Shown: one piece after another, positions 1 through 64,000 of the stretch
Numbering within the stretch: position 1 is the stretch's first letter
Layout of the letters: each line of letters opens with the position of its first letter
DNA from: Populus alba
Taxonomy: Eukaryota > Streptophyta > Magnoliopsida > Malpighiales > Salicaceae
Assembly: GCF_005239225.2 (NCBI RefSeq)
Contig: NC_133296.1
Span: forward strand, 16,247,046 to 16,311,045
Direction: 5' to 3'
Length of the DNA: 64,000 bases
Notes under the pieces: generated by a model
Databases searched by the model: none
The model's input: the letters and a program-made list of their open reading frames with translations, nothing else
What the model was told of the DNA's origin: nothing
Position numbers and translations under genes: made by a program

Positions 1-664
1 ACTCCCATTAAAAGAGTTTCCATTAGAAAAACTCTTATCTCCAACTCACTGGAGAGAATTCAACTCCCACTAAAAGAACTCTATATCTGAACTCATTAGA
101 GAAACTCAACTCTCATTAGATGAACTTACATGTCCAAACTCATTAGAGGAATTTAACTCCCATTGGAGGAACTTCCCACTCGAGGAACTTCCTTTGGAGG
201 AACTCTCATCTCCGAACTCATTTGGAGGAAACTCTCTTTATAGGAACTCAACTGCCATTAAAGGAACTCTCATCTCCAAAACTCATTAGAGAAACTCTCA
301 TCTCTGAACTCAATGGAGAAACTTTAACTCTCATTGAAGGAAACTTTCATTTTTAAAATTATTATAGGAAACTCCCTTTGTAGGAGCTTATAACTCCTAT
401 TGAAACAACTCTCATTATAGGAACTCAACTCCTATTGAAACAGCTCCCATTATAGGAACTCTCATTTTTGAACTCATTGGATAGACTTAACTCCCATTAT
501 AAAAACTCTCATACTCAAAATCATTGGAGGAACTCAATTCCTATTAGAGAAAATCATATCGTTGAACTCATTAGAAGAACTCAACTCTCATTAGAGCAAC
601 TCTCAATTGAGAAACTCCCTTTGGAAGAACTCTCATTAGAGAAACTCAATGGAGAAATGCATTA
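1..664. repeat. Degenerate minisatellite array, unit A
   Basis: The stretch is built from an imperfect motif of about 15 bp resembling GGAACTCTCATTAGA, arranged in a longer period of roughly 45 bp (AACTCAACTCCCATT, AACTCTCATCTC, GAACTCATTAGA). Closely related arrays lie at about 14430-14643 continuing at 23951-24575, and at 45546-46170. Each is followed by the same spacer beginning near AATGCATTAAGGGTGG. The 15-bp period keeps one frame partly open and gives Leu/Glu/Ser-rich pentapeptide repeats; I regard this as a by-product of the period and not as a gene. The left end is cut by the window edge. Confidence 0.85.
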
Positions 665-1192
665 AAGGTGGGACTCGATCGTACTTAGAAAATTTCTAAG
701 TTGCTAGAGGGAACCCATAGAAGGATAAGCCTATACTTAGAAAATTTCTAAATGGTTGAGAGGAACCCAATGAGGGTGGTGCTATTGCACTATAGAGATT
801 AAGTCAATTCCTTTAGAGAGTGGAGTATTGCACTAGAGAGACAATATTATCCAATCCCTTAGAGAGTGGAGTTATTGCACTAGAGAGAACATATTACCCA
901 ATCCTTAAAGAGTGGTGTTACTTATAATAGGAAGATATCATATTAATCCCTTGAAAAATAGTGTTATTGCAACGAAGAGAATCTCATATCAATCCCTTAA
1001 ATTAGTTTCCAGTAGGTGAAGCTTGTCAAGTATATAGAGCTCGTCTAGTAGGTGGAAACTCAATCTTTCGTGTATCATGAAAGCTCTCTAAGTCTCGCGT
1101 GACACCTTTTAACATGCACAAGTCGCCATAAATATTATGGGTGTTGCCTTGGGGCATAACCATGGTGTGTCGTCGTAGGTGTAGTCATGGTG
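665..1192. repeat. Spacer of the large unit, with short tandem repeats (unit A)
   Basis: This spacer recurs after the minisatellite at about 24576-25000 and 46170-46690. Two copies of ACTTAGAAAATTTCTAA flank a line reading as GAGGGAACCCATAGAAGGATAAGCC-type sequence. A roughly 50-bp unit (TCCCTTAGAGAGTGG, GTTATTGCACTAGA) then repeats about four times between 770 and 1000. No coding potential is visible. Units B and C continue past this point into sequence shared with each other, but unit A is interrupted at about 1193. Confidence 0.7.
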
Positions 1193-1788
1193 ATTAATTA
1201 TGTTTTTGGTCAAAGTTCATTTCAGTCCTCCCTCTTTCAATTGAACTCTAATTGACCTTAAACCTTTTTTATTTAATGCAATTAGGCCCCTAATTTTAAA
1301 TCAATTAACTTGGTAAAAATTAAATTTGGTCTCTTAAAATTCCAATATTCTCAATGAAGCCCAAATTAGGCTCCCAAACTTAATTTTCACCAATTAAGCC
1401 CAAATAAAATTTAATTTGACCCATTTAAAGTATAATTAAGTCCTTGCACTAATTAAATTCCTTCAATTGGATCTATATTAATTTTTATACATAATTAAAA
1501 TTGATTTGGCCCATGATTAAATCAAATTGGCCTATTAAAAATTTAATTATGTCATTAGACTTAATTTTTATGCAAATTCGTCCAATAATCATTTAATTTG
1601 ACCTTGATTTTGTATTTTTTTTTTTTGGGAAAATAAAGTACAATTAGGCCTTGAATTTCCTTCAAAATTGCCCAGTTTGATTCCCCGATTTGCTTTTTCC
1701 ATGTTGCCAGCCTTTATTTTATTTTTTTATTTTTTTTTTGAAAAAGAAATTTTGATTTTTAAAAGTAACCTAAAATTGGATTATGACA
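1193..1788 (-). mobile_element. Truncated LTR fragment, Tat/Ogre-like
   Basis: AT-rich sequence with repeated AATTAAGTCC/AATTAGGCCC phrases. The right end (GGATTATGACA at 1778-1788) resembles the GGGTTATAACA end of the Tat-like LTRs at 16875 and 23950. It replaces about 1 kb that is present at this place in units B (about 25000-26035) and C, so insertion plus deletion is likely. No left terminus or target-site duplication is visible. The orientation is inferred from the LTR end. Confidence 0.5.
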
Positions 1789-4700
1789 TGATACATGATC
1801 AGCTTTAAAAATGCATGGACCATCAACATACTGGTCAAGAAAATGGGAGAAGTTCGGATCTGGCTTACATGGATGCATGAGGACCAGCAAGATACACGGG
1901 AACAACGTTTTCCAGGACAAATATCATTATCACCGTCCGCCACGCTATCTGATTAATTTGTGGCTGTGGAACTTCAGCTCGTATTTCAAATTGCCACATA
2001 CCTAGATATCATCTCATCATTAATCACATGACTGTGCATCAGCATGCGTGCATTTTTAAACGTCAAAACTGGTGAAAAATTGATCAAACAAAATAGATTT
2101 TCATTTTATCCACAAAAAAAGGAGAAGACTTCGGTTTTGATTATATATATTGCTATATATAGTTTTATAAATAAGATAGCAAAATTTAAAAGAAATGCTT
2201 GCATCATTTAAAGAAACACGTCGTGTGTGTATGTTCATATATAGTACTATGAACAAATTAAAACTTCCATTTGCGTTTTATTTTAGGTCAAATTTCTTAA
2301 AATTTAGCTGGCTAGAGAATAATGACAACCAAGACACTTAATAATATATCATATTATAAAAGAATAATGTAAAAATTAAGAGAAGTTTTAGAGTTAATTT
2401 TAGAAATAATTATCAATAATTACTTTATGATTATATATTAGGGATAGACATAAAGAGGAGAGACCAACGTGAGAGAAAATTAAAAATAATTTTTGAGTTA
2501 GATGAAAATATATTTTATCAATCTTGTTTAGGATCAAATGTAATTTTTTTTTATCTTTGTAATTATCTATCACGTTGAATAACTAGTTACTCTTAAAGTA
2601 TTCAAAAACCCAATTATTTAAACATGTTAAATAACTACTTTAATTCAATAACTTAAATTATTAGATAAAATTTCAAAAATAATTTTATATCACTTTCTAA
2701 TATATATATAATTCTTTCAAGTAAAAACTATTTTAATACAAAATTGTTACTTGCTATATTGTGCTTAATTTTCATAGATATTATCTTCTGTTTTTTTTCT
2801 TTTATATAGATATAAATAGATTATAGTTGCATGATGCAATTTATATATAAAAAAAATCAGTCATCTAAAGATAAATAATAAAAAAAAAACACAATATTTA
2901 AAAATAAAATAATATTTAAATATTTCCATGCTCATATGTATTTGACTTTAGGAAAAGATTTCTATTATATTTTAGCTTTTAAAAAAATATTAAAAACTCT
3001 TTTAGTTAATTTATTGAAATATCATTTTTTTTAATTATTTATATTTTTATAATATTTAAAGAGATTTATTTATTTATTTAATATAAACCAAAGAAAGAAT
3101 TTATTTGGATGATATTTTTATAAAAATAAAGAATATTGTTTCCTGGTATGAAAAAAAAAAAAAAAAAAAAACCCTCTAAGAATAAAATAAAAAACATAGG
3201 GGTAAATATTTTTATTCTTAGTTATTTTTTTTTCCGGAGAAATATTAGCTTTCATTTTAAGTATTTAATAGAATTTTAAAATTCCTTTACAATTTATATA
3301 TTCATATAGTTTTTAAATTTATTTTGTTATGTATAAATAGTATATATATGTGTTTCTTAATTAAAAAAAAAAAAAACATGATATATCAATAAAAATATTA
3401 AATGATTGTTGGACTTTTTAAACCCAGTTGGTCCACCAAAACCCGACCATCAATTTTTAGGTAATACGGGTCGGTCATCTGCCACTGTTTCGTGTGTAGC
3501 CTAAAGGGAGTTAGCATGATGAATGTCATTAATGTTTGTGGCTCTTGCAAATCCTTACGCTTGCCTCCACAAGGATACTGAACCGGAGTACGAGGAATGT
3601 GTGTGTGCTGCAAAACAATCATCAATGGAGATTAGCGTAACAATAGCATTGTAATAGCTAGGACTCTGGCAGCCTTTTTTCAATCAAAAAATGAGAATTC
3701 AAAATCATGTTCTTCATTTGTGAATTTTGTGAGAAATGATATTGTGGGCTTGCATGCATTGCATGCATCCAAGCTCACCCCCTTGCAAGGTGCTACAAAA
3801 CAAACCTTCTGGACTTAAAATGGCAGACAAAATTGAAATTATTCCGAAAATTAAGTGTTGAATTTCAATCAAAAATTAATTAACAAGTAAAAATATATGG
3901 TAAATTACAACAGCGAGTAGGACAGTTTGAGATTATGAATGGGATAAATATATTTGTAGATCTCCATCGAATCCAAAAAAAATAATAGAGGGAAAAATAT
4001 TATCTCAAAATTTACATATTGTCGGATGATATTTATTTCAATCATCTCCATGTGTTGTGTCTGCAACCTGTTAGAGCATATATCTCTAAAGAAATAATTA
4101 ATCTATATGAGTGCTTCTCATATCCTGTTTTGGTAATTACATTCGAGTAGACTGATGGAAATGAGTGTTTGCATAAAACACGTGTCAATTAAATGAAGTT
4201 CTTGATTTGATCATTGCAATCTGCAATCCCTTTAAATTCATCAACATTGATAATGTTCGAGGCATGTTTCATTAGGAAAACATAGGCTTTTAAGCCATTG
4301 GCAAGAATCAATAATTATGCATTCTTGTCTAAGGTGGAGTTGTCTTAGGGCTTTGTGACCTATGAACCAACATAAACAAACTTCATATTTTTACGGTGAT
4401 AAAAAAAAAAAAAAAAGTTATATAGATTATATATGCACAAGATTAAGGTTATCATTGAAGAAGATTGGTTTTCCAATTAAAAAACTCTCAATAAAATACT
4501 TCGTTTTATCCAATTGTGTGTCAAACCAAAACCTAGAAAATTTCTACTTATCAAATTAAAAATCAAATATAATGTCACCATATATTATAATTACCATGTC
4601 ATACAATTCTTTACTTGAAAGAAGTGTTTATGCAACTCTGATACTATTTGATAGGAATTCGTAAAAATTATCGGATATTTGTGAGAGAGTATATGGGAAT

Positions 4701-5100
4701 TTTACTTAGATTTTTAAAAAGAAAAATTATTAATTAAAAAAAATATGATTATAATGCTAACATTACTTAATAAAAATTTAATGCTTGTGTGAACGTAACC
4801 TAAAAATTTAAATAAAATCATATAAAATTTAAATATGTTTTTTTATTTCTCTCATTTTACCATATTTATCTCGAGTTGTGTATTGGATGATCCTAAGAGA
4901 ATTTTCAAAACGAGGGAGATTAAACCTCCTCGTTGTATAAATGTAACATCAATAGAAGCAATAGATAATGACATGTAGATGGCATAGTTTGATCAGGACT
5001 CTCCCTTTTCAAAGAACAAGTAGAGAACAAAACATTATAGATTAATAGCACATTTATACTGTGTGGGGGCAATCTGGTGTTTATCACGACTCTCCCTTTT
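1789..5100. repeat. CYP79-cluster intergenic block, unit A
   Basis: This AT-rich block begins TGATACATGATCAGC and is shared with units B (about 26036-28706) and C (about 47630-50850). Long stretches can be matched by eye, including ACACGTCGTGTGTGT, GGATAGACATAAAGAGGAGAG and TTTCCATGCTCATATGTATTTG. It carries the 3' tail of a lost CYP79 gene near 3540-3630 and ends in the promoter of CYP79 copy 1. Compared with units B and C, unit A has many single-base additions. No gene is present in 1789-3530 or 3640-5170. Confidence 0.8.
3541..3640 (+). pseudogene. CYP79 3'-end remnant, unit A
   Basis: GCTCTTGCAA...CGCTTGCCTCCACA and GGATACTGAA match the last codons and stop region of the CYP79 genes at 7012 and 34945, followed by the same 3' untranslated phrase (GAATGTGTGTG, TGCTGCAAAA, ATCAATGGAG). 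Only about 14 codons survive; the rest of the gene is gone. Unit C keeps a longer version (50487-50567), and unit B only the final GATACTGA plus untranslated sequence. An ancestral extra CYP79 gene therefore stood here before the unit was duplicated. Confidence 0.7.
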
Positions 5101-5178
5101 GAAAATCTTTTGTATATTAAAGCCACACAAGGAACACCATGCATGACAAGAACATTAGTGAGATCGAGTTGTTTGATC

Positions 5179-7012
5179 ATGGAATATCTTGCTGCAACTT
5201 CCTTCACAACCCTATTAAGCTCCCCAGCTTCACTTCTTGTCTTGCAATCATACTGTTTTTACTTCAATCCAATCCCATAAGAATGTCAAGAAACACCCAT
5301 TGCCTCTCCGGTCCAAAACCGATGGGCCTATTGTTGGATGCCTCCACTACCAATGCTCCGAAACAAGCCAGTTGTATCGATGGAATACACAATCTCATGA
5401 AAGAAATGAACACTGAAATAGCTTGTATCCGTTTTAGGAAATGTTCATGTGATTCCTGTCATTTTTGTCCTGATATTGCTTGTGAATTCTTAAAAGCACA
5501 AGATAATACCTTTGCATCTAGACCTAATACCATGACCACAGATCTCATCTCGAGAGGTTACTTAACAACAGTTGTCTCTCCCTCTGGAGACCAATTGAAT
5601 AAAATGAAGAAAGTTCTTATGACTCATGTACTTTCTCCAAAAAAACATCAGTGGCTTTATAGCAAAAGAGTTGAAGAAGCTGATCACCTAGTTCATTACG
5701 TGTATAACCAGTGCAAGAAGTCTGTGCATCAAGGTGGCATTGTGAATTTGAGAACTGCTTCCCAGCACTATTGTGCAAATGTCACTAGGAAGATGCTGTT
5801 CAATAAGAGGTTTTTTGGGAAGGGAATGGAAGATGGTGGACCTGGTTTTGAGGAAGAGGAGTATGTGGATGCCCTTTTCAGCAGCCTCAATCATATATAT
5901 GCATTTTGCATCTCGGATTTCTTGCCATCTTTGATAGGGCTTGACTTAGATGGGCATAAGAAGGTGGCGATGGAGAATCATAGGATCGTCAATAAATACC
6001 ATGATCCCATAATCCATGAGAGGGTTCAACAATGGAAGGATGGTGCAAAGAAGGATACGGAGGACTTGCTTGATATTTTAATTACCCTGAAAGATCCTAA
6101 TGGCAATCCCCTGTTGTCAAAAGATGAGATAAAAGCTCAAATTACAGTAAGTTTTATATGCATTTACATTTTGAATTCCACATGGAAACACATATCTATG
6201 TCTTTAATGTTAATTAATTATACCAGTGATGAGCTAGTTATAGCTTAACTGGCACTCGTGTCCCTTCCTTTGAAAGTCTCAAGTTTGCATCTCTTTCCTT
6301 AAAAAAAAAACAAATACTGTAATAATCAAGTTTCACTACTGTATATCATAGTAATGATTTTCAAATATGATGACACTTGCAGGAAATAATGGTTGCAGCA
6401 GTGGACAATCCATCAAATGCTTGTGAATGGGCATTCGCAGAGATGCTAAACCAACCTGAGATACTTGAAAAGGCTACTGAAGAACTGGATAGAGTGGTTG
6501 GAAAGGAGAGACTTGTCCAAGAATCAGACTTTGCGCATCTCAATTACGTGAAGGCATGTGCTAGAGAAGCATTCAGGCTTCACCCTGTCGCACCATTTAA
6601 CGTTCCTCATGTGTCGGCCACCGATACAACAGTTGCCAACTACTTCATCCCGAAAGGTTCCTATGTTCTGCTTAGCCGTCTAGGACTGGGCAGAAACCCT
6701 AAAGTATGGGATGAGCCGCTCAAGTTCAAGCCAGAGCGCCACCTCAATGAAATGGAGAAGGTGGTGCTGACTGAGAATAATCTGCGATTCATTTCGTTTT
6801 CCACCGGAAAACGTGGGTGCATAGGCGTGACACTTGGGACTTCAATGACTACCATGCTATTTGCTAGACTTCTTCAAGCGTTTACTTGGAGTTTACCACC
6901 TCGCCAATCCAGCATCGACCTTACCATTGCAGAAGACAGCATGGCTCTTGCAAAACAACTGTTTGCACTTGCAAAACCACGCTTGCCTCCACAACTGTAT
7001 CCCGGATACTGA
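5179..7012 (+). pseudogene. CYP79: CYP79 cytochrome P450, copy 1, frame-disrupted
   Basis: Near-identical partner of the intact CYP79 gene at 33126-34945. CYP79 enzymes are ER-anchored P450s that N-hydroxylate amino acids twice to give aldoximes. Exon 1 would be 5179-6146 and exon 2 6383-7012, with GT-AG borders identical to copy 2. Exon 2 and the last ~650 bases of exon 1 are fully open and carry the NPSNA I-helix motif, EAFR, PERH and the heme loop [10 protein letters not shown]. The first ~300 bases contain about twelve single-base insertions and one deletion relative to copy 2 (between about 5240 and 5470), with few substitutions, so the start and the catalytic half are out of frame. The TATA region is also altered (TATATTAAAG for TATATAAAG). 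It is either a young pseudogene or an intact gene hidden by sequencing insertions. Trp-to-Leu in QLNKMKK is one of few coding substitutions. Confidence 0.85.
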
Positions 7013-7223
7013 AGCGAGTACAAGGACCGTGTATGCTGCAAAATATTATCAATATACGGTGTGCCAGAACATTAGCAGTTAATGTAATAAACTCTGGCAA
7101 CTTTTATATTGTTGAGAAAATAAACATAAAGGATTTGTGTTTAGAATTCTTATTTGACTAGTTAATTAAAAATTTTAATGGATTGCGATAGTTTGAGCTT
7201 AATTATAGCCCCCTGTGAAAATA

Positions 7224-9372
7224 AGAACAAAGTTTAAGAGCGATGATGGAATATTGTTCTTACCCTTCTTGGGGGGCCCACATACACCCAAAAAATCAAA
7301 AACAAAAGCGAAGAGAAAATGCAAAAAATTAAAAAAAAAACACTGAAAAAAATCACACAAATATATCAATAAGAAGAATATACCAGAATACCCAGGAAAT
7401 TATCGAATACTGGTTGAGAAAGATAAAAAAAATACAAGATTACAAAATTTGACAATGTATTTTCGACTAATGAATGCCCTATTGGCAAAGGAAGATTAAA
7501 TTTAAGGAGGAAAATTCAAATTTGATGTTTAAGGATTCAATTGGAATTTTTCAAGGGTTAATTTAATTTATTGAGTACTTAATTACAAGAAAATTGATTT
7601 TAAAGTCAATTTAGACTTTAATTGGAAGGAATTAGAGTCTAGGGGTCAAATTACAATTTTTAAGAGTTAGTTTGGTTCAATCAAAAGCTTAATTGCATAA
7701 ATATTAAAGTTTAATAGGCAATTAAATACTTGATTGAAGAAGAAGAAATCCAAAACTAAGCACCAAACTAAAAAAGGTGTGTGAATGAAAAGGCTGGAAT
7801 TGACTAAATCACGGGTCAAATTAAAAGTTTGTTGGTCAATTGAGGGTTGAAATGTATAAATTTAGAATCAAGGACTAAAATGAAAATAACAATCAACTTT
7901 GGAGCTAATAATTGAGTTTGGTAAGGATAAAATTGCATGAAATAAAAAATCTGGATGCAATTACTAGTATAATTAAAAGCAATTGAAAGGGTAGGGACTC
8001 AATCAAAAATTTTCAAATCCCAAATAAAGAACCCTAAATGACATGACGTTGTTCAGACTTAATCAAAAGAAGGCAAATGACACGTCATTTATCAACTTGC
8101 ATCTTTGTTTTAACAGTTTCAGCTGATCGAGTTGGCAACTTTAAACACATGAATGTAGAGTTACAAACATTTAAATTAAGTAAGGTTGGATCCAAATGAA
8201 TGGTGTATACCCCCTTTACCAAACTCAGGTGGTCTTAAGTGATGATAACTTCAGCTCCGACAAAGTCTCAAAAGTGGGCAACTCAGTGAGTCTTGACAAT
8301 GCAACCATCATGCAAAAAATGATTTGGTTTTCATGTAGCTCCTCAATAGGTTATTATCAATGGTTTACTATACATCCCCCAAGATCAAGTGGTCAGAAAT
8401 GAATTCAAGACCTCTCAAAACTCTATAAATACCCTCCTAAAGATCAAGAAAATGGGGCTGGAAAAAAAAGGAAGAAAGAAAAAAATATATTTTAAAATAC
8501 AATTTTAAGAGTGATGATGGAATATTGTTCTTACCCTTCTGGGGGGCCCACATACACCAAAAATATCAAAAACAAAAGCAAAGAGAAAATGCAAAAAATT
8601 AAAAAAATACTGAAAAAAATCACACAAATATATCAGTAAGAAGAATATACCAGAATACCCAGAAAATTATCGAATACTGGTTGAGGAAGATCAAAAAATA
8701 CAAGATTATAAAATTTGACAATGTATTTTTGACTAATGAAGGCCCTATAGGCAAAGGAAGATTAAATTTAAGGAGGAAAATTCAAATTTGATGTTTAAGG
8801 ATTCAATTGGAATTTGTCAAGGTTTAATTGAATTTATTAAGGACTTAATTGCAAGAAAATTTAATTTTTTAAGTTAATTTGGACTTCAATTGGAAGAAAT
8901 CAAAGTCTATGTTCGAATTGCAATTTTTAAGATTTAATTTGGTTCAATCAAAGGCTTAATTACATAAATATTGAAGTGTAATAGGCAATTAAAGACTTGA
9001 TTGAAGAAATCCAAAACTAAGCTCCAAACTAAAAAGGGCGTGTAAATGTAAAGGCTGAAATTGACCAAATCACGGGTCAAATTGAAAAAATTAAAAGTTT
9101 GTTGGTCAATTAAAGGTCGAAATGCATAAATTTAGAAACAAGAACTAAAATGAAAATAACAGTCAATTTTTGAGCTGATAATTGAGTTTAGCAACATTGA
9201 AATTACATGAAATTAAAAATTTAGAGGCAAGTACTGGTATAATTAAAAGCAATGAAAAGAGTAGGGACTCAAACAAAATTTTTCAAATCCTGAATTAAGA
9301 ACCCTAAATGACATGTCATTCAGACTTAATGAAAATAAGGTAAATGATACATCATTCATCAACTTGCATCTT
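7224..9372. repeat. Tandem duplication of ~1.28 kb inside the LTR-like block
   Basis: The phrase GATGATGGAATATTGTTCTT occurs at about 7241 and again at about 8512. The following ~860 bases match almost throughout (both contain AATTTAAGGAGGAAAATTC and ATTCAATTGGAATTT). The second unit is interrupted by an insertion at 9373-10991 and then continues to about 11390. The paralogous block at 40108-45545 has only one unit, so the duplication happened after the large unit was copied, or was lost in unit B. Confidence 0.8.
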
Positions 9373-10991
9373 TGTTGTGATGTCGCGGTCGCACAAATTA
9401 ATTACCCTAGCTTCAAACACAACACACAAGATAGTATAGAGCAAGCAAGGGGTCGATCCCACGAGAAAGATTTAGTTCAGATTTTTATACTATACGTTAT
9501 GTAATTTGGGGGGTTGGATGTTATATAGGCTAAAGAAAAAATAAAACAGAAAAACTATCAAACAAAATTTAATAAAATCAGAAAATTATCAAGAGAACAA
9601 ACCTTAGTCGCAATCACACATCCACCTATAGAAATCAGAACTGATCCTTGAAATGAAATTCCAGTTTATATTCTGAATTTTTATCTTTTCTTAACGTTGG
9701 TTAATTAACAGATCCGCCGTATAACTAACCCTAACCAACAAATAATCACAGTGTCCGCATTAATGATTTAATCCAATGGCAGCCTTAAGATCTAGATAAA
9801 TTCATTATCTTAACAACTAAGTTGTCTGCTTATGTTGCTTTGATTGAATGTTCTCCCTAAGATTAATAACGTAGATCCGCTACAATTATTAAACTCAGTT
9901 GCTTCACAAGTTCATATACCACAACTCCGGTCTTGATATCAAACTTAGCAATAAATTGTCTATAATAATAACTTAAAGTCCGCTCTAGCAATTAAAATAA
10001 ACAATCATAGGAAAAATAAGCATAAAGAACAAACATATTCATCATATAAACTGAAAAGAAAATGTAAAATAGATCTCACAGTTCTTGAAATCCGAAGGTT
10101 TCCGTGTCCTTGAAACCAAGAAAATGAGTTTAGCCTTGCATGTTTGTTGAACAACTAATCAAAAAGATGGAAGAATGCATGATTTAGGGTTTCTTAGAGT
10201 AGGGGGGCGTTTTTCTCCTCTTGGGTGGCTGCCCCCCTTCTCTTCTCTTATTCTTTTTATATGCTAGGAAATCCTAATCTCTATTTTACAAAATAGTCCT
10301 CCCTTAAGTAGATAATTTACATTTAAGTAGTTCAATAACTATTTTCCTAAAAAAGGAGAAATAGCTTTGCATGAAATCTTCAAGCTTTGACTTAGAGGAG
10401 CTACATTTCTGAAATAAAAACTTGGATGTCGGTTTAGATGCTTCGGAACGTAATCTGGACTCGTTTCTTCACGAAACCTGTTTGCTGGCAGAATTCAGTT
10501 GTCATCTTTGAAAAATCATATCTCCCTCATATGACATATTTTTTGGCTGAAATTTGTAATGTTTATAGGCCTTTGAATTAGGAATCCAAAACAATTGAGT
10601 TTGCATCAATTGGAATTTTGTAGCTCTAGATATGCAAGTCGGAATGACCGAAGGTCAATATTGGCAGATTGCGAGATTTGACATTGAAAGCTGAGATTTC
10701 CATGCTCTTCCTTATTTTATTGTCTTGCCTTAGATTTCCAGAAATGTATGGATGTTATCTTTTTAATGCCACTGGAATCACTTCATTTCGACCTTTAGAG
10801 CTCACGTTCTGCACAAAACATCAACTGAACGTCAAATCTGCCAATTACCTTCAATTTACTCCTTTTTGCATCTTTCATCCAAAAGTGCCTTCAAAACATA
10901 AAACAAACAATATCAAGGCATTTTATATATAAAACATAGTCAAAACACTAGTTAAATGTGGGTGAAACTATCGAATAATATGGTTGCATCA
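9373..10991. mobile_element. Solo-LTR-like insertion, 1.6 kb
   Basis: Starts TGTTGTGATGTCGCGGTCGC and ends GGTTGCATCA. Removing it joins ...CTTGCATCTT with TGTTTTAACAGTTTC exactly as in the uninterrupted copies at about 8095 and 41100. The direct repeat ATCTT (9368-9372) versus ATCTA (10992-10996) fits a 5-bp TSD with one change. It contains the phrase GGTCGATCCCACGAG, common in plant retroelement LTRs. No gag or pol frame is present, so it is a solo LTR or a very small non-autonomous element; its family is unknown. Confidence 0.75.
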
Positions 10992-11804
10992 ATCTATGTT
11001 TTAACAGTTTCAGCTGATCTAGTTGGCAACTTCAAACATATGAATGTGGAGTTACAAACCTGTAAATTAAGCAATGTTGGATCTAAATGTAACGTTTACA
11101 CCCTCTTTACCAAATTCAGGTGGTCTCAAGCGATGATAACTTTAGAATTGCTCCAACAAGATCTCAAAAGTATGCAACTCAGTCAGCTTTGACAGTGCAA
11201 CCATCATGCAAAAAAAGATTTGGTTCTCATATAACTCCTCAATAGGTCTTTATCAAGGGTTTACAATACTTCCCTCAAAATCAAGAGGTTAGAAATGGAT
11301 TCAAGACCTCCCAAAACCCTATAAATACCCCTTTCAAGATTAAAAAAAATAAAAAAAGGACTGGAAAAAAAAAAAAAAAAAAAAAAAATATTGATGAAAA
11401 AGCTAAGTGTGAAGGTTTGAAAGGCTAACACAAAGTTTTCTCAAGTTTCTTAAGCTTAGTAAGTTTGTGAAAGGCAAAACTTTCCAATGAAAAAAAAAAA
11501 GTAGTTGTTAGAGGTATACTATCTAATTCAAAAGCAAGACCTTATGGCCTCCTTAATGTGTTTTTTTATTTGTTTTTTTGTTTTATAGTTATGTTTACAA
11601 GTATAGAAAAGAGGTTTGGAATGTTTCACAAATGATGTTGCATTCACCTTTTTGTAGCTATGATTTTTATTTAATTAAGTTATATTGAAGTTTTTTTTAT
11701 GCTTTTGATACATTAAAATTGTTGTATAAGTTTGTTTTTTATATACAATTTTGTTTTAGTTTTTGTTTAGAGCTATGCATATTAAAGCAAGGATGTTTAC
11801 CTTA

Positions 11805-12180
11805 AATTTATTAGGCATGTTCATGCACAAAATATATTTAGAAAATCAATTTGAATCCATGTTGCATGAATATATAGGTTGTTTTAAGTTGATAATTTAT
11901 TTGATTTGGTGCCTCATGTTTGATTTTGATGCTCTAATGGTTTTTTGTTAGTTTTTTTGGATCAAACATGTTTGTGTATGATATTGTAACTTATTAGGAA
12001 TGTTCATACACAAAATATATTTAGAAAATTAATTTGAATCTATGTTACATGAATATATAGGTTGTTTTAATTTGATAATTTATTTGATTTGGTACCTCAT
12101 GTTTGATTTTGATGCTCTAATGGTTTTTTGTTAGTTTTTAAGATCAAACATGTTTGTGTATGATATTGTAACTTGTTAGG
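11805..12180. repeat. ~190-bp tandem duplication
   Basis: Two successive copies share ATGTTCAT.CACAAAATATATTTAGAAAAT, GAATATATAGGTTGTTTTAA and the ending CATGTTTGTGTATGATATTG. The paralogous place in unit B (about 41870-42050) has one copy. The repeat is non-coding. Confidence 0.8.
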
Positions 12181-13530
12181 ATAAAAGGAGCATGTTTTAA
12201 AAGCCAAAATACCCATTTCTAGGTTTGCCAAAGGCTGCCTTAACTGGAGATGTTTTGGGTTTTTTTAGCATGTTTTTCGTGTTCTTAGAAGGAACATTGC
12301 TTTAGCCTTTAGATTTGGACCGTGTTTTGTCCATTTCCTTACACATACACCTTTTTTATGCATGATTAGTAGATAATCTAGTGTTTGTTTGCATCAATAA
12401 CATGTTTTTTTATAGGTTTTAATCCTAGAGTTTTGGTTTTGAACTGAAGCTGTTTTTAATAAAAATCAAGATATTTTAGCAATAATCGATGTGAATGGAT
12501 ACTAAATTATTAATCCTTGCATAATTTACATGTATATGCCTTTGTTTAAACCAAATCTGGTCTATTTTGGAACCTATATTCCTAGGTTCATGTTAAGTGT
12601 TATTGAAGTTCTTGGTGTTCTTCATCTTTTTTTTGTGTTTCATCTTTTTTATTCAAGATTTTTTTTGTTTTTTGTGTTTTTTGGGTGTTCAATCTTTTTT
12701 TTTTTTGCTTTAGTTTTGTTTTTGAATTGTTTTCGGGTCAAACCAAAATTTTTTTCATTTAGTTTATAATTGAACAAGAAGTTTCAGGTCAACCTAGTCA
12801 GGTCAACTTGGTTGGGGTTGAGTCAAAAGGTTTAATACCCTGTTTGATTTGTGATAATTTTTATTAAAAGGTTTTTGGGTTTAAAGGTGTGTTTGGCAAA
12901 CACATCTTAAGCTTATTTTTGGTAATTTTATTACAAAGAAAAATGATTTTTTTGCCAAACAAAGCCTAAAACAATAAAAATAAAACAAAATAATTTTTTT
13001 TTTTCTTGTATATGGCTAAAAATCCTAAAGTTATTTAAGCATTTAAAAAAAAATCTAAAATACTTTGACATGTTTTTTTTAAATATTGCATAGATTTTAC
13101 AAGTTTGTAAAATTTCAAAGGATTTTGTTCTACATTTCAAAAATATATAATAAAAAAGATCTTTTGTTTTTTTAAATATATGGGATTATAAAACTTGTAT
13201 GGAAGACATATTTCTAATATTAAATAAAAAGATAATTTATTTTAATTTTTGATGTTGGCATCAGAACGATTAGATTTTTAACTTGATAAGATAAATATCC
13301 CCTTACTGAGAAGGATTTTTCTTAAACCTTAAACAGATTATCAGTTAGAAAACACAACTTTTTCTTAGGTCATATGAGACAAATAAACAATGCAGCTTAC
13401 CTCAGGTAAAGTATATTCGGGGTGTTAATACATTTTTTTTATGCAATCAGTCCCCTTACCTAGACTCTATGACCAATTAGGATTTCTAGTTACTAAAATA
13501 GTACATGGCAAATCTCATTCCTTGTCCTTT

Positions 13531-14380
13531 CCACCCACATCATTCTCGACAATCCCGATCCGAGTGGATGATCGTCGCGACCCTGTACACATGCAACAAA
13601 TATCAATGAATAAAAGATCAAAAGCTCAAAACTATTTGTGTATTTAGTGTTTTTCAATAATTGGTATTCAATCTAGGTTGAAGAAACACTTACAATAACA
13701 AACCCTTAAAGTAGATGCAACAACACTAGCAAACCACATGAATTCACACATTCCAGCTGGAAGATCATCCCTTTCCAACAGCCTCCATTAACGAGTTTTT
13801 CTAAGGGTAAATAAAGAATGACTACCTATAAATTGACAAGGTTAAAGAAATGCCAAAATTAATTCCTTTTTTAGGAAAAATGAACTCTAATTTGCCTAAA
13901 GATAACTTAGTAGGAGAAATAAAGCTCAGTGTGGTGAGAAATGGAAACTACAAGTACCATTGCCATAAAAAATATGTATTATCATAAAAAAGAAATAATT
14001 ATACTTGATAACCTTAATTTCATGCACGCTAAAAAAGGTGTTTGCCAATGCTTTGGTCGCTTGCCACCAAAAACAAGATATATTATGCATAGTAAATCTT
14101 GCTTTAGAAAATCTGGTTTCAGTAGTTTAGAGATTGCCATATTAAGATTAATTTAGAAATATATTCTCAAATTATATGCAATTTAAGATATTGAAGACCT
14201 ATATATCATTCGCAAAGGAAATGTAATATAAGAGAACCTCAAGTTGGAGCCATTTACAAAGCTCAAAAAATTATTTTGTGTCTTTTTTTTAAAAGAACAT
14301 GTTTAAAGAGAGTTTCTCATAGCTAAACTAAGTGTTTAATAACATCAATTTAAAGGGGGGTTGTTAAGATAGGAGGAACC
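13531..14380. other. Gene-free sequence between LTR-like block and minisatellite
   Basis: This stretch has no counterpart in unit B, where the LTR-like block runs directly into the minisatellite at 45546. I see no open frame with protein character, no RNA gene and no terminal repeats. It could be a remnant of an insertion specific to unit A or of a deletion in unit B. Confidence 0.5.
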
Positions 14381-14643
14381 CAAGAGAAGAGCCCATTAAG
14401 GGTAAAGCCCGTACTTAGAAAATTTTGATGTGGCTAGGGGGAACCCATGAGAGGAACCTATTAGAAGAACACATGGGAGTAACTCATTAGAGGAACCTAA
14501 TGTAGAAACTCTCATTGGAGGAACTCCTATTGAAAAAATTGTCTTTGTAGGAACTCAACTCTCATTGAAGAAGCTTATATTAAAGGAACTCTTATCTTTA
14601 AACTTATTGGAGGAGCTTGGCTCCCATCAGAGAAACTTTCTTT
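14381..14643. repeat. Minisatellite array, unit B, left part
   Basis: Same GGAACTCTCATTAGA-type degenerate repeat as at the window start, preceded by a piece of the spacer phrase (CGTACTTAGAAAATTTTGATG). The array is split by the Tat-like element: it stops at the target duplication ATAGG (14644-14648) and resumes at 23951 with the same five bases. Confidence 0.8.
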
Positions 14644-14648
14644 ATAGG

Positions 14649-16875
14649 TGTCGCACCTGACATCGCGGCAGCCCTAAAAATAATTTCTCTATTATGGAAA
14701 AAGAACAGATTCTGGCATCCGGTTCTTTTAGAAAAAATGTCTCGTTTGAGGAGTCGCCACCTAGTATTATGGTCACTAGGAACCCTAACTGGTCAACAGA
14801 GATTCTATGGTTCGGGATTGGTTACGTAAAAGGGAAGATATTATCACCCCTTAAACGTTCTGCCTAAGGCAAACTGCATTGCTGGTTTTGTCTTAAATTG
14901 CTAAATATTTATTAGTTATGCTGTGATGATTTGTTTAAATATTCCTGACTCTGGCGCCAGTGAATATTCGAGCTCGAATAATTCCAACTCTGGCGTTCGT
15001 AAAAATTCGTAGCTACGAAAAAATTAGATTAATGTTTTTTATTCCCTACTCTAGCACTAGTGAATAAATAAAAATAAATTTATTTTTTTACGCATGCACA
15101 TATTTTTTTATTTTTTAGCTAAATAAAATAAAAATACAACGAATAAAAATAATATAAATTTTAAATTGGTATTTTTTATTCCTGACTCTGGCGTCAGTGA
15201 ATAAACCAAATAAATTTACATTATTTTTATTCATGCATACACATTTTTTATTTATTTTTATTTTTTTATCTTTCTGTTTTTTTTTATTTTTTTAATTTTT
15301 TTTTATTATTTTTTTTTTTGGGGCTGGACCCAGCAAGCCTAGCCGGGTCAAGCCTTGACCCGGCTGGCCATTATTTATGTTTTTACCTACAGGAACATGT
15401 AATTAAAATGCAAGGAAGGAAAACGCTACTTACCTGGCGCTGGCAAAACCGAAGGCAGCAGTGACACTGGTTCTGGTCACGGTTCGTCGTCCATTTTTCT
15501 GTGGTTCTTGGTCTCTTCCTCGATTATTTTCAATTCTTCCTCTGTTTCTGTTTCCGTCTACTCCTCTGGTTCTTGCTTTCTTTATTTCCTTCTTCGTCTG
15601 TGTGCTTGTCGTTATTTTCTTCCTCCTTGCCTGGGCTCTCTGTTTTTTTCTTTGTTAGCTATCAGCCTTCTACGTCTCAGCCTCTGCTTCATTCTTCTCC
15701 GTGTGTTTCTTGATGTCTTCGGTTTTGCGCCTCTTATCCCGGTTCTTTGAGATGAAGGGATGAAGACGATAGGGATGCTGGCTGGATTTATTTTGACTGA
15801 TTTCTGGGTTGTTCCTTTTATGTGCAGGAACGAAGACAATAGCAAGGCTAATTCATGCCCTGTGTTGCTGAGGCCTTTTCTGGATTTTGCTTGAGTCCTT
15901 GTTCCCGTTTTTGTTCCCCTGTTTATGCTGGGTTTTTCCTCTGTTATTTGCTCTCTCCTAGGTATTTTTTCTGTGATTTCTTCCTCCCTTCTCTGGGTTT
16001 ATTCTCCGTTCAATTTCCCCCGTTGGCTGCGATTCCCTCTCCTTTTATAAGGCCAAAATCAGTGGTAACGGCCGGCCTCCTCAACGCCTTGTAACCGACC
16101 TTTTAAGCGCCTTCAATGATGAAGCTTAAACGTTGGCTGGAAACCGATGAAACGGAGGAAGAAGACAGTGAACAGTTTTGTCCAAGAAACGGCAACGTTT
16201 TCCCATTCAACTGCTATTTATGATTTGGTCCTTGAAGTTTGGAAAGTTTTGTAATTAAGCCCCTGGTTGAATTGTAATTGAACCCCTTCATTTCGGCGCC
16301 TTTTACAAGTTAGTCCTCGGACTTTAATCTGCTGCAATCGTGCCCCCAATTAACCTCTAAACTTTGATATTCTTCAATTAAGTCCTGATTTCATTAATTT
16401 AATTAAATCCAAAGTCCAATTAAGTCACAAAACTTATCAATTCTCCAATTAAACCTTTAATTGGATTAATTAAATCAATTCCAAGCTTAATTAAGTCTCA
16501 AAACTTATCAATTCTCCAATTAAATCCTTGATTGGATGAATTAAATTAATTTCAAGCTTAATTAAGTCTCAAAACTTATCAATTCTCCAATTAAACCCTT
16601 AATTGGATTAATTAAATTAATTCCAAGCTTAATTAAGTCTAAAAATTTATCAATTCTCTAATTAAACCCTTAATTGGATTAAATAAATTAATTCCAAGCT
16701 TAATTAGATTAATTTCAAAGTTTAATTAAACCTCAAAACTTCCATTCATATTGCCCTTAATTCAAAATTTAATTCATTCTTCATTTATTTCATCATCATT
16801 ATTTTTTCATCATTTTCAGTAAATAAAATAATAATAATAATTAGAATAAAAATGGTCAAAAATTGGGTTATAACA
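14649..16875 (-). repeat. 3' LTR of the Tat-like element (left copy)
   Basis: On the plus strand it starts TGTCGCACCTGACATCGCGG and ends GGGTTATAACA. It pairs with 21830-23950. Differences visible by eye are few substitutions, about 25 bp missing near 15330 (present at about 22508-22535 in the other LTR), and one to two more copies of a ~66-bp AT-rich tandem unit around 16430-16745. A short run of inward frames with Phe/Ser/Cys-rich translations at 15460-16090 exists in both LTRs but looks non-coding. Confidence 0.9.
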
Positions 16876-16892
16876 GTTGCCCCCTCTTTATA
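16876..16892 (-). other. Polypurine tract of the Tat-like element
   Basis: On the minus strand AAAGAGGGGGCAAC sits directly before the TGTTATAACCC start of the 3' LTR. A G-rich purine run at this place is the expected primer for plus-strand synthesis and fixes the element's orientation as minus. Confidence 0.8.
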
Positions 16893-17263
16893 ATATTTAC
16901 TATGCAAAGATATTGGAAAATTTCATTTTCTTTTATCTTTGTGTAGTAAATTTATAAAGAAAAGTACATAGAGAAAGAACCCCCCCTTTTTTTTCTCTTT
17001 TTTTCTCTTTTTTTTTTTTTTGAAAACTTAGAAAATAATAGATTGACACACGACCTTTACAGAGAGATGTAGAAATCAAGAAACAAGTCATTGGGAAGAC
17101 GATCCACCTTTTTTTTTTTTTTTTAAATGGATCAAATTGTTTTGGGCAACCTGCCCGATGATAAAAGAACGCGAAGAATTTCGCGAATGGTCTAATTGTT
17201 CCAAGCGACCTGCCCGATGATTGAAAAAATACGAGGATGATTTTTTTTTTATATATATAGGAT

Positions 17264-17510
17264 GGTCACATTGTAATGGGTTACCAGCCCAGATGGTATA
17301 TTGTAATGGGTTACCAACCCAGTTGGTAAATTGTAATGGGTTACCAACCCAGATGGTCACATTGTAATGGGTTACCTGCCTAGTTGGTCACATTGTAATG
17401 GGTTACCAACCCAGATGGTCACATTGTAATGGGTTATCTGCCCAGTTGGTATATTGTAATGGGTTACCAACCCAGTTGGCCACATTGTAATGGGTTACCG
17501 GCCCAATAAA
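17264..17510. repeat. 31-bp tandem repeat, eight copies
   Basis: The unit CATTGTAATGGGTTACC followed by AACCCAGATGGT recurs eight times with small changes (TTACCAACCC, TTACCTGCCT, TTATCTGCCC, TTACCGGCCC). The array lies near the 3' LTR of the Tat-like element. The minus-strand frame through it encodes a GNPLQ-type repeat, which I take as incidental. Confidence 0.9.
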
Positions 17511-17579
17511 AAAAATACGAGAATTTTTCAAAAATGGTCTAATTCACATAGATTTGAAGGAGGTGGAAAAAATGACATG

Positions 17580-17935
17580 ATAGGGCTCGAAGGCGCATTA
17601 TTCCAAAAGATGAAAGCTCGAAGGAAATGAGGGCTCGGAGGTGCGCTCGAAAGGGAATGAGGGCTCGAAAACGCACTCAAAAGGAGGTAGGATAGGAAAT
17701 GCACTACCTTTGATGGTCGAGGGCTCGAAGGCGCGCTCGAAAAGAAATGAGGTGAGGGCTCGAAGGCGCACTCAAAAGGAGGTAAGATAGGAAATGCACT
17801 ACCTTTGATGGTCGAGGGCTCGAAGGCGCGCTCGAATGAAGATAAGACGAGGGCTCGAAGGTGTGCTTGAATTGAGGTAGGATATGAAATGCACTACCTA
17901 TGATGGTCGATGGCGCACTCGAAAAAGGTGGAAAA
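17580..17935. repeat. GAGGGCTCGAAGGCGCGCTCGAA tandem-like array
   Basis: Phrases GAGGGCTCGAAGGCGC and GCTCGAAAAGAAATGAG alternate with GGTAGGATAGGAAATGCACTACC in a higher-order repeat of about 100 bp, three to four units long. It belongs to the internal 3' part of the Tat-like element. No coding sense is apparent. The following stretch to 20252 also holds no gene. Confidence 0.8.
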
Positions 17936-20252
17936 ACACAGAGATTTTTCAGGTGGCCTAATTCTCATGGGCGGCCTGCCCAGGATGAAAAATTCTCAAA
18001 AAATAAAAAATTTTCAAAAGCAAATTCAATCTTGGCCATTTCAAGTTGGCCTTCCACTTGATGGATTTCGTTGGAATTTTCTCATATGAAATTTGCAAAA
18101 CTCATTGTTCAATGTCTCGAAGTTTAGATGATATGCATGCATCTTTACCTGTTTTGAAATATAGGCCCCCATTTCTTCTTAGTCTTCTTGTTGCTTGACT
18201 GATGAGGACTTGCTACCTCTGATTCGGGTCATCTTTGTCACTTGGCTTCTAGCCCACTCGAGTTAGCCCATGTAAATCTATTTCCAGATTTGTTTGCACA
18301 ACTTAGCCTTTATGGTGCCCATTGTGACCCACTTGCTTGCTAAAGAATTTTTTTGACTCGTCAAATAATTTGAGAGGATCATTCATTACTCCTCGTTTCA
18401 CTACTAGAAACATTCGGTGTCACTTGCTAAAAGTATCAAACTGTATTTCATAAACCAAAATGCCCCCTTGTCTTGTTGTAGGAAATGTTCCATCTCTTTT
18501 TTCTAGAATATTTCCTTCTAAGCACAATGTTGCCACCTTGTATTGGTCATTGCCCCTAAGGGTGCTCTGTCAGCGACTTAGACAAATTATGGTTTTAAGA
18601 AGCCATTCTTTCATTTCTCTCCTTTTCAGTTTGGTGAAGGAATATGGGTTTAGAATGAATCTTGAAATCTTGATCTTGCATTTTGAAAACAAAAATTATT
18701 TTGATGTGAATCTAAAATAATTTGCTTTTGAAATCTTACAACTCCTTGGCTATTTTCTTTCTTGGGAAGAAAAAAAAAAGGTTATTTGCTCTTGTTTGGC
18801 AATGAGATCTTCAATGAAAATACGTCATGAGATGACCTTTTTTCAAAGTGAAGGGCTCGAGAAAAAAAAGCTCAAGGTTTTGTTTGAGAAAAATTTGTCT
18901 CTTTTTGAACACTCATTTTTATCAGCATGAATAATAATGAATAGCTTATTCTTGAGGTCATGAATCTTATGAAAAATATATTCTTTGCATTTTGATAGCA
19001 TTGTTTATTGTTCTAGGTTGCTTGTTTGCTTGATTAGAAAGGACTTCTACAGGTACGTAACGTAGGCTGTGGTTTTTGGCTATGAAAGAAATGGATTCAT
19101 AAGGCTCAAAGAGTGTTTCAGGGTTTCAAAGACTGAAGATCACGATCAATAGTTTGACTTTTGGCGTCATTCATATTTTCTTTTGCCGCTCTTCTTTGAT
19201 TTGCCCCTCTCTTTTTTTTTCATTGCTTTGCTAAAGCATACTCACTTTATCTTGGTTATCACTTTTTCTTGTGATTTGGGCATGCCCCCTAGCATTTGAG
19301 TTTCTTGGGCTCTTTTGCCTTTTGGCTTTCTCACGGCTTTATCATCTTTCTTGATCATTGAAATTTCACTTGCCCCCAATGTGGGGTGTGATCCTAGTCG
19401 GGATATATTTTATGAAAGAAAAATTATTCAGGCTCAAAAAGGGATCACAAGGGATATACTTATTTCAGAACGTGAAAGGAATAACAAAGATGGTCTTTCC
19501 TCATTTCAAGCGCAAGCAACTATGATCAATAAACTTTGACCTCATCTAGTGTGATGGTTTAGTCTTTGCAAAGATGCATTTCATGAGTTATGAGCAACAA
19601 GTTCACTACATACCATTATTCATACACTTAAAAACACATGTTTCAAGAGTCATGGGGTAAGGGTGTTTATTCATTTCTTTTTTCTTTCTTCTTTTTAGAG
19701 TTTGGTCACTTTTATGAAGGAGTTGCTTGATTCAATTGTCATTCTATAAGTAGAATGTCAAAAATATCATTTTTGAATAAACATCAAATTATTTTTTGAA
19801 ATCAAAATGCCAGATCAATTTTTCAAAACTCCAATAGGGAAACTGATTTGTGTTAAAAGAGATGAATTGCGTCTATGAGATCGCACAAGGCTTCAAAGAT
19901 GTGTTTGTGAATCTTTATAAGAAAACTCTCTCAGAAAAAAAATGAATAATGATAATCGTAAACATGATTGAATGACAAACTCATTATTTCATTGAAACTT
20001 TGGAAAATAAGTTCAACAAGAAAGAACTTATGACAACATCTCGGGCTATGAATACTGGCATGATAACATATAAAGGGGCTAAACATTTAGCGATCATTGA
20101 TTGGAATTTCTGGAATATTTCAATCATTCATTCTCCTCGACAAGGGCATCTTTTCAACAGTCAATTGAAATCAAATGTAGATCATTCTCAACCTAATATC
20201 ACCATAGCTTTATCTTCAAAATAATTGGTTGCTGGGAGTCGGTGTGAAGCAA

Positions 20253-21284
20253 TTAGCTATAGGAACGATAAGTGTCTTGGCAATCACCTTCAGTGAAATC
20301 ATTCTTCTTAGTCGGGTTAGCAATCTTACCTAACCTAATGGCTTGTTCAATCCTCTCAGCTATAATAACCAAGTCAGTGAAATGTCGTGCAGAGCTTCTA
20401 ACCAAGTATTCAAAGTACGGAGCTTTAAATGTATTGGAAAATAAACTGATCATCTCTTTTTCCGACATGGGAGGATTAACTTGTGCAGCTACCTCGCTCC
20501 ATCTCCGGGCATATTCTCTTATGGACTCCTTGTTGTTCTTCTCCATAGCTTGCAAACTTAACCGATCAGGGCCCACGTCTATATTGAACTTATATTGCCT
20601 CATGAAGGCATCAACTAAGTCCTTCCATTTTTTAACCTTGGTATTATCCAACCACATATACCAAGTGAGGGCAGCGTCACTCAAGCTGTCTTGAAAAAAA
20701 TGAATCAGTAGTTTCTCATCATCAACCACCTCAGCCATTTTGTTGCAATATGCTTTAAGATGAGTTATAGGGCATTGAGTTCCCGTATATTTGACAAATT
20801 CTGGCACTCTAAACTTTTTGGGAATGACAACGTTGGGCACCAAACACATATTGACAGCTTTCACCAGGTCACACAAATGGTTTCCCTCAACTGCCCTTAT
20901 CCTCTTCTCTAGGGTAGTCCATTTTTCCAAATCCTCTTCTTTCACCATCTTGCCCTTTTGAGATTCTTTCTCGGTGGAATCAGTGGTAGATGAAATTCTT
21001 GAAGAGTATGCTAGTTGGAAATGCATAGCTTGTTGAAATTCAGATGATTCCCTATTTGCCCCCAGATTATGTGGATCAAAATGAGTTACATGCATATCTC
21101 CAGGCTGAGCTATAAGTGTTGCTTTTCCGGATTTATCTCTCAAGGCCTGCTCGAGTAGACTAGTAAGCCTTGCGACTTCTTCCTTAAGATTGTCCACCTC
21201 TTTTTGATGTTGGGCTTCCAACTGGGCTCTTTCTTCGTTTTCCATTTGTCTTTTTCTCGAACGAGTGTTATAAATGAGTTTCAA
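20253..21284 (-). CDS. Retrotransposon Gag protein of the Tat-like element
   Basis: The frame is open for 343 residues. Residues about 15-50 are charged and heptad-like (NEERAQLEAQ, LKEEVARLTSLLEQ), suggesting a coiled coil. Residues about 160-320 show the plant retrotransposon Gag pattern: VPEFVKYTGTQCPITHLKAY, FFQDSLSDAALTWYMWL, then WKDLVDAFMRQYKFN and SIREYARRWSEVAAQV. Gag would form the particle that packages element RNA in the cytoplasm. No CCHC zinc knuckle lies before the stop, and no protease or polymerase follows, so the protein is shorter than Gag-Pro of complete Ogre/Tat elements. It lies about 550 bp downstream of the primer site in the element's own orientation. An in-frame frame this long suggests recent activity or selection, though function in trans is unproven. 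Confidence 0.85.
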   Translation of the reverse strand: MKLIYNTRSRKRQMENEERAQLEAQHQKEVDNLKEEVARLTSLLEQALRDKSGKATLIAQPGDMHVTHFDPHNLGANRESSEFQQAMHFQLAYSSRISSTTDSTEKESQKGKMVKEEDLEKWTTLEKRIRAVEGNHLCDLVKAVNMCLVPNVVIPKKFRVPEFVKYTGTQCPITHLKAYCNKMAEVVDDEKLLIHFFQDSLSDAALTWYMWLDNTKVKKWKDLVDAFMRQYKFNIDVGPDRLSLQAMEKNNKESIREYARRWSEVAAQVNPPMSEKEMISLFSNTFKAPYFEYLVRSSARHFTDLVIIAERIEQAIRLGKIANPTKKNDFTEGDCQDTYRSYS

Positions 21285-21807
21285 TGGGGGACCTATATTT
21301 CAGCCTGTTAAATGTAAATCATGCAATTATGCAAAAATGCTAAAGCAATAATAAAAAAATAAAAAAATGCGTATAAAATGCGAACTTGCCCTTCACGGGA
21401 TGACAACCTAATTGGAAGATCCTAATTATTGAGTGCATCAAGGGGTTGGTCATTATCTAGTCTCAAAGGGTCTTTCGCATGCTCAATGATCGTCCATGAA
21501 AGGTCGATATGAGGCTTACAAGTAGTGTGAAGATAGAGGCCCTGAGTAAAATCAGTTTGGCATATCAACCACTTCCAAGTAAACAATCAAGCGAGAGTTG
21601 GATGGTTTCACGAGTCTTACCCAGGCTAAAGTCATTGGGGTACCGTTACTTTCCCACTTATCCTAGGTTGTCAAGTGTGTGCTCTCAAAGTGATGCATGA
21701 CAACATAAATAAGGATGCGTGTTAAAGTAGTAAATACAGGAAAAATAAACAAATAAACACAAAAAAAAAATAGCAATAATAAGACAAAAGACAAAGCTTA
21801 ATCCTAA

Positions 21808-21826
21808 GTCCCCAGTGGAGTCGCTA
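21808..21826 (-). other. tRNA primer-binding site of the Tat-like element
   Basis: Minus strand reads TAGCGACTCCACTGGGGAC, three bases inside the 5' LTR end. The pattern TGGCGACTCCACTGGGGA is, from memory, the tRNA-Arg-type site used by Ogre/Tat elements; here the second G of TGG is A, which weakens the match to the CCA end of the tRNA. Confidence 0.75.
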
Positions 21827-21829
21827 TTC

Positions 21830-23950
21830 TGTCGCACCTGACATCGCGGCGGCCCTAAAAATAATTTCTCTATTATGGAAAAAGAACAGATTCTGGCATC
21901 CGGTTCTTTTAGAAAAAATGTCTCGTTTGAGGAGTCGCCACCTAGTATTATGGTCACTAGGAACCCTAACTGGTCAACAGAGATTCTATGGTTCGGGATT
22001 GGTTACGTAAAAGGGAAGATATTATCACCCCTTAAACGTTCTGCCTAAGGCAAACTGCATTGCTGGTTTTGTCTTAAATTGCTAAATATTTATTAGTTAT
22101 GCTATGATGATTTGTTTAAATATTCCTGACTCTGGCGCCAGTGAATATTCGAGCTCGAATAATTCCAACTCTGGCGTTGGTAAAAATTCATAGCTACGAA
22201 AAAATTAGATTAATGTTTTTTATTCCCTACTCTAGCGCTAGTGAATAAATAAAAATAAATTTATTTTTTACGCATGCACATATTTTTTTATTTTTTAGCT
22301 AAATAAAATAAAAATACAACGAATAAAAATAATATAAATTTAAATTGGTATTTTTATTCCTGACTCTGGCGTCAGTGAATAAACCAATAAATTTACATTA
22401 TTTTTATTCATGCATACACATTTTTTATTTATTTTTATTTTTTTATCTTTCTGTTTTTTTTTAATTTTTTAATTTTTTTTTTTATTATTTTTTTTTTGGG
22501 GCTGGGCCCAGCTCAGCCCACATGGCTGGGCTGGACCCAGCAAGCCTAGCCGGGTCAAGCCTTGACCCGGCTGGCCATTATTTATGTTTTTACCTACAGG
22601 AACATGTAATTAAAATGCAAGGAAGGAAAACGCTACTTACCTGGCGCTGGCAAAACCGAAGGCAGCAGTGACACTGGTTCTGGTCACGGTTCGTCGTCCA
22701 TTTTTCTGTGGTTCTTGGTCTCTTCCTCGATTATTTTCAATTCTTCCTCTGTTTCTGTTTCCGTCTACTCCTCTGGTTCTTGCTTTCTTTATTTCCTTCT
22801 TCGTCTGCGTGCTTGTCGTTATTTTCTTCCTCCTTGTCTGGGCTCTCTGTTTTTTTCTTTGTTAGCTATCAGCCTTCTACGTCTCAGCCTCTGCTTCGTT
22901 CTTCTCTGTGTGTTTCTTGTTGTCTTCGGTTTTGCGCCTCTTATCCCGGTTCTTTGAGATGAAGGGATGAAGACGATAGGGATGCTGGCTGGATTTATTT
23001 TGACTGATTTCTGGGTTGTTCCTTTTATGTGCAGGAACGAAGACAATAGCAAGGCTAATTCATGTCCCTGTGTTGCTGAGGCCTTTTCTGGATTTTGCTT
23101 GAGTCCTTGTTCCCGTTTTTGTTCCCCTGTTTATGCTGGGTTTTTCCTCTGTTATTTGCTCTCTCCTAGGTATTTTTTCTGTGATTTCTTCCTCCCTTCT
23201 CTGGGTTTATTCTCCGTTCAATTCCCCCCCGTTGGCTGCGATTCCCTCTCCTTTTATAAGGCCAAAATCAGTGGTAACGGCCGGCCTCCTCAACGCCTTG
23301 TAACCGACCTTTTAAGCGCCTTCAATGATGAAGCTTAAACGTTGGCTGGAAACCGATGAAACGGAGGAAGAAGACAGTGAACAGTTTTGTCCAAGAAACG
23401 GCAACGTTTTCCCATTCAACTGCTATTTATGATTTGGTCCTTGAAGTTTGGAAAGTTTTGTAATTAAGCCCCTGGTTGAATTGTAATTGAACCCCTTCAT
23501 TTCGGCGCCTTTTACAAGTTAGTCCTCGGACTTTAATCTGCTGCAATCGTGCCCCCAATTAACCTCTAAACTTTGATATTCTTCAATTAAGTCCCTGATT
23601 TCATTAATTTAATTAAATCCAAAGTCCAATTAAGTCACAAAACTTATCAATTCTCCAATTAAACCTTTAATTGGATTAATTAAATCAATTCCAAGCTTAA
23701 TTAAGTCTCAAAACTTATCAATTCCCCAATTAAATCCTTGATTGGATAAATTAAATTAATTTCAAGCTTAATTAAGTCTCAAAACTTATCAATTCTCCAA
23801 TTAAACCTCAAAACTTCCATTCATATTGCCCTTAATCCAAAATTTAATTCATTCTTCATTTATTTCATCATCATTATTTTTTCATCATTTTCAGTAAATA
23901 AAATAATAATAATAATTAGAATAAAAATGGTCAAAAATTGGGTTATAACA
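21830..23950 (-). repeat. 5' LTR of the Tat-like element (right copy)
   Basis: Pairs with 14649-16875 over its whole length. It has only about three copies of the ~66-bp AT-rich tandem unit (about 23625-23815), explaining most of the 106-bp length difference, and it retains GCTCAGCCCACATGGCTGGG, missing from the other LTR. Confidence 0.9.
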
Positions 23951-24575
23951 ATAGGAACTCAACTTCCATTAAAAGAGCTTCCATTAGAAAAACTATTACC
24001 TTCAAAACTCATTGGAAGAATTCAACTCCCACTAAAAGAACTCTCATATATGAACTCATTAGAGGAACTCAACTCTCATTAGAGAAACTTACATCTCCAA
24101 ACTCATTAGAGGAACTTAACTCCCATTGGAGGAACTCCCACTCGAGGAACTTTCTTTGAAGGAACTCTCTTTATAGAAACTCAACTCCCATTAGAGGAAC
24201 TCTCATCTCTAAACTCATTGGAGAAACTCTTATCTCTGAACTCAATGGAGAAACTCAACTCTCATTGAATGAACTTTCATTTTCAAACTTATTAGAGGGA
24301 CTCCAATTGGAGGAACTCGATTTTAGGAACTTAACTCCTATTAAAATAGCTCCCATTATAGGAACTCTCATTTTTGAACTCATTAGAAAGACTTAACTCA
24401 CATTAGAGAAACTCTCATACCCAAACGCATTAGAGGAACTCAACTCTCATGAGAGAAAATCATATATTTGAACTCATTAGAAGAACTCAACTCTCATTAG
24501 AGTAACTCTCAATTGAGAAACTCCTTTTGGAAGAACTCACATTAGAGGAACTCAATGGAGAAATGCATTAAGGGT
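23951..24575. repeat. Minisatellite array, unit B, right part
   Basis: Continuation of the array at 14381-14643 after the Tat-like element; the first five bases repeat the target ATAGG. Composition and period match 1-664. Confidence 0.85.
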
Positions 24576-26035
24576 GGAACTCATACTTAGAAAATTTCTA
24601 AATGGCTAGAGGGAACCCATATAAGGATAAGCCTATACTTATAAAATTTCTAAGTGACCGAGAGGAACCTAATGAGGTAGTGCTATTGCATTATGGAGAC
24701 CAAGTCAATCCTTTAAAGAGTGATGTTATTACAATAAAAAGATCTATTAATCCCTTGAAAAGTGGTGTTATTACACTAAAAAGATCTCATATCAATCCTT
24801 TAAAAAGTTTCTAGTAGGTGAAGCTTGTCCAGTATATGGAGCTCATCTAGTAGGTGGAACTCATTTTTTGTGTATCATCAAAGCTCCCTAAGTCCTGGTG
24901 ACCCTTTTTGACATGCACAAGTCGCCATAAATATTATGGGTGTTGCCTTGGGGCATAGCCGTGGTGTGTTGTTGTAGGTGTAGTCATAGGCACAACTACC
25001 ACTGCAATGTAAAGAGCTTTTGAGAAACATGAATAAACTAGCTTTTTATTTAGTTTCCCTCAAACGACATCAATGATAAGGTCTCAAAACATCTAAGTAA
25101 CTTAGGATCAAGGCTCATGTATTGGATAATTAATTAATCTCTTAGTTCTATCAATTTAATCCATTCTCTCTAATCAAGGTGGCTAGTAGCTTATACCTGG
25201 TGTTTGGTAGGTCAATGCTAGTTGGCTGGTATCTCTAAAAGGTTCTACTTTGTAGATTTGGAGGCTCTTATATGCTTAAATATATTTTTAGAGAGAGAAA
25301 GTGCAATGATATTTTAGAGAGATAGACTCTAAAAATATATATGCTAACAATATTGAGAATAAAAACATTGTAAACCTGGAGCTTGAAGGATTCATGAGGT
25401 ATTTTTTTAAGTTGTATTTCAGTAAAAATAATATGTATTGAATCAGTATAAAATATTGAGGGACCCGTGTGGAGGTTTTAAAAAATTACCGAGAGAGTGT
25501 TGGGCTCAAGCGAGTTGTTTAAGCCTGTTAAGGGCAAAAAAATGAGTTTGGGCTTGTTGCCTAGGATCCATGGTCGTTGAGTCCAGGGATCACCTAAACC
25601 CATTCTTTTTGGACCGTCGGGGGGTTTTGAGCTCGTAAAACTTGAATTCATCGCAAAGATTTCTAGTTCATACTCAGCATCATTTCTATATACTTGCCTT
25701 GTTTATGTTCGTTTGGGACTGTGGTTGGAGTTACTTTTCAAAGTGCTTCTCACTCAGAAATGTATCAAAAAAATATTTTTAATATTTTTAAAAAATTATT
25801 TTTGACATCAGCGCATTAAATGATTTAAAACATAAAAAAATATTAATTTAAAACAAATAAAAAAAATAAAATAAAAAATTTTCAAGCAAACAGTACCATA
25901 TTGTATAATAGGTCGTGGTTGATATCCTTGCTTTCTTTACTATAGCAACATAACATTTGTGTGGTGGCCTCCCATTACTCAGGAGCTTATATATTTTTAA
26001 AGAAAACTTTGTAGGTACTATGAACCAGCACATGA
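24576..26035. repeat. Spacer of the large unit, unit B
   Basis: Matches 46170-47630 of unit C over most of its length, including CTAGTAGGTG, GACATGCACAAGTCGCCATAAA, CAAACGACATCAATGAT and TAGGTCGTGGTTGATATCC. A MITE-like insertion at about 25700-25900 is the main difference. No gene is visible. Confidence 0.8.
25700..25900. mobile_element. MITE-like insertion, empty in unit C
   Basis: Begins near GTTCGTTTGGGACTGTGG and ends near TTTCAAGCAAACAGTACC, with the inner phrase TTTTTGACATCAGCGCATTAAA. Unit C at about 47480-47512 reads straight from TTGCCTTGTTT to ATAGGTCGTGG without it. Related AT-rich copies lie at about 31490-31660, 31795-31985 and 59120-59300. Such 200-bp elements are, to my knowledge, extremely common in Populus. 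Exact ends and TSD are unclear. Confidence 0.7.
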
Positions 26036-28706
26036 TACATGATCAGCTTTAAAAGATGCATGGACCATCAACATCTGGTCAAGAAATGGAGAAGTGGGAT
26101 CTGGCTGACATGGATACACGTGGACCAGCAAGGATACACGAGGAACAACGTTTTCCAGGACAAAAAACATTATCACCGTCCGCCACCGCTATCTGATTAA
26201 TTTGTGGCTGTGGAACTTCAGCTCGTATTTCAAAATGTGCACAAAACCTAGATATCATCTCATCCATTAATCACATGACTGTGCATGAGAATGCGTGCAT
26301 TTTAACGTCAAAGCTGGTGAAAAATTGATCAAACAAATGATCGTTAAACACGGAAACACAAAAAAGAAAAACAATCATAAAAATAGATTTTTATTTTATC
26401 CACAGAAAAAAGGAGAAGACTTCGATTTTGATTATATATATTGCTATATATAGTTTATAAATAAGATAGCAAAATTTAAAAGAAATGCTTGCATCATTTA
26501 AAGAAACACGTCGTGTGTGTGTACATATATAGTACTATGAACAAATTAAACTTCCATTTGCATTTTATTTTAGGTCAAATTTCTTAAAATTTAGCTGGCT
26601 AGAGAAATAATGACAACCAAGACACTTAATAATATATCATATTATAAAAAGAATAATTTAAAAATTAAGAGAAGTTTTAGAGTGTTTTAGAAATAATTAT
26701 CAATAATTACTTTATATGATATATAGGGATAGACATAAAGAGGAGAGACCAACATGAGAGAAAATTAAAAAATAATTTTTGAGTTTAGATGAAAATATAT
26801 TTTATCAATCTTGTTAGGATCAAATGTAATTTTCTTTTTTATCTTTGTAATTATCTATCACGTTGAATAACTAGTTACTCTTAAAGTATTCAAAAACCAA
26901 TTATTTAAACATGTTAAATAACTACTTTAATTGAAAAACTTAAATTATTAGATAAAATTTCAAAAATAATTTTATATCACTTTCTAATATATATAATTCT
27001 TTCAAGTAAAAACTATTTTAATACAAAATTGTTACTTGCTATATTGTTTAATTTTCATAGATATTATCTTCTGTTTTTTTTTCTTTTATATTAGATATAA
27101 ATAGATTATAGTTGCATGATGCATTTATATATAAAAAAATCAGTCATCTAAGATAATAATAAAAAAAAACACATATTTAAAAATAAAATAATATTTAAAT
27201 ATTTCCATGCTCATATGTATTTGACTTTTAGGAGAAATATTTCCATTATATTTTAGCTTTTAAAAAAATATTAACTCTTTTAATTAATTTATTTAAATAT
27301 CATTTATTTTTTTAATTATTTTATATTTTTATAGTATTTAAAATAGATTTTTTTATTTATTTAATATAAATAGAATTTATTTGGATGATATTTTTATAAA
27401 AATAAAGAATATTTGTTCCTGGTATGAAAAAAAAGAACCTCTAAGATAAAGTAAAAAACACATGGGTAAATATTTTTATTCTTAGTTTATTTTTTTGTTT
27501 TTAGGAAAAATATTAGCTTTTCATTTAAGTATTAAATAGAATTAAAAATTCCTTTACAATTTATATATTCATATAGCTTTTAAATTTATTTTTGTTATGT
27601 ATAAATAGTATCTATGTGTTTCTTAACTTCAAAAAAAAAAAACATGATATAAAATGATTAGATGATGTTGGACTTTTTAAATCAGTTGGTCCACCAAAAC
27701 CGACCATCAATTTTTAGGAATATGGGTCTGTCATCTGCCTTGAGATCTTTCGCCGCGGCATGTGGAATTTCTTTAGGTAACAAAAATCTTACGTGTATGT
27801 GAAGAATTCAAGAACCGTAATTAACAACAATCTCTAAATCTTTTGGTTGACTTGACGGTCAGGTTGGATACTGAACCGAGTACTAGGAATGTGTGTGCTG
27901 CAAAAAATCATCAATGGAGATTAGCGTAACAATAGCATTGTAATAGCTAGCATCTGGCAGCCTTTTTCAATCAAATAATGAGAATTCAAATCATGTTCTT
28001 CATTTGTGAATTTGTGAGAAATGATATTGTGGGCTTGCATGCATCCAAGCTCAACCCCTTGCAAGGTGTACAAAACAAATCTTTTGGACTTAAAATGGCA
28101 GAAAAAATTGAAATTATTCCGAATTGAGTGTTGGATTTCAAGCAAAAATAAATTGACAAGTAAGGTTATGAAGAAGGAAATTGATTTTTTAATAAAAAAA
28201 CTTTTATAAAATACTTTGCTTTATCTAATTGTAGATCAAATCAAAATCAGAAAATTTCACCAGATTAAAAATCAAAATTCAAACATATTATCAGAATACT
28301 TCAATACCATGTCATACAATTCTTTACCTGAAAGAAGTGTTTGTGCCACTCTAATACTATTTGATAGGAATTCATAAAATTATCAGATATCTGTGAGAGA
28401 GTACATCAGAATTTTACTTAGATTTTTTAAAAGAAATTATTAATAAAAACTTTTATTATAATCCTCCCATTATTTAATAAAAAATTTTAATACTTGTGTG
28501 AACGTAACTAAATTTAAATGAACCATATAAATTTTAATATGTGTTATTTCTTATTTTATTATATTTATCTCGAGTTGTGTATTGCATGATCCTAAGAGAA
28601 TTTTCAAAACGAGGGATATTAAACCTCCTCGTAGTATAAACGTAACTTCAATAGAAGCAATAGATAAGGACATGTAGATGGCATAGTTGATCAGGACTCT
28701 CCCTTC
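26036..28706. repeat. CYP79-cluster intergenic block, unit B, with orphan CYP79 promoter
   Basis: Corresponds to 1789-5000 of unit A and 47630-50850 of unit C. It contains the end of a lost CYP79 (GGATACTGAACCGAG at about 27865, then GAATGTGTGTGCTGC). Its last ~400 bp (28300-28706) match the CYP79 promoter at 32555-32960 nearly base for base, up to GATCAGGACTCTCCC. There the match stops and a CACTA fragment begins, so this promoter has lost its gene. No coding sequence is visible in between. Confidence 0.8.
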
Positions 28707-30978
28707 AAGTAGGCACGCCACTCCTGCACCACTTGCGCTGTTAGTTGATGCTGCCTCTTCCAGCGTTGTTTCACATCGCAGGAGTGGCGTGCCTTCACAG
28801 CGGAATCGATGGACCCGCAAGTACGAGGCACAATGGAAGGACGATCTTTCAATGTAAGTTTGTTAAGGTTTTAGTTTTTTAAAAAAAAATTTAAAACATA
28901 ATTTATAAATGAAGTCACTATTTAATTAATTTTATTATTTTCAGGTTCACAAACATTGAGGTCGCTCGAGTAATATCATCGGCGTTTAAATCGTCGATGG
29001 AGATTTCATTGCTTCAATGAAGTCAGATATCCAAGCATCCTGAATGGATACCTTAAATCAATGCATGGTTTTCCAGATTTGGGGTTCTTGTTAATATATA
29101 TTTTTTTAGCTTATTTCTAATAAATTCTTAATATAATTGTAAATAAATTATTAACATTTTAAAAAAATTATTTTTTATACACATAATCGATTATGCTGGG
29201 ACGAGGAACATAACAATGTTGTGAGGAGGGTGTGGGAAAATCACGAGGCAACTAGGTAACATCGAAAACAATACAACTTTTTTTTACAAAAAAAATTATG
29301 TTTTGAAATTTAATTTTTTCTTGCGTGAAGTAGGTTGCGTGATTTTTAGTACGAAGCCCAAAAAAAGCAAAAAAAACTGCGAGGGATAAAGGGTTCCAAG
29401 GCTGGAACGATGTTGCGGTTTGGAGGGATTTCAAACCGATATACATCCCGAAGGATATATGGCCGCACTATCTTGAGCACGTGACATCTGAGTGGTTCAC
29501 ACGATGCTCACAGTCCGGTGCTGGCAACCGGAATCGGCCAATTCATGCCTCGGTGACAACGCACACCGGGGGCTCCGTTTCGTTTGCTGCACATGCGAAA
29601 CGGATGGTAAGATTAATTTAAATGAAATATATCGTTCAATTAATTTGTTGTTAATAAATTTTTTTCATTATAGGCTACGTCTCTTGGACGTGAGCCGAGC
29701 TCTATAGAGTTGTTTGTGGAGACGCACGTGCGGAGTCAAGACTGTCAAAAGGGGGTGCAACAGTTTGTTGACAGTCGTGCTCAACATTTTGTGGTATGTT
29801 TGTTCAATTATTTTATTTTGTAAGTTATTATTATGTTTATTGAATTGAATATGATGATTACTTTTTTTATTTTCAGGAGACCTATAATAATCGGTTGAGG
29901 AAGACATACGGGGACGATCCTTCGACCATCCGGAATTCGATTCGGATTTGTGGATGGAGGCTGGATCGTCAGGTGAACCCGATAAGAATCGGGTTTACGG
30001 GCTCTCCACTACGACCGACAACTTGCAGACGACCCGTACTGCTTCAACCGTCGGAAGCTCTCAATCAGTATCAAGCTCCCAATCTAAGGAGTTCGTGGCC
30101 TTGCAGCAAAAGTGTGACCACCTATCAGAGGCATACACACAACTCAAAGAGCAGATTTTGAACAACAAAGAGCAGATTCTGAACAACAAAGAGCGGCCTA
30201 TGAAGAGCTTCGTCAAATGGTCTTGAACATTGCACCCAATCCTTTTTGGCCGCATAACAGCCAGCCTCCTCCTCCTCCTCCTTTATATTAATTTTTAATA
30301 AATATTATTTACATTTAAAATTTCATTTAATGTTTTTTTGAAACATTTCATTTTGTAATGAATATTATTTATCTTTTATTTTTTTTTTATGCTTAATATA
30401 AATTTTATTTGCATATTGGTTTTTATTACCATTAATTTATATCATTTTATATTATGTACTCTAAATAATTATTAAAAAAAATTAAAAAAAGACAATTATA
30501 AAGGAATTTACCAACGAAATAAATCTGTCGGCATAAGACAGTAGCCGCGACCATCACCGACAAATTTCCAGACGGATAAATTCGATCGGTGTTTTCATGA
30601 CTCACCAACAGATTTACCGTCGGTATTATAATTTACTGACGACTTTACCGACGGTAAGTTTTGTTGGTATTTCAATAATTCACCGACTAAGTTACCGATG
30701 GAAAGTAACTATCGGTGACTTGTGATATGACCGACGAAATAAAAATCCATCGGTATTTTTGAAGCGGGAAACTTTTTTTTTTTTGCGCGCAAATTCCGTC
30801 TGTAAAACCGTCGGTAAATGGTTTTTTTGTTTTTCTGACCGATTTAACGACATAATGTGGAATCACCGACGAAAGGTAAGCCGACGGAAGTATTCCGTCG
30901 GTAAATAATTTACCGACGTGCTATCAATCACATACTGACGGAATATTTCCGTCGATAAAATTGTGAATTCTTGTGGTG
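28707..30978 (+). mobile_element. CACTA (En/Spm) transposon fragment, left end missing
   Basis: The right terminus reads ...GAATTCTTGTGGTG, which on the other strand is CACCACAAGAATTC, a one-base variant of the CACTACAAGAA terminus of CACTA elements. Inside it, about 30505-30975 is packed with CCGACGG/CCGTCGG subterminal motifs. The body encodes part of a plant CACTA second-frame protein. No matching left terminus exists: the element begins abruptly inside a CYP79 promoter copy at 28706. Confidence 0.85.
28710..30226 (+). pseudogene. CACTA-associated protein gene, broken
   Basis: Exon-like pieces can be followed on the plus strand with GT-AG borders: about 28710-28850 (RRSGVPSQRNRWTRKYE), about 29190-29255 (WDEEHNNVVRRVWENHEATR), about 29330-29607 (WRDFKPIYIPKDIWPHYLEH, then SEWFTRCSQSGAGNRNRP), 29674-29793 (ATSLGREPSSIELFVETH) and 29879-30226 (YNNRLRKTYGDDPST, then a Gln/Ser-rich tail ending in a stop). 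These resemble the plant Ptta/En/Spm transposase-associated family (Transposase_24 type). The frame shifts near 29932, just after YGDDPST, so the tail lies in another frame. A 21-bp repeat encoding EQILNNK occurs twice at 30150-30191. The N-terminal part is missing. No functional protein can be made. Confidence 0.75.
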
Positions 30979-32554
30979 CATGGTGATTAACATAAACCTA
31001 GTTTTGTATATATAACCCGCATTGTTTTAAATTCTTCACGCTAGAGTTCATAAGTTTAAAACATCCCATATATATACACAAAGAGGTTACTTCTTGCGCT
31101 CCCCTGATGGTGAATCTTTTTTTGGTTAATGTAAAATAATATTATAGGGGACATATGAATTTTTTTTACTTTATTATTAAACCTGTTTACATGTGACTGA
31201 AATTTTTTGTTATTTTCATTAAATTTTTTTAAGTTTTTTGAAAAAAAATCAAAAAAACTAAAAAAACACATATGGTCAAAAACAGAAAAGCCTAGTTGCA
31301 CATGCCTAAAGCAAACACAAACGTGCCTAGGCCTTGTGTGGTTATTTTTTTTTTCTTTTTAAAGGTGATGAATAACATGCTTTTAACCTCTCTCTTTTAA
31401 AAAAAATATTAATAACAGCAAACAACAACACGAGATCTAACTGCTATCACGTGGTTAGAGATTGTGTGGTTACGGATGGTTTTTAAATAACATTTCATGT
31501 TAAAAAACATGCTAATAATATTTTTTTATTTTTTAAAAATTATTTTGACATTAGCACATCAAAATGATTTGAAAATACTAAAAACATATTAATTTGAAGT
31601 TAATAAAAAAAATAAAAAAAATTTAAATTTTTTTAAAAATATTTTTAAAACAAAGAAACAAACCATCTCTAAAAAGAGTAACTTTTTTGTATATAGTGGG
31701 ATCCACACAAAAAAGCAAGAAAAACCTATTTTTATGGTATATTTTTGTATTTAATTATATATTAAAAGAAAAACAATCACCACACCACCCTCTGCCCTAA
31801 TTGTTTTTTATTGTAATATTTTAAAAGTGTTTTTTAAAAAATTAATTTTTATATTTTTAAATTAATATTTTTTTGTGTTTTTAAATATTTTAATGCGCTG
31901 ATATTAAAAATAATTTTAAAAAAAATAAAAAATATATATTATTTTAATATAAATTTAAATAAAAAAAATATTTTAAAATGCAATTAGCCCGTGATAAATA
32001 TTGATCAGCAGGAAAAGATGAAACATGCATCTGTGTGGCCAAGAATTAATGGAGTCGGTGTGACCACTGGTTATAGACGTACAAAAGGGGCAAACGTTTT
32101 CAACAACAAAACTATTCAACTGGTTTTAATTATTTCCATGTCTGATACACATGAGACAAGGAGGATCTATTTCTCGTCAATCAACAAGTGATTTTGCGTG
32201 CAATAAATGGCCAAAAAAGGAGTTCATCTTTATCAATTACTAGGCTAATAAATTGGACGGGTATTTGATCATATAAATGGTTGTTAAACATTCAAACACA
32301 AACAATAATTTTAGTTGATTTTCATTTGATAAAAAAAAAGTAACCGACTTCGATTTTAATTATATATATTGATTTTTTTTATACTAAAATTCAACAAAAT
32401 AATGCAAAAACTTATTAAATTAAACAACTAAAATTCAACACTATTATTTCTAAGTGATAATATTTTTAATCCTAAATTTTTTAAAAAAATTATTGTAAAT
32501 GGAATAAATACAAAATAATAATTAAAACTAATCCTATATAATATCGGACTACTC
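30979..32554. other. Gene-free AT-rich stretch with MITE-like remnants
   Basis: Two AT-rich segments (about 31490-31660 and 31795-31985) share the TTTTTGACATTAGCACATCAAAA-type core of the MITE at 25700. From about 32275 to 32400 the phrases TTGTTAAACATTCAAACACA and CGACTTCGATTTTAATTATA echo the unit block at about 26340-26440, so a diverged copy of that block seems to begin here. No coding sequence was recognised. Confidence 0.5.
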
Positions 32555-33100
32555 TGATACCATGCATGTCATACAATTCTTCGCTTGAAAGAAGTATTTG
32601 TGCAACTCTGTTACTATTTTATAGAAATTCATAAAATTATCGAATATATTTGAGAGACTACATGGAAATTTCACTTAGATTTTCAATTTTTTTATTAATA
32701 AAAAAATATGATTATAATCCTCCCATTACATAATACAATTTTTTAAAGCTTGTGTGAACGTAACTAAATTTAAATAAATCATATAAATTTTAATATGTGT
32801 TATTTCTTATTTTACCATATTTATCTCGAGTTGTGTATTGCATAATCCTAAGAGAATTTTCAAAACGAGGGATATTAAACCTCCTCGTAGTATAAACGTA
32901 ACTTCAATAGAAGCAATAGATAAGGACATGTAGATGGCATAGTTGATCAGGACTCTCCCTTTTCAAAGACAAGTAGAGAACAAAACATTATAGATTAATA
33001 ACACATTTATAGTGTGTGGGGGCAATCTGGTGTTTATCATGACCCTCCCTTTTGAAAATCTTTTGTTATATAAAGCCACACAAGGAACACCATGCATGTC
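32555..33100 (+). promoter_or_regulatory. CYP79 copy 2 promoter with TATA box
   Basis: TATATAAAG at 33067-33075 lies about 55 bases before the chosen ATG (33126) and predicts a transcription start near 33098. That excludes the in-frame upstream ATG at 33096 and leaves a ~25-base leader. The region from TGTCATACAATTCTT onward is also present upstream of copy 1 (about 4595-5100) and as the orphan copy at 28310-28706, so cis elements were duplicated with the gene. Confidence 0.65.
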
Positions 33101-33125
33101 AAGAACATTAGTAGATCCATCGATC

Positions 33126-34945
33126 ATGGAATATCTTGCTGCAACTTCCTTCACAACCCTATCAAGCTCCCCAGCTTCACTTCTTGTCTTAGCAATCATA
33201 CTGTTTTACTTCATCCAATCCCATAAGAATGTCAAGAAACACCCATTGCCTCCCGGTCCAAAACCATGGCCTATTGTTGGATGCCTCCCTACCATGCTCC
33301 GAAACAAGCCAGTGTATCGATGGATACACAATCTCATGAAAGAAATGAACACTGAAATAGCTTGTATCCGTTTAGGAAATGTTCATGTGATTCCTGTCAT
33401 TTGTCCTGATATTGCTTGTGAATTCTTAAAAGCACAAGATAATACCTTTGCATCTAGACCTCATACCATGACCACAGATCTCATCTCGAGAGGGTACTTA
33501 ACAACAGCTTTATCTCCCTCTGGAGACCAATGGAATAAAATGAAGAAAGTTCTTATGACGCATGTACTTTCTCCAAAAAAACATCAGTGGCTTTATAGCA
33601 AAAGAGTTGAAGAAGCTGATCACCTTGTTCATTACGTGTATAACCAGTGCAAGAAGTCTGTGCATCAAGGTGGCATTGTGAATTTAAGAACTGCTGCCCA
33701 GCACTATTGTGCAAATGTCACTAGGAAGATGCTGTTCAATAAGAGGTTTTTTGGGAAGGGAATGAAAGATGGTGGACCTGGTTTTGAGGAAGAGGAGTAT
33801 GTGGATGCCCTTTTCAGTAGCCTCAATCATATATATGCATTTTGCATCTCGGATTTTTTGCCATCTTTGATAGGGCTTGACTTAGATGGGCATGAGAAGG
33901 TGGCGATGGAGAATCATAGGATCGTCAATAAATACCATGATCCCATAATCCATGAGAGGGTTCAACAATGGAAGGATGGTGCAAAGAAGGATACGGAGGA
34001 CTTGCTTGATATTTTAATTACCCTGAAAGATCCTAATGGCAATCCCCTGTTGTCAAAAGATGAGATAAAAGCTCAAATTACAGTAAGTTTTATATGCATT
34101 TAAATTTTGAATTCCACATGGAAACACATATTTATGTCTTTAATGTTAATTAATTAGACCAGTGATGAGCTAGTTATAGCTTAACTGGCACTCGTGTCCT
34201 TTCCTTTGAAAGTCTCAAGTTTGCATCTCTTTCCTTAAAAAAATATATACTGTAATAATCAAGTTTCACTACTGTATATCATAGTAATGATTTTCAAACA
34301 TGATGACACTTGCAGGAAATAATGGTTGCAGCAGTGGACAATCCATCAAATGCTTGTGAATGGGCATTCGCAGAGATGCTAAACCAACCTGAGATACTTG
34401 AAAAGGCTACAGAAGAACTGGATAGAGTGGTTGGAAAGGAGAGACTTGTCCAAGAATCAGACTTTGCGCATCTCAATTACGTGAAGGCATGTGCTAGAGA
34501 AGCATTCAGGCTTCACCCTGTCGCACCATTTAACGTTCCTCATGTGTCGGCCGCCGACACAACAGTTGCCAACTACTTCATCCCGAAAGGTTCCTATGTT
34601 CTGCTTAGCCGTCTAGGACTGGGCAGAAACCCTAAAGTGTGGGATGAGCCGCTCAAGTTCAAGCCAGAGCGCCACCTCAATGAAACGGAGAAGGTGGTGC
34701 TGACTGAGAATAATCTGCGATTCATTTCGTTTTCCACCGGAAAACGTGGGTGCATAGGCGTGACACTTGGGACTTCAATGACTACCATGCTATTTGCTAG
34801 ACTTCTTCAAGCGTTTACTTGGAGTTTACCACCTCGCCAATCCAGCATCGACCTTACCATTGCAGAAGACAGCATGGCTCTTGCAAAACCACTGTTTGCA
34901 CTTGCAAAACCACGCTTGCCTCCACACCTGTATCCCGGATACTGA
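33126..34945 (+). CDS. CYP79: CYP79 cytochrome P450, amino-acid N-hydroxylase (aldoxime-forming), copy 2
   Basis: Two exons, 33126-34082 and 34316-34945, split by a 233-bp GT-AG intron at codon 319/320, give 528 residues, the usual length. Residues 13-32 form the ER anchor; LPPGPKPWP (41-49) is the hinge. The oxygen-binding I-helix has NPSNA (328-332) in place of the general AGTDTT motif, a CYP79 signature. EAFR (381-384) is the K-helix ExxR, PERH is at 436-439, and [10 protein letters not shown] (458-467) is the heme loop with Cys465 as ligand. CYP79s turn an amino acid into its E/Z-aldoxime, feeding volatile aldoximes, nitriles or cyanogenic glucosides. Substrate cannot be read from sequence; the CYP79D group of poplar is the likely affiliation. 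AATAAA signals lie at about 35019 and 35051. A retroelement is inserted 150 bp beyond the stop. Confidence 0.95.
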
Positions 34946-35095
34946 AGCGAGTGCAAGGACTGTGTATGCTGCAAAATATTATCAATTGACGGTGTGCCAG
35001 AACATTAGCAATTAATGTAATAAACTCTGGCAACTTTTATATTGTTGAGAAAATAAACATACAGGATTTGTGTTTAGGATTCTTATTTGACTAGT

Positions 35096-36037
35096 TGATG
35101 TGCATCATGGGAATTATAATCCATCTCGTAAAGCTGAATCTAATGTGCCAGAGGATTCAGATGGTCCAATGACAAGAGCGAGAGCGAAACAACTACAACG
35201 GGCCTTGACGAATCAAATTGCAATGATTGAAGCTGCGTCGGAGTTAAAAATTAGCAATCAGTTTGAAATTGGTTCAAGGGTGCTTATTTGCCTACAGTTG
35301 GAACTTGGAGATGGGAAAAGCCCTTAATGGTTCTTTTCATGCTGGGCTACTTGTATTTGGATTGATAATGCAATTGAAGGAACTGATGTTGTTTACGGTC
35401 AGAACAGTAGATGGATTTGAACCCGAATTTGAAGTCATCCAATGCATGTGAAAAGAAGATTTATATAGGTAAAATTCAAGTTCAGAACGTGATCTTTCTA
35501 TATTGTCCAACCATGATTGCATTAGACTTTTGTGTCAAAAGTTATGGCTGTTTTAAATTTCATCTGCATATGTTTTAGAAATGTCAAAAAAAACGTCTGT
35601 TAGTTAAATTTGTCTACTTGCTTTATTAAAAGTCTAGTTTTTAGGCTTGACTTCTGTCATGTTGAATTCACCTAACTTTGGAGGGATGTTCCAAAGATAA
35701 ATATGTATCAGAATATGAAATAAACACTTTTGGCCAAGATTTGAAAACTTAATTCAGAGAATTAAGAGTTGTTCTTCCAAATTCATTTTGTGAAGAACCA
35801 TACCTGACTTATCACTCTTCAATCACAAAGAGTGTGGCGTCGAAATCCTAGATTGATCTTTGTGGCGTCCAGATCGACTTATCAAAGTATCATTCTAGTC
35901 TATCCTCCATCTTATTTACCTTAAATCACTACAATCCAGCCTAAATACCAAAAGCAAGACAACACAACCAGACCCATCCTTCATCCATTTTCGTTAGAAT
36001 CATTGTTGCCGATTTTCAAATCATTCACGGCACATCA
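35096..36037 (+). repeat. 5' LTR of the young Ty3/gypsy element
   Basis: 942 bp, TG...CA. Versus the 3' LTR it has CAA where the 3' copy has the TAA stop of the pol frame (35192 region), and one extra T in a run near 35525. Near identity marks a recent insertion. Confidence 0.95.
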
Positions 36038-36039
36038 TC

Positions 36040-36051
36040 TGGTATCAGAGC
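36040..36051 (+). other. tRNA-iMet-type primer-binding site
   Basis: TGGTATCAGAGC directly follows the left LTR after TC. This is the standard plant LTR-element primer site complementary to initiator methionine tRNA. Confidence 0.9.
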
Positions 36052-36134
36052 ATCAGTTGCGATCTAAGACAGGAGCCAAAAACAACAACAAGAAGAAGAA
36101 AGGTTTGCTGGAATTGAGGTTGACAGACTTAACT

Positions 36135-36909
36135 ATGGCTGGAGATAAAGAAGATTTGCCAAGAGGGTTAAGTTTGGAACAGGCACAGGTCATGGGCTTA
36201 CAACGATCTCATGCTGAGATTCGGGATGAGATGACTGGAATTCGTGAACAGTTGAATACCCTTATGCAAAGGATGCAAAGAAATAATTTGCAACCCCAAG
36301 TGAGGCAAGCACTTAGGGTGCCACGAAATGATATTATAGAAGCTGACGAAGATCCAAATGGGGATGATGAGGCTGATGATAGGGTCAGACCAAGAAGGCA
36401 GAATTATAATCCTCCTAATGGTCTCAAACTTAAGATTCCACCGTTTAGAGGAAGTAGTTCACCTGAGGAATACTTGGAGTGGATTCAGAAGGTTGAAAGA
36501 TCTCATTGAATGGTATGAATATTCTGAAGAAAGGAGGTGCAAGGTGGCAGCACTTGAGTTTACAGATTATGCTCTTTTATGGTGGGAAAACGTAAAGATT
36601 CAGAGGAGAAGGGATGGAGAGGAGGAGATTGCAACATGGGCAACTATGAAAAGAGTGATGAAGAAGAGATTTGTTCGTGATTACTATAAACAGGAGCTAT
36701 ACATTAGACTTCAAACTTTGCGACAGGGATCTTTGACTGTGGAAGAGTATGTGAAGGAGTTTGAATTGTTGCAGATTCGATGTGAATTGATGGAACCTCA
36801 AGAGCAAACAATAGCTAGATTTCTTGGAGGGTTGAGGAAGGATATAGCTAATGTTGTTGAGTTACAACCGTACATCTTCCTTGAGGAAGTTATAAAGCTT
36901 GCAACCTGA
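36135..36909 (+). pseudogene. gag of the young Ty3/gypsy element, frame-shifted
   Basis: The ATG at 36135 (MAGDKEDLPRGL) opens a frame to a stop near 36509. The Gag core then continues in another frame from about 36505 (WYEYSEERRCKVAALEF, LLWWENVKI, VMKKRFVRDYY, LRQGSLTVEEYVKEFELL) to a TGA at 36907; a second in-frame TGA lies at 36937. The break falls right after the conserved EYLEWIQKVER segment. The Gag particle protein is therefore not made whole. Confidence 0.85.
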
Positions 36910-37023
36910 GTAGAGAGGCAGCAGAGACGAGGAGGTGTCTGAACTAGTGTAACTACGTCAAGCGCGACAAGGGTTGTTTCTACGCCTACACGAACATGGA
37001 GCACACCTAAACGAGATGAGAAG

Positions 37024-39264
37024 GTGGAGTTTAGCAAGGGGAATACCAGTTCTGATTCTTTGAAGGGAAAGGAGAAGGTGACAGAACCTCAACAACCTAG
37101 GAGGTCTCGGGACATCAAGTGCTTCAAGTGCTTGGGACATGGGCATATTTCTTCGGAATGTCCAAATAAAAGGGTGATGATTTTGCATGGGGATCATGGA
37201 GAGCTGATCAGTGGAGATGAGGTTGAAACTGAAGACGAAGATGAGGTACAAGTGGCTGAACAAGAAGAGGATTTCGAACCAGTGAAGGGAGATTTGTTGG
37301 TTGTTCAACGGGTTCTGAATGCACAAATTGATGTTAGTGATGAGCAACGCGAGAACATCTTTCATACTCGATGTCAGATTCGAGATAAGGTGTGCGGGAT
37401 GATCATTGATAATGGAAGTTGCACTAATGTTGCGTCAACTACCTTGGTGGAGAAATTGGGTTTAAATACCCTTCCACATCCCAGACCCTATAGTTTGCGA
37501 TGGCTGAATGAGAATGGGGAGATTCGGGTGACAAAGCAAGTTCGTGTACCTTTTTCCATTAAAACCTATCACGACGAGGTTTTATGTGACGTTGCACCAA
37601 TGTCAGCTAGCCATTTGTTGTTGGGTCGTCCATGGCAGTTTGATAATGATGTGACCTACAATGGACGGAAGAACACTTATTCTTTTATGCTGAATGGAAA
37701 GAAGGTGAACTTGTTACCACTGAGTTCTCAACAAGTTAGAGAGGATCAGTTACGAAGCCAACAAAAGGAGGTGACATCACGAAAGGGGCTGTTGTTAGCC
37801 AAAAAAGGAGACATCAAACAAGCATTAGCCACAACAGGGATTGTTTTCATGGTCTGGGCAAAGCAACTACTGCAAGTAGAAGGATTGGACTTACCAAGAC
37901 AGATTAAGGAATTACTTGAAGAATTTAAAGATGTGTTTCCAGATGAATTGCCTAAAGGATTACCACCTATTCATGGTATTGAGCATCAAATTGATTTGGT
38001 GCCGGGAGCTTCACTTCCTAATAGACCAGCATACAGATGTAATCCAGAGGAAGCGAAAGAGATTCAAAGGCAGGTCGGTGAGCTCTTAGAGAAGGGCTAT
38101 GTGCGAGAATCACTTAGTCCATGTTCCGTACCTACTTTGCTTGTTCCGAAGAAAGATGGTACCATGAGGATGTGCATGGACAGCCGTGCTATCAACAAAA
38201 TAACAGTTAAGTATCGATTTCCTATATCCAGACTTGATGATTTGCTTGATGAGTTGCATGGTGCTGTATTGTTTTCTAAAGTCGATTTTCAAATCGTACT
38301 TGGATTACCAAGAACACAACGTGGGAAGGATTCAATAATGGTGGTGGTTGATCGATTCTCCAAAATGTCCCATTTCATTCCTTGTACGAAAACTGACGAT
38401 GCAGTATATGTTGCTGATTTGTTCTTTCAAGAGATTGTACGTTTGCATGGAATTCCTAAAAGCATTGTCTATGATCGTGATACAAAGTTCTTAAGCCACT
38501 TTTGGAAGACTCTTTGGAGGAAACTTGGAACAAAGTTACTTTTCAGTACGGCATGTCATCCACAAACTGATGGACAAACTGGGGTAGTAAACCGAACTTT
38601 ATCTTCTTTGTTACGAGCTGTTATACATAAGAATTTGAAGAGTTGGGATACTTGTTTGCCAATTGTGGAGTTTGCATATAATCATAGTATGCATGGGGCT
38701 ACAAAATTTTCACCATTTGAGGTTGTGTATGGCTTTAATCCTTGTGTTCCTATTGATCTTGTTCATATTCCAATTGATGAGAGGACATCTATGGATGGAA
38801 TTAGAAAGGCAGAATTGATGAAGAAACTACATGAGCTGGTTCGACTACATATTGAGGAGAAAACAACAAAGTATGCTAAACAAGCTAACAAGGGGCGAAA
38901 GATGGTCAGGTTTGAACCTGGAGATCTTGTTTGGATTCATATTAGCAAGGGTAGATTTCCAAGCAAACGTAAGTCCAAGTTGATGCCAAGAGCTGACGGT
39001 CCATTTCGTATTATAGAAAAGGTGAATGACAATGCGTATAAGGTAGATCTTCCTGGTGATTACAATGTATCAGCTACTTTTAATGTTAAAGACTTATCTC
39101 CGTACTTGGATGATGATGACGATTCTGATTTGAGGACAAATCATTTTCAACCCGGGGCTGATGATGTGCATCATGGGAATTATAATCCATCTCGTAAAGC
39201 TGAATCTAATGTGCCAGAGGATTCAGATGGTCCAATGACAAGAGCGAGAGCGAAACAACTATAA
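37024..39264 (+). pseudogene. pol of the young Ty3/gypsy element, internal deletion
   Basis: Open for 746 codons in the same frame as the second gag part. In order: CCHC knuckle [14 protein letters not shown] (about residues 35-48), protease with [12 protein letters not shown] (about 125-136), then the first third of reverse transcriptase ([20 protein letters not shown]). At about 38290 the sequence passes directly from SKVDF to [13 protein letters not shown] of the integrase core, so the rest of reverse transcriptase including its YxDD box, RNase H, and the integrase zinc domain are missing. In the integrase core the usual catalytic Glu after QTDGQT is Gly (codon 38581-38583). No chromodomain is apparent. 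The frame ends inside the 3' LTR. The product cannot copy or integrate DNA. Confidence 0.9.
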
Positions 39265-40102
39265 CGGGCCTTGACGAATCAAATTGCAATGATTGAAGCT
39301 GCGTCGGAGTTAAAAATTAGCAATCAGTTTGAAATTGGTTCAAGGGTGCTTATTTGCCTACAGTTGGAACTTGGAGATGGGAAAAGCCCTTAATGGTTCT
39401 TTTCATGCTGGGCTACTTGTATTTGGATTGATAATGCAAGTGAAGGAACTGATGTTGTTTATAGTCAGAACAGTAGATGGATTTGAACCCGAATTTGAAG
39501 TCATCCAATGCATGTGAAAAGAAGATTTATATAGGTAAAATTCAAGTTCAGAACGTGATCTTTCTATATTGTCCAACCATGATTGCATTAGACTTTGTGT
39601 CAAAAGTTATGGCTGTTTTAAATTTCGTCTGCATATGTTTTAGAAATGTCAAAAAAAACGTCTGTTAGTTAAATTTGTCTACTTGCTTTATTAAAAGTCT
39701 AGTTTTTAGGCTTGACTTCTGTCATGTTGAATTCACCTAACTTTGGAGGGATGTTCCAAAGATAAATATGTATCAGAATATGAAATAAACACTTTTGGCC
39801 AAAATTTGAAAACTTAATTCAGAGAATTAAGAGTTGTTCTTCCAAATTCATTTTGTGAAGAACCATACCTGACTTATCACTCTTCAATCACAAAGAGTGT
39901 GGCGTCGAAATCCTAGATTGATCTTTGTGGCGTCCAGATCGACTTATCAAAGTATCATTCTAGTCTATCCTCCATCTTATTTACCTTAAATCACTACAAT
40001 CCAGCCTAAATACCAAAAGCAAGACAACACAACCAGACCCATCCTTCATCCATTTTCGTTAGAATCATTGTTGCCGATTTTCAAATCATTCACGACACAT
40101 CA
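39162..40102 (+). repeat. 3' LTR of the young Ty3/gypsy element
   Basis: 941 bp. Its first ~100 bases encode the end of the pol frame (stop at 39262-39264). Followed by the second TSD copy CTAGT and then the LTR-like block that in unit A directly follows CYP79. Confidence 0.95.
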
Positions 40103-40305
40103 CTAGTTAATTAAAAAATTTAATGGATTGCGATAGTTTGAGCTTAATTATAACCCCCCGTGAAAATAAGAACATAATTTAAGAGCGTTGATCGAATATT
40201 GTTCTTACCCTTGTTGGAGGCCCCACATACACCAAAAATATCAAAAAAAAAAAACCAAAGAGAAAATGCAAAAAAATTAAAAAAAAAATACTGAAAGAAA
40301 ATCAC

Positions 40306-40310
<5 letters not shown>

Positions 40311-40359
<49 letters not shown>
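40311..40359. repeat. (TA)n microsatellite, about 24 repeats
   Basis: An uninterrupted TA run. The two paralogous sites in unit A (about 7362 and 8625) have only ACAAATATATCA, so the tract expanded in unit B after duplication. Confidence 0.95.
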
Positions 40360-40362
<3 letters not shown>

Positions 40363-42250
40363 TAAGAATAATATATCAGAATAAACACCCGGGAAATTGC
40401 TGAATATTGGTTGAGGAAGACCAAAATATACAAGATTACAAGATTTGATAATGTATTTTCGACTAATGAAGGCCCTATTGGCAAAGGAAGATTAAATTTA
40501 AGGAGGAAAATTTAAATTTGATGTTTAAGGATTCAATTGGAATTTTTCAAGGTTTAATTTAATTTATTGAGGACTTAATTGTAAGAAAATTAATTTTTAA
40601 AGTCAATTTAGACTTTAATTGGATGAAATTAGAGTCTAGGGGTCAAATTGTAATTTTTAAGAGTTAATTTGATTCAATCAGAAGTTTAATTGTATAAATA
40701 TTGAAGTTTAATGGGCAATTAAAGACTTGATTGAAGAAGAAAAAATCCAAAACTAAACACCAAACTAAAAAAGGCGTGTGAATGAAAAGGCTGGAATTGA
40801 CCAAATTACGGGTCAAATTAAAAAAATTGAAATTTTTTTTGTCAATTGAGGGTCGAAATGCATAACTTTAGAACCAAGGACTAAAATGAAAATAACAATC
40901 AACTTTGGAGCTGATAATTGAGTTTGGTAAGGGTGAAATTGTATGAAATAAAAAATCTGGAAGCAATTACTAGTATAATTAAAAGCAATTGAAATGGTAG
41001 GGACTCAATCGAACTTTTTCAAATCCCGAATAAAGAACCCTAAATGACATGTCGTTCAAACTTAATCAAAAAAAGGCAAATGACACGTCATTCATCAACT
41101 TGCATCTTTGTTTTAACAGCTTTGGTGGATCGAGTTAGCAACTTCAAACACATGAATGTAAAGTTACAAACATTTAAATTAAGCAAAGTTGGATCCAAAT
41201 GAATGGTGTATACCCCCTTTACCAAACTCAGGTGGTCTTAAGCGATGATAACTTCAACTCCGATAAGGTCTCAAAAGTGGGCAGCTCAATGAGTCTTGAC
41301 AGTGCAACCATCATGCAAAAAATAATTTGGTTTTCATGTAGCTCCTCAATAGGTTATTATCAATGGTTTACTATACATCCCTCGAGATCAAGGGTCAGAA
41401 ATGAATTTAAGACCTTCCAAAACTCTATAAAAACCCTCCTAAAGATCAAGAAAATAGGGCTGGAAAAAAAAAAGGAAGAAAGAAAAAAAAATATTGATGA
41501 AGAAGCTAAGTGTGAAGGTTTGAGGGGCTAACACAAAGTTTTTTAAGTTTCTTAAGCTTAGTAAGCTATTCTAGGTATATTATTTAATCCAAAAGCATGC
41601 CCTTGTGGCTTGCTTAAGGTGTTTTTTATTTTATTTTTGTTTTATAGTTGTGTTTACAAGTATAGTAAAGAGGTTTGGAATGTTTAAGAAATGATGTTGC
41701 ATTCATCTTTTTATTGCTATGATTTTTATTTAATTAAGTTAAGTTGAATTTTTTTTTTATGCATTAAAGTTGTTGTGTAAGTTTGTTTTTGATATACAAT
41801 GTTGTTTTAGTTTTTTTTTTTTTTGAAGTTATGCATGTTAAAGTAAGGATGTTTACCCTGGATTTGTTAGTCATGTTCATGCACAAAATGGGTTCAGAAA
41901 ATCAATTTTGAATCCCTGTTGCGTGAATATATAGGTTGTTTTTAAGTTGATAATTTTTTTGATTTGGTACCTCATGTTTGATTTTGATGCTTTGATGTTT
42001 TTTTATTAGGTTTTTGGATCAAACATATTTGTGTATGATATTGTGACTTGCTGGGACAAAAGGAGTATGTTTTAAAAGCTAAAAATGCCCATTTCTGGAT
42101 TTGGCAAAAACTACCTTAGCTGGAGAATTTTTGTGTTTTCTAAGCATGTTTTTCGTGTTCTTAGAAAGAACATTATCTTAGTCTCTAGATATGGACCGTG
42201 TTTGGTCCATTTCTTTACACAGACACCTTCTTCATGCATGATTAGTAGAT

Positions 42251-44383
42251 TGTCGCACGTGTACAGCGTCGCGGCCAATCGTCCACCCTCAAGAGAAAAT
42301 TATAAGGGTCTATCTTTGGTAAATGTGTAGAGACAAGGAATTCTTGTCTCCTATCAGTGAAAAATTTGAATGGGAGTTGCTACCTAGTATTCTGGTCACT
42401 AGGAACCCTAACTGATCTTAGAGATCGGGTACGGAGATTGGTTACGTAAAGGGAAGGTATTAGCACCCCAAATACGCCCTACCTAAGGTAAGCTGCATTG
42501 TTTTAATGTCTGATATAATCTAAGGTTTGGTTGTGGTTTCTAATTGTTGGTCTGGTCTGTCTAAGATTTAAGAAAAGCCCTCCTCTGTAAGGAGTTTCTT
42601 ATCTTAATAGGGTAAACCTAATTGTTCTATGTTGTCAACAAAAAATACCCTTTTAATATCAAGAATACGTTTTACGTATAAATTCGTAATCCATGATACT
42701 AAAACAAAACAAAATAAAATTTTTGTTGTTTTTGAAATTTTGGCCACTGTTCTCTTGACTTTAATAAACTGGTTATTAAAACCAAAATGCATGCTAAAAC
42801 GTTATTTTTTGGTGTATGAAAAACATAATATGATTTTTTAGCTTTGAGATACTTGTCCGTTTGCAAAAATACATTTTTTTTCTAATTTCAAATTTTTTGT
42901 ATTTTTGAAAGTTTTGACGAAAACTAGGTACTTTAATACCGAATTTGTATTTTTACGACACAAAAATAATGTCTGATATTAATCAAAATGACATAAAAAC
43001 TATGCGGAAAAATTATAAAATGCTAAAAGAAATATTTTGATTTTTTTCTCTTGAAATGGGCCGCATCATACCCAAATACATGGGCTAGTCCGAACCTGGC
43101 CCAACTACATGGCTGGGCTCACTCGAGCCCACAAGCTGGTTACTGTACATGTGAGCCCAGCCCGCATTAGCTGGTTACTGTGCATGTGAGAACAGTAACC
43201 AGCTTCTCCCCGCCTGCAGGCGTGCACTGTGCACGTCTTGCATGGCGAGGGAAGAAGTGAATGCCAAAATAAAAGGGCAGGGGGTTTACCTGGAGTGGTG
43301 GCGCTGCTAGTGGTTCGTGGTGGATGCCAATGCTGCTGGGGAGCTGAGGGTGGCAGCGGCTATAATGCTTCTTCTTCTCCCCTGTTTCTTTCTCTTTTTC
43401 TCTTCTTCTTTATTCTTCTATCTTCTCCCTTTCTTTTTTTTTTTTGTTCTCTCTTTTTTTTTCTATGTCCTCTATCTCTCTCTTGGTTTGTTCCCTCTCC
43501 CGAGCTCCTCCTCTTTTTTCTTCCCCCTCCCTTGTTTTTATAGGCAAAAACAGGGAAAAGAGACGTGGCTGGGGCGGCCACTGTGCTGCCTCCATAAACC
43601 GCCCAAGGGGTACGTCCCCTCTATTCTTCCACCATGTGGCAAGCAAGTGGGTTGTCGGTGTCTTTTTAAGAGAGAGCTGGCGGTGGAATAGAGGAAAAAA
43701 TCTTGTTCTTCTTCCCCTGCTTTGCGCGTCTAGGGGAAGAAGAAGACATGGGTGCCGTTTTTACGGCACCGTTTCAAGCTTTTCTCTTTTTTTGTGAACA
43801 ATGCATGAAACAGCGTCGTTTCCCAAAATGCGTAGTTCATTAAATGGATTTTGGTGCCAAAAACGCGTCAGATTCAAAATCAGGCCTTCAATTTGCTTGT
43901 GTTTTGTTTTTTTGGTACTTGGCCTCGGATTTCTTCAATTAAAACCCTAATTGGCCATAAAACTTCAATATTTATGCAATTAAGCCCCTGATTTGACCAA
44001 ATTAACTTTCAAAAATTATAATTTCACCCCAGAACTTTAATTTCTTCCCATTAAAGCCCAAATTAACTCCAAAATCAATTTTTCTTGCAATCAAACTCTC
44101 CATAAATTCAATTAAACCTTCAATCAAATTTAATTGAGTCCATAAACATCTGATTTTGGACTTTTCTTCCTCAAATTGAATTTTCTTTGTCAACAGGTCT
44201 ATCATCAGTCAATAAAATACTATCAAATTTTAATTTTTTGTATTTTTAAACCTCCTTAACCAATTTTTGATTATTTTCTGAGCGTTATTGCATTCTTTTT
44301 TTCACTGTTATATTTGTTGATAATATTTTTTTTATTTTTTTGTATTTTTTTTTTTATGCAGGGACCAAAAATGGGTTACAACA
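42251..44383 (-). mobile_element. Solo LTR, Tat/Ogre-like
   Basis: 2133 bp from TGTCGCACGTG to GGGTTACAACA, flanked by the perfect TSD TAGAT (42246-42250 and 44384-44388). The unit A paralogue near 12365 shows the empty site ATTAGTAGATAATCTAGTG. The LTR shares short phrases with the 2.2-kb LTRs of the Tat-like element (ACCTAGTATT, GGTCACTAGGAACCCTAACT, GGTTACGTAAA) but is otherwise diverged, so it is a related family. No internal region remains, as expected after LTR-LTR recombination. Ser/Phe-rich frames at 43229-43800 are not convincing genes. Confidence 0.9.
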
Positions 44384-45545
44384 TAGATAAAGTAGTGTTT
44401 ATTTGCATCAATAACATGTTTTTATAGGTTTTTAATCCTAGAATTTTGGTTTTCAACTGAAGCCTATTTTGATAAAAATTGAGATGTTTTAGTGATAATC
44501 GATGTGAATAGATGCTAGATTATTGATCCTTGCATAATTTCTAACATTTATATGCTTTTGTTTAAACCAAATCTAGTCTATTTTGGAACCCATGTTGTTG
44601 GGTTCATGTTCGTTGTTATTGAAGTTCTTGGTGTTTTTACATCTTTTTTGTGTGTTTTCATCCTTTTGTTCAAGAATTTTTTAGTTTTTTGTATTTTTTG
44701 GGTGTTCAATCTATTTTGTTTCTTTTAATTTTGTTTTTGGATTGTTTTCGAGTCAAACCAGATTTTTTCATTCAGTTTATGATCAAACCAAAAATTTCAA
44801 GTCAACTTGGTGGAATCAAGTCACAGGGTTTAATACCCTGTTTGGTTTGTCATAATTTTTATGAAAGGGTTTTGGGGCTTAAAGGTGTGTTTGGAAAACA
44901 CCTCTTAAGCTTATTTTTGGAATTTTTATTACAAAGAAAAATGGATTTTTGCCAAAAAAAATCTAAAACAATAAAAATAAAATAAAATATATTTTTTTTC
45001 TTTCATATGGCTAAAAATCCTAAAGTTATTTAAGCATTTTTTAAAAAAAAAAATCTAAAATACTTTGACATGTTTTTTTATAAAAAAAAATATTGCATAG
45101 ATTAATTTTATAACAAGTTTGTAAAATTTCAAAGGATTTTGTTCTACATTTCAAAAATATCAACAACAAAAAAAAAGATTTTTTAATTTTTTTTAATATA
45201 TGGGATTATGAACTTATATGGAAGACATATTCCTAATATTAAATAAAAAGATAATTTATTTTATTTTTTTATGTTGGCATTTGAACGGTTAGATTTTTAA
45301 CTTGATAAGATATGGATCTCCTTACAGAGAAGGATTTTTCTTAAACCTTAAATAGATCATTAGTTAGAAAACACAACTTTTTCTTAGTTTATATTAGACA
45401 AATAAACAATACATCTTATCTTGATTAAGGTGTATTAGGGGGTGTGTTTATACCTTCTCTTTATGCAATCAGTCCCTTTACCAAAAATCTAAGACCAGCT
45501 AGGGTTTATAATGACTAAAATACTACATGGCAACTCTCATTCCCT

Positions 45546-46170
45546 GTAGGAAACTCAACTCCCATTAAAAAAACTCTTAACTCCAAACTCATTCGAAGAA
45601 TTTAACTTCAACTAGAGGAGCTCTCATATCTGAACTCATTGAAGGAACTAAACTCTCATTGAACGAACTCTCATCTTCAAACTCATTAGAGGAACTTAAC
45701 TCCTATTAGAGGAACTCTCACTCAAGGAACTTTCTTTGGAGGAACTCTCATCTCTGAATTCATTGGATGAACTCTCTTTATAGGAACTCAACTCTCATTA
45801 AAGGATCTCTCATCTCTGAACTCATTGGAGGAACTCTCATTTATGAACTCATTGGAGGAAGTCAACTCCTATTAAAGGAACTTTCATTTCCGAACTCATT
45901 AGAGGGACTCCAATTAGAGGAACTCCCTTTCTAGGAACTTAACTCTTATTAAAACAGCTTCCATTAGAGGAACTCTCATTTTTAAACTCATTAGAGATAC
46001 TTAACTCCCATTAGAGAAACTCTCATACCTAATCTCATTGGAGGAACTCAACTCCCATTAAAGAAAATCATATCTTTGAACTCATTAGAAGAATTCAACT
46101 CTCATTTCAGCAACTCTCACTTAAGAAACTCTCTTTGAAGGAACTCTCATTAGAGGAACTCAATGGAGAA
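45546..46170. repeat. Minisatellite array, unit C
   Basis: Third array of the GGAACTCTCATTAGA-type repeat, with the same ending (CTCAATGGAGAAATGCATTA) as the arrays at 664 and 24575. Confidence 0.85.
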
Positions 46171-49100
46171 ATGCATTAAGGGTGGAACTCATACTTAGAA
46201 AATTTCTAAATGGCTAGAGGGAATCCATAGAAGAATAAGCCTATACTTAGAAAATTTCTAAGTGACTAAGAGGAACCCAATGAGGGTGGTGCTATTGCAC
46301 TATGAAAATTAAGTTAATCCCTTAAAAAGTAGTGTTATTGCACTAGAAAGACTAAGTTAATCTCTTAGAGAGTGGTGTCATTGCATTAGATAAACACATT
46401 ACTAATCCCTTGGAGAGTGGTGTTTTTACAATAGAAAGATCTCATATGAATCCCTTGGAGAGTGGTATTATTGCACCAAGAAGATCTCATATCAACCCCT
46501 TAAAGAGTTTCTAGTAGGTGGAGCTTCTCCAGTAGATGGAGCTTGTCTAATAGGTGGAACTTATTTTTTATGTATCATCAAAGCTCCCTAAATCCCGGTG
46601 GCACCTTTTGACATGTACAAGTTGCCATAAATATTATGTGTGTTGCCTTAGGGCATAATTGTCATGTGTCATTGTGGGTGTAGACATAGGCACAATTACC
46701 ACTGCGATTGGGTTTTATCAGCCATGAAAATAGCTTTTAAGAAACATGAATAAATTGACTTTTTATTTAGTTTCCCTCAAACGACATCAATGATGAAGTC
46801 TCAAAAAATCTAAGTAGCTTAGGATCAAGGCTCATGTATTGGATAATCAGTTAATCTCTTAGTTCTACCAATTTAATCCATTCTTCCTGGTTAAAGTGGC
46901 TGATAGCTTGTACCTGGTGTTTGGTAGGCCAAGACTAGTTGGCTAGTACCTCCAAAAGGTCCTCTTTTGTAGATTTGGAGACTCTTAGATGCTTAAGTAA
47001 GTATCTTTTAGAGAGATAAAGTGCAATGATATTTTAGAGATATAGACTCTAAAAATACATATGCTAGAAATATTAAGAATAAGAGATTATGAACCTAGAG
47101 CTTGAAGGATTCATAAGGCATTTATAGCTTATAAGTCATGTTCTTTTGTGGAGATGAGGGGCTAGAGAGTCATTTTATCACATTAATATTTTTTTAGTTG
47201 TATTCCACTCAAAATAATATATATTAAATCAGTATAAATTATTAAAAAATCCATGTGGAGGTTTCAAAAAATTATTAAAAGAGTATTGCGCTCAAGCGAG
47301 TTGTTGAAGCTCGTTAAGGGCAAAAAAATGAACTCAGGCATGCTGCCCAAGATCCTTGATCGTCGAGTCTAGGGAGTGCCTGGACCATTCTTTTTGAACC
47401 GTTGGAGGGTTTTGAGCTTGAATTCACGGCAAAGATATATAGTTCATACTCAGCATCATTTCCATTTGCTTGCCTTGTTTTGTGTTCTATATATATTTCG
47501 AAAAATAGGTCGTGGTTGATATCCTTGCTTTCTTTACTATAGCAACATAAAATTTGTGTGGTGGCCTCCCATTACTCAGGAGCTTATATATTTTTAATGA
47601 AAACTTTGTAGGTACGATGAACCTGCGCATGATACATGATCAGCTTTAAAAGATGCATGGACCATCAACATCTGGTCAAGAAATGGAGATACGTGAGGAC
47701 CAGCAAGATCCACAAGGAACAATGTTTTCCAGGACAACTTTCATTATCACCGTCCGCCACTTCTATCTGATTATGTAAATTGTGGCTGCGGAACTTCAGC
47801 TCGTATGAACAATGTTTTTCATGAGTTCTGTTGCGCACAAAACCTAGATATCATCGATCTCATTCACAGCAACATAAACCATCCATCAATCACATGAGTA
47901 CTGCGTGCATTTTAAAAGTCAAAGTTGGTGAAAATTTGATCAAACAAATTAATGATCGTTAAACACGGAAACACAAAAAAGAAGAAAAAATCATAAAAAT
48001 AGATTTTCATTTTATCCAGAAAAAAGCAGAAGACTTCGATTTTGATTATATATATTGCTATAAATCGTTTATAAATAAGATAACAAAATTTAAAAGAAAC
48101 GCTTACTTCATTTAAAGAAACACGTCGTGTGTGTGTGCATATATAGTACTATGAACAAATTAACCTTCCATTTGCGTTTTATTTTAGGTCAAATTTCTTG
48201 AAATTTAGCTGGCTAGAAAAATAATGACAACCAAGACACTTAATAATAAATCATATTATACAAAGAATAATGTAAAAGGAGAAGTTTTAGAGTATTTTAG
48301 AAATAATTATCAATAATTACTTTATATTATAGGGATAGACATAATTAAAGAGGAGAGACGACCAACATGAGAGAAAATTAAAAAAATAATTTTTGAGTTT
48401 AATTAGGTGAAAATATATTTTTTATCAATCTTGTTAGGATTAAATGTAATTTTCTTTTTTATCTTTGTTATAATTATCTATCTTCTCAAAATAAACTCCC
48501 GGAGTAACTATTTGGTAGTTACTCTAGAAGTATTCAAAAAATAATTATATAAACATGTTAAAGATAAAATCTCAAAAATAATTTTATATCACTTTCTAAT
48601 ATAATTCTTTTAAGTAAAAACTATTTGAATACAAAATTGTGATTCACTATGTTTTGCTTAATTTTCATATTATTTTGTGTTTTTTTTCTTTTATATTACA
48701 TATAAATAGATTATATTTGCATGATGTATTTATAAAAATAAAAATCAGTCATCTAAAATAAATAAAAATACATGCATTAAAAATAAAATAATATTTAAAT
48801 ATTTCCATGCTCATATGTATTTGGCTTTTAGGAGAAAGATTTCCTTTATATTTTAGCTTTTAAAAATGTATTAACAACTTTTTATCAGTTCAATAATTTT
48901 TTTTATTTAAGTTTAAATAAATACCCCCTCTCTGAATTTTTAAAATTTTAAGTTAATTTATTTAATTATCATTTATTTTTATATGTTTTTATATTTTCAT
49001 AGTATTTCAAAGAGATTTTTTATATATATTTAATATAAATATAATTTATTTGCATGATATATTTATAAAAATAAAAAATATTTCTTGGTATGAAAAAAGA

Positions 49101-50850
49101 CCTCTAAGATAAAATAAAATATATATATAAATTAGAAAGAAAAGTCAGGGTAAATATTTTTATTCTTAGTTATTTTTGTTTTTAGGAGAAATATTAGCTT
49201 TTTCACTTGAGCATTTAAATAAAATTAACAATTCCTTTACAATTTATATATTCATATAGCTTTTAAATTTATTTTGTTAAGTACAAATAGTATATATGTG
49301 TTTCTTAATTTAAAAAAAAAAACCATGATATACCGAGAAACTATTGGGCTCTGCGAGTTGTTTAAACCCATTAAGGGTAAAAAAAAGTGTCCGGGCGTGC
49401 TGCCAAGGATCCATGGTTGTTGAATCCAAGGATCACCTAAACCCATTCTTTTTGGACCATTAAAGAGTTTTGAGCTCGTTAAATTTGAATTCGTCACAAA
49501 GATTTCTACTCCTCGTCATTTCTATCTGCTTGCCTTGTTTGTGTTCTCTATGTATTTCGAATAATAGGTCGTGGTTGATATCCTTGCTTTCTTTACTATA
49601 GCAACATAACAACATTTGTGTGTTGGCCTCCCATTACTCAGGAGCTCATATATTTTTAATGAAAACTGTGGAGGTACGATGAACCAGCACATGATACATG
49701 ATCAGCTTTAAAAGATACATGGACCATCAACATGATCAAGAAATGGAGAAATGCCGCACTTTAAAAGATGCATGGACCTTACATGTTTATTGGGTTTGCA
49801 AGATGTTTAATGAGTTGTGGGATTAGTCATGATGCGCGCAAGCTAGTCCAAATGCCCACGTAAATCTAAAAAAAAAAAAAGAAATGGAGAAATACCAGTG
49901 GCTCCACCAAAACCGACCATCAATTTTGAGGCATATGGGCCGGTAATCTGCCTCTGTTGTTGTGTAGCCTAAAGAGAGTTAGCATGATGAATGTCATGTG
50001 ACCTGTTCATGGAATGCCACATAGAAGGGAGTGCCTTAGCTATCAAAATAGATGAGTGATCCATCTTGTTATCCTGTGGATAAAGTTAAATCTTTTTTTG
50101 AATGGTAAAAAATATATTTAAATATTATTAATATTTTTTATTATAAAAAAAAATTATGTGATGGTTTGTCTGATATAATTTGGTTGATATTATTAACATA
50201 AAAAAAACTCATACAACATGTAAAAATAATATTTAATTAAATAAAATTCCAAGATAATATATTTTTTAAATATTTAAATAATAATATATTTGATTGATAT
50301 GAGATAATCTAGGTTAGCATATCAAATTTGTGATCTAAAAACTATAATAATCTTATAGAAAATAAATTATTACATCTAATTCTTAATCAATTCAATATTA
50401 AATTATAAAAAAATAATTAAAAAGAAATTTACCTAACCCAAGTTAGCAAGTAAAAATTACAACTAGGATTATAAAAATAAAATAACCAGTTCAGCATCGA
50501 CCTTGCCATTGCAGAAGAAGACAGCATGGCTCTTGCAAAACCACGCTTGCCTCCACAAGGATACTGAACCGAGTACGAGGAATGTGTGTGCTGCAAAACA
50601 TCATCAATGGAGATTAGCGTAACAATAGCATTGTAATAGCTAGCATCTGGCAGCCTTTTTCAATCAAATAATGAGAATTCAAATCATGTTCTTCATTTGT
50701 GAATTTGTGAGAAATGATAATGTGGGCTTGCATGCATCCAAGCTCACCCCCTTGCAAGGTGTACAAAACAAACCTTCTGGACTTAAATGGCAGACAAAAT
50801 TGAAATTATTCCGAATTGAGTGTTGGATTTCAAGCAAAAATTAATTGACA
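46171..50850. repeat. Spacer and CYP79-cluster intergenic block, unit C
   Basis: Follows unit B from 24576 onward, with the MITE missing at about 47490. About 49330-49760 repeats part of the segment just upstream (CATTACTCAGGAGCT, TGATACATGATCAGC, TTTAAAAGA.ACATGG), a local duplication of roughly 2.1-kb spacing from 47570. Unit similarity ends after TTCAAGCAAAAATTAATTGACAAGTA at about 50853; beyond this the sequence is single-copy. No gene is visible apart from the CYP79 tail at 50487. Confidence 0.75.
50487..50567 (+). pseudogene. CYP79 3'-end remnant, unit C
   Basis: CAGCATCGACCTTGCCATTG to CGCTTGCCTCCACA and GGATACTGA align with the last ~40 codons of CYP79 copy 2, lacking the codons for [12 protein letters not shown] sequence and for HLYP. 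It is followed by the CYP79 3' untranslated phrase. The rest of the gene is deleted. It is the longest of the three remnants. Confidence 0.8.
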
Positions 50851-51245
50851 AGTAGACAGTTTGAGCTTATGAATGGGGTGCAAAGAATTGTGTTGAAATG
50901 GCACGATTTTACTTGACATTAACCGAAGGTTGATTCTTCTGGGTTCTTTGAATTGTTAAGAATTGTGTCAAACCCTCTGCTTTAAATTGAATCAAATAAA
51001 ACTAACAGCTTCTAAATTCTAAGTAGAGGGCAATTTGAGATCCTCTGTCAACAATTTCATAACACCCTGCATGAACACATAGACGGGGGGGTTGGGGGTT
51101 GAAAATTAATCCTGCAAAATTGCATTTTCTATGACTGTAGAGAGATGGGCAACACCACCCCTTTGGATAAAAACGAAGATGGATTGCACTGTAAGAGAGA
51201 AGATAATTGAACTCTTCATGAACTACCAAGCCCTAAACAGTAGCC

Positions 51246-54200
51246 TCAATCGCGTCTGCTCTCGTGAGTCCAGCCTATTGATGCAAGAAATGCTTCATCG
51301 GATAGGCGCCTCAGACTCTCTCCGCTTTGTTGAGCAGGCCCTCCCTGTTGGTCCCACACGAAGCTTGAAAGCCCATTTTGCTTAATATAATTATCCAACG
51401 GTGACTCGGCGGTGTCAACAAGGTTCATCGTGCTCAATCCTGGTATTTCCAGTGGCATGTCCTCTCTATTGGGGTGACAATTTAGGTCTATTTTCCCAGC
51501 ACTAGTTTCTGGCTTCTCTATTTGCCTTTGGCTTTGATTTCCTTCGGTGTCTGGATTATTTATATGCAACACTTCATGACTCACTGTGCCTTTCATTTCT
51601 GATTCCTCCTTATGATCCATTTTGTCCTTCTGTGAGATTTCTGCTTCGCGTTCTGATTGGCGTTTCTTCTTGCGCAGCATGAGGGTTTTAAAACGGCGCT
51701 TTACAGTCATGCACACATTACACGTGCATGTGGGCTTGTGCTTGCCTTTCCCACTTGGTGGTTGAATGCAAACGATGCAAGTGCAACCAAGGCGGTGCCG
51801 GGGATGCTTTGTGGTGGCTCCAACTGATGGATCGCCTGAATCATTTAGATTGTCTCCTAAAACTGCAACAGTAGCCAGAGCATCTAAGCCAGAAGGCTCC
51901 CGCTCTTGGAACCGCTTCTGACTTCCTAAATTCCTTCGCTTCTTGAAATCTGCTTTTGCAAAGATGTAGGGGTGGAATTTCAGATCAAGGAGATGTTCAG
52001 AGATTCATCGAGGATAAAAATCACGCACTTCAGAAAAATGGAAAAAAAAAAATCACCACTGCTATTCAACTGTCTTTTACTTGACAGTAACTGAATCACG
52101 GATTCACATACAAGGTTATTAAGCTTAAATTTCAAATGAAAATCTTTATAAAAAATACTATCAACGACTCTTCAAATCATGTGTTTTCCTTGACAATGAA
52201 AGATTTTATTATATATATTGGTTTTTTAAGCAACCTGCATTAGTATGGAATTTCACCCACTTGCATTAAAATTCCTCATCAGAACATGACATGGGAGGAA
52301 AACGCCTATTAGTCTGCCCAGTTATTTTACTATGTGCAAAGACTTACTAGCACACATAAAAACACAGTCTACAGCAAGCTAAAGTCTGTCTAAATCAAAC
52401 AACAGACATAGAACTCCTCAATGTATAAAAGCTTATGCAGAAAGCACAGAGTTCTGGTCATACCTTTGCTCACTCTCAGAACATTATCCAGATCCTTTGA
52501 AGTCATCTCTTCAGGTGCAGAACATGTACACCTAGGAATGTAGACCATTAAAATATGAAATGTGAAACCAAATAACAATCATGAATGATTTTAAATGAAA
52601 TATCCTAAAAAACAATAAAAAAATGAGCAACCTGCTTGAATCCCAAGCATTCTCTGAGCACGTCCATTTTGGAGGGAGAAGAGCATCCACAGGAAGATTT
52701 CGCCATTTGGAACAATCATCACATTGAGCCCACTGTTCTTGTCCCCTGAAGGTTCAGCTATAGAGCATTAAAATAACTAATATTGGGAACTTAGACAAGC
52801 CCATTCATGCAGATTAAAAATTCCACCAAGTGATCAACCTTCCAGCTTGCTGCATAACCATTCATTGCACTAGTTCTTGTGATGGTGAAGATGGGAGAGG
52901 AAGAGAGGTATATTACAAGCTCAAAACAGATGAAGGTTGGGAATAGAGCTGCTAGATCTCTGTTGCTTCCCTTGATTAAAGATAGTAAGAAGCAGGGAGC
53001 AAGCAGGCAAAAAGAACTTTGCCGCCATCCATATCAAGTTCTATGGAATCAACACATGCCTTTTCTAATAGAAACTAACAGAGCCTCTTTCAAAATTTGA
53101 GTACAATGGACTACAGGAAAATGTTGACAACAGACAACCCGTACATTGGGCAAATGCTGAAAGAACTCCAAGATATCCTTTTACCAACACAGTACTGTAG
53201 TTCTTTTTCTTAATACAGAAAGTAATGCTAGTCATATGTATAAATCCTTACCCAGATAATCTAGAAGTAAATATGGTCCTCTTCCCAAAAACTGGAGGCT
53301 CCTAAAAGACAAAGAAATTTGATCAAATAATTAATCCAGAAAAAATGGTCGAATTTGGAAATTCAATACTATGAATCCTTTGATGCATCATTGCACATAA
53401 TTTGCAATGCATGGGCAAGAAAAAGCATGGAACAAGAGAAACTTACATCATATTCTTCAAATTCATGGTCTTCAATAGTGACAATGGTTGGCTTCACGCT
53501 TGGGGGTGGATGAAGCAAGTCCTGTGCTTCCTCCCATGTTAGTCTTAGCTCCATAGCGTCTTCACTATGCATGAGCAACCTCTTACTTTTAGGTCCAATA
53601 TTTTGAGTCCTTTTCTTCTCTGTGGTCGCTGTTGTTTGCTGCAGTAGATCCCCATCTATCCTGCCCCTGTGGTTCTCACTATTGTTCCAGCCAATATCCC
53701 CATCAGCTAATTTCAAACGTTTGGACAGAGTATTTTGGTAAGGATCCTTGCTGCCTTTAATGATTTGAAAAAGACAGATTAACCACTTACTGTAAGGAGA
53801 GTCTCAACAGTACCAGAAAAGGGAGTTTCCCCTGAAGCAGTGCCATCGAGAAGACCAGATGCCTGGACCTCCTGTTTATTCAACAAGCAAAGTAAACGTA
53901 AATTTTTCCACACACCAAAAAAGTGAAAAGGCATATGAAAGTTAAAGGATTCAGAATGAAGTGAAAATGCCAATGAGGCTCAACCTTTGTATCTTTATCG
54001 TTGTTTGTTGACTTGCGAAATCCCATGACAAGTTTGCCTCCAGGATCTATCCGGCTAAATGTTACTGAGATAGGAAAAAGATAGCATTCCTAAGATAACA
54101 TTAGAGAGAAAGAGAAACACATGACATGCAAAAGATATTTACTTCCACTAGAGTAAAGAACGCAAAAATATGACTAGTATAATAGATCACACAGTGATCA

Positions 54201-57200
54201 AATGAGGTACCGTTAATGCACTTTAATTCTGTTGGAAAGGATTCGAATTTCATACAGATAGACAAGATTTAAGCAGGCTAATGCAGCTGAGAACATCTCA
54301 CTTCATGCCAAAACAAGTTATATGGTGCTCCATTAATTTCAATAACTGTACTACCTTCCTGGTCCATACATGATTTTTATATAAACCAGCTGATTGTTAT
54401 GGCCTTAATTTGAATGAAGCAATATATATCTTATATAACTATGTATTAACATCATCCTTTTATCAAGACTAGAAATCAAGCACAGAGTCATCCCCAGAAA
54501 GGAATAGCATAAACTTTATGTTAAAGCATCACAGTCTACAATTCAATGTGCAAAATATGTTGAGCACTGAGGCATTAATATCAACTTTAAGCAAGAATAT
54601 AATTGATCATACTTGTATCACCCGCTTTTAATTGCATAGAGTGTATGCAAGGGGTTACACCCTCCAACACATACATCCTACTGTTGTTGTTGGGCCAAAA
54701 TCTGAACTGAAACGTCCATTCTCTCCCTTTTATATCTTGAATCCTTAAAGGAATCCCTTCAGATTGGGAGACAGGAGGAAAATATGCCTGCAATGGCTTA
54801 AATCTTACACAAATACAAAAGCAAATAGGGAAGCACAACCAAAAAAAAAGGAACAGGAAAAGGGCACAGACTATACAATTTTAAACTTACTTCTGCACAT
54901 GCTTTTGGAAGAACCAATCGACCAATTCGACCCGCATCACTGGCACTGAGAATCTTCTCAAACAATGGCACAATATTGGAGTTCAAACTTTTAGACAACA
55001 TGCTTAAGGAAACCACTAATTCTGAATCCATTGATGATGAAAAAAATACAAATCACAGAAGCAAATTTACCCAACAAATTAGACTTTAAAATAAAGGATA
55101 CTCTCCCGATAATTGCTGCAGCTCTTGGTCAGTTATCCTTGGCCAATACCGAGGAAGTAACTGATTCTTCCCACGCCCCTCAGCAGGTGGCCTTGCAATC
55201 CGCAGCTCAGAAGCTGCACCTATATTATTCTCTGAACTCACAGAAAGGCCAGGTTTTGAGGGTTTAGGCAATATTGGTCGAGATCTTTGTCCCTGCTGAA
55301 AGGAAGGTATTTTTCTTTGTTCCTTTCCTTCAACAGCCCCATCAGGAAAGGTTACAAAATTTGTAGTCCCAGATGGAGCTCCCAATGCCATACTCAAAGA
55401 TGGCTGAGAAAGTGTACTGTGCATATCTCTCAAATCTAACAAAGAACTCATATTGTCTGGTTTGGAAAATTTAGGTGATCCAATTGATGGTTGAGTCACG
55501 TTTGAGAAGCCTGTGCCAATATCCCCAATTGCATGCATGATCTCTTCTTGTCTAAATTGCCCAAGACCTCCATTAGTGTTGGCTCTCTTGGAGGGATGCA
55601 ATAGACGGGGTTCATTAGCCTCTAGAAGCCTGCACAACTGAGCAAGTCCTCCCTCATCATTGCTATTACCAGCCACTGTGTTTTCAGCAGGAATGGACTC
55701 CGAATCACCAGCATTATTTCTTGCCAAAAAGCCAAATCCATTAGGAATTTCATCACTTTGCATCTGCATGAGCAAATAAAGAAACAAATGAAAGACCATG
55801 TGACTAGAGCCATTAAAAGCATACTGTCTTACAGTCAGATCATTTAAAATGCCAACAGCATACATCATCCTATGTACAACAACCATAATTTTAAGTCATC
55901 AAAATAAAAATCAAGCATGAGGATCTATAGGCACATGCAAAATTGGTTAACTATAATGCTTAAGGAAAAACTTCCATATATATTCAGCTCTTTCACAAGA
56001 ACACATTAATCATGTCTGTCACCAAATTGTATATAAGGAACAGGCAACAATCCTGGAACCATTTCTGGACAACCAAAGTCTTCAAAGCCATAATGCTTGC
56101 AAACTATTTTCACACGTGTAGCGTGTGATCTAATAAGCCTCTATGAATGATTCATGCTTTTGACAGAATGACCAGTGACGGTTGAAAACCAAAAGCAGTT
56201 GTTTAACCCATTCAAACTAATATTCAAACACGATGCATACAACAAACTAGAAATGCAATGCATCTTACCAAATGAAGTCGAGAACTCCTTGCGCAGCTAG
56301 CACACCCAACACCCCCATAATCCAAGAGTTCAAGCAAAAACTTTGATGCTATGCATCCACAGTGGAGATGCTGTCACACAAATTTCAATTAGACTTTTTT
56401 CTCTTCTTTTTTTTTTTTTTTTTTTGGAGGGGGGGGGGGGTGGCATGAATTGATATCATCTGAGAAAGGTTCAACAATAGAAAGGAAGGGTTTGGAAAAA
56501 GTAATAGCTACTAGATTATTAGCTTACCTTGCTGCATATATTGCACTCCCTCCATCCAGGTTCCTCTGAGTGGAAAGTATCGCAGAAAAGGGAATCCTCA
56601 TATGCAGATCTTAAGTTGAATATAAAGATAGAACCCACATCAAATTAGCAAGTATATAGTGAAAAGCAATGGAAGCAAACATAATGACACCAATGGAATG
56701 GTCAATCAGAACCAGGATACTTCTGAGTTGAAGGTAAAAGCATCTTGTAATGCACACACAAGGTCAACTAGAGTAAATGTTAAACTGTTGCAAACTTATG
56801 AAAGTTATAAGATATCTCATAATTTCACGACGCTTTCAGAAACGGCCAAGGGGTGGTTATAAAGCTCCATGAATTACAGAAATTCAGTGGGAAAGAAAAA
56901 ACAAGCGTAACAAATGAGCCAGTTCAAATCTGAACTACTAAAATCTGTTGAAAGCAACTGACATGGCAACATCTCTATCAAATTTTAAAATTTGCTACAG
57001 TTGCAGTTAATGTGAGAATGGATTATTCTCTCAAATTAAAGTTGAGCATCCACTCCCTGCCAAATGTATAAGAAAGTGCATTACAAAAAAAAACAAAAAA
57101 CAATTGTCCAATTTTATTGCTTTAGGCTCATTCTGCCTAAAGATAAAATTCGATAGGTTCTCCTAGGATGGCCAGCAATTTTCCTCAGCTGGTTAATACC

Positions 57201-57735
57201 ATGAACAAAATTCAAAACACTGTGGCTGTGGCGGGTGAATTGTATGGTTGCTTATAAGCCATAATTAGCTGCTTAATTATATGCTATAATTAAAGATGAA
57301 AAGTTTCCATGATACGATAACAAGCAGTAGCTGAGGTATAGCTGGTTTTGCTCAAGTACTAATTATCTAATTATAGATGTCTTAATAACCATAATCACAA
57401 TGTCACTGATTCTTACAACAAAAGTACGAAAACACACCACATAACAGAAATCTAGTCCAGTGAAAACCCAATTCAAAAAAACAAGGAATCGATTAGCAAA
57501 AACAACAAAGTGATGAACTAGAAACAAAACCTCACATCCCCAAACTGCCCTTGAAGAAGCTACTTAGCTAGCATTGGAAATTAAATCCAGTATTAAAAAG
57601 AAGAAAGAGGAGGGGGGATTACCCGCAATTGTAGCAGAGAAGAGCATGACCACCAGATCGCAAAGGCCAACCTCTCTTCCATTCATGAGTTGTTGCAGTT
57701 TGACACGATGCATTCATGCAAATCTTGGTGCCCAT
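51246..57735 (-). CDS. VAL1/VAL2: VAL1/VAL2 (HSI2/HSL1)-type B3 transcriptional repressor
   Basis: Thirteen coding exons on the minus strand: 57735-57623, 56609-56528, 56370-56269, 55763-55102, 54987-54891, 54787-54613, 54064-53985, 53871-53784, 53754-53447, 53301-53252, 52745-52632, 52531-52464, 51952-51246. All have GT-AG borders and the phases join into one frame of 881 residues. Residues 1-99 hold a Cys/His zinc finger ([34 protein letters not shown]). Residues about 320-437 form the DNA-binding B3 domain ([44 protein letters not shown]). About 586-646 is the CW finger ([33 protein letters not shown]). A basic stretch ([15 protein letters not shown]) and the EAR motif IDLNCHP (801-807) follow. 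VAL proteins bind RY motifs, recruit Polycomb and silence seed-maturation genes in the nucleus. The exon 8 donor uses GTTAAT because the nearer GTAAGT would break the frame; this point needs a transcript. Confidence 0.95.
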
Positions 57736-57737
57736 TT

Positions 57738-57970
57738 CTTTTATTCAAAAAATAAAAATCAGCCCTTTTAATTGATAAACAACCAATGATTAACAAAAAA
57801 AGCAAATCACAAAGATCCCTAAAACCCCTTCTTAACCAAAACCCACAATTTAATTGAAACAAAAATTAAAACTTGACAATCTAATCTCTCCATGCACAAC
57901 ATTATAAATAATTCCAAAAAGAAAAAAGAAAAAGCCCAAGTTCTTAAGATAATATGTTCAGCATACTTAC
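57738..57970 (-). other. Probable intron in the VAL 5' leader
   Basis: On the minus strand AATGAAG|GTAAGTATGC (donor at 57970) and a T-rich AATAAAAG|AAATGGGC acceptor just before the ATG mark a leader intron of 233 bp. No earlier in-frame ATG needs to be used. Leader introns are common in plant regulatory genes. Confidence 0.6.
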
Positions 57971-58121
57971 CTTCATTAGCACAAAACCAAAGAGTTAGTG
58001 CTTGGTGAGTAGAGCAGAGTGGAAGAAGAGGAGGGGGAGGAACAGCGAACGAGTTAAGTTTGTTTGGTAGTAGTAGTATTATGGATGGGCAAAGACAGAG
58101 AGACAAAGTGTGTTTATTTGT

Positions 58122-58214
58122 TTTATAAATAGAACACAGAGAGAGAGAGAGAGAGAGAGTGCATGCAAACATGCGGAAGGAAGGGAAGAGGGGGAAAAAG
58201 GAAGGATGCATGCA
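58122..58214 (-). promoter_or_regulatory. VAL promoter: TATA box, CT tract and two RY palindromes
   Basis: Minus-strand TATTTATAAA at about 58121-58131 predicts a start near 58095. Upstream lie a (CT)n tract (58137-58159 on the plus strand as GA) and two perfect TGCATGCA palindromes at 58160-58167 and 58207-58214. TGCATG is the RY motif bound by B3 proteins of the VAL/ABI3 group. Confidence 0.6.
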
Positions 58215-58239
58215 CGACACTTTACACCGCTTTCCTAAC

Positions 58240-60780
58240 AAACATAGGAAAGAAGAGAAAGGAACAGTAGCCGACTCTTTTTCTTTAACTCGCTCATTCG
58301 GACAATGATAGCATCACACGGCGGTTTCGTGGGTTTTTGTGAAGAACTGTCAGATGACATGTAGATGAGCTTGACTGTTCCCTTCTGCTATCTTCCCAGC
58401 TACTTGTGTCCTGTCTTTTTACAGCAATAAAACCACGGCCTGAAACTAGTTACTGTACGTTAAAGCGTGTTTTTTTTTTAAATATAATATTTTTATTATT
58501 TTTGTATATTTATTTTTCTGCAATTAATCTCAGTTTAAAACGTGATTGGCTGACAAGTACTTTAATCCTTACTCATTCAATTTCATTAAAATAAAAATGA
58601 AAAACATTTCATGGGAATGGTAAGTTGTTTTCTCTCATTTAAAGTTTTTTAAATAATTAAGGTTAAGAAAACGAGGAAGATGTTTAACATAAGACATATT
58701 TTAGTCTCTTCGTAATTATCTGCATGCTGCAATGATTTGTCTTTTCATTCAATAGGTTTATATTTTCTTGAAGGTGTATATAAACTGGTTCAGATATTTA
58801 TATTAATTAAAAAAATTTATTAAGGAACATAATTAATCTCAATAGCTACTCCTCAAGTGCCATTTCTTTTCCTTATTCGGCTAATTAAGCAGGACATGAA
58901 GATTTCTTCAATCTACATCAGTATCATCCCACTACAATAATTTTCATAGCCATGATCATAGCACTGTAAACAAGTTTAATCTTGTAAACGTTCAAGTGTG
59001 TGCGCGCGCGCGCCTGGTGTGACTTCTCTTCTGTCTTCCCTTTTTCTTCAAGAAAATCCTGCTCTATCCACCTGAGATTATATTAAAACCTCGCTAAAAT
59101 GTGAAAAAACATATTATATATAAGTATGTTTGGTAATGTGGTAATGATTATTTTTAAAATAATTTTTTGTATTAAAATACATGTTAATGATATTTTTTTA
59201 TTTTTAAAAAATTATTTTTAACATTATCATATCAAAACATACAAATTATATTAAATTTTATAGGAACACGATTTCAACAGCGTTCCCAAACGCTTCCTCC
59301 TTGTATACATGCTGATCATAAATTTCCTTTTCTTCTATTAAATTCCCAGTAATGGGATGTATATAGTTTTGGATTTTATAATAACAACAACTTATAAATG
59401 ACCATGGCAATAGACTTCTCTTGATCTGTCCTTTCAACGACTTTAATTTAATTTGCCCTATCCTTTTGAAAACATTTCACTAAAATATAAAAAGTAAACA
59501 CATTGGTATGCTGATAATAAATCTTGAGCTTTATACCAACAACTACAAATGACGGTGGCAATAAAAGTTACAGGGAAGCGATAATTTGCTGTGATTAATG
59601 TACAGATCATGAGCTTAAAACAATATTATTTAGAGCAAGTACTCTTGTAAGGATGTGGTTTCAGAGCCCAGCACTATTAATAATTTCTCGATGAAAAATA
59701 CTACGTGCCATTAATTATTTAATTTGCTAGTGAATAATATTTGTCGTATATTAGTTTCGTCTGGGGTTGGGGTTTGCATGTGCAGGTGATGGGATCGGCG
59801 CCGTGGGTTCTTTAGCATGCATTAACATTTTTTTGATACATTCATGCACTGCATGTAGATATATAACACTAAAAATTCAAGGAGATTAATTAATTGTAAA
59901 ATACCTTAATTGGATTGTTGTTTTTTTTTTATTAAAAGCATATTTGGATCATTTGCCATGTTAATCTTCCTTACACTGTTTTATTAAAAAATAATATAAA
60001 TTATATTATGAAATTTCAATTAATAATTTAAGTTTTTTTGGTTGAATTGGTTCTTTAACATGATATCAGAACTTTGATAATAAAGTAGTCATAAACTCAA
60101 ATCTCATCATCTCGATTTATTTATTAAAAATTAAATAAAAAATAATGTAAGCATGTTTGAGTTTCAAATTTTAAAAGTCTTCACTTAAGATACATGTTAA
60201 AAAATAATATAAATTATATCTTAGAATCTCATCTAATAATTTAGACTTTTGAGTTTTTTTTTTTTGTTTAAGAAGTAAGAAAAGTACTCATATGCGCTTA
60301 TGTTACCAACAATAGATCCTGCATAATTTTATGATCCAATTACTTAAATTTATGATCCAATCATTAGCATGTGATTGCATCAAAACTAAAAGACGTGGAC
60401 AAAGAAATTTGATCTTGCTGTTTATTTAATATTCTTCAGTGCTGTAATTATCACAGCATTGCCTCCAGTCTTAAATGTTATTCACATGAGAAATTAACAT
60501 GATGAATTTAAAGAAACAACTTATTAGCATGGGGCCATGGCACCCCAAGTTCTGATATTGCTCAATTTGACCCTTACATTTTAAGGTTATTTCAATTTTC
60601 CCCCAAAACTTGTAGTTGGTCTAAACTCTAAGTCCTTTCTTGTTCTATATTTCTATCAAATTCATCCCTCGCAAAATTCTAGTTGAGATGACTATATTAA
60701 TTATCAATTAAACCACCAACTACCTGATCTTATATGGGGCTAACGGTTTAGAAAGATGGACCCAAATTTCAACTATGGGC
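58240..60780. other. Intergenic region between the VAL gene and the next gene
   Basis: No gene seen. About 59120-59300 is a MITE-like AT-rich element (ATGTTTGGTAATGTGG to GCGTTCCCAAACGC, ends partly inverted). A GTGTGTGCGCGCGCGCGCC run lies at about 58995-59015. The rest is unremarkable AT-rich DNA. Confidence 0.6.
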
Positions 60781-60781
60781 C

Positions 60782-60789
60782 TATAAAAA
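60782..60789 (+). promoter_or_regulatory. TATA box of the 60848 gene
   Basis: TATAAAAA lies 66 bases before the ATG at 60848, which is the first ATG downstream of the predicted start site (about 60812). This supports the chosen start. Confidence 0.55.
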
Positions 60790-60847
60790 GCCCTTTAAGG
60801 TTTGGGTTTAAAAAATTTGCCGGGAAACACATATTGATTTCGCGGGG

Positions 60848-62930
60848 ATGTCAAAAAGGTTCTATTTACTCCTTGTTTGGAATTTGAAAAATATAATCTC
60901 AGTCTCTGCTGCTAAACCCTCAAGCCCTTCAAAACTCACCTCTTCCAAGATCTTGGGTTGCTTTTTTATTTTTCTTAAAGGTAAGTCTATCTGGATAATC
61001 TCTGGCTCGGTTAAATTATCTGTTGCTAATTAGTCCCGAAGATAAGCCCTTTTTTTTTCTTCTCTTCCAAGATGTTTCCTTTCTTGAATTTTGTGTTTAT
61101 GCATGTTTTTTCCCTTCAAGATTGTCTTCTTATGTATTTCTTAGTCTTTTGTTGTTGAAATTGTGAGAAAATAATGGAATTCTGCTTTATTGATGGGATT
61201 TAAATTTTATATCCTGAGAAATCAGACCCTTTTGGATTTTACAGTTGGTGAAGAAGAAATTGTAAAGGAAAAGATGTTAAAGACTTCAATGAACCCGACA
61301 CGCAGTTGTTCAGGTAAAAATCAAGGAGGATTTTTACTTGTTTTATATACTCATGCTGTTTGGGTTATTATATTCATGGATTGTAGAGTTGAATTGTTGG
61401 TTTTATTGTTGAAACCCTAGATCATTGTGCTGCTGGTTCGATTGAGGAAAAGGATGCTATGAGAGTTTGGCTCGAATTGAAACAAAATGGATTTCTCTCG
61501 CCTTCGCCATTGCCTCTGTCTGCCTCAAAACCAAGGCCTGCTCCGATGCCAAATAAGAAGCGAGAGAGGCACAGAAATGCTGGGTTTAGTGAAAAACCGG
61601 AGCTTGCAAAGGTGCGGCGAGTTGATGGGTTGACTAAGGTTGCTGTGTCTGCTTCTGGATTGCTCAAGAAAATTAATCCAGGGACCACACCTTCCGTTGG
61701 CATGCTGCCAACGCCAAAAAAGCACAGTGAGATGCGTAGGATTGGTGTACCAAATGGATTTTTGAAGGTTTTAAAGGTAGAACCGACTAACATGTACTCT
61801 CGGATCTCTCCACCATGTGGGTTGCTTAATGAGTTCAATCCAGGGATCATAAATAGGATACGAAGCAGTAAACAGGTATTTTCAGTGATTCGCGATTTTG
61901 TTAGAAGAGATACGTTAGAAAATATTGACATCCCAAGTAAGCAGGAAAAGAGATCTGGTGAAAATGATGTGATTGGATGCCCAAATAGTTCGTCAGGAAG
62001 TGACCAACTGGGATTATGTTCAAAGGGCCCGAGTGACCATTTGTGTGTGAAAACAGAATATGATGAAGAGGTTGGTGATTTGGGGATAGCTGTGAGAAGG
62101 GACAAAGATGAATTGAAGTCATCCCTATCTTCAGTTACAGCATCTGAAAATGCAAGCAGTTCTGTTCTTGATGAGGTGTCAGCAAGCACAGCAAGGGGTT
62201 CTTCTCTTTCTCTAGAAGGTTAGTTTCAATTTTGAAGTTAAACCCTGGCCTAGTTAAGTTTTCAAAGCCGCTTGTATATAATGAGCATCAGTGATATCTG
62301 TATAGAAAGTACAAAAGATTTTCTTTTTCTCAAAATTCCACGCGCAGCAAAATTTTCTGACTGGGGAAGACCGGAGAAGACATCCTTTTAATGTCTCAGA
62401 TTTACCTTACTGAAGTTAGACGTTAGGATCTATATGTTGAGAATGAGGGCAGGTACTTTCAATGTCTCAGGTTGCTTTGAGTAGAATTCCCATCTCAACC
62501 AACTGTGACATGTAAAGCATACATTTTTTATTGATTTAGTTTTTTTGGTTCCCAGATGCTACTGCAGCTTCTCAATGGTTGCAATGTCTTCACCACGACA
62601 TCACATGGCGTCTTGAAGGTGCATTGCTCATTTAAACTTGTCTGGTTGTTTATTAGAGTGTATATTTGCTTGTATACCATAAAGCATCCTTTGTTTCCTT
62701 TTTTTCTGCCAGCATCGATGCGTGGTAGAACGAGGATTCAAAATGCAATCCAGAGAGAATTGCCTGCCCTTATGCTCAAAGAATTTTCAGATGACCAAGA
62801 AACTGATTTCTTGGCTGCCAAAAGGTTTGTTTCTTTAAACATGGATGTCCATAAAGCAAAGTGGATTAATCAGTTTGATCGGATGGATAAGACACCCAAT
62901 GAAGAGGCGGATCGACTGGTCGGGAATTAA
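60848..62930 (+). CDS. Five-exon plant gene of unrecognised function, ~426 residues
   Basis: Exons 60848-60980, 61245-61313, 61421-62218, 62556-62618 and 62713-62930 have GT-AG borders and join without a frame break. The first exon gives a hydrophobic then Ser/Lys-rich N-terminus (SAAKPSSPSKLTSSK) that could be an organelle-targeting peptide; alternatively it is leader and translation starts at the in-frame ATG 61274. The large exon begins EEKDAMRVWLELKQNGFLS and continues basic and Ser-rich. Exons 4-5 encode DATAASQWLQCLHHDITWRL and RTRIQNAIQRELPALMLKEF, then KAKWINQFDRMDK. I recall this combination, an N-terminal KQNGFLS motif and a C-terminal helical region beginning DATAASQWL, from uncharacterised plant proteins, but cannot name a function. 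The end may be shortened compared with relatives; a GTTTGT donor at about 62825 could lead to other 3' exons. Confidence 0.75.
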
Positions 62931-64000
62931 GCATGTCACTGGAGTTCCTTCAAGACACTAATGGTCATCCACTCTGCAGAATTTTATGAGCATACACTTA
63001 GATGAAGATTATCATCTAAAATGACACTTATACTACTGAATGCCCAACATCAATTCTACGAACTATGGTTGAACCAGGTAATGGAAATGCAGTCACGGAA
63101 CTATGAAGCTTTTCATGTTTTAATCAGTATACAAGACGTTAACATCAGGACATCAAATTTTACTCTTCTTTTTCTGTTCTGTTGAGGTGGTTACTCATTA
63201 CAGTGTGCGTGCTTTGAAGGTAGATATGGCCGGCTCTTCATCATCACCATCAATGGGGTTTGATTTTGATGAGAAACCACATGTTTAAGCTGTTGATGAT
63301 GGCTTGATAGATCGGAAAGCTATTGAAAGGTTACACGTCAACTCTGAATATAAAGGTATGGTATGGTATGGTATGAAAATGATGTAATTCCTTGTGGATG
63401 TGTCTATATAATCTCTTTTCTCTATCTTTTCACTTATTAGTGTTTCTTTTTTTAGTGACTTTGTTCTCTATCTGTTGGTATAATTTGTTACCAAAGAACA
63501 TTCTATAACATATTTTATCTCTTTTATATCATAGTTTGTCCATGGGGTTTTGGTGAACCTTGTTCTAAGTTTCCTAGTTTCTACCCATGGTTTTGTAGGA
63601 GCAAAGACAGCTGATTCTGATAAAACGGTACTTTCTCTTTCATAATCTGATGTTTAAGTAGAGTAAATTGCATCATTTGCAAAAGGGAACAGAAAAGACT
63701 CGAAAAATCGATCACACTAGCTAGACTTTCACTGCTGCAAGGACTAGCTAGTCTAATGGAGAACATGATTTCCACTTCAGAAGTTGGTCATGTCACCATG
63801 GAAGTACTTAACAGGGTCACAAATGCAGGACTCATTTCCAAAGGGGACGATAGTAAAAGACTAGACCCAACATCTTCTGTTTTGATTTTTTCATTTTGAG
63901 AAATTGAAAAAGAAAACAACAATTTGATTTGTTGTCGTTACTTCTCGATTTGTTTGGACGCTAGAGAGGTAGGTAGCAAGGGATTAGGGCTGTGTTTGTT
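62931..64000. other. 3' flank of the 60848 gene, no gene recognised
   Basis: Contains a GGTATGGTATGGTATG short repeat near 63357-63375 and a short coding-like phrase at 63230-63290 (TCATCATCACCATCAATGGG, then TTTGATTTTGATGAGAAACC) that may be a lost exon or untranslated sequence. No long frame is present on either strand to the window end. Confidence 0.5.

Follow-up and report, generated by a model that had tools for sequence, protein, structure and literature searches.

The dense single-base insertions at the start of the first of two copies of CYP79, a defence gene of the poplar family, in the stretch of Populus alba DNA analysed here (64,000 nucleotides, C13:16247046-16311045, hereafter the window) are very probably residual long-read sequencing error in the assembly and not a feature of the tree's DNA, as far as a comparison of sequences can tell. 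Since a near-identical copy on the same chromosome lacks these indels, the break in copy 1 is very probably an assembly error. The preliminary description of this locus had favoured an artefact over gene decay, and this preference is now strongly supported: the closest counterpart of copy 1 shares its rare substitutions and has none of the indels of the patch, and there is no excess of substitutions.

CYP79 copies in the window and on the contig

The features of the two copies in the window are the following.
5179..5480, plus strand: the reported patch, in the first ~300 bases of exon 1 of CYP79 copy 1 (defined by pairwise alignment and anchor distances)
5465..6146, plus strand: clean remainder of copy 1 exon 1, without indels relative to copy 2
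6147..6382, plus strand: intron of copy 1
6383..7012, plus strand: exon 2 of copy 1, open, containing the heme-binding loop
33126..34082, plus strand: exon 1 of copy 2, the intact reference
34316..34945, plus strand: exon 2 of copy 2, intact

The P450 profile (PF00067) is matched in both exons of both copies, and both copies contain the ten-residue heme-binding loop in the form FxxGxxxCxG given in PMC11586672. Copy 2 is an intact two-exon CYP79 that shares 96% identity, end to end, with the full-length protein P0007 and 91% with a Salix dunnii protein, its named nearest proteins being those of Populus and Salix. With its two open exons and intact heme loop it resembles the CYP79D enzymes of Salicaceae, the subfamily letter being taken from nearest matches only; the poplar enzymes CYP79D6 and CYP79D7 convert an amino acid to an aldoxime (PMC6196558). 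Five of the eight close relatives reach the protein start (P0005, P0007, the Salix proteins P0008 and P0014, and P0027 of Populus deltoides), while P0006, P0009 and P0017 begin later. All five carry a membrane anchor and a proline-rich hinge like those of copy 2, and these are absent from copy 1 as assembled. The window also contains remnants of further CYP79 units, namely a copy of the 5' flank at 28148-28705, which ends at 28705 before any exon, and a fragment of the 3' end of exon 2 at 50487-50564.

When a 601-base query over the patch was searched against the assembly (416 Mb, 96 contigs), 12 matches were obtained. Ten are on C13, seven of them full length and three partial, and the other two, on C4, are more distant. 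The full-length copies on C13 are the following.
D (16233341), copy 1 and copy 2
Minus strand: F (16590210), H (16605993), E (16620343) and G (16635828)

Three of these seven copies (copy 1, G and H) are broken, mostly by single-base indels, and four (copy 2, D, E and F) are open. G is broken by single-base insertions, although no more than 8 substitutions and 2 indels set it apart from the open copy D over 5481-7012. Thirteen indels between 5000 and 7100 are private to H (L017, C13 ~16604480-16607180), seven of them in exon 2; six are one-base deletions, all of C, six are one-base insertions and one is a 3-base insertion. Deletions of C only contrast with the insertion-dominated pattern of copy 1.

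The indel patch at the start of copy 1

The patch was measured by pairwise alignment of window positions 4595-7166 (copy 1) with 32565-35099 (copy 2) and by anchor distances. A multiple alignment turns some of the patch indels into substitutions (11 substitutions and 9 indels relative to copy 2), and the counts given here are therefore those of the pairwise alignment and the anchors. Between 5179 and 5480, copy 1 differs from copy 2 by 11 insertion events that add 12 bases (ten of one base, one of two), one deletion of a single base and one substitution. The rest of the coding sequence (5481-6148 and 6383-7012) shows the reverse, 21 substitutions and no indel. These figures bear out what had been read from the letters by eye, i.e., about twelve additions and one deletion, next to no substitutions among them, and no indels in the remaining exon sequence. 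The alignment-free measure agrees: from anchor to anchor across the patch, copy 1 measures 287 bases, whereas copy 2, D, E and F all measure 276, G 277 and H 275. The five bases by which copies 1 and 2 differ at 5168, immediately left of the patch, were deleted in copy 2 and H, which share this deletion, and not inserted in copy 1.

All 26 short (1-2 base) indels relative to copy 2 in 4595-7166 lie at or to the left of 5462, which is also the best single changepoint (P = 6e-13 under uniform placement). In six control repeat pairs from the same window, 39 short indels stand against 407 substitutions, and with this background the probability of at least 12 indels among 13 differences is 2e-12. 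One of the control pairs (20-1188 with 45562-46687; 23 indels to 164 substitutions) proved to lie inside the noisy block described below; the five pairs outside it have 16 short indels and 243 substitutions, giving a P of 4e-14 for the patch, so that its 12:1 is far outside the background with either control set. Neutral decay, in which substitutions outnumber indels in the decayed part, is not what the patch displays, with one substitution against 12 indels.

The closest counterpart of copy 1

Among the six other full-length copies on C13, E is the one with the fewest differences from copy 1 over 5481-7012 (14 substitutions and 1 indel). The kinship is also seen in the columns of 5481-7100 in which two of the seven C13 copies carry one letter and five another: copy 1 and E form the pair at five of them (5526, 5558, 5596, 5690 and 5760), copy 1 and H at one, and copy 1 and any other copy at none. 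In the patch stretch E differs from copy 2 by 1 substitution and 0 indels and has none of the patch indels of copy 1, and its frame is open over both exon 1 (319 of 319 residues) and exon 2 (209 of 209 residues). Because E shares the rare letters of copy 1 and lacks the patch indels, these indels belong to the assembled copy 1 alone, and the substitutions common to the two copies are very probably genuine. E may be a paralogue or the other haplotype, and its intact frame is therefore no proof that copy 1 is intact.

A noisy block with a sharp right edge

Comparison with E shows that the excess of indels goes far beyond the exon.
1..5464, no strand, continuing to the left of the window: noisy block with an excess of short indels and a normal density of substitutions (comparison with E, 1978-2567 left out)

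To the left of 5464, 4874 aligned bp contain 80 substitutions, 97 short insertions and 31 short deletions, and to the right of it 9175 aligned bp contain 143 substitutions, 10 short insertions and 12 short deletions (Fisher P = 3e-22; the counts against E are unpolarised). Substitutions occur at 16.4 per kb on the noisy side and 15.6 per kb on the clean side, while short insertions rise 18-fold, from 1.1 to 19.9 per kb, and deletions 5-fold. No short extra bases relative to E are found in the window between 5463 and 9536, and the intron of copy 1 has one 4-base difference from that of E. Outside the window, the adjoining 1.5 kb on the left (C13 16245545-16247045) show 25 short extra and 12 short missing stretches relative to E, and the 2.7 kb at C13 16240000-16242683 show 6 and 7. 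As two stretches (16242684-16245544 and window 1978-2567) stayed outside the alignment with E, the left edge of the block is only bracketed; the block runs from C13 ~16245545, or further left, to 16252509, that is, over ~7 kb or more. The noise ignores gene boundaries and spans kilobases of flank.

Three-way alignments inside the window assign the excess to the unit of copy 1. In the polarised flanks the ratio of short indels to substitutions is 42:62 in unit A (that of copy 1), 11:52 in unit B and 9:139 in unit C at the middle of three gap penalties; the counts are similar at all three, with P from 0.0005 to 0.006 for the excess of A over B. In the far-left repeat 20-1188 the noise is weak in the three-way alignment and clear against E, and here the comparison with E is the one we trust. 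Extra bases of the same style had been noticed earlier at two places in the flank of unit A. One of these, 3420-3640, is indeed rich in insertions, whereas at ~1800-1900 short indels abound but deletions about equal insertions. The indels of the patch are there as first described, but they are not limited to near-identical sequence and belong instead to a multi-kilobase block that ends at a probable seam.

The cause proposed in the preliminary description was that short reads cannot be placed uniquely in repeats, so that polishing fails there; the reads of copy 1 would in that case have been captured by the clean, near-identical copies. This is a version of the explanation by residual error that differs in the cause, and its probability overlaps with that of the explanation as a whole; we regard it as a possible, though not the favoured, account. 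The patch does lie within the longest substitution-free stretch relative to copy 2 (5217-5525, 309 bases), and in simulated bacterial genomes the residual errors of most short-read polishers have been reported to fall mainly in repeats (PMC8812927). On the other hand, the clean side is equally duplicated, with substitution-free stretches of 208, 203, 141 and 111 bases, flanks that have 1.6% substitutions relative to E are also noisy, and the noise stops at a single point. Given the repeats on the clean side, the kilobase length of the block and its sharp edge, a seam between poorly and well corrected sequence fits better and is the cause that we prefer. The noisy block would go back to one or a few PacBio-type reads with poor correction, and well corrected sequence would have been attached to it at ~5464, the patch being the right-hand end of the block. 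In the tree, copy 1 would then most likely have a normal 5' exon, as E has. The PacBio-type platform, the seam and the real state of copy 1 are what we infer from these patterns.

The spectrum of the indels

According to Table 1 of PMC6588853, real PacBio reads from E. coli carry 9.42% insertions, 3.86% deletions and 1.27% substitutions; the paper also gives 14.5% errors of all kinds for raw reads and a share of 15-20% for insertions longer than one base. The 97:31 ratio of insertions to deletions in the noisy block does not differ from the tabulated 9.42:3.86 (P = 0.24), and 19 of the 97 short insertions are of two bases. In 80 of these 97 the first inserted base equals its neighbour. Of the 11 insertions in the patch, eight repeat the neighbouring base, where random bases would give 43% (P = 0.045), and four of the eight extend a single base and not a run, where replication slippage is not expected.

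The block thus looks like residual errors of the PacBio CLR type, with insertions in excess of deletions and both far in excess of extra substitutions, with mostly single-base events, ~20% two-base events among the short insertions and a sharp edge in quality. It departs from raw reads in two ways. The density of errors, 128 short indels in 4874 bp or 2.6%, is about one fifth of theirs, and therefore partial correction must be assumed. The ratio of insertions to deletions is uneven along the block, 14:15 in the flank at 1786-3393 and 23:2 in three later parts (Fisher P = 0.0009), so that the errors do not stem from one uniform process. Partial correction with locally varying depth would yield both the uneven ratio and the lowered density.

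Alternatively, the insertions might be real and recent, produced by error-prone repair or copying confined to a tract. The tract-like extent of the block, its sharp edge and its unchanged substitution density would suit such an event. However, we know of no process that makes ~20 short insertions per kb over many kilobases without extra substitutions, the spectrum fits that of a sequencer, and G and H on the same chromosome are also broken by mostly single-base indels. We therefore consider a real tract to be extremely improbable. Gene decay and gene conversion were set aside too, as substitutions are not raised in the noisy block.

A variant of the real-tract reading arises from a frame that passes through the patch.
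5139..6248, plus strand: ORF open across the patch, with a P450 profile match that begins only at residue 111

Because this frame is open, we weighed whether an insertion-prone copied or repaired tract, by way of the shifted frame, could have given copy 1 a new functional N-terminus. Random indels of equal number leave the 5139-6248 frame open in ~4% of simulations, a mild point against residual error, and the P450 match starts well inside the frame, as given above. The frame is probably open by chance; the new N-terminus was rejected, and we assign this reading a next to negligible probability. Residual long-read error remains the preferred explanation of the patch.

Coding changes and the likely activity of copy 1

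Of 430 codons after the patch, 11 differ nonsynonymously and 9 synonymously between copies 1 and 2. Judged by hand against close relatives, with the row at the patch edge dropped, seven residue changes fall on the side of copy 1 (129, 136, 191, 214, 257, 399 and 511) and one on that of copy 2 (443, shared with F and H), and three are ambiguous (113, 128 and 523). Three of the seven (129, 136 and 191) are shared with E alone and that at 214 with D, E and G, whereas none of the other six full-length C13 copies has those at 257, 399 and 511. At residue 511, Pro is found in 133 of the 137 relatives that bear a letter there.

The change at residue 136 deserves separate treatment.
5595..5597, plus strand: codon of residue 136 (copy-2 numbering), TTG (Leu) in copy 1 and E and TGG (Trp) in the other five C13 copies

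This residue is the Trp of the WxxxR motif, which contacts a heme propionate (PMC11586672), and its replacement by Leu sets copy 1 and E apart from the CYP79D enzymes of Salicaceae. That E (L013) has Leu136 as well makes it very unlikely that this change belongs to the noise. The corresponding column of 169 relatives has Trp in 163, Leu in two (P0044 and P0045), Tyr in two (P0105 and P0115), His in one (P0061) and a gap in one; with five of 169 relatives bearing another residue, loss of this Trp recurs among CYP79-like proteins. At the Arg position of the motif, copy 2 has Lys, as do 104 of the 169 relatives. The enzyme of copy 1 or E may be impaired by the loss of the WxxxR Trp.

These changes also speak for copy 1 being a true pseudogene, the 5' exon of which decayed by many small insertions. 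Like a duplicated pseudogene, it has a frame that is broken as assembled; it has accumulated seven residue changes to one in copy 2, three of them private, and it has lost Trp136 and departs from a near-invariant Pro at residue 511. Unlike in a duplicated pseudogene, there is no substitution excess here, either in the ~300 bases of the patch, with their single substitution, or in the whole block, and E, the closest counterpart, is open and has none of the disabling changes. Moreover, the remaining coding sequence is free of indels, and the excess of indels spans kilobases of flank past the gene boundaries. We judge decay to be very unlikely. With residual error as the preferred explanation of the patch, copy 1 is probably full length in the tree, while the Trp136-to-Leu change that it has in common with E leaves its activity doubtful. 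The earlier expectation of two intact CYP79 genes in the window is thus borne out only by half: copy 1 likely has a full-length frame, but the replacement of Trp136 leaves its function in doubt.

A mirrored CYP79 cluster

The CYP79 cluster is present twice on C13 in opposite orientation, at 16230006-16300149 and at 16639768-16575675, the former including window positions 1-53104. The blocks are collinear and 94-99% identical, most of them 96-98%, and among the matches of at least 600 bases that were listed, none continues the collinearity past either end of the cluster in the sequence compared. Either the cluster is truly duplicated in inverse orientation, or a second haplotype was left uncollapsed and set next to the first. 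Over the 1527 columns that align window positions 51585-53104 with the mirror copy, there are 8 gap openings but only a single mismatch. This is again a stretch of indels with next to no substitutions, and it gives the impression that a single sequence entered the assembly two times, errors included. Two regions have no counterpart in the mirror copy among matches of at least 600 bases, 14649-23950, which contains a retrotransposon gag frame, and 35097-40101, which contains a Ty3-type element with near-identical terminal repeats (35097-35600 and 39162-39665). Both look like insertions on one side only.

Concluding remarks

The apparent pseudogene gives way to a quality warning for this locus: counts of functional CYP79 genes and pseudogene calls here should not be made from this sequence alone. 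The substitution of Leu for the Trp of WxxxR, on the other hand, is a real and testable point on CYP79 activity.
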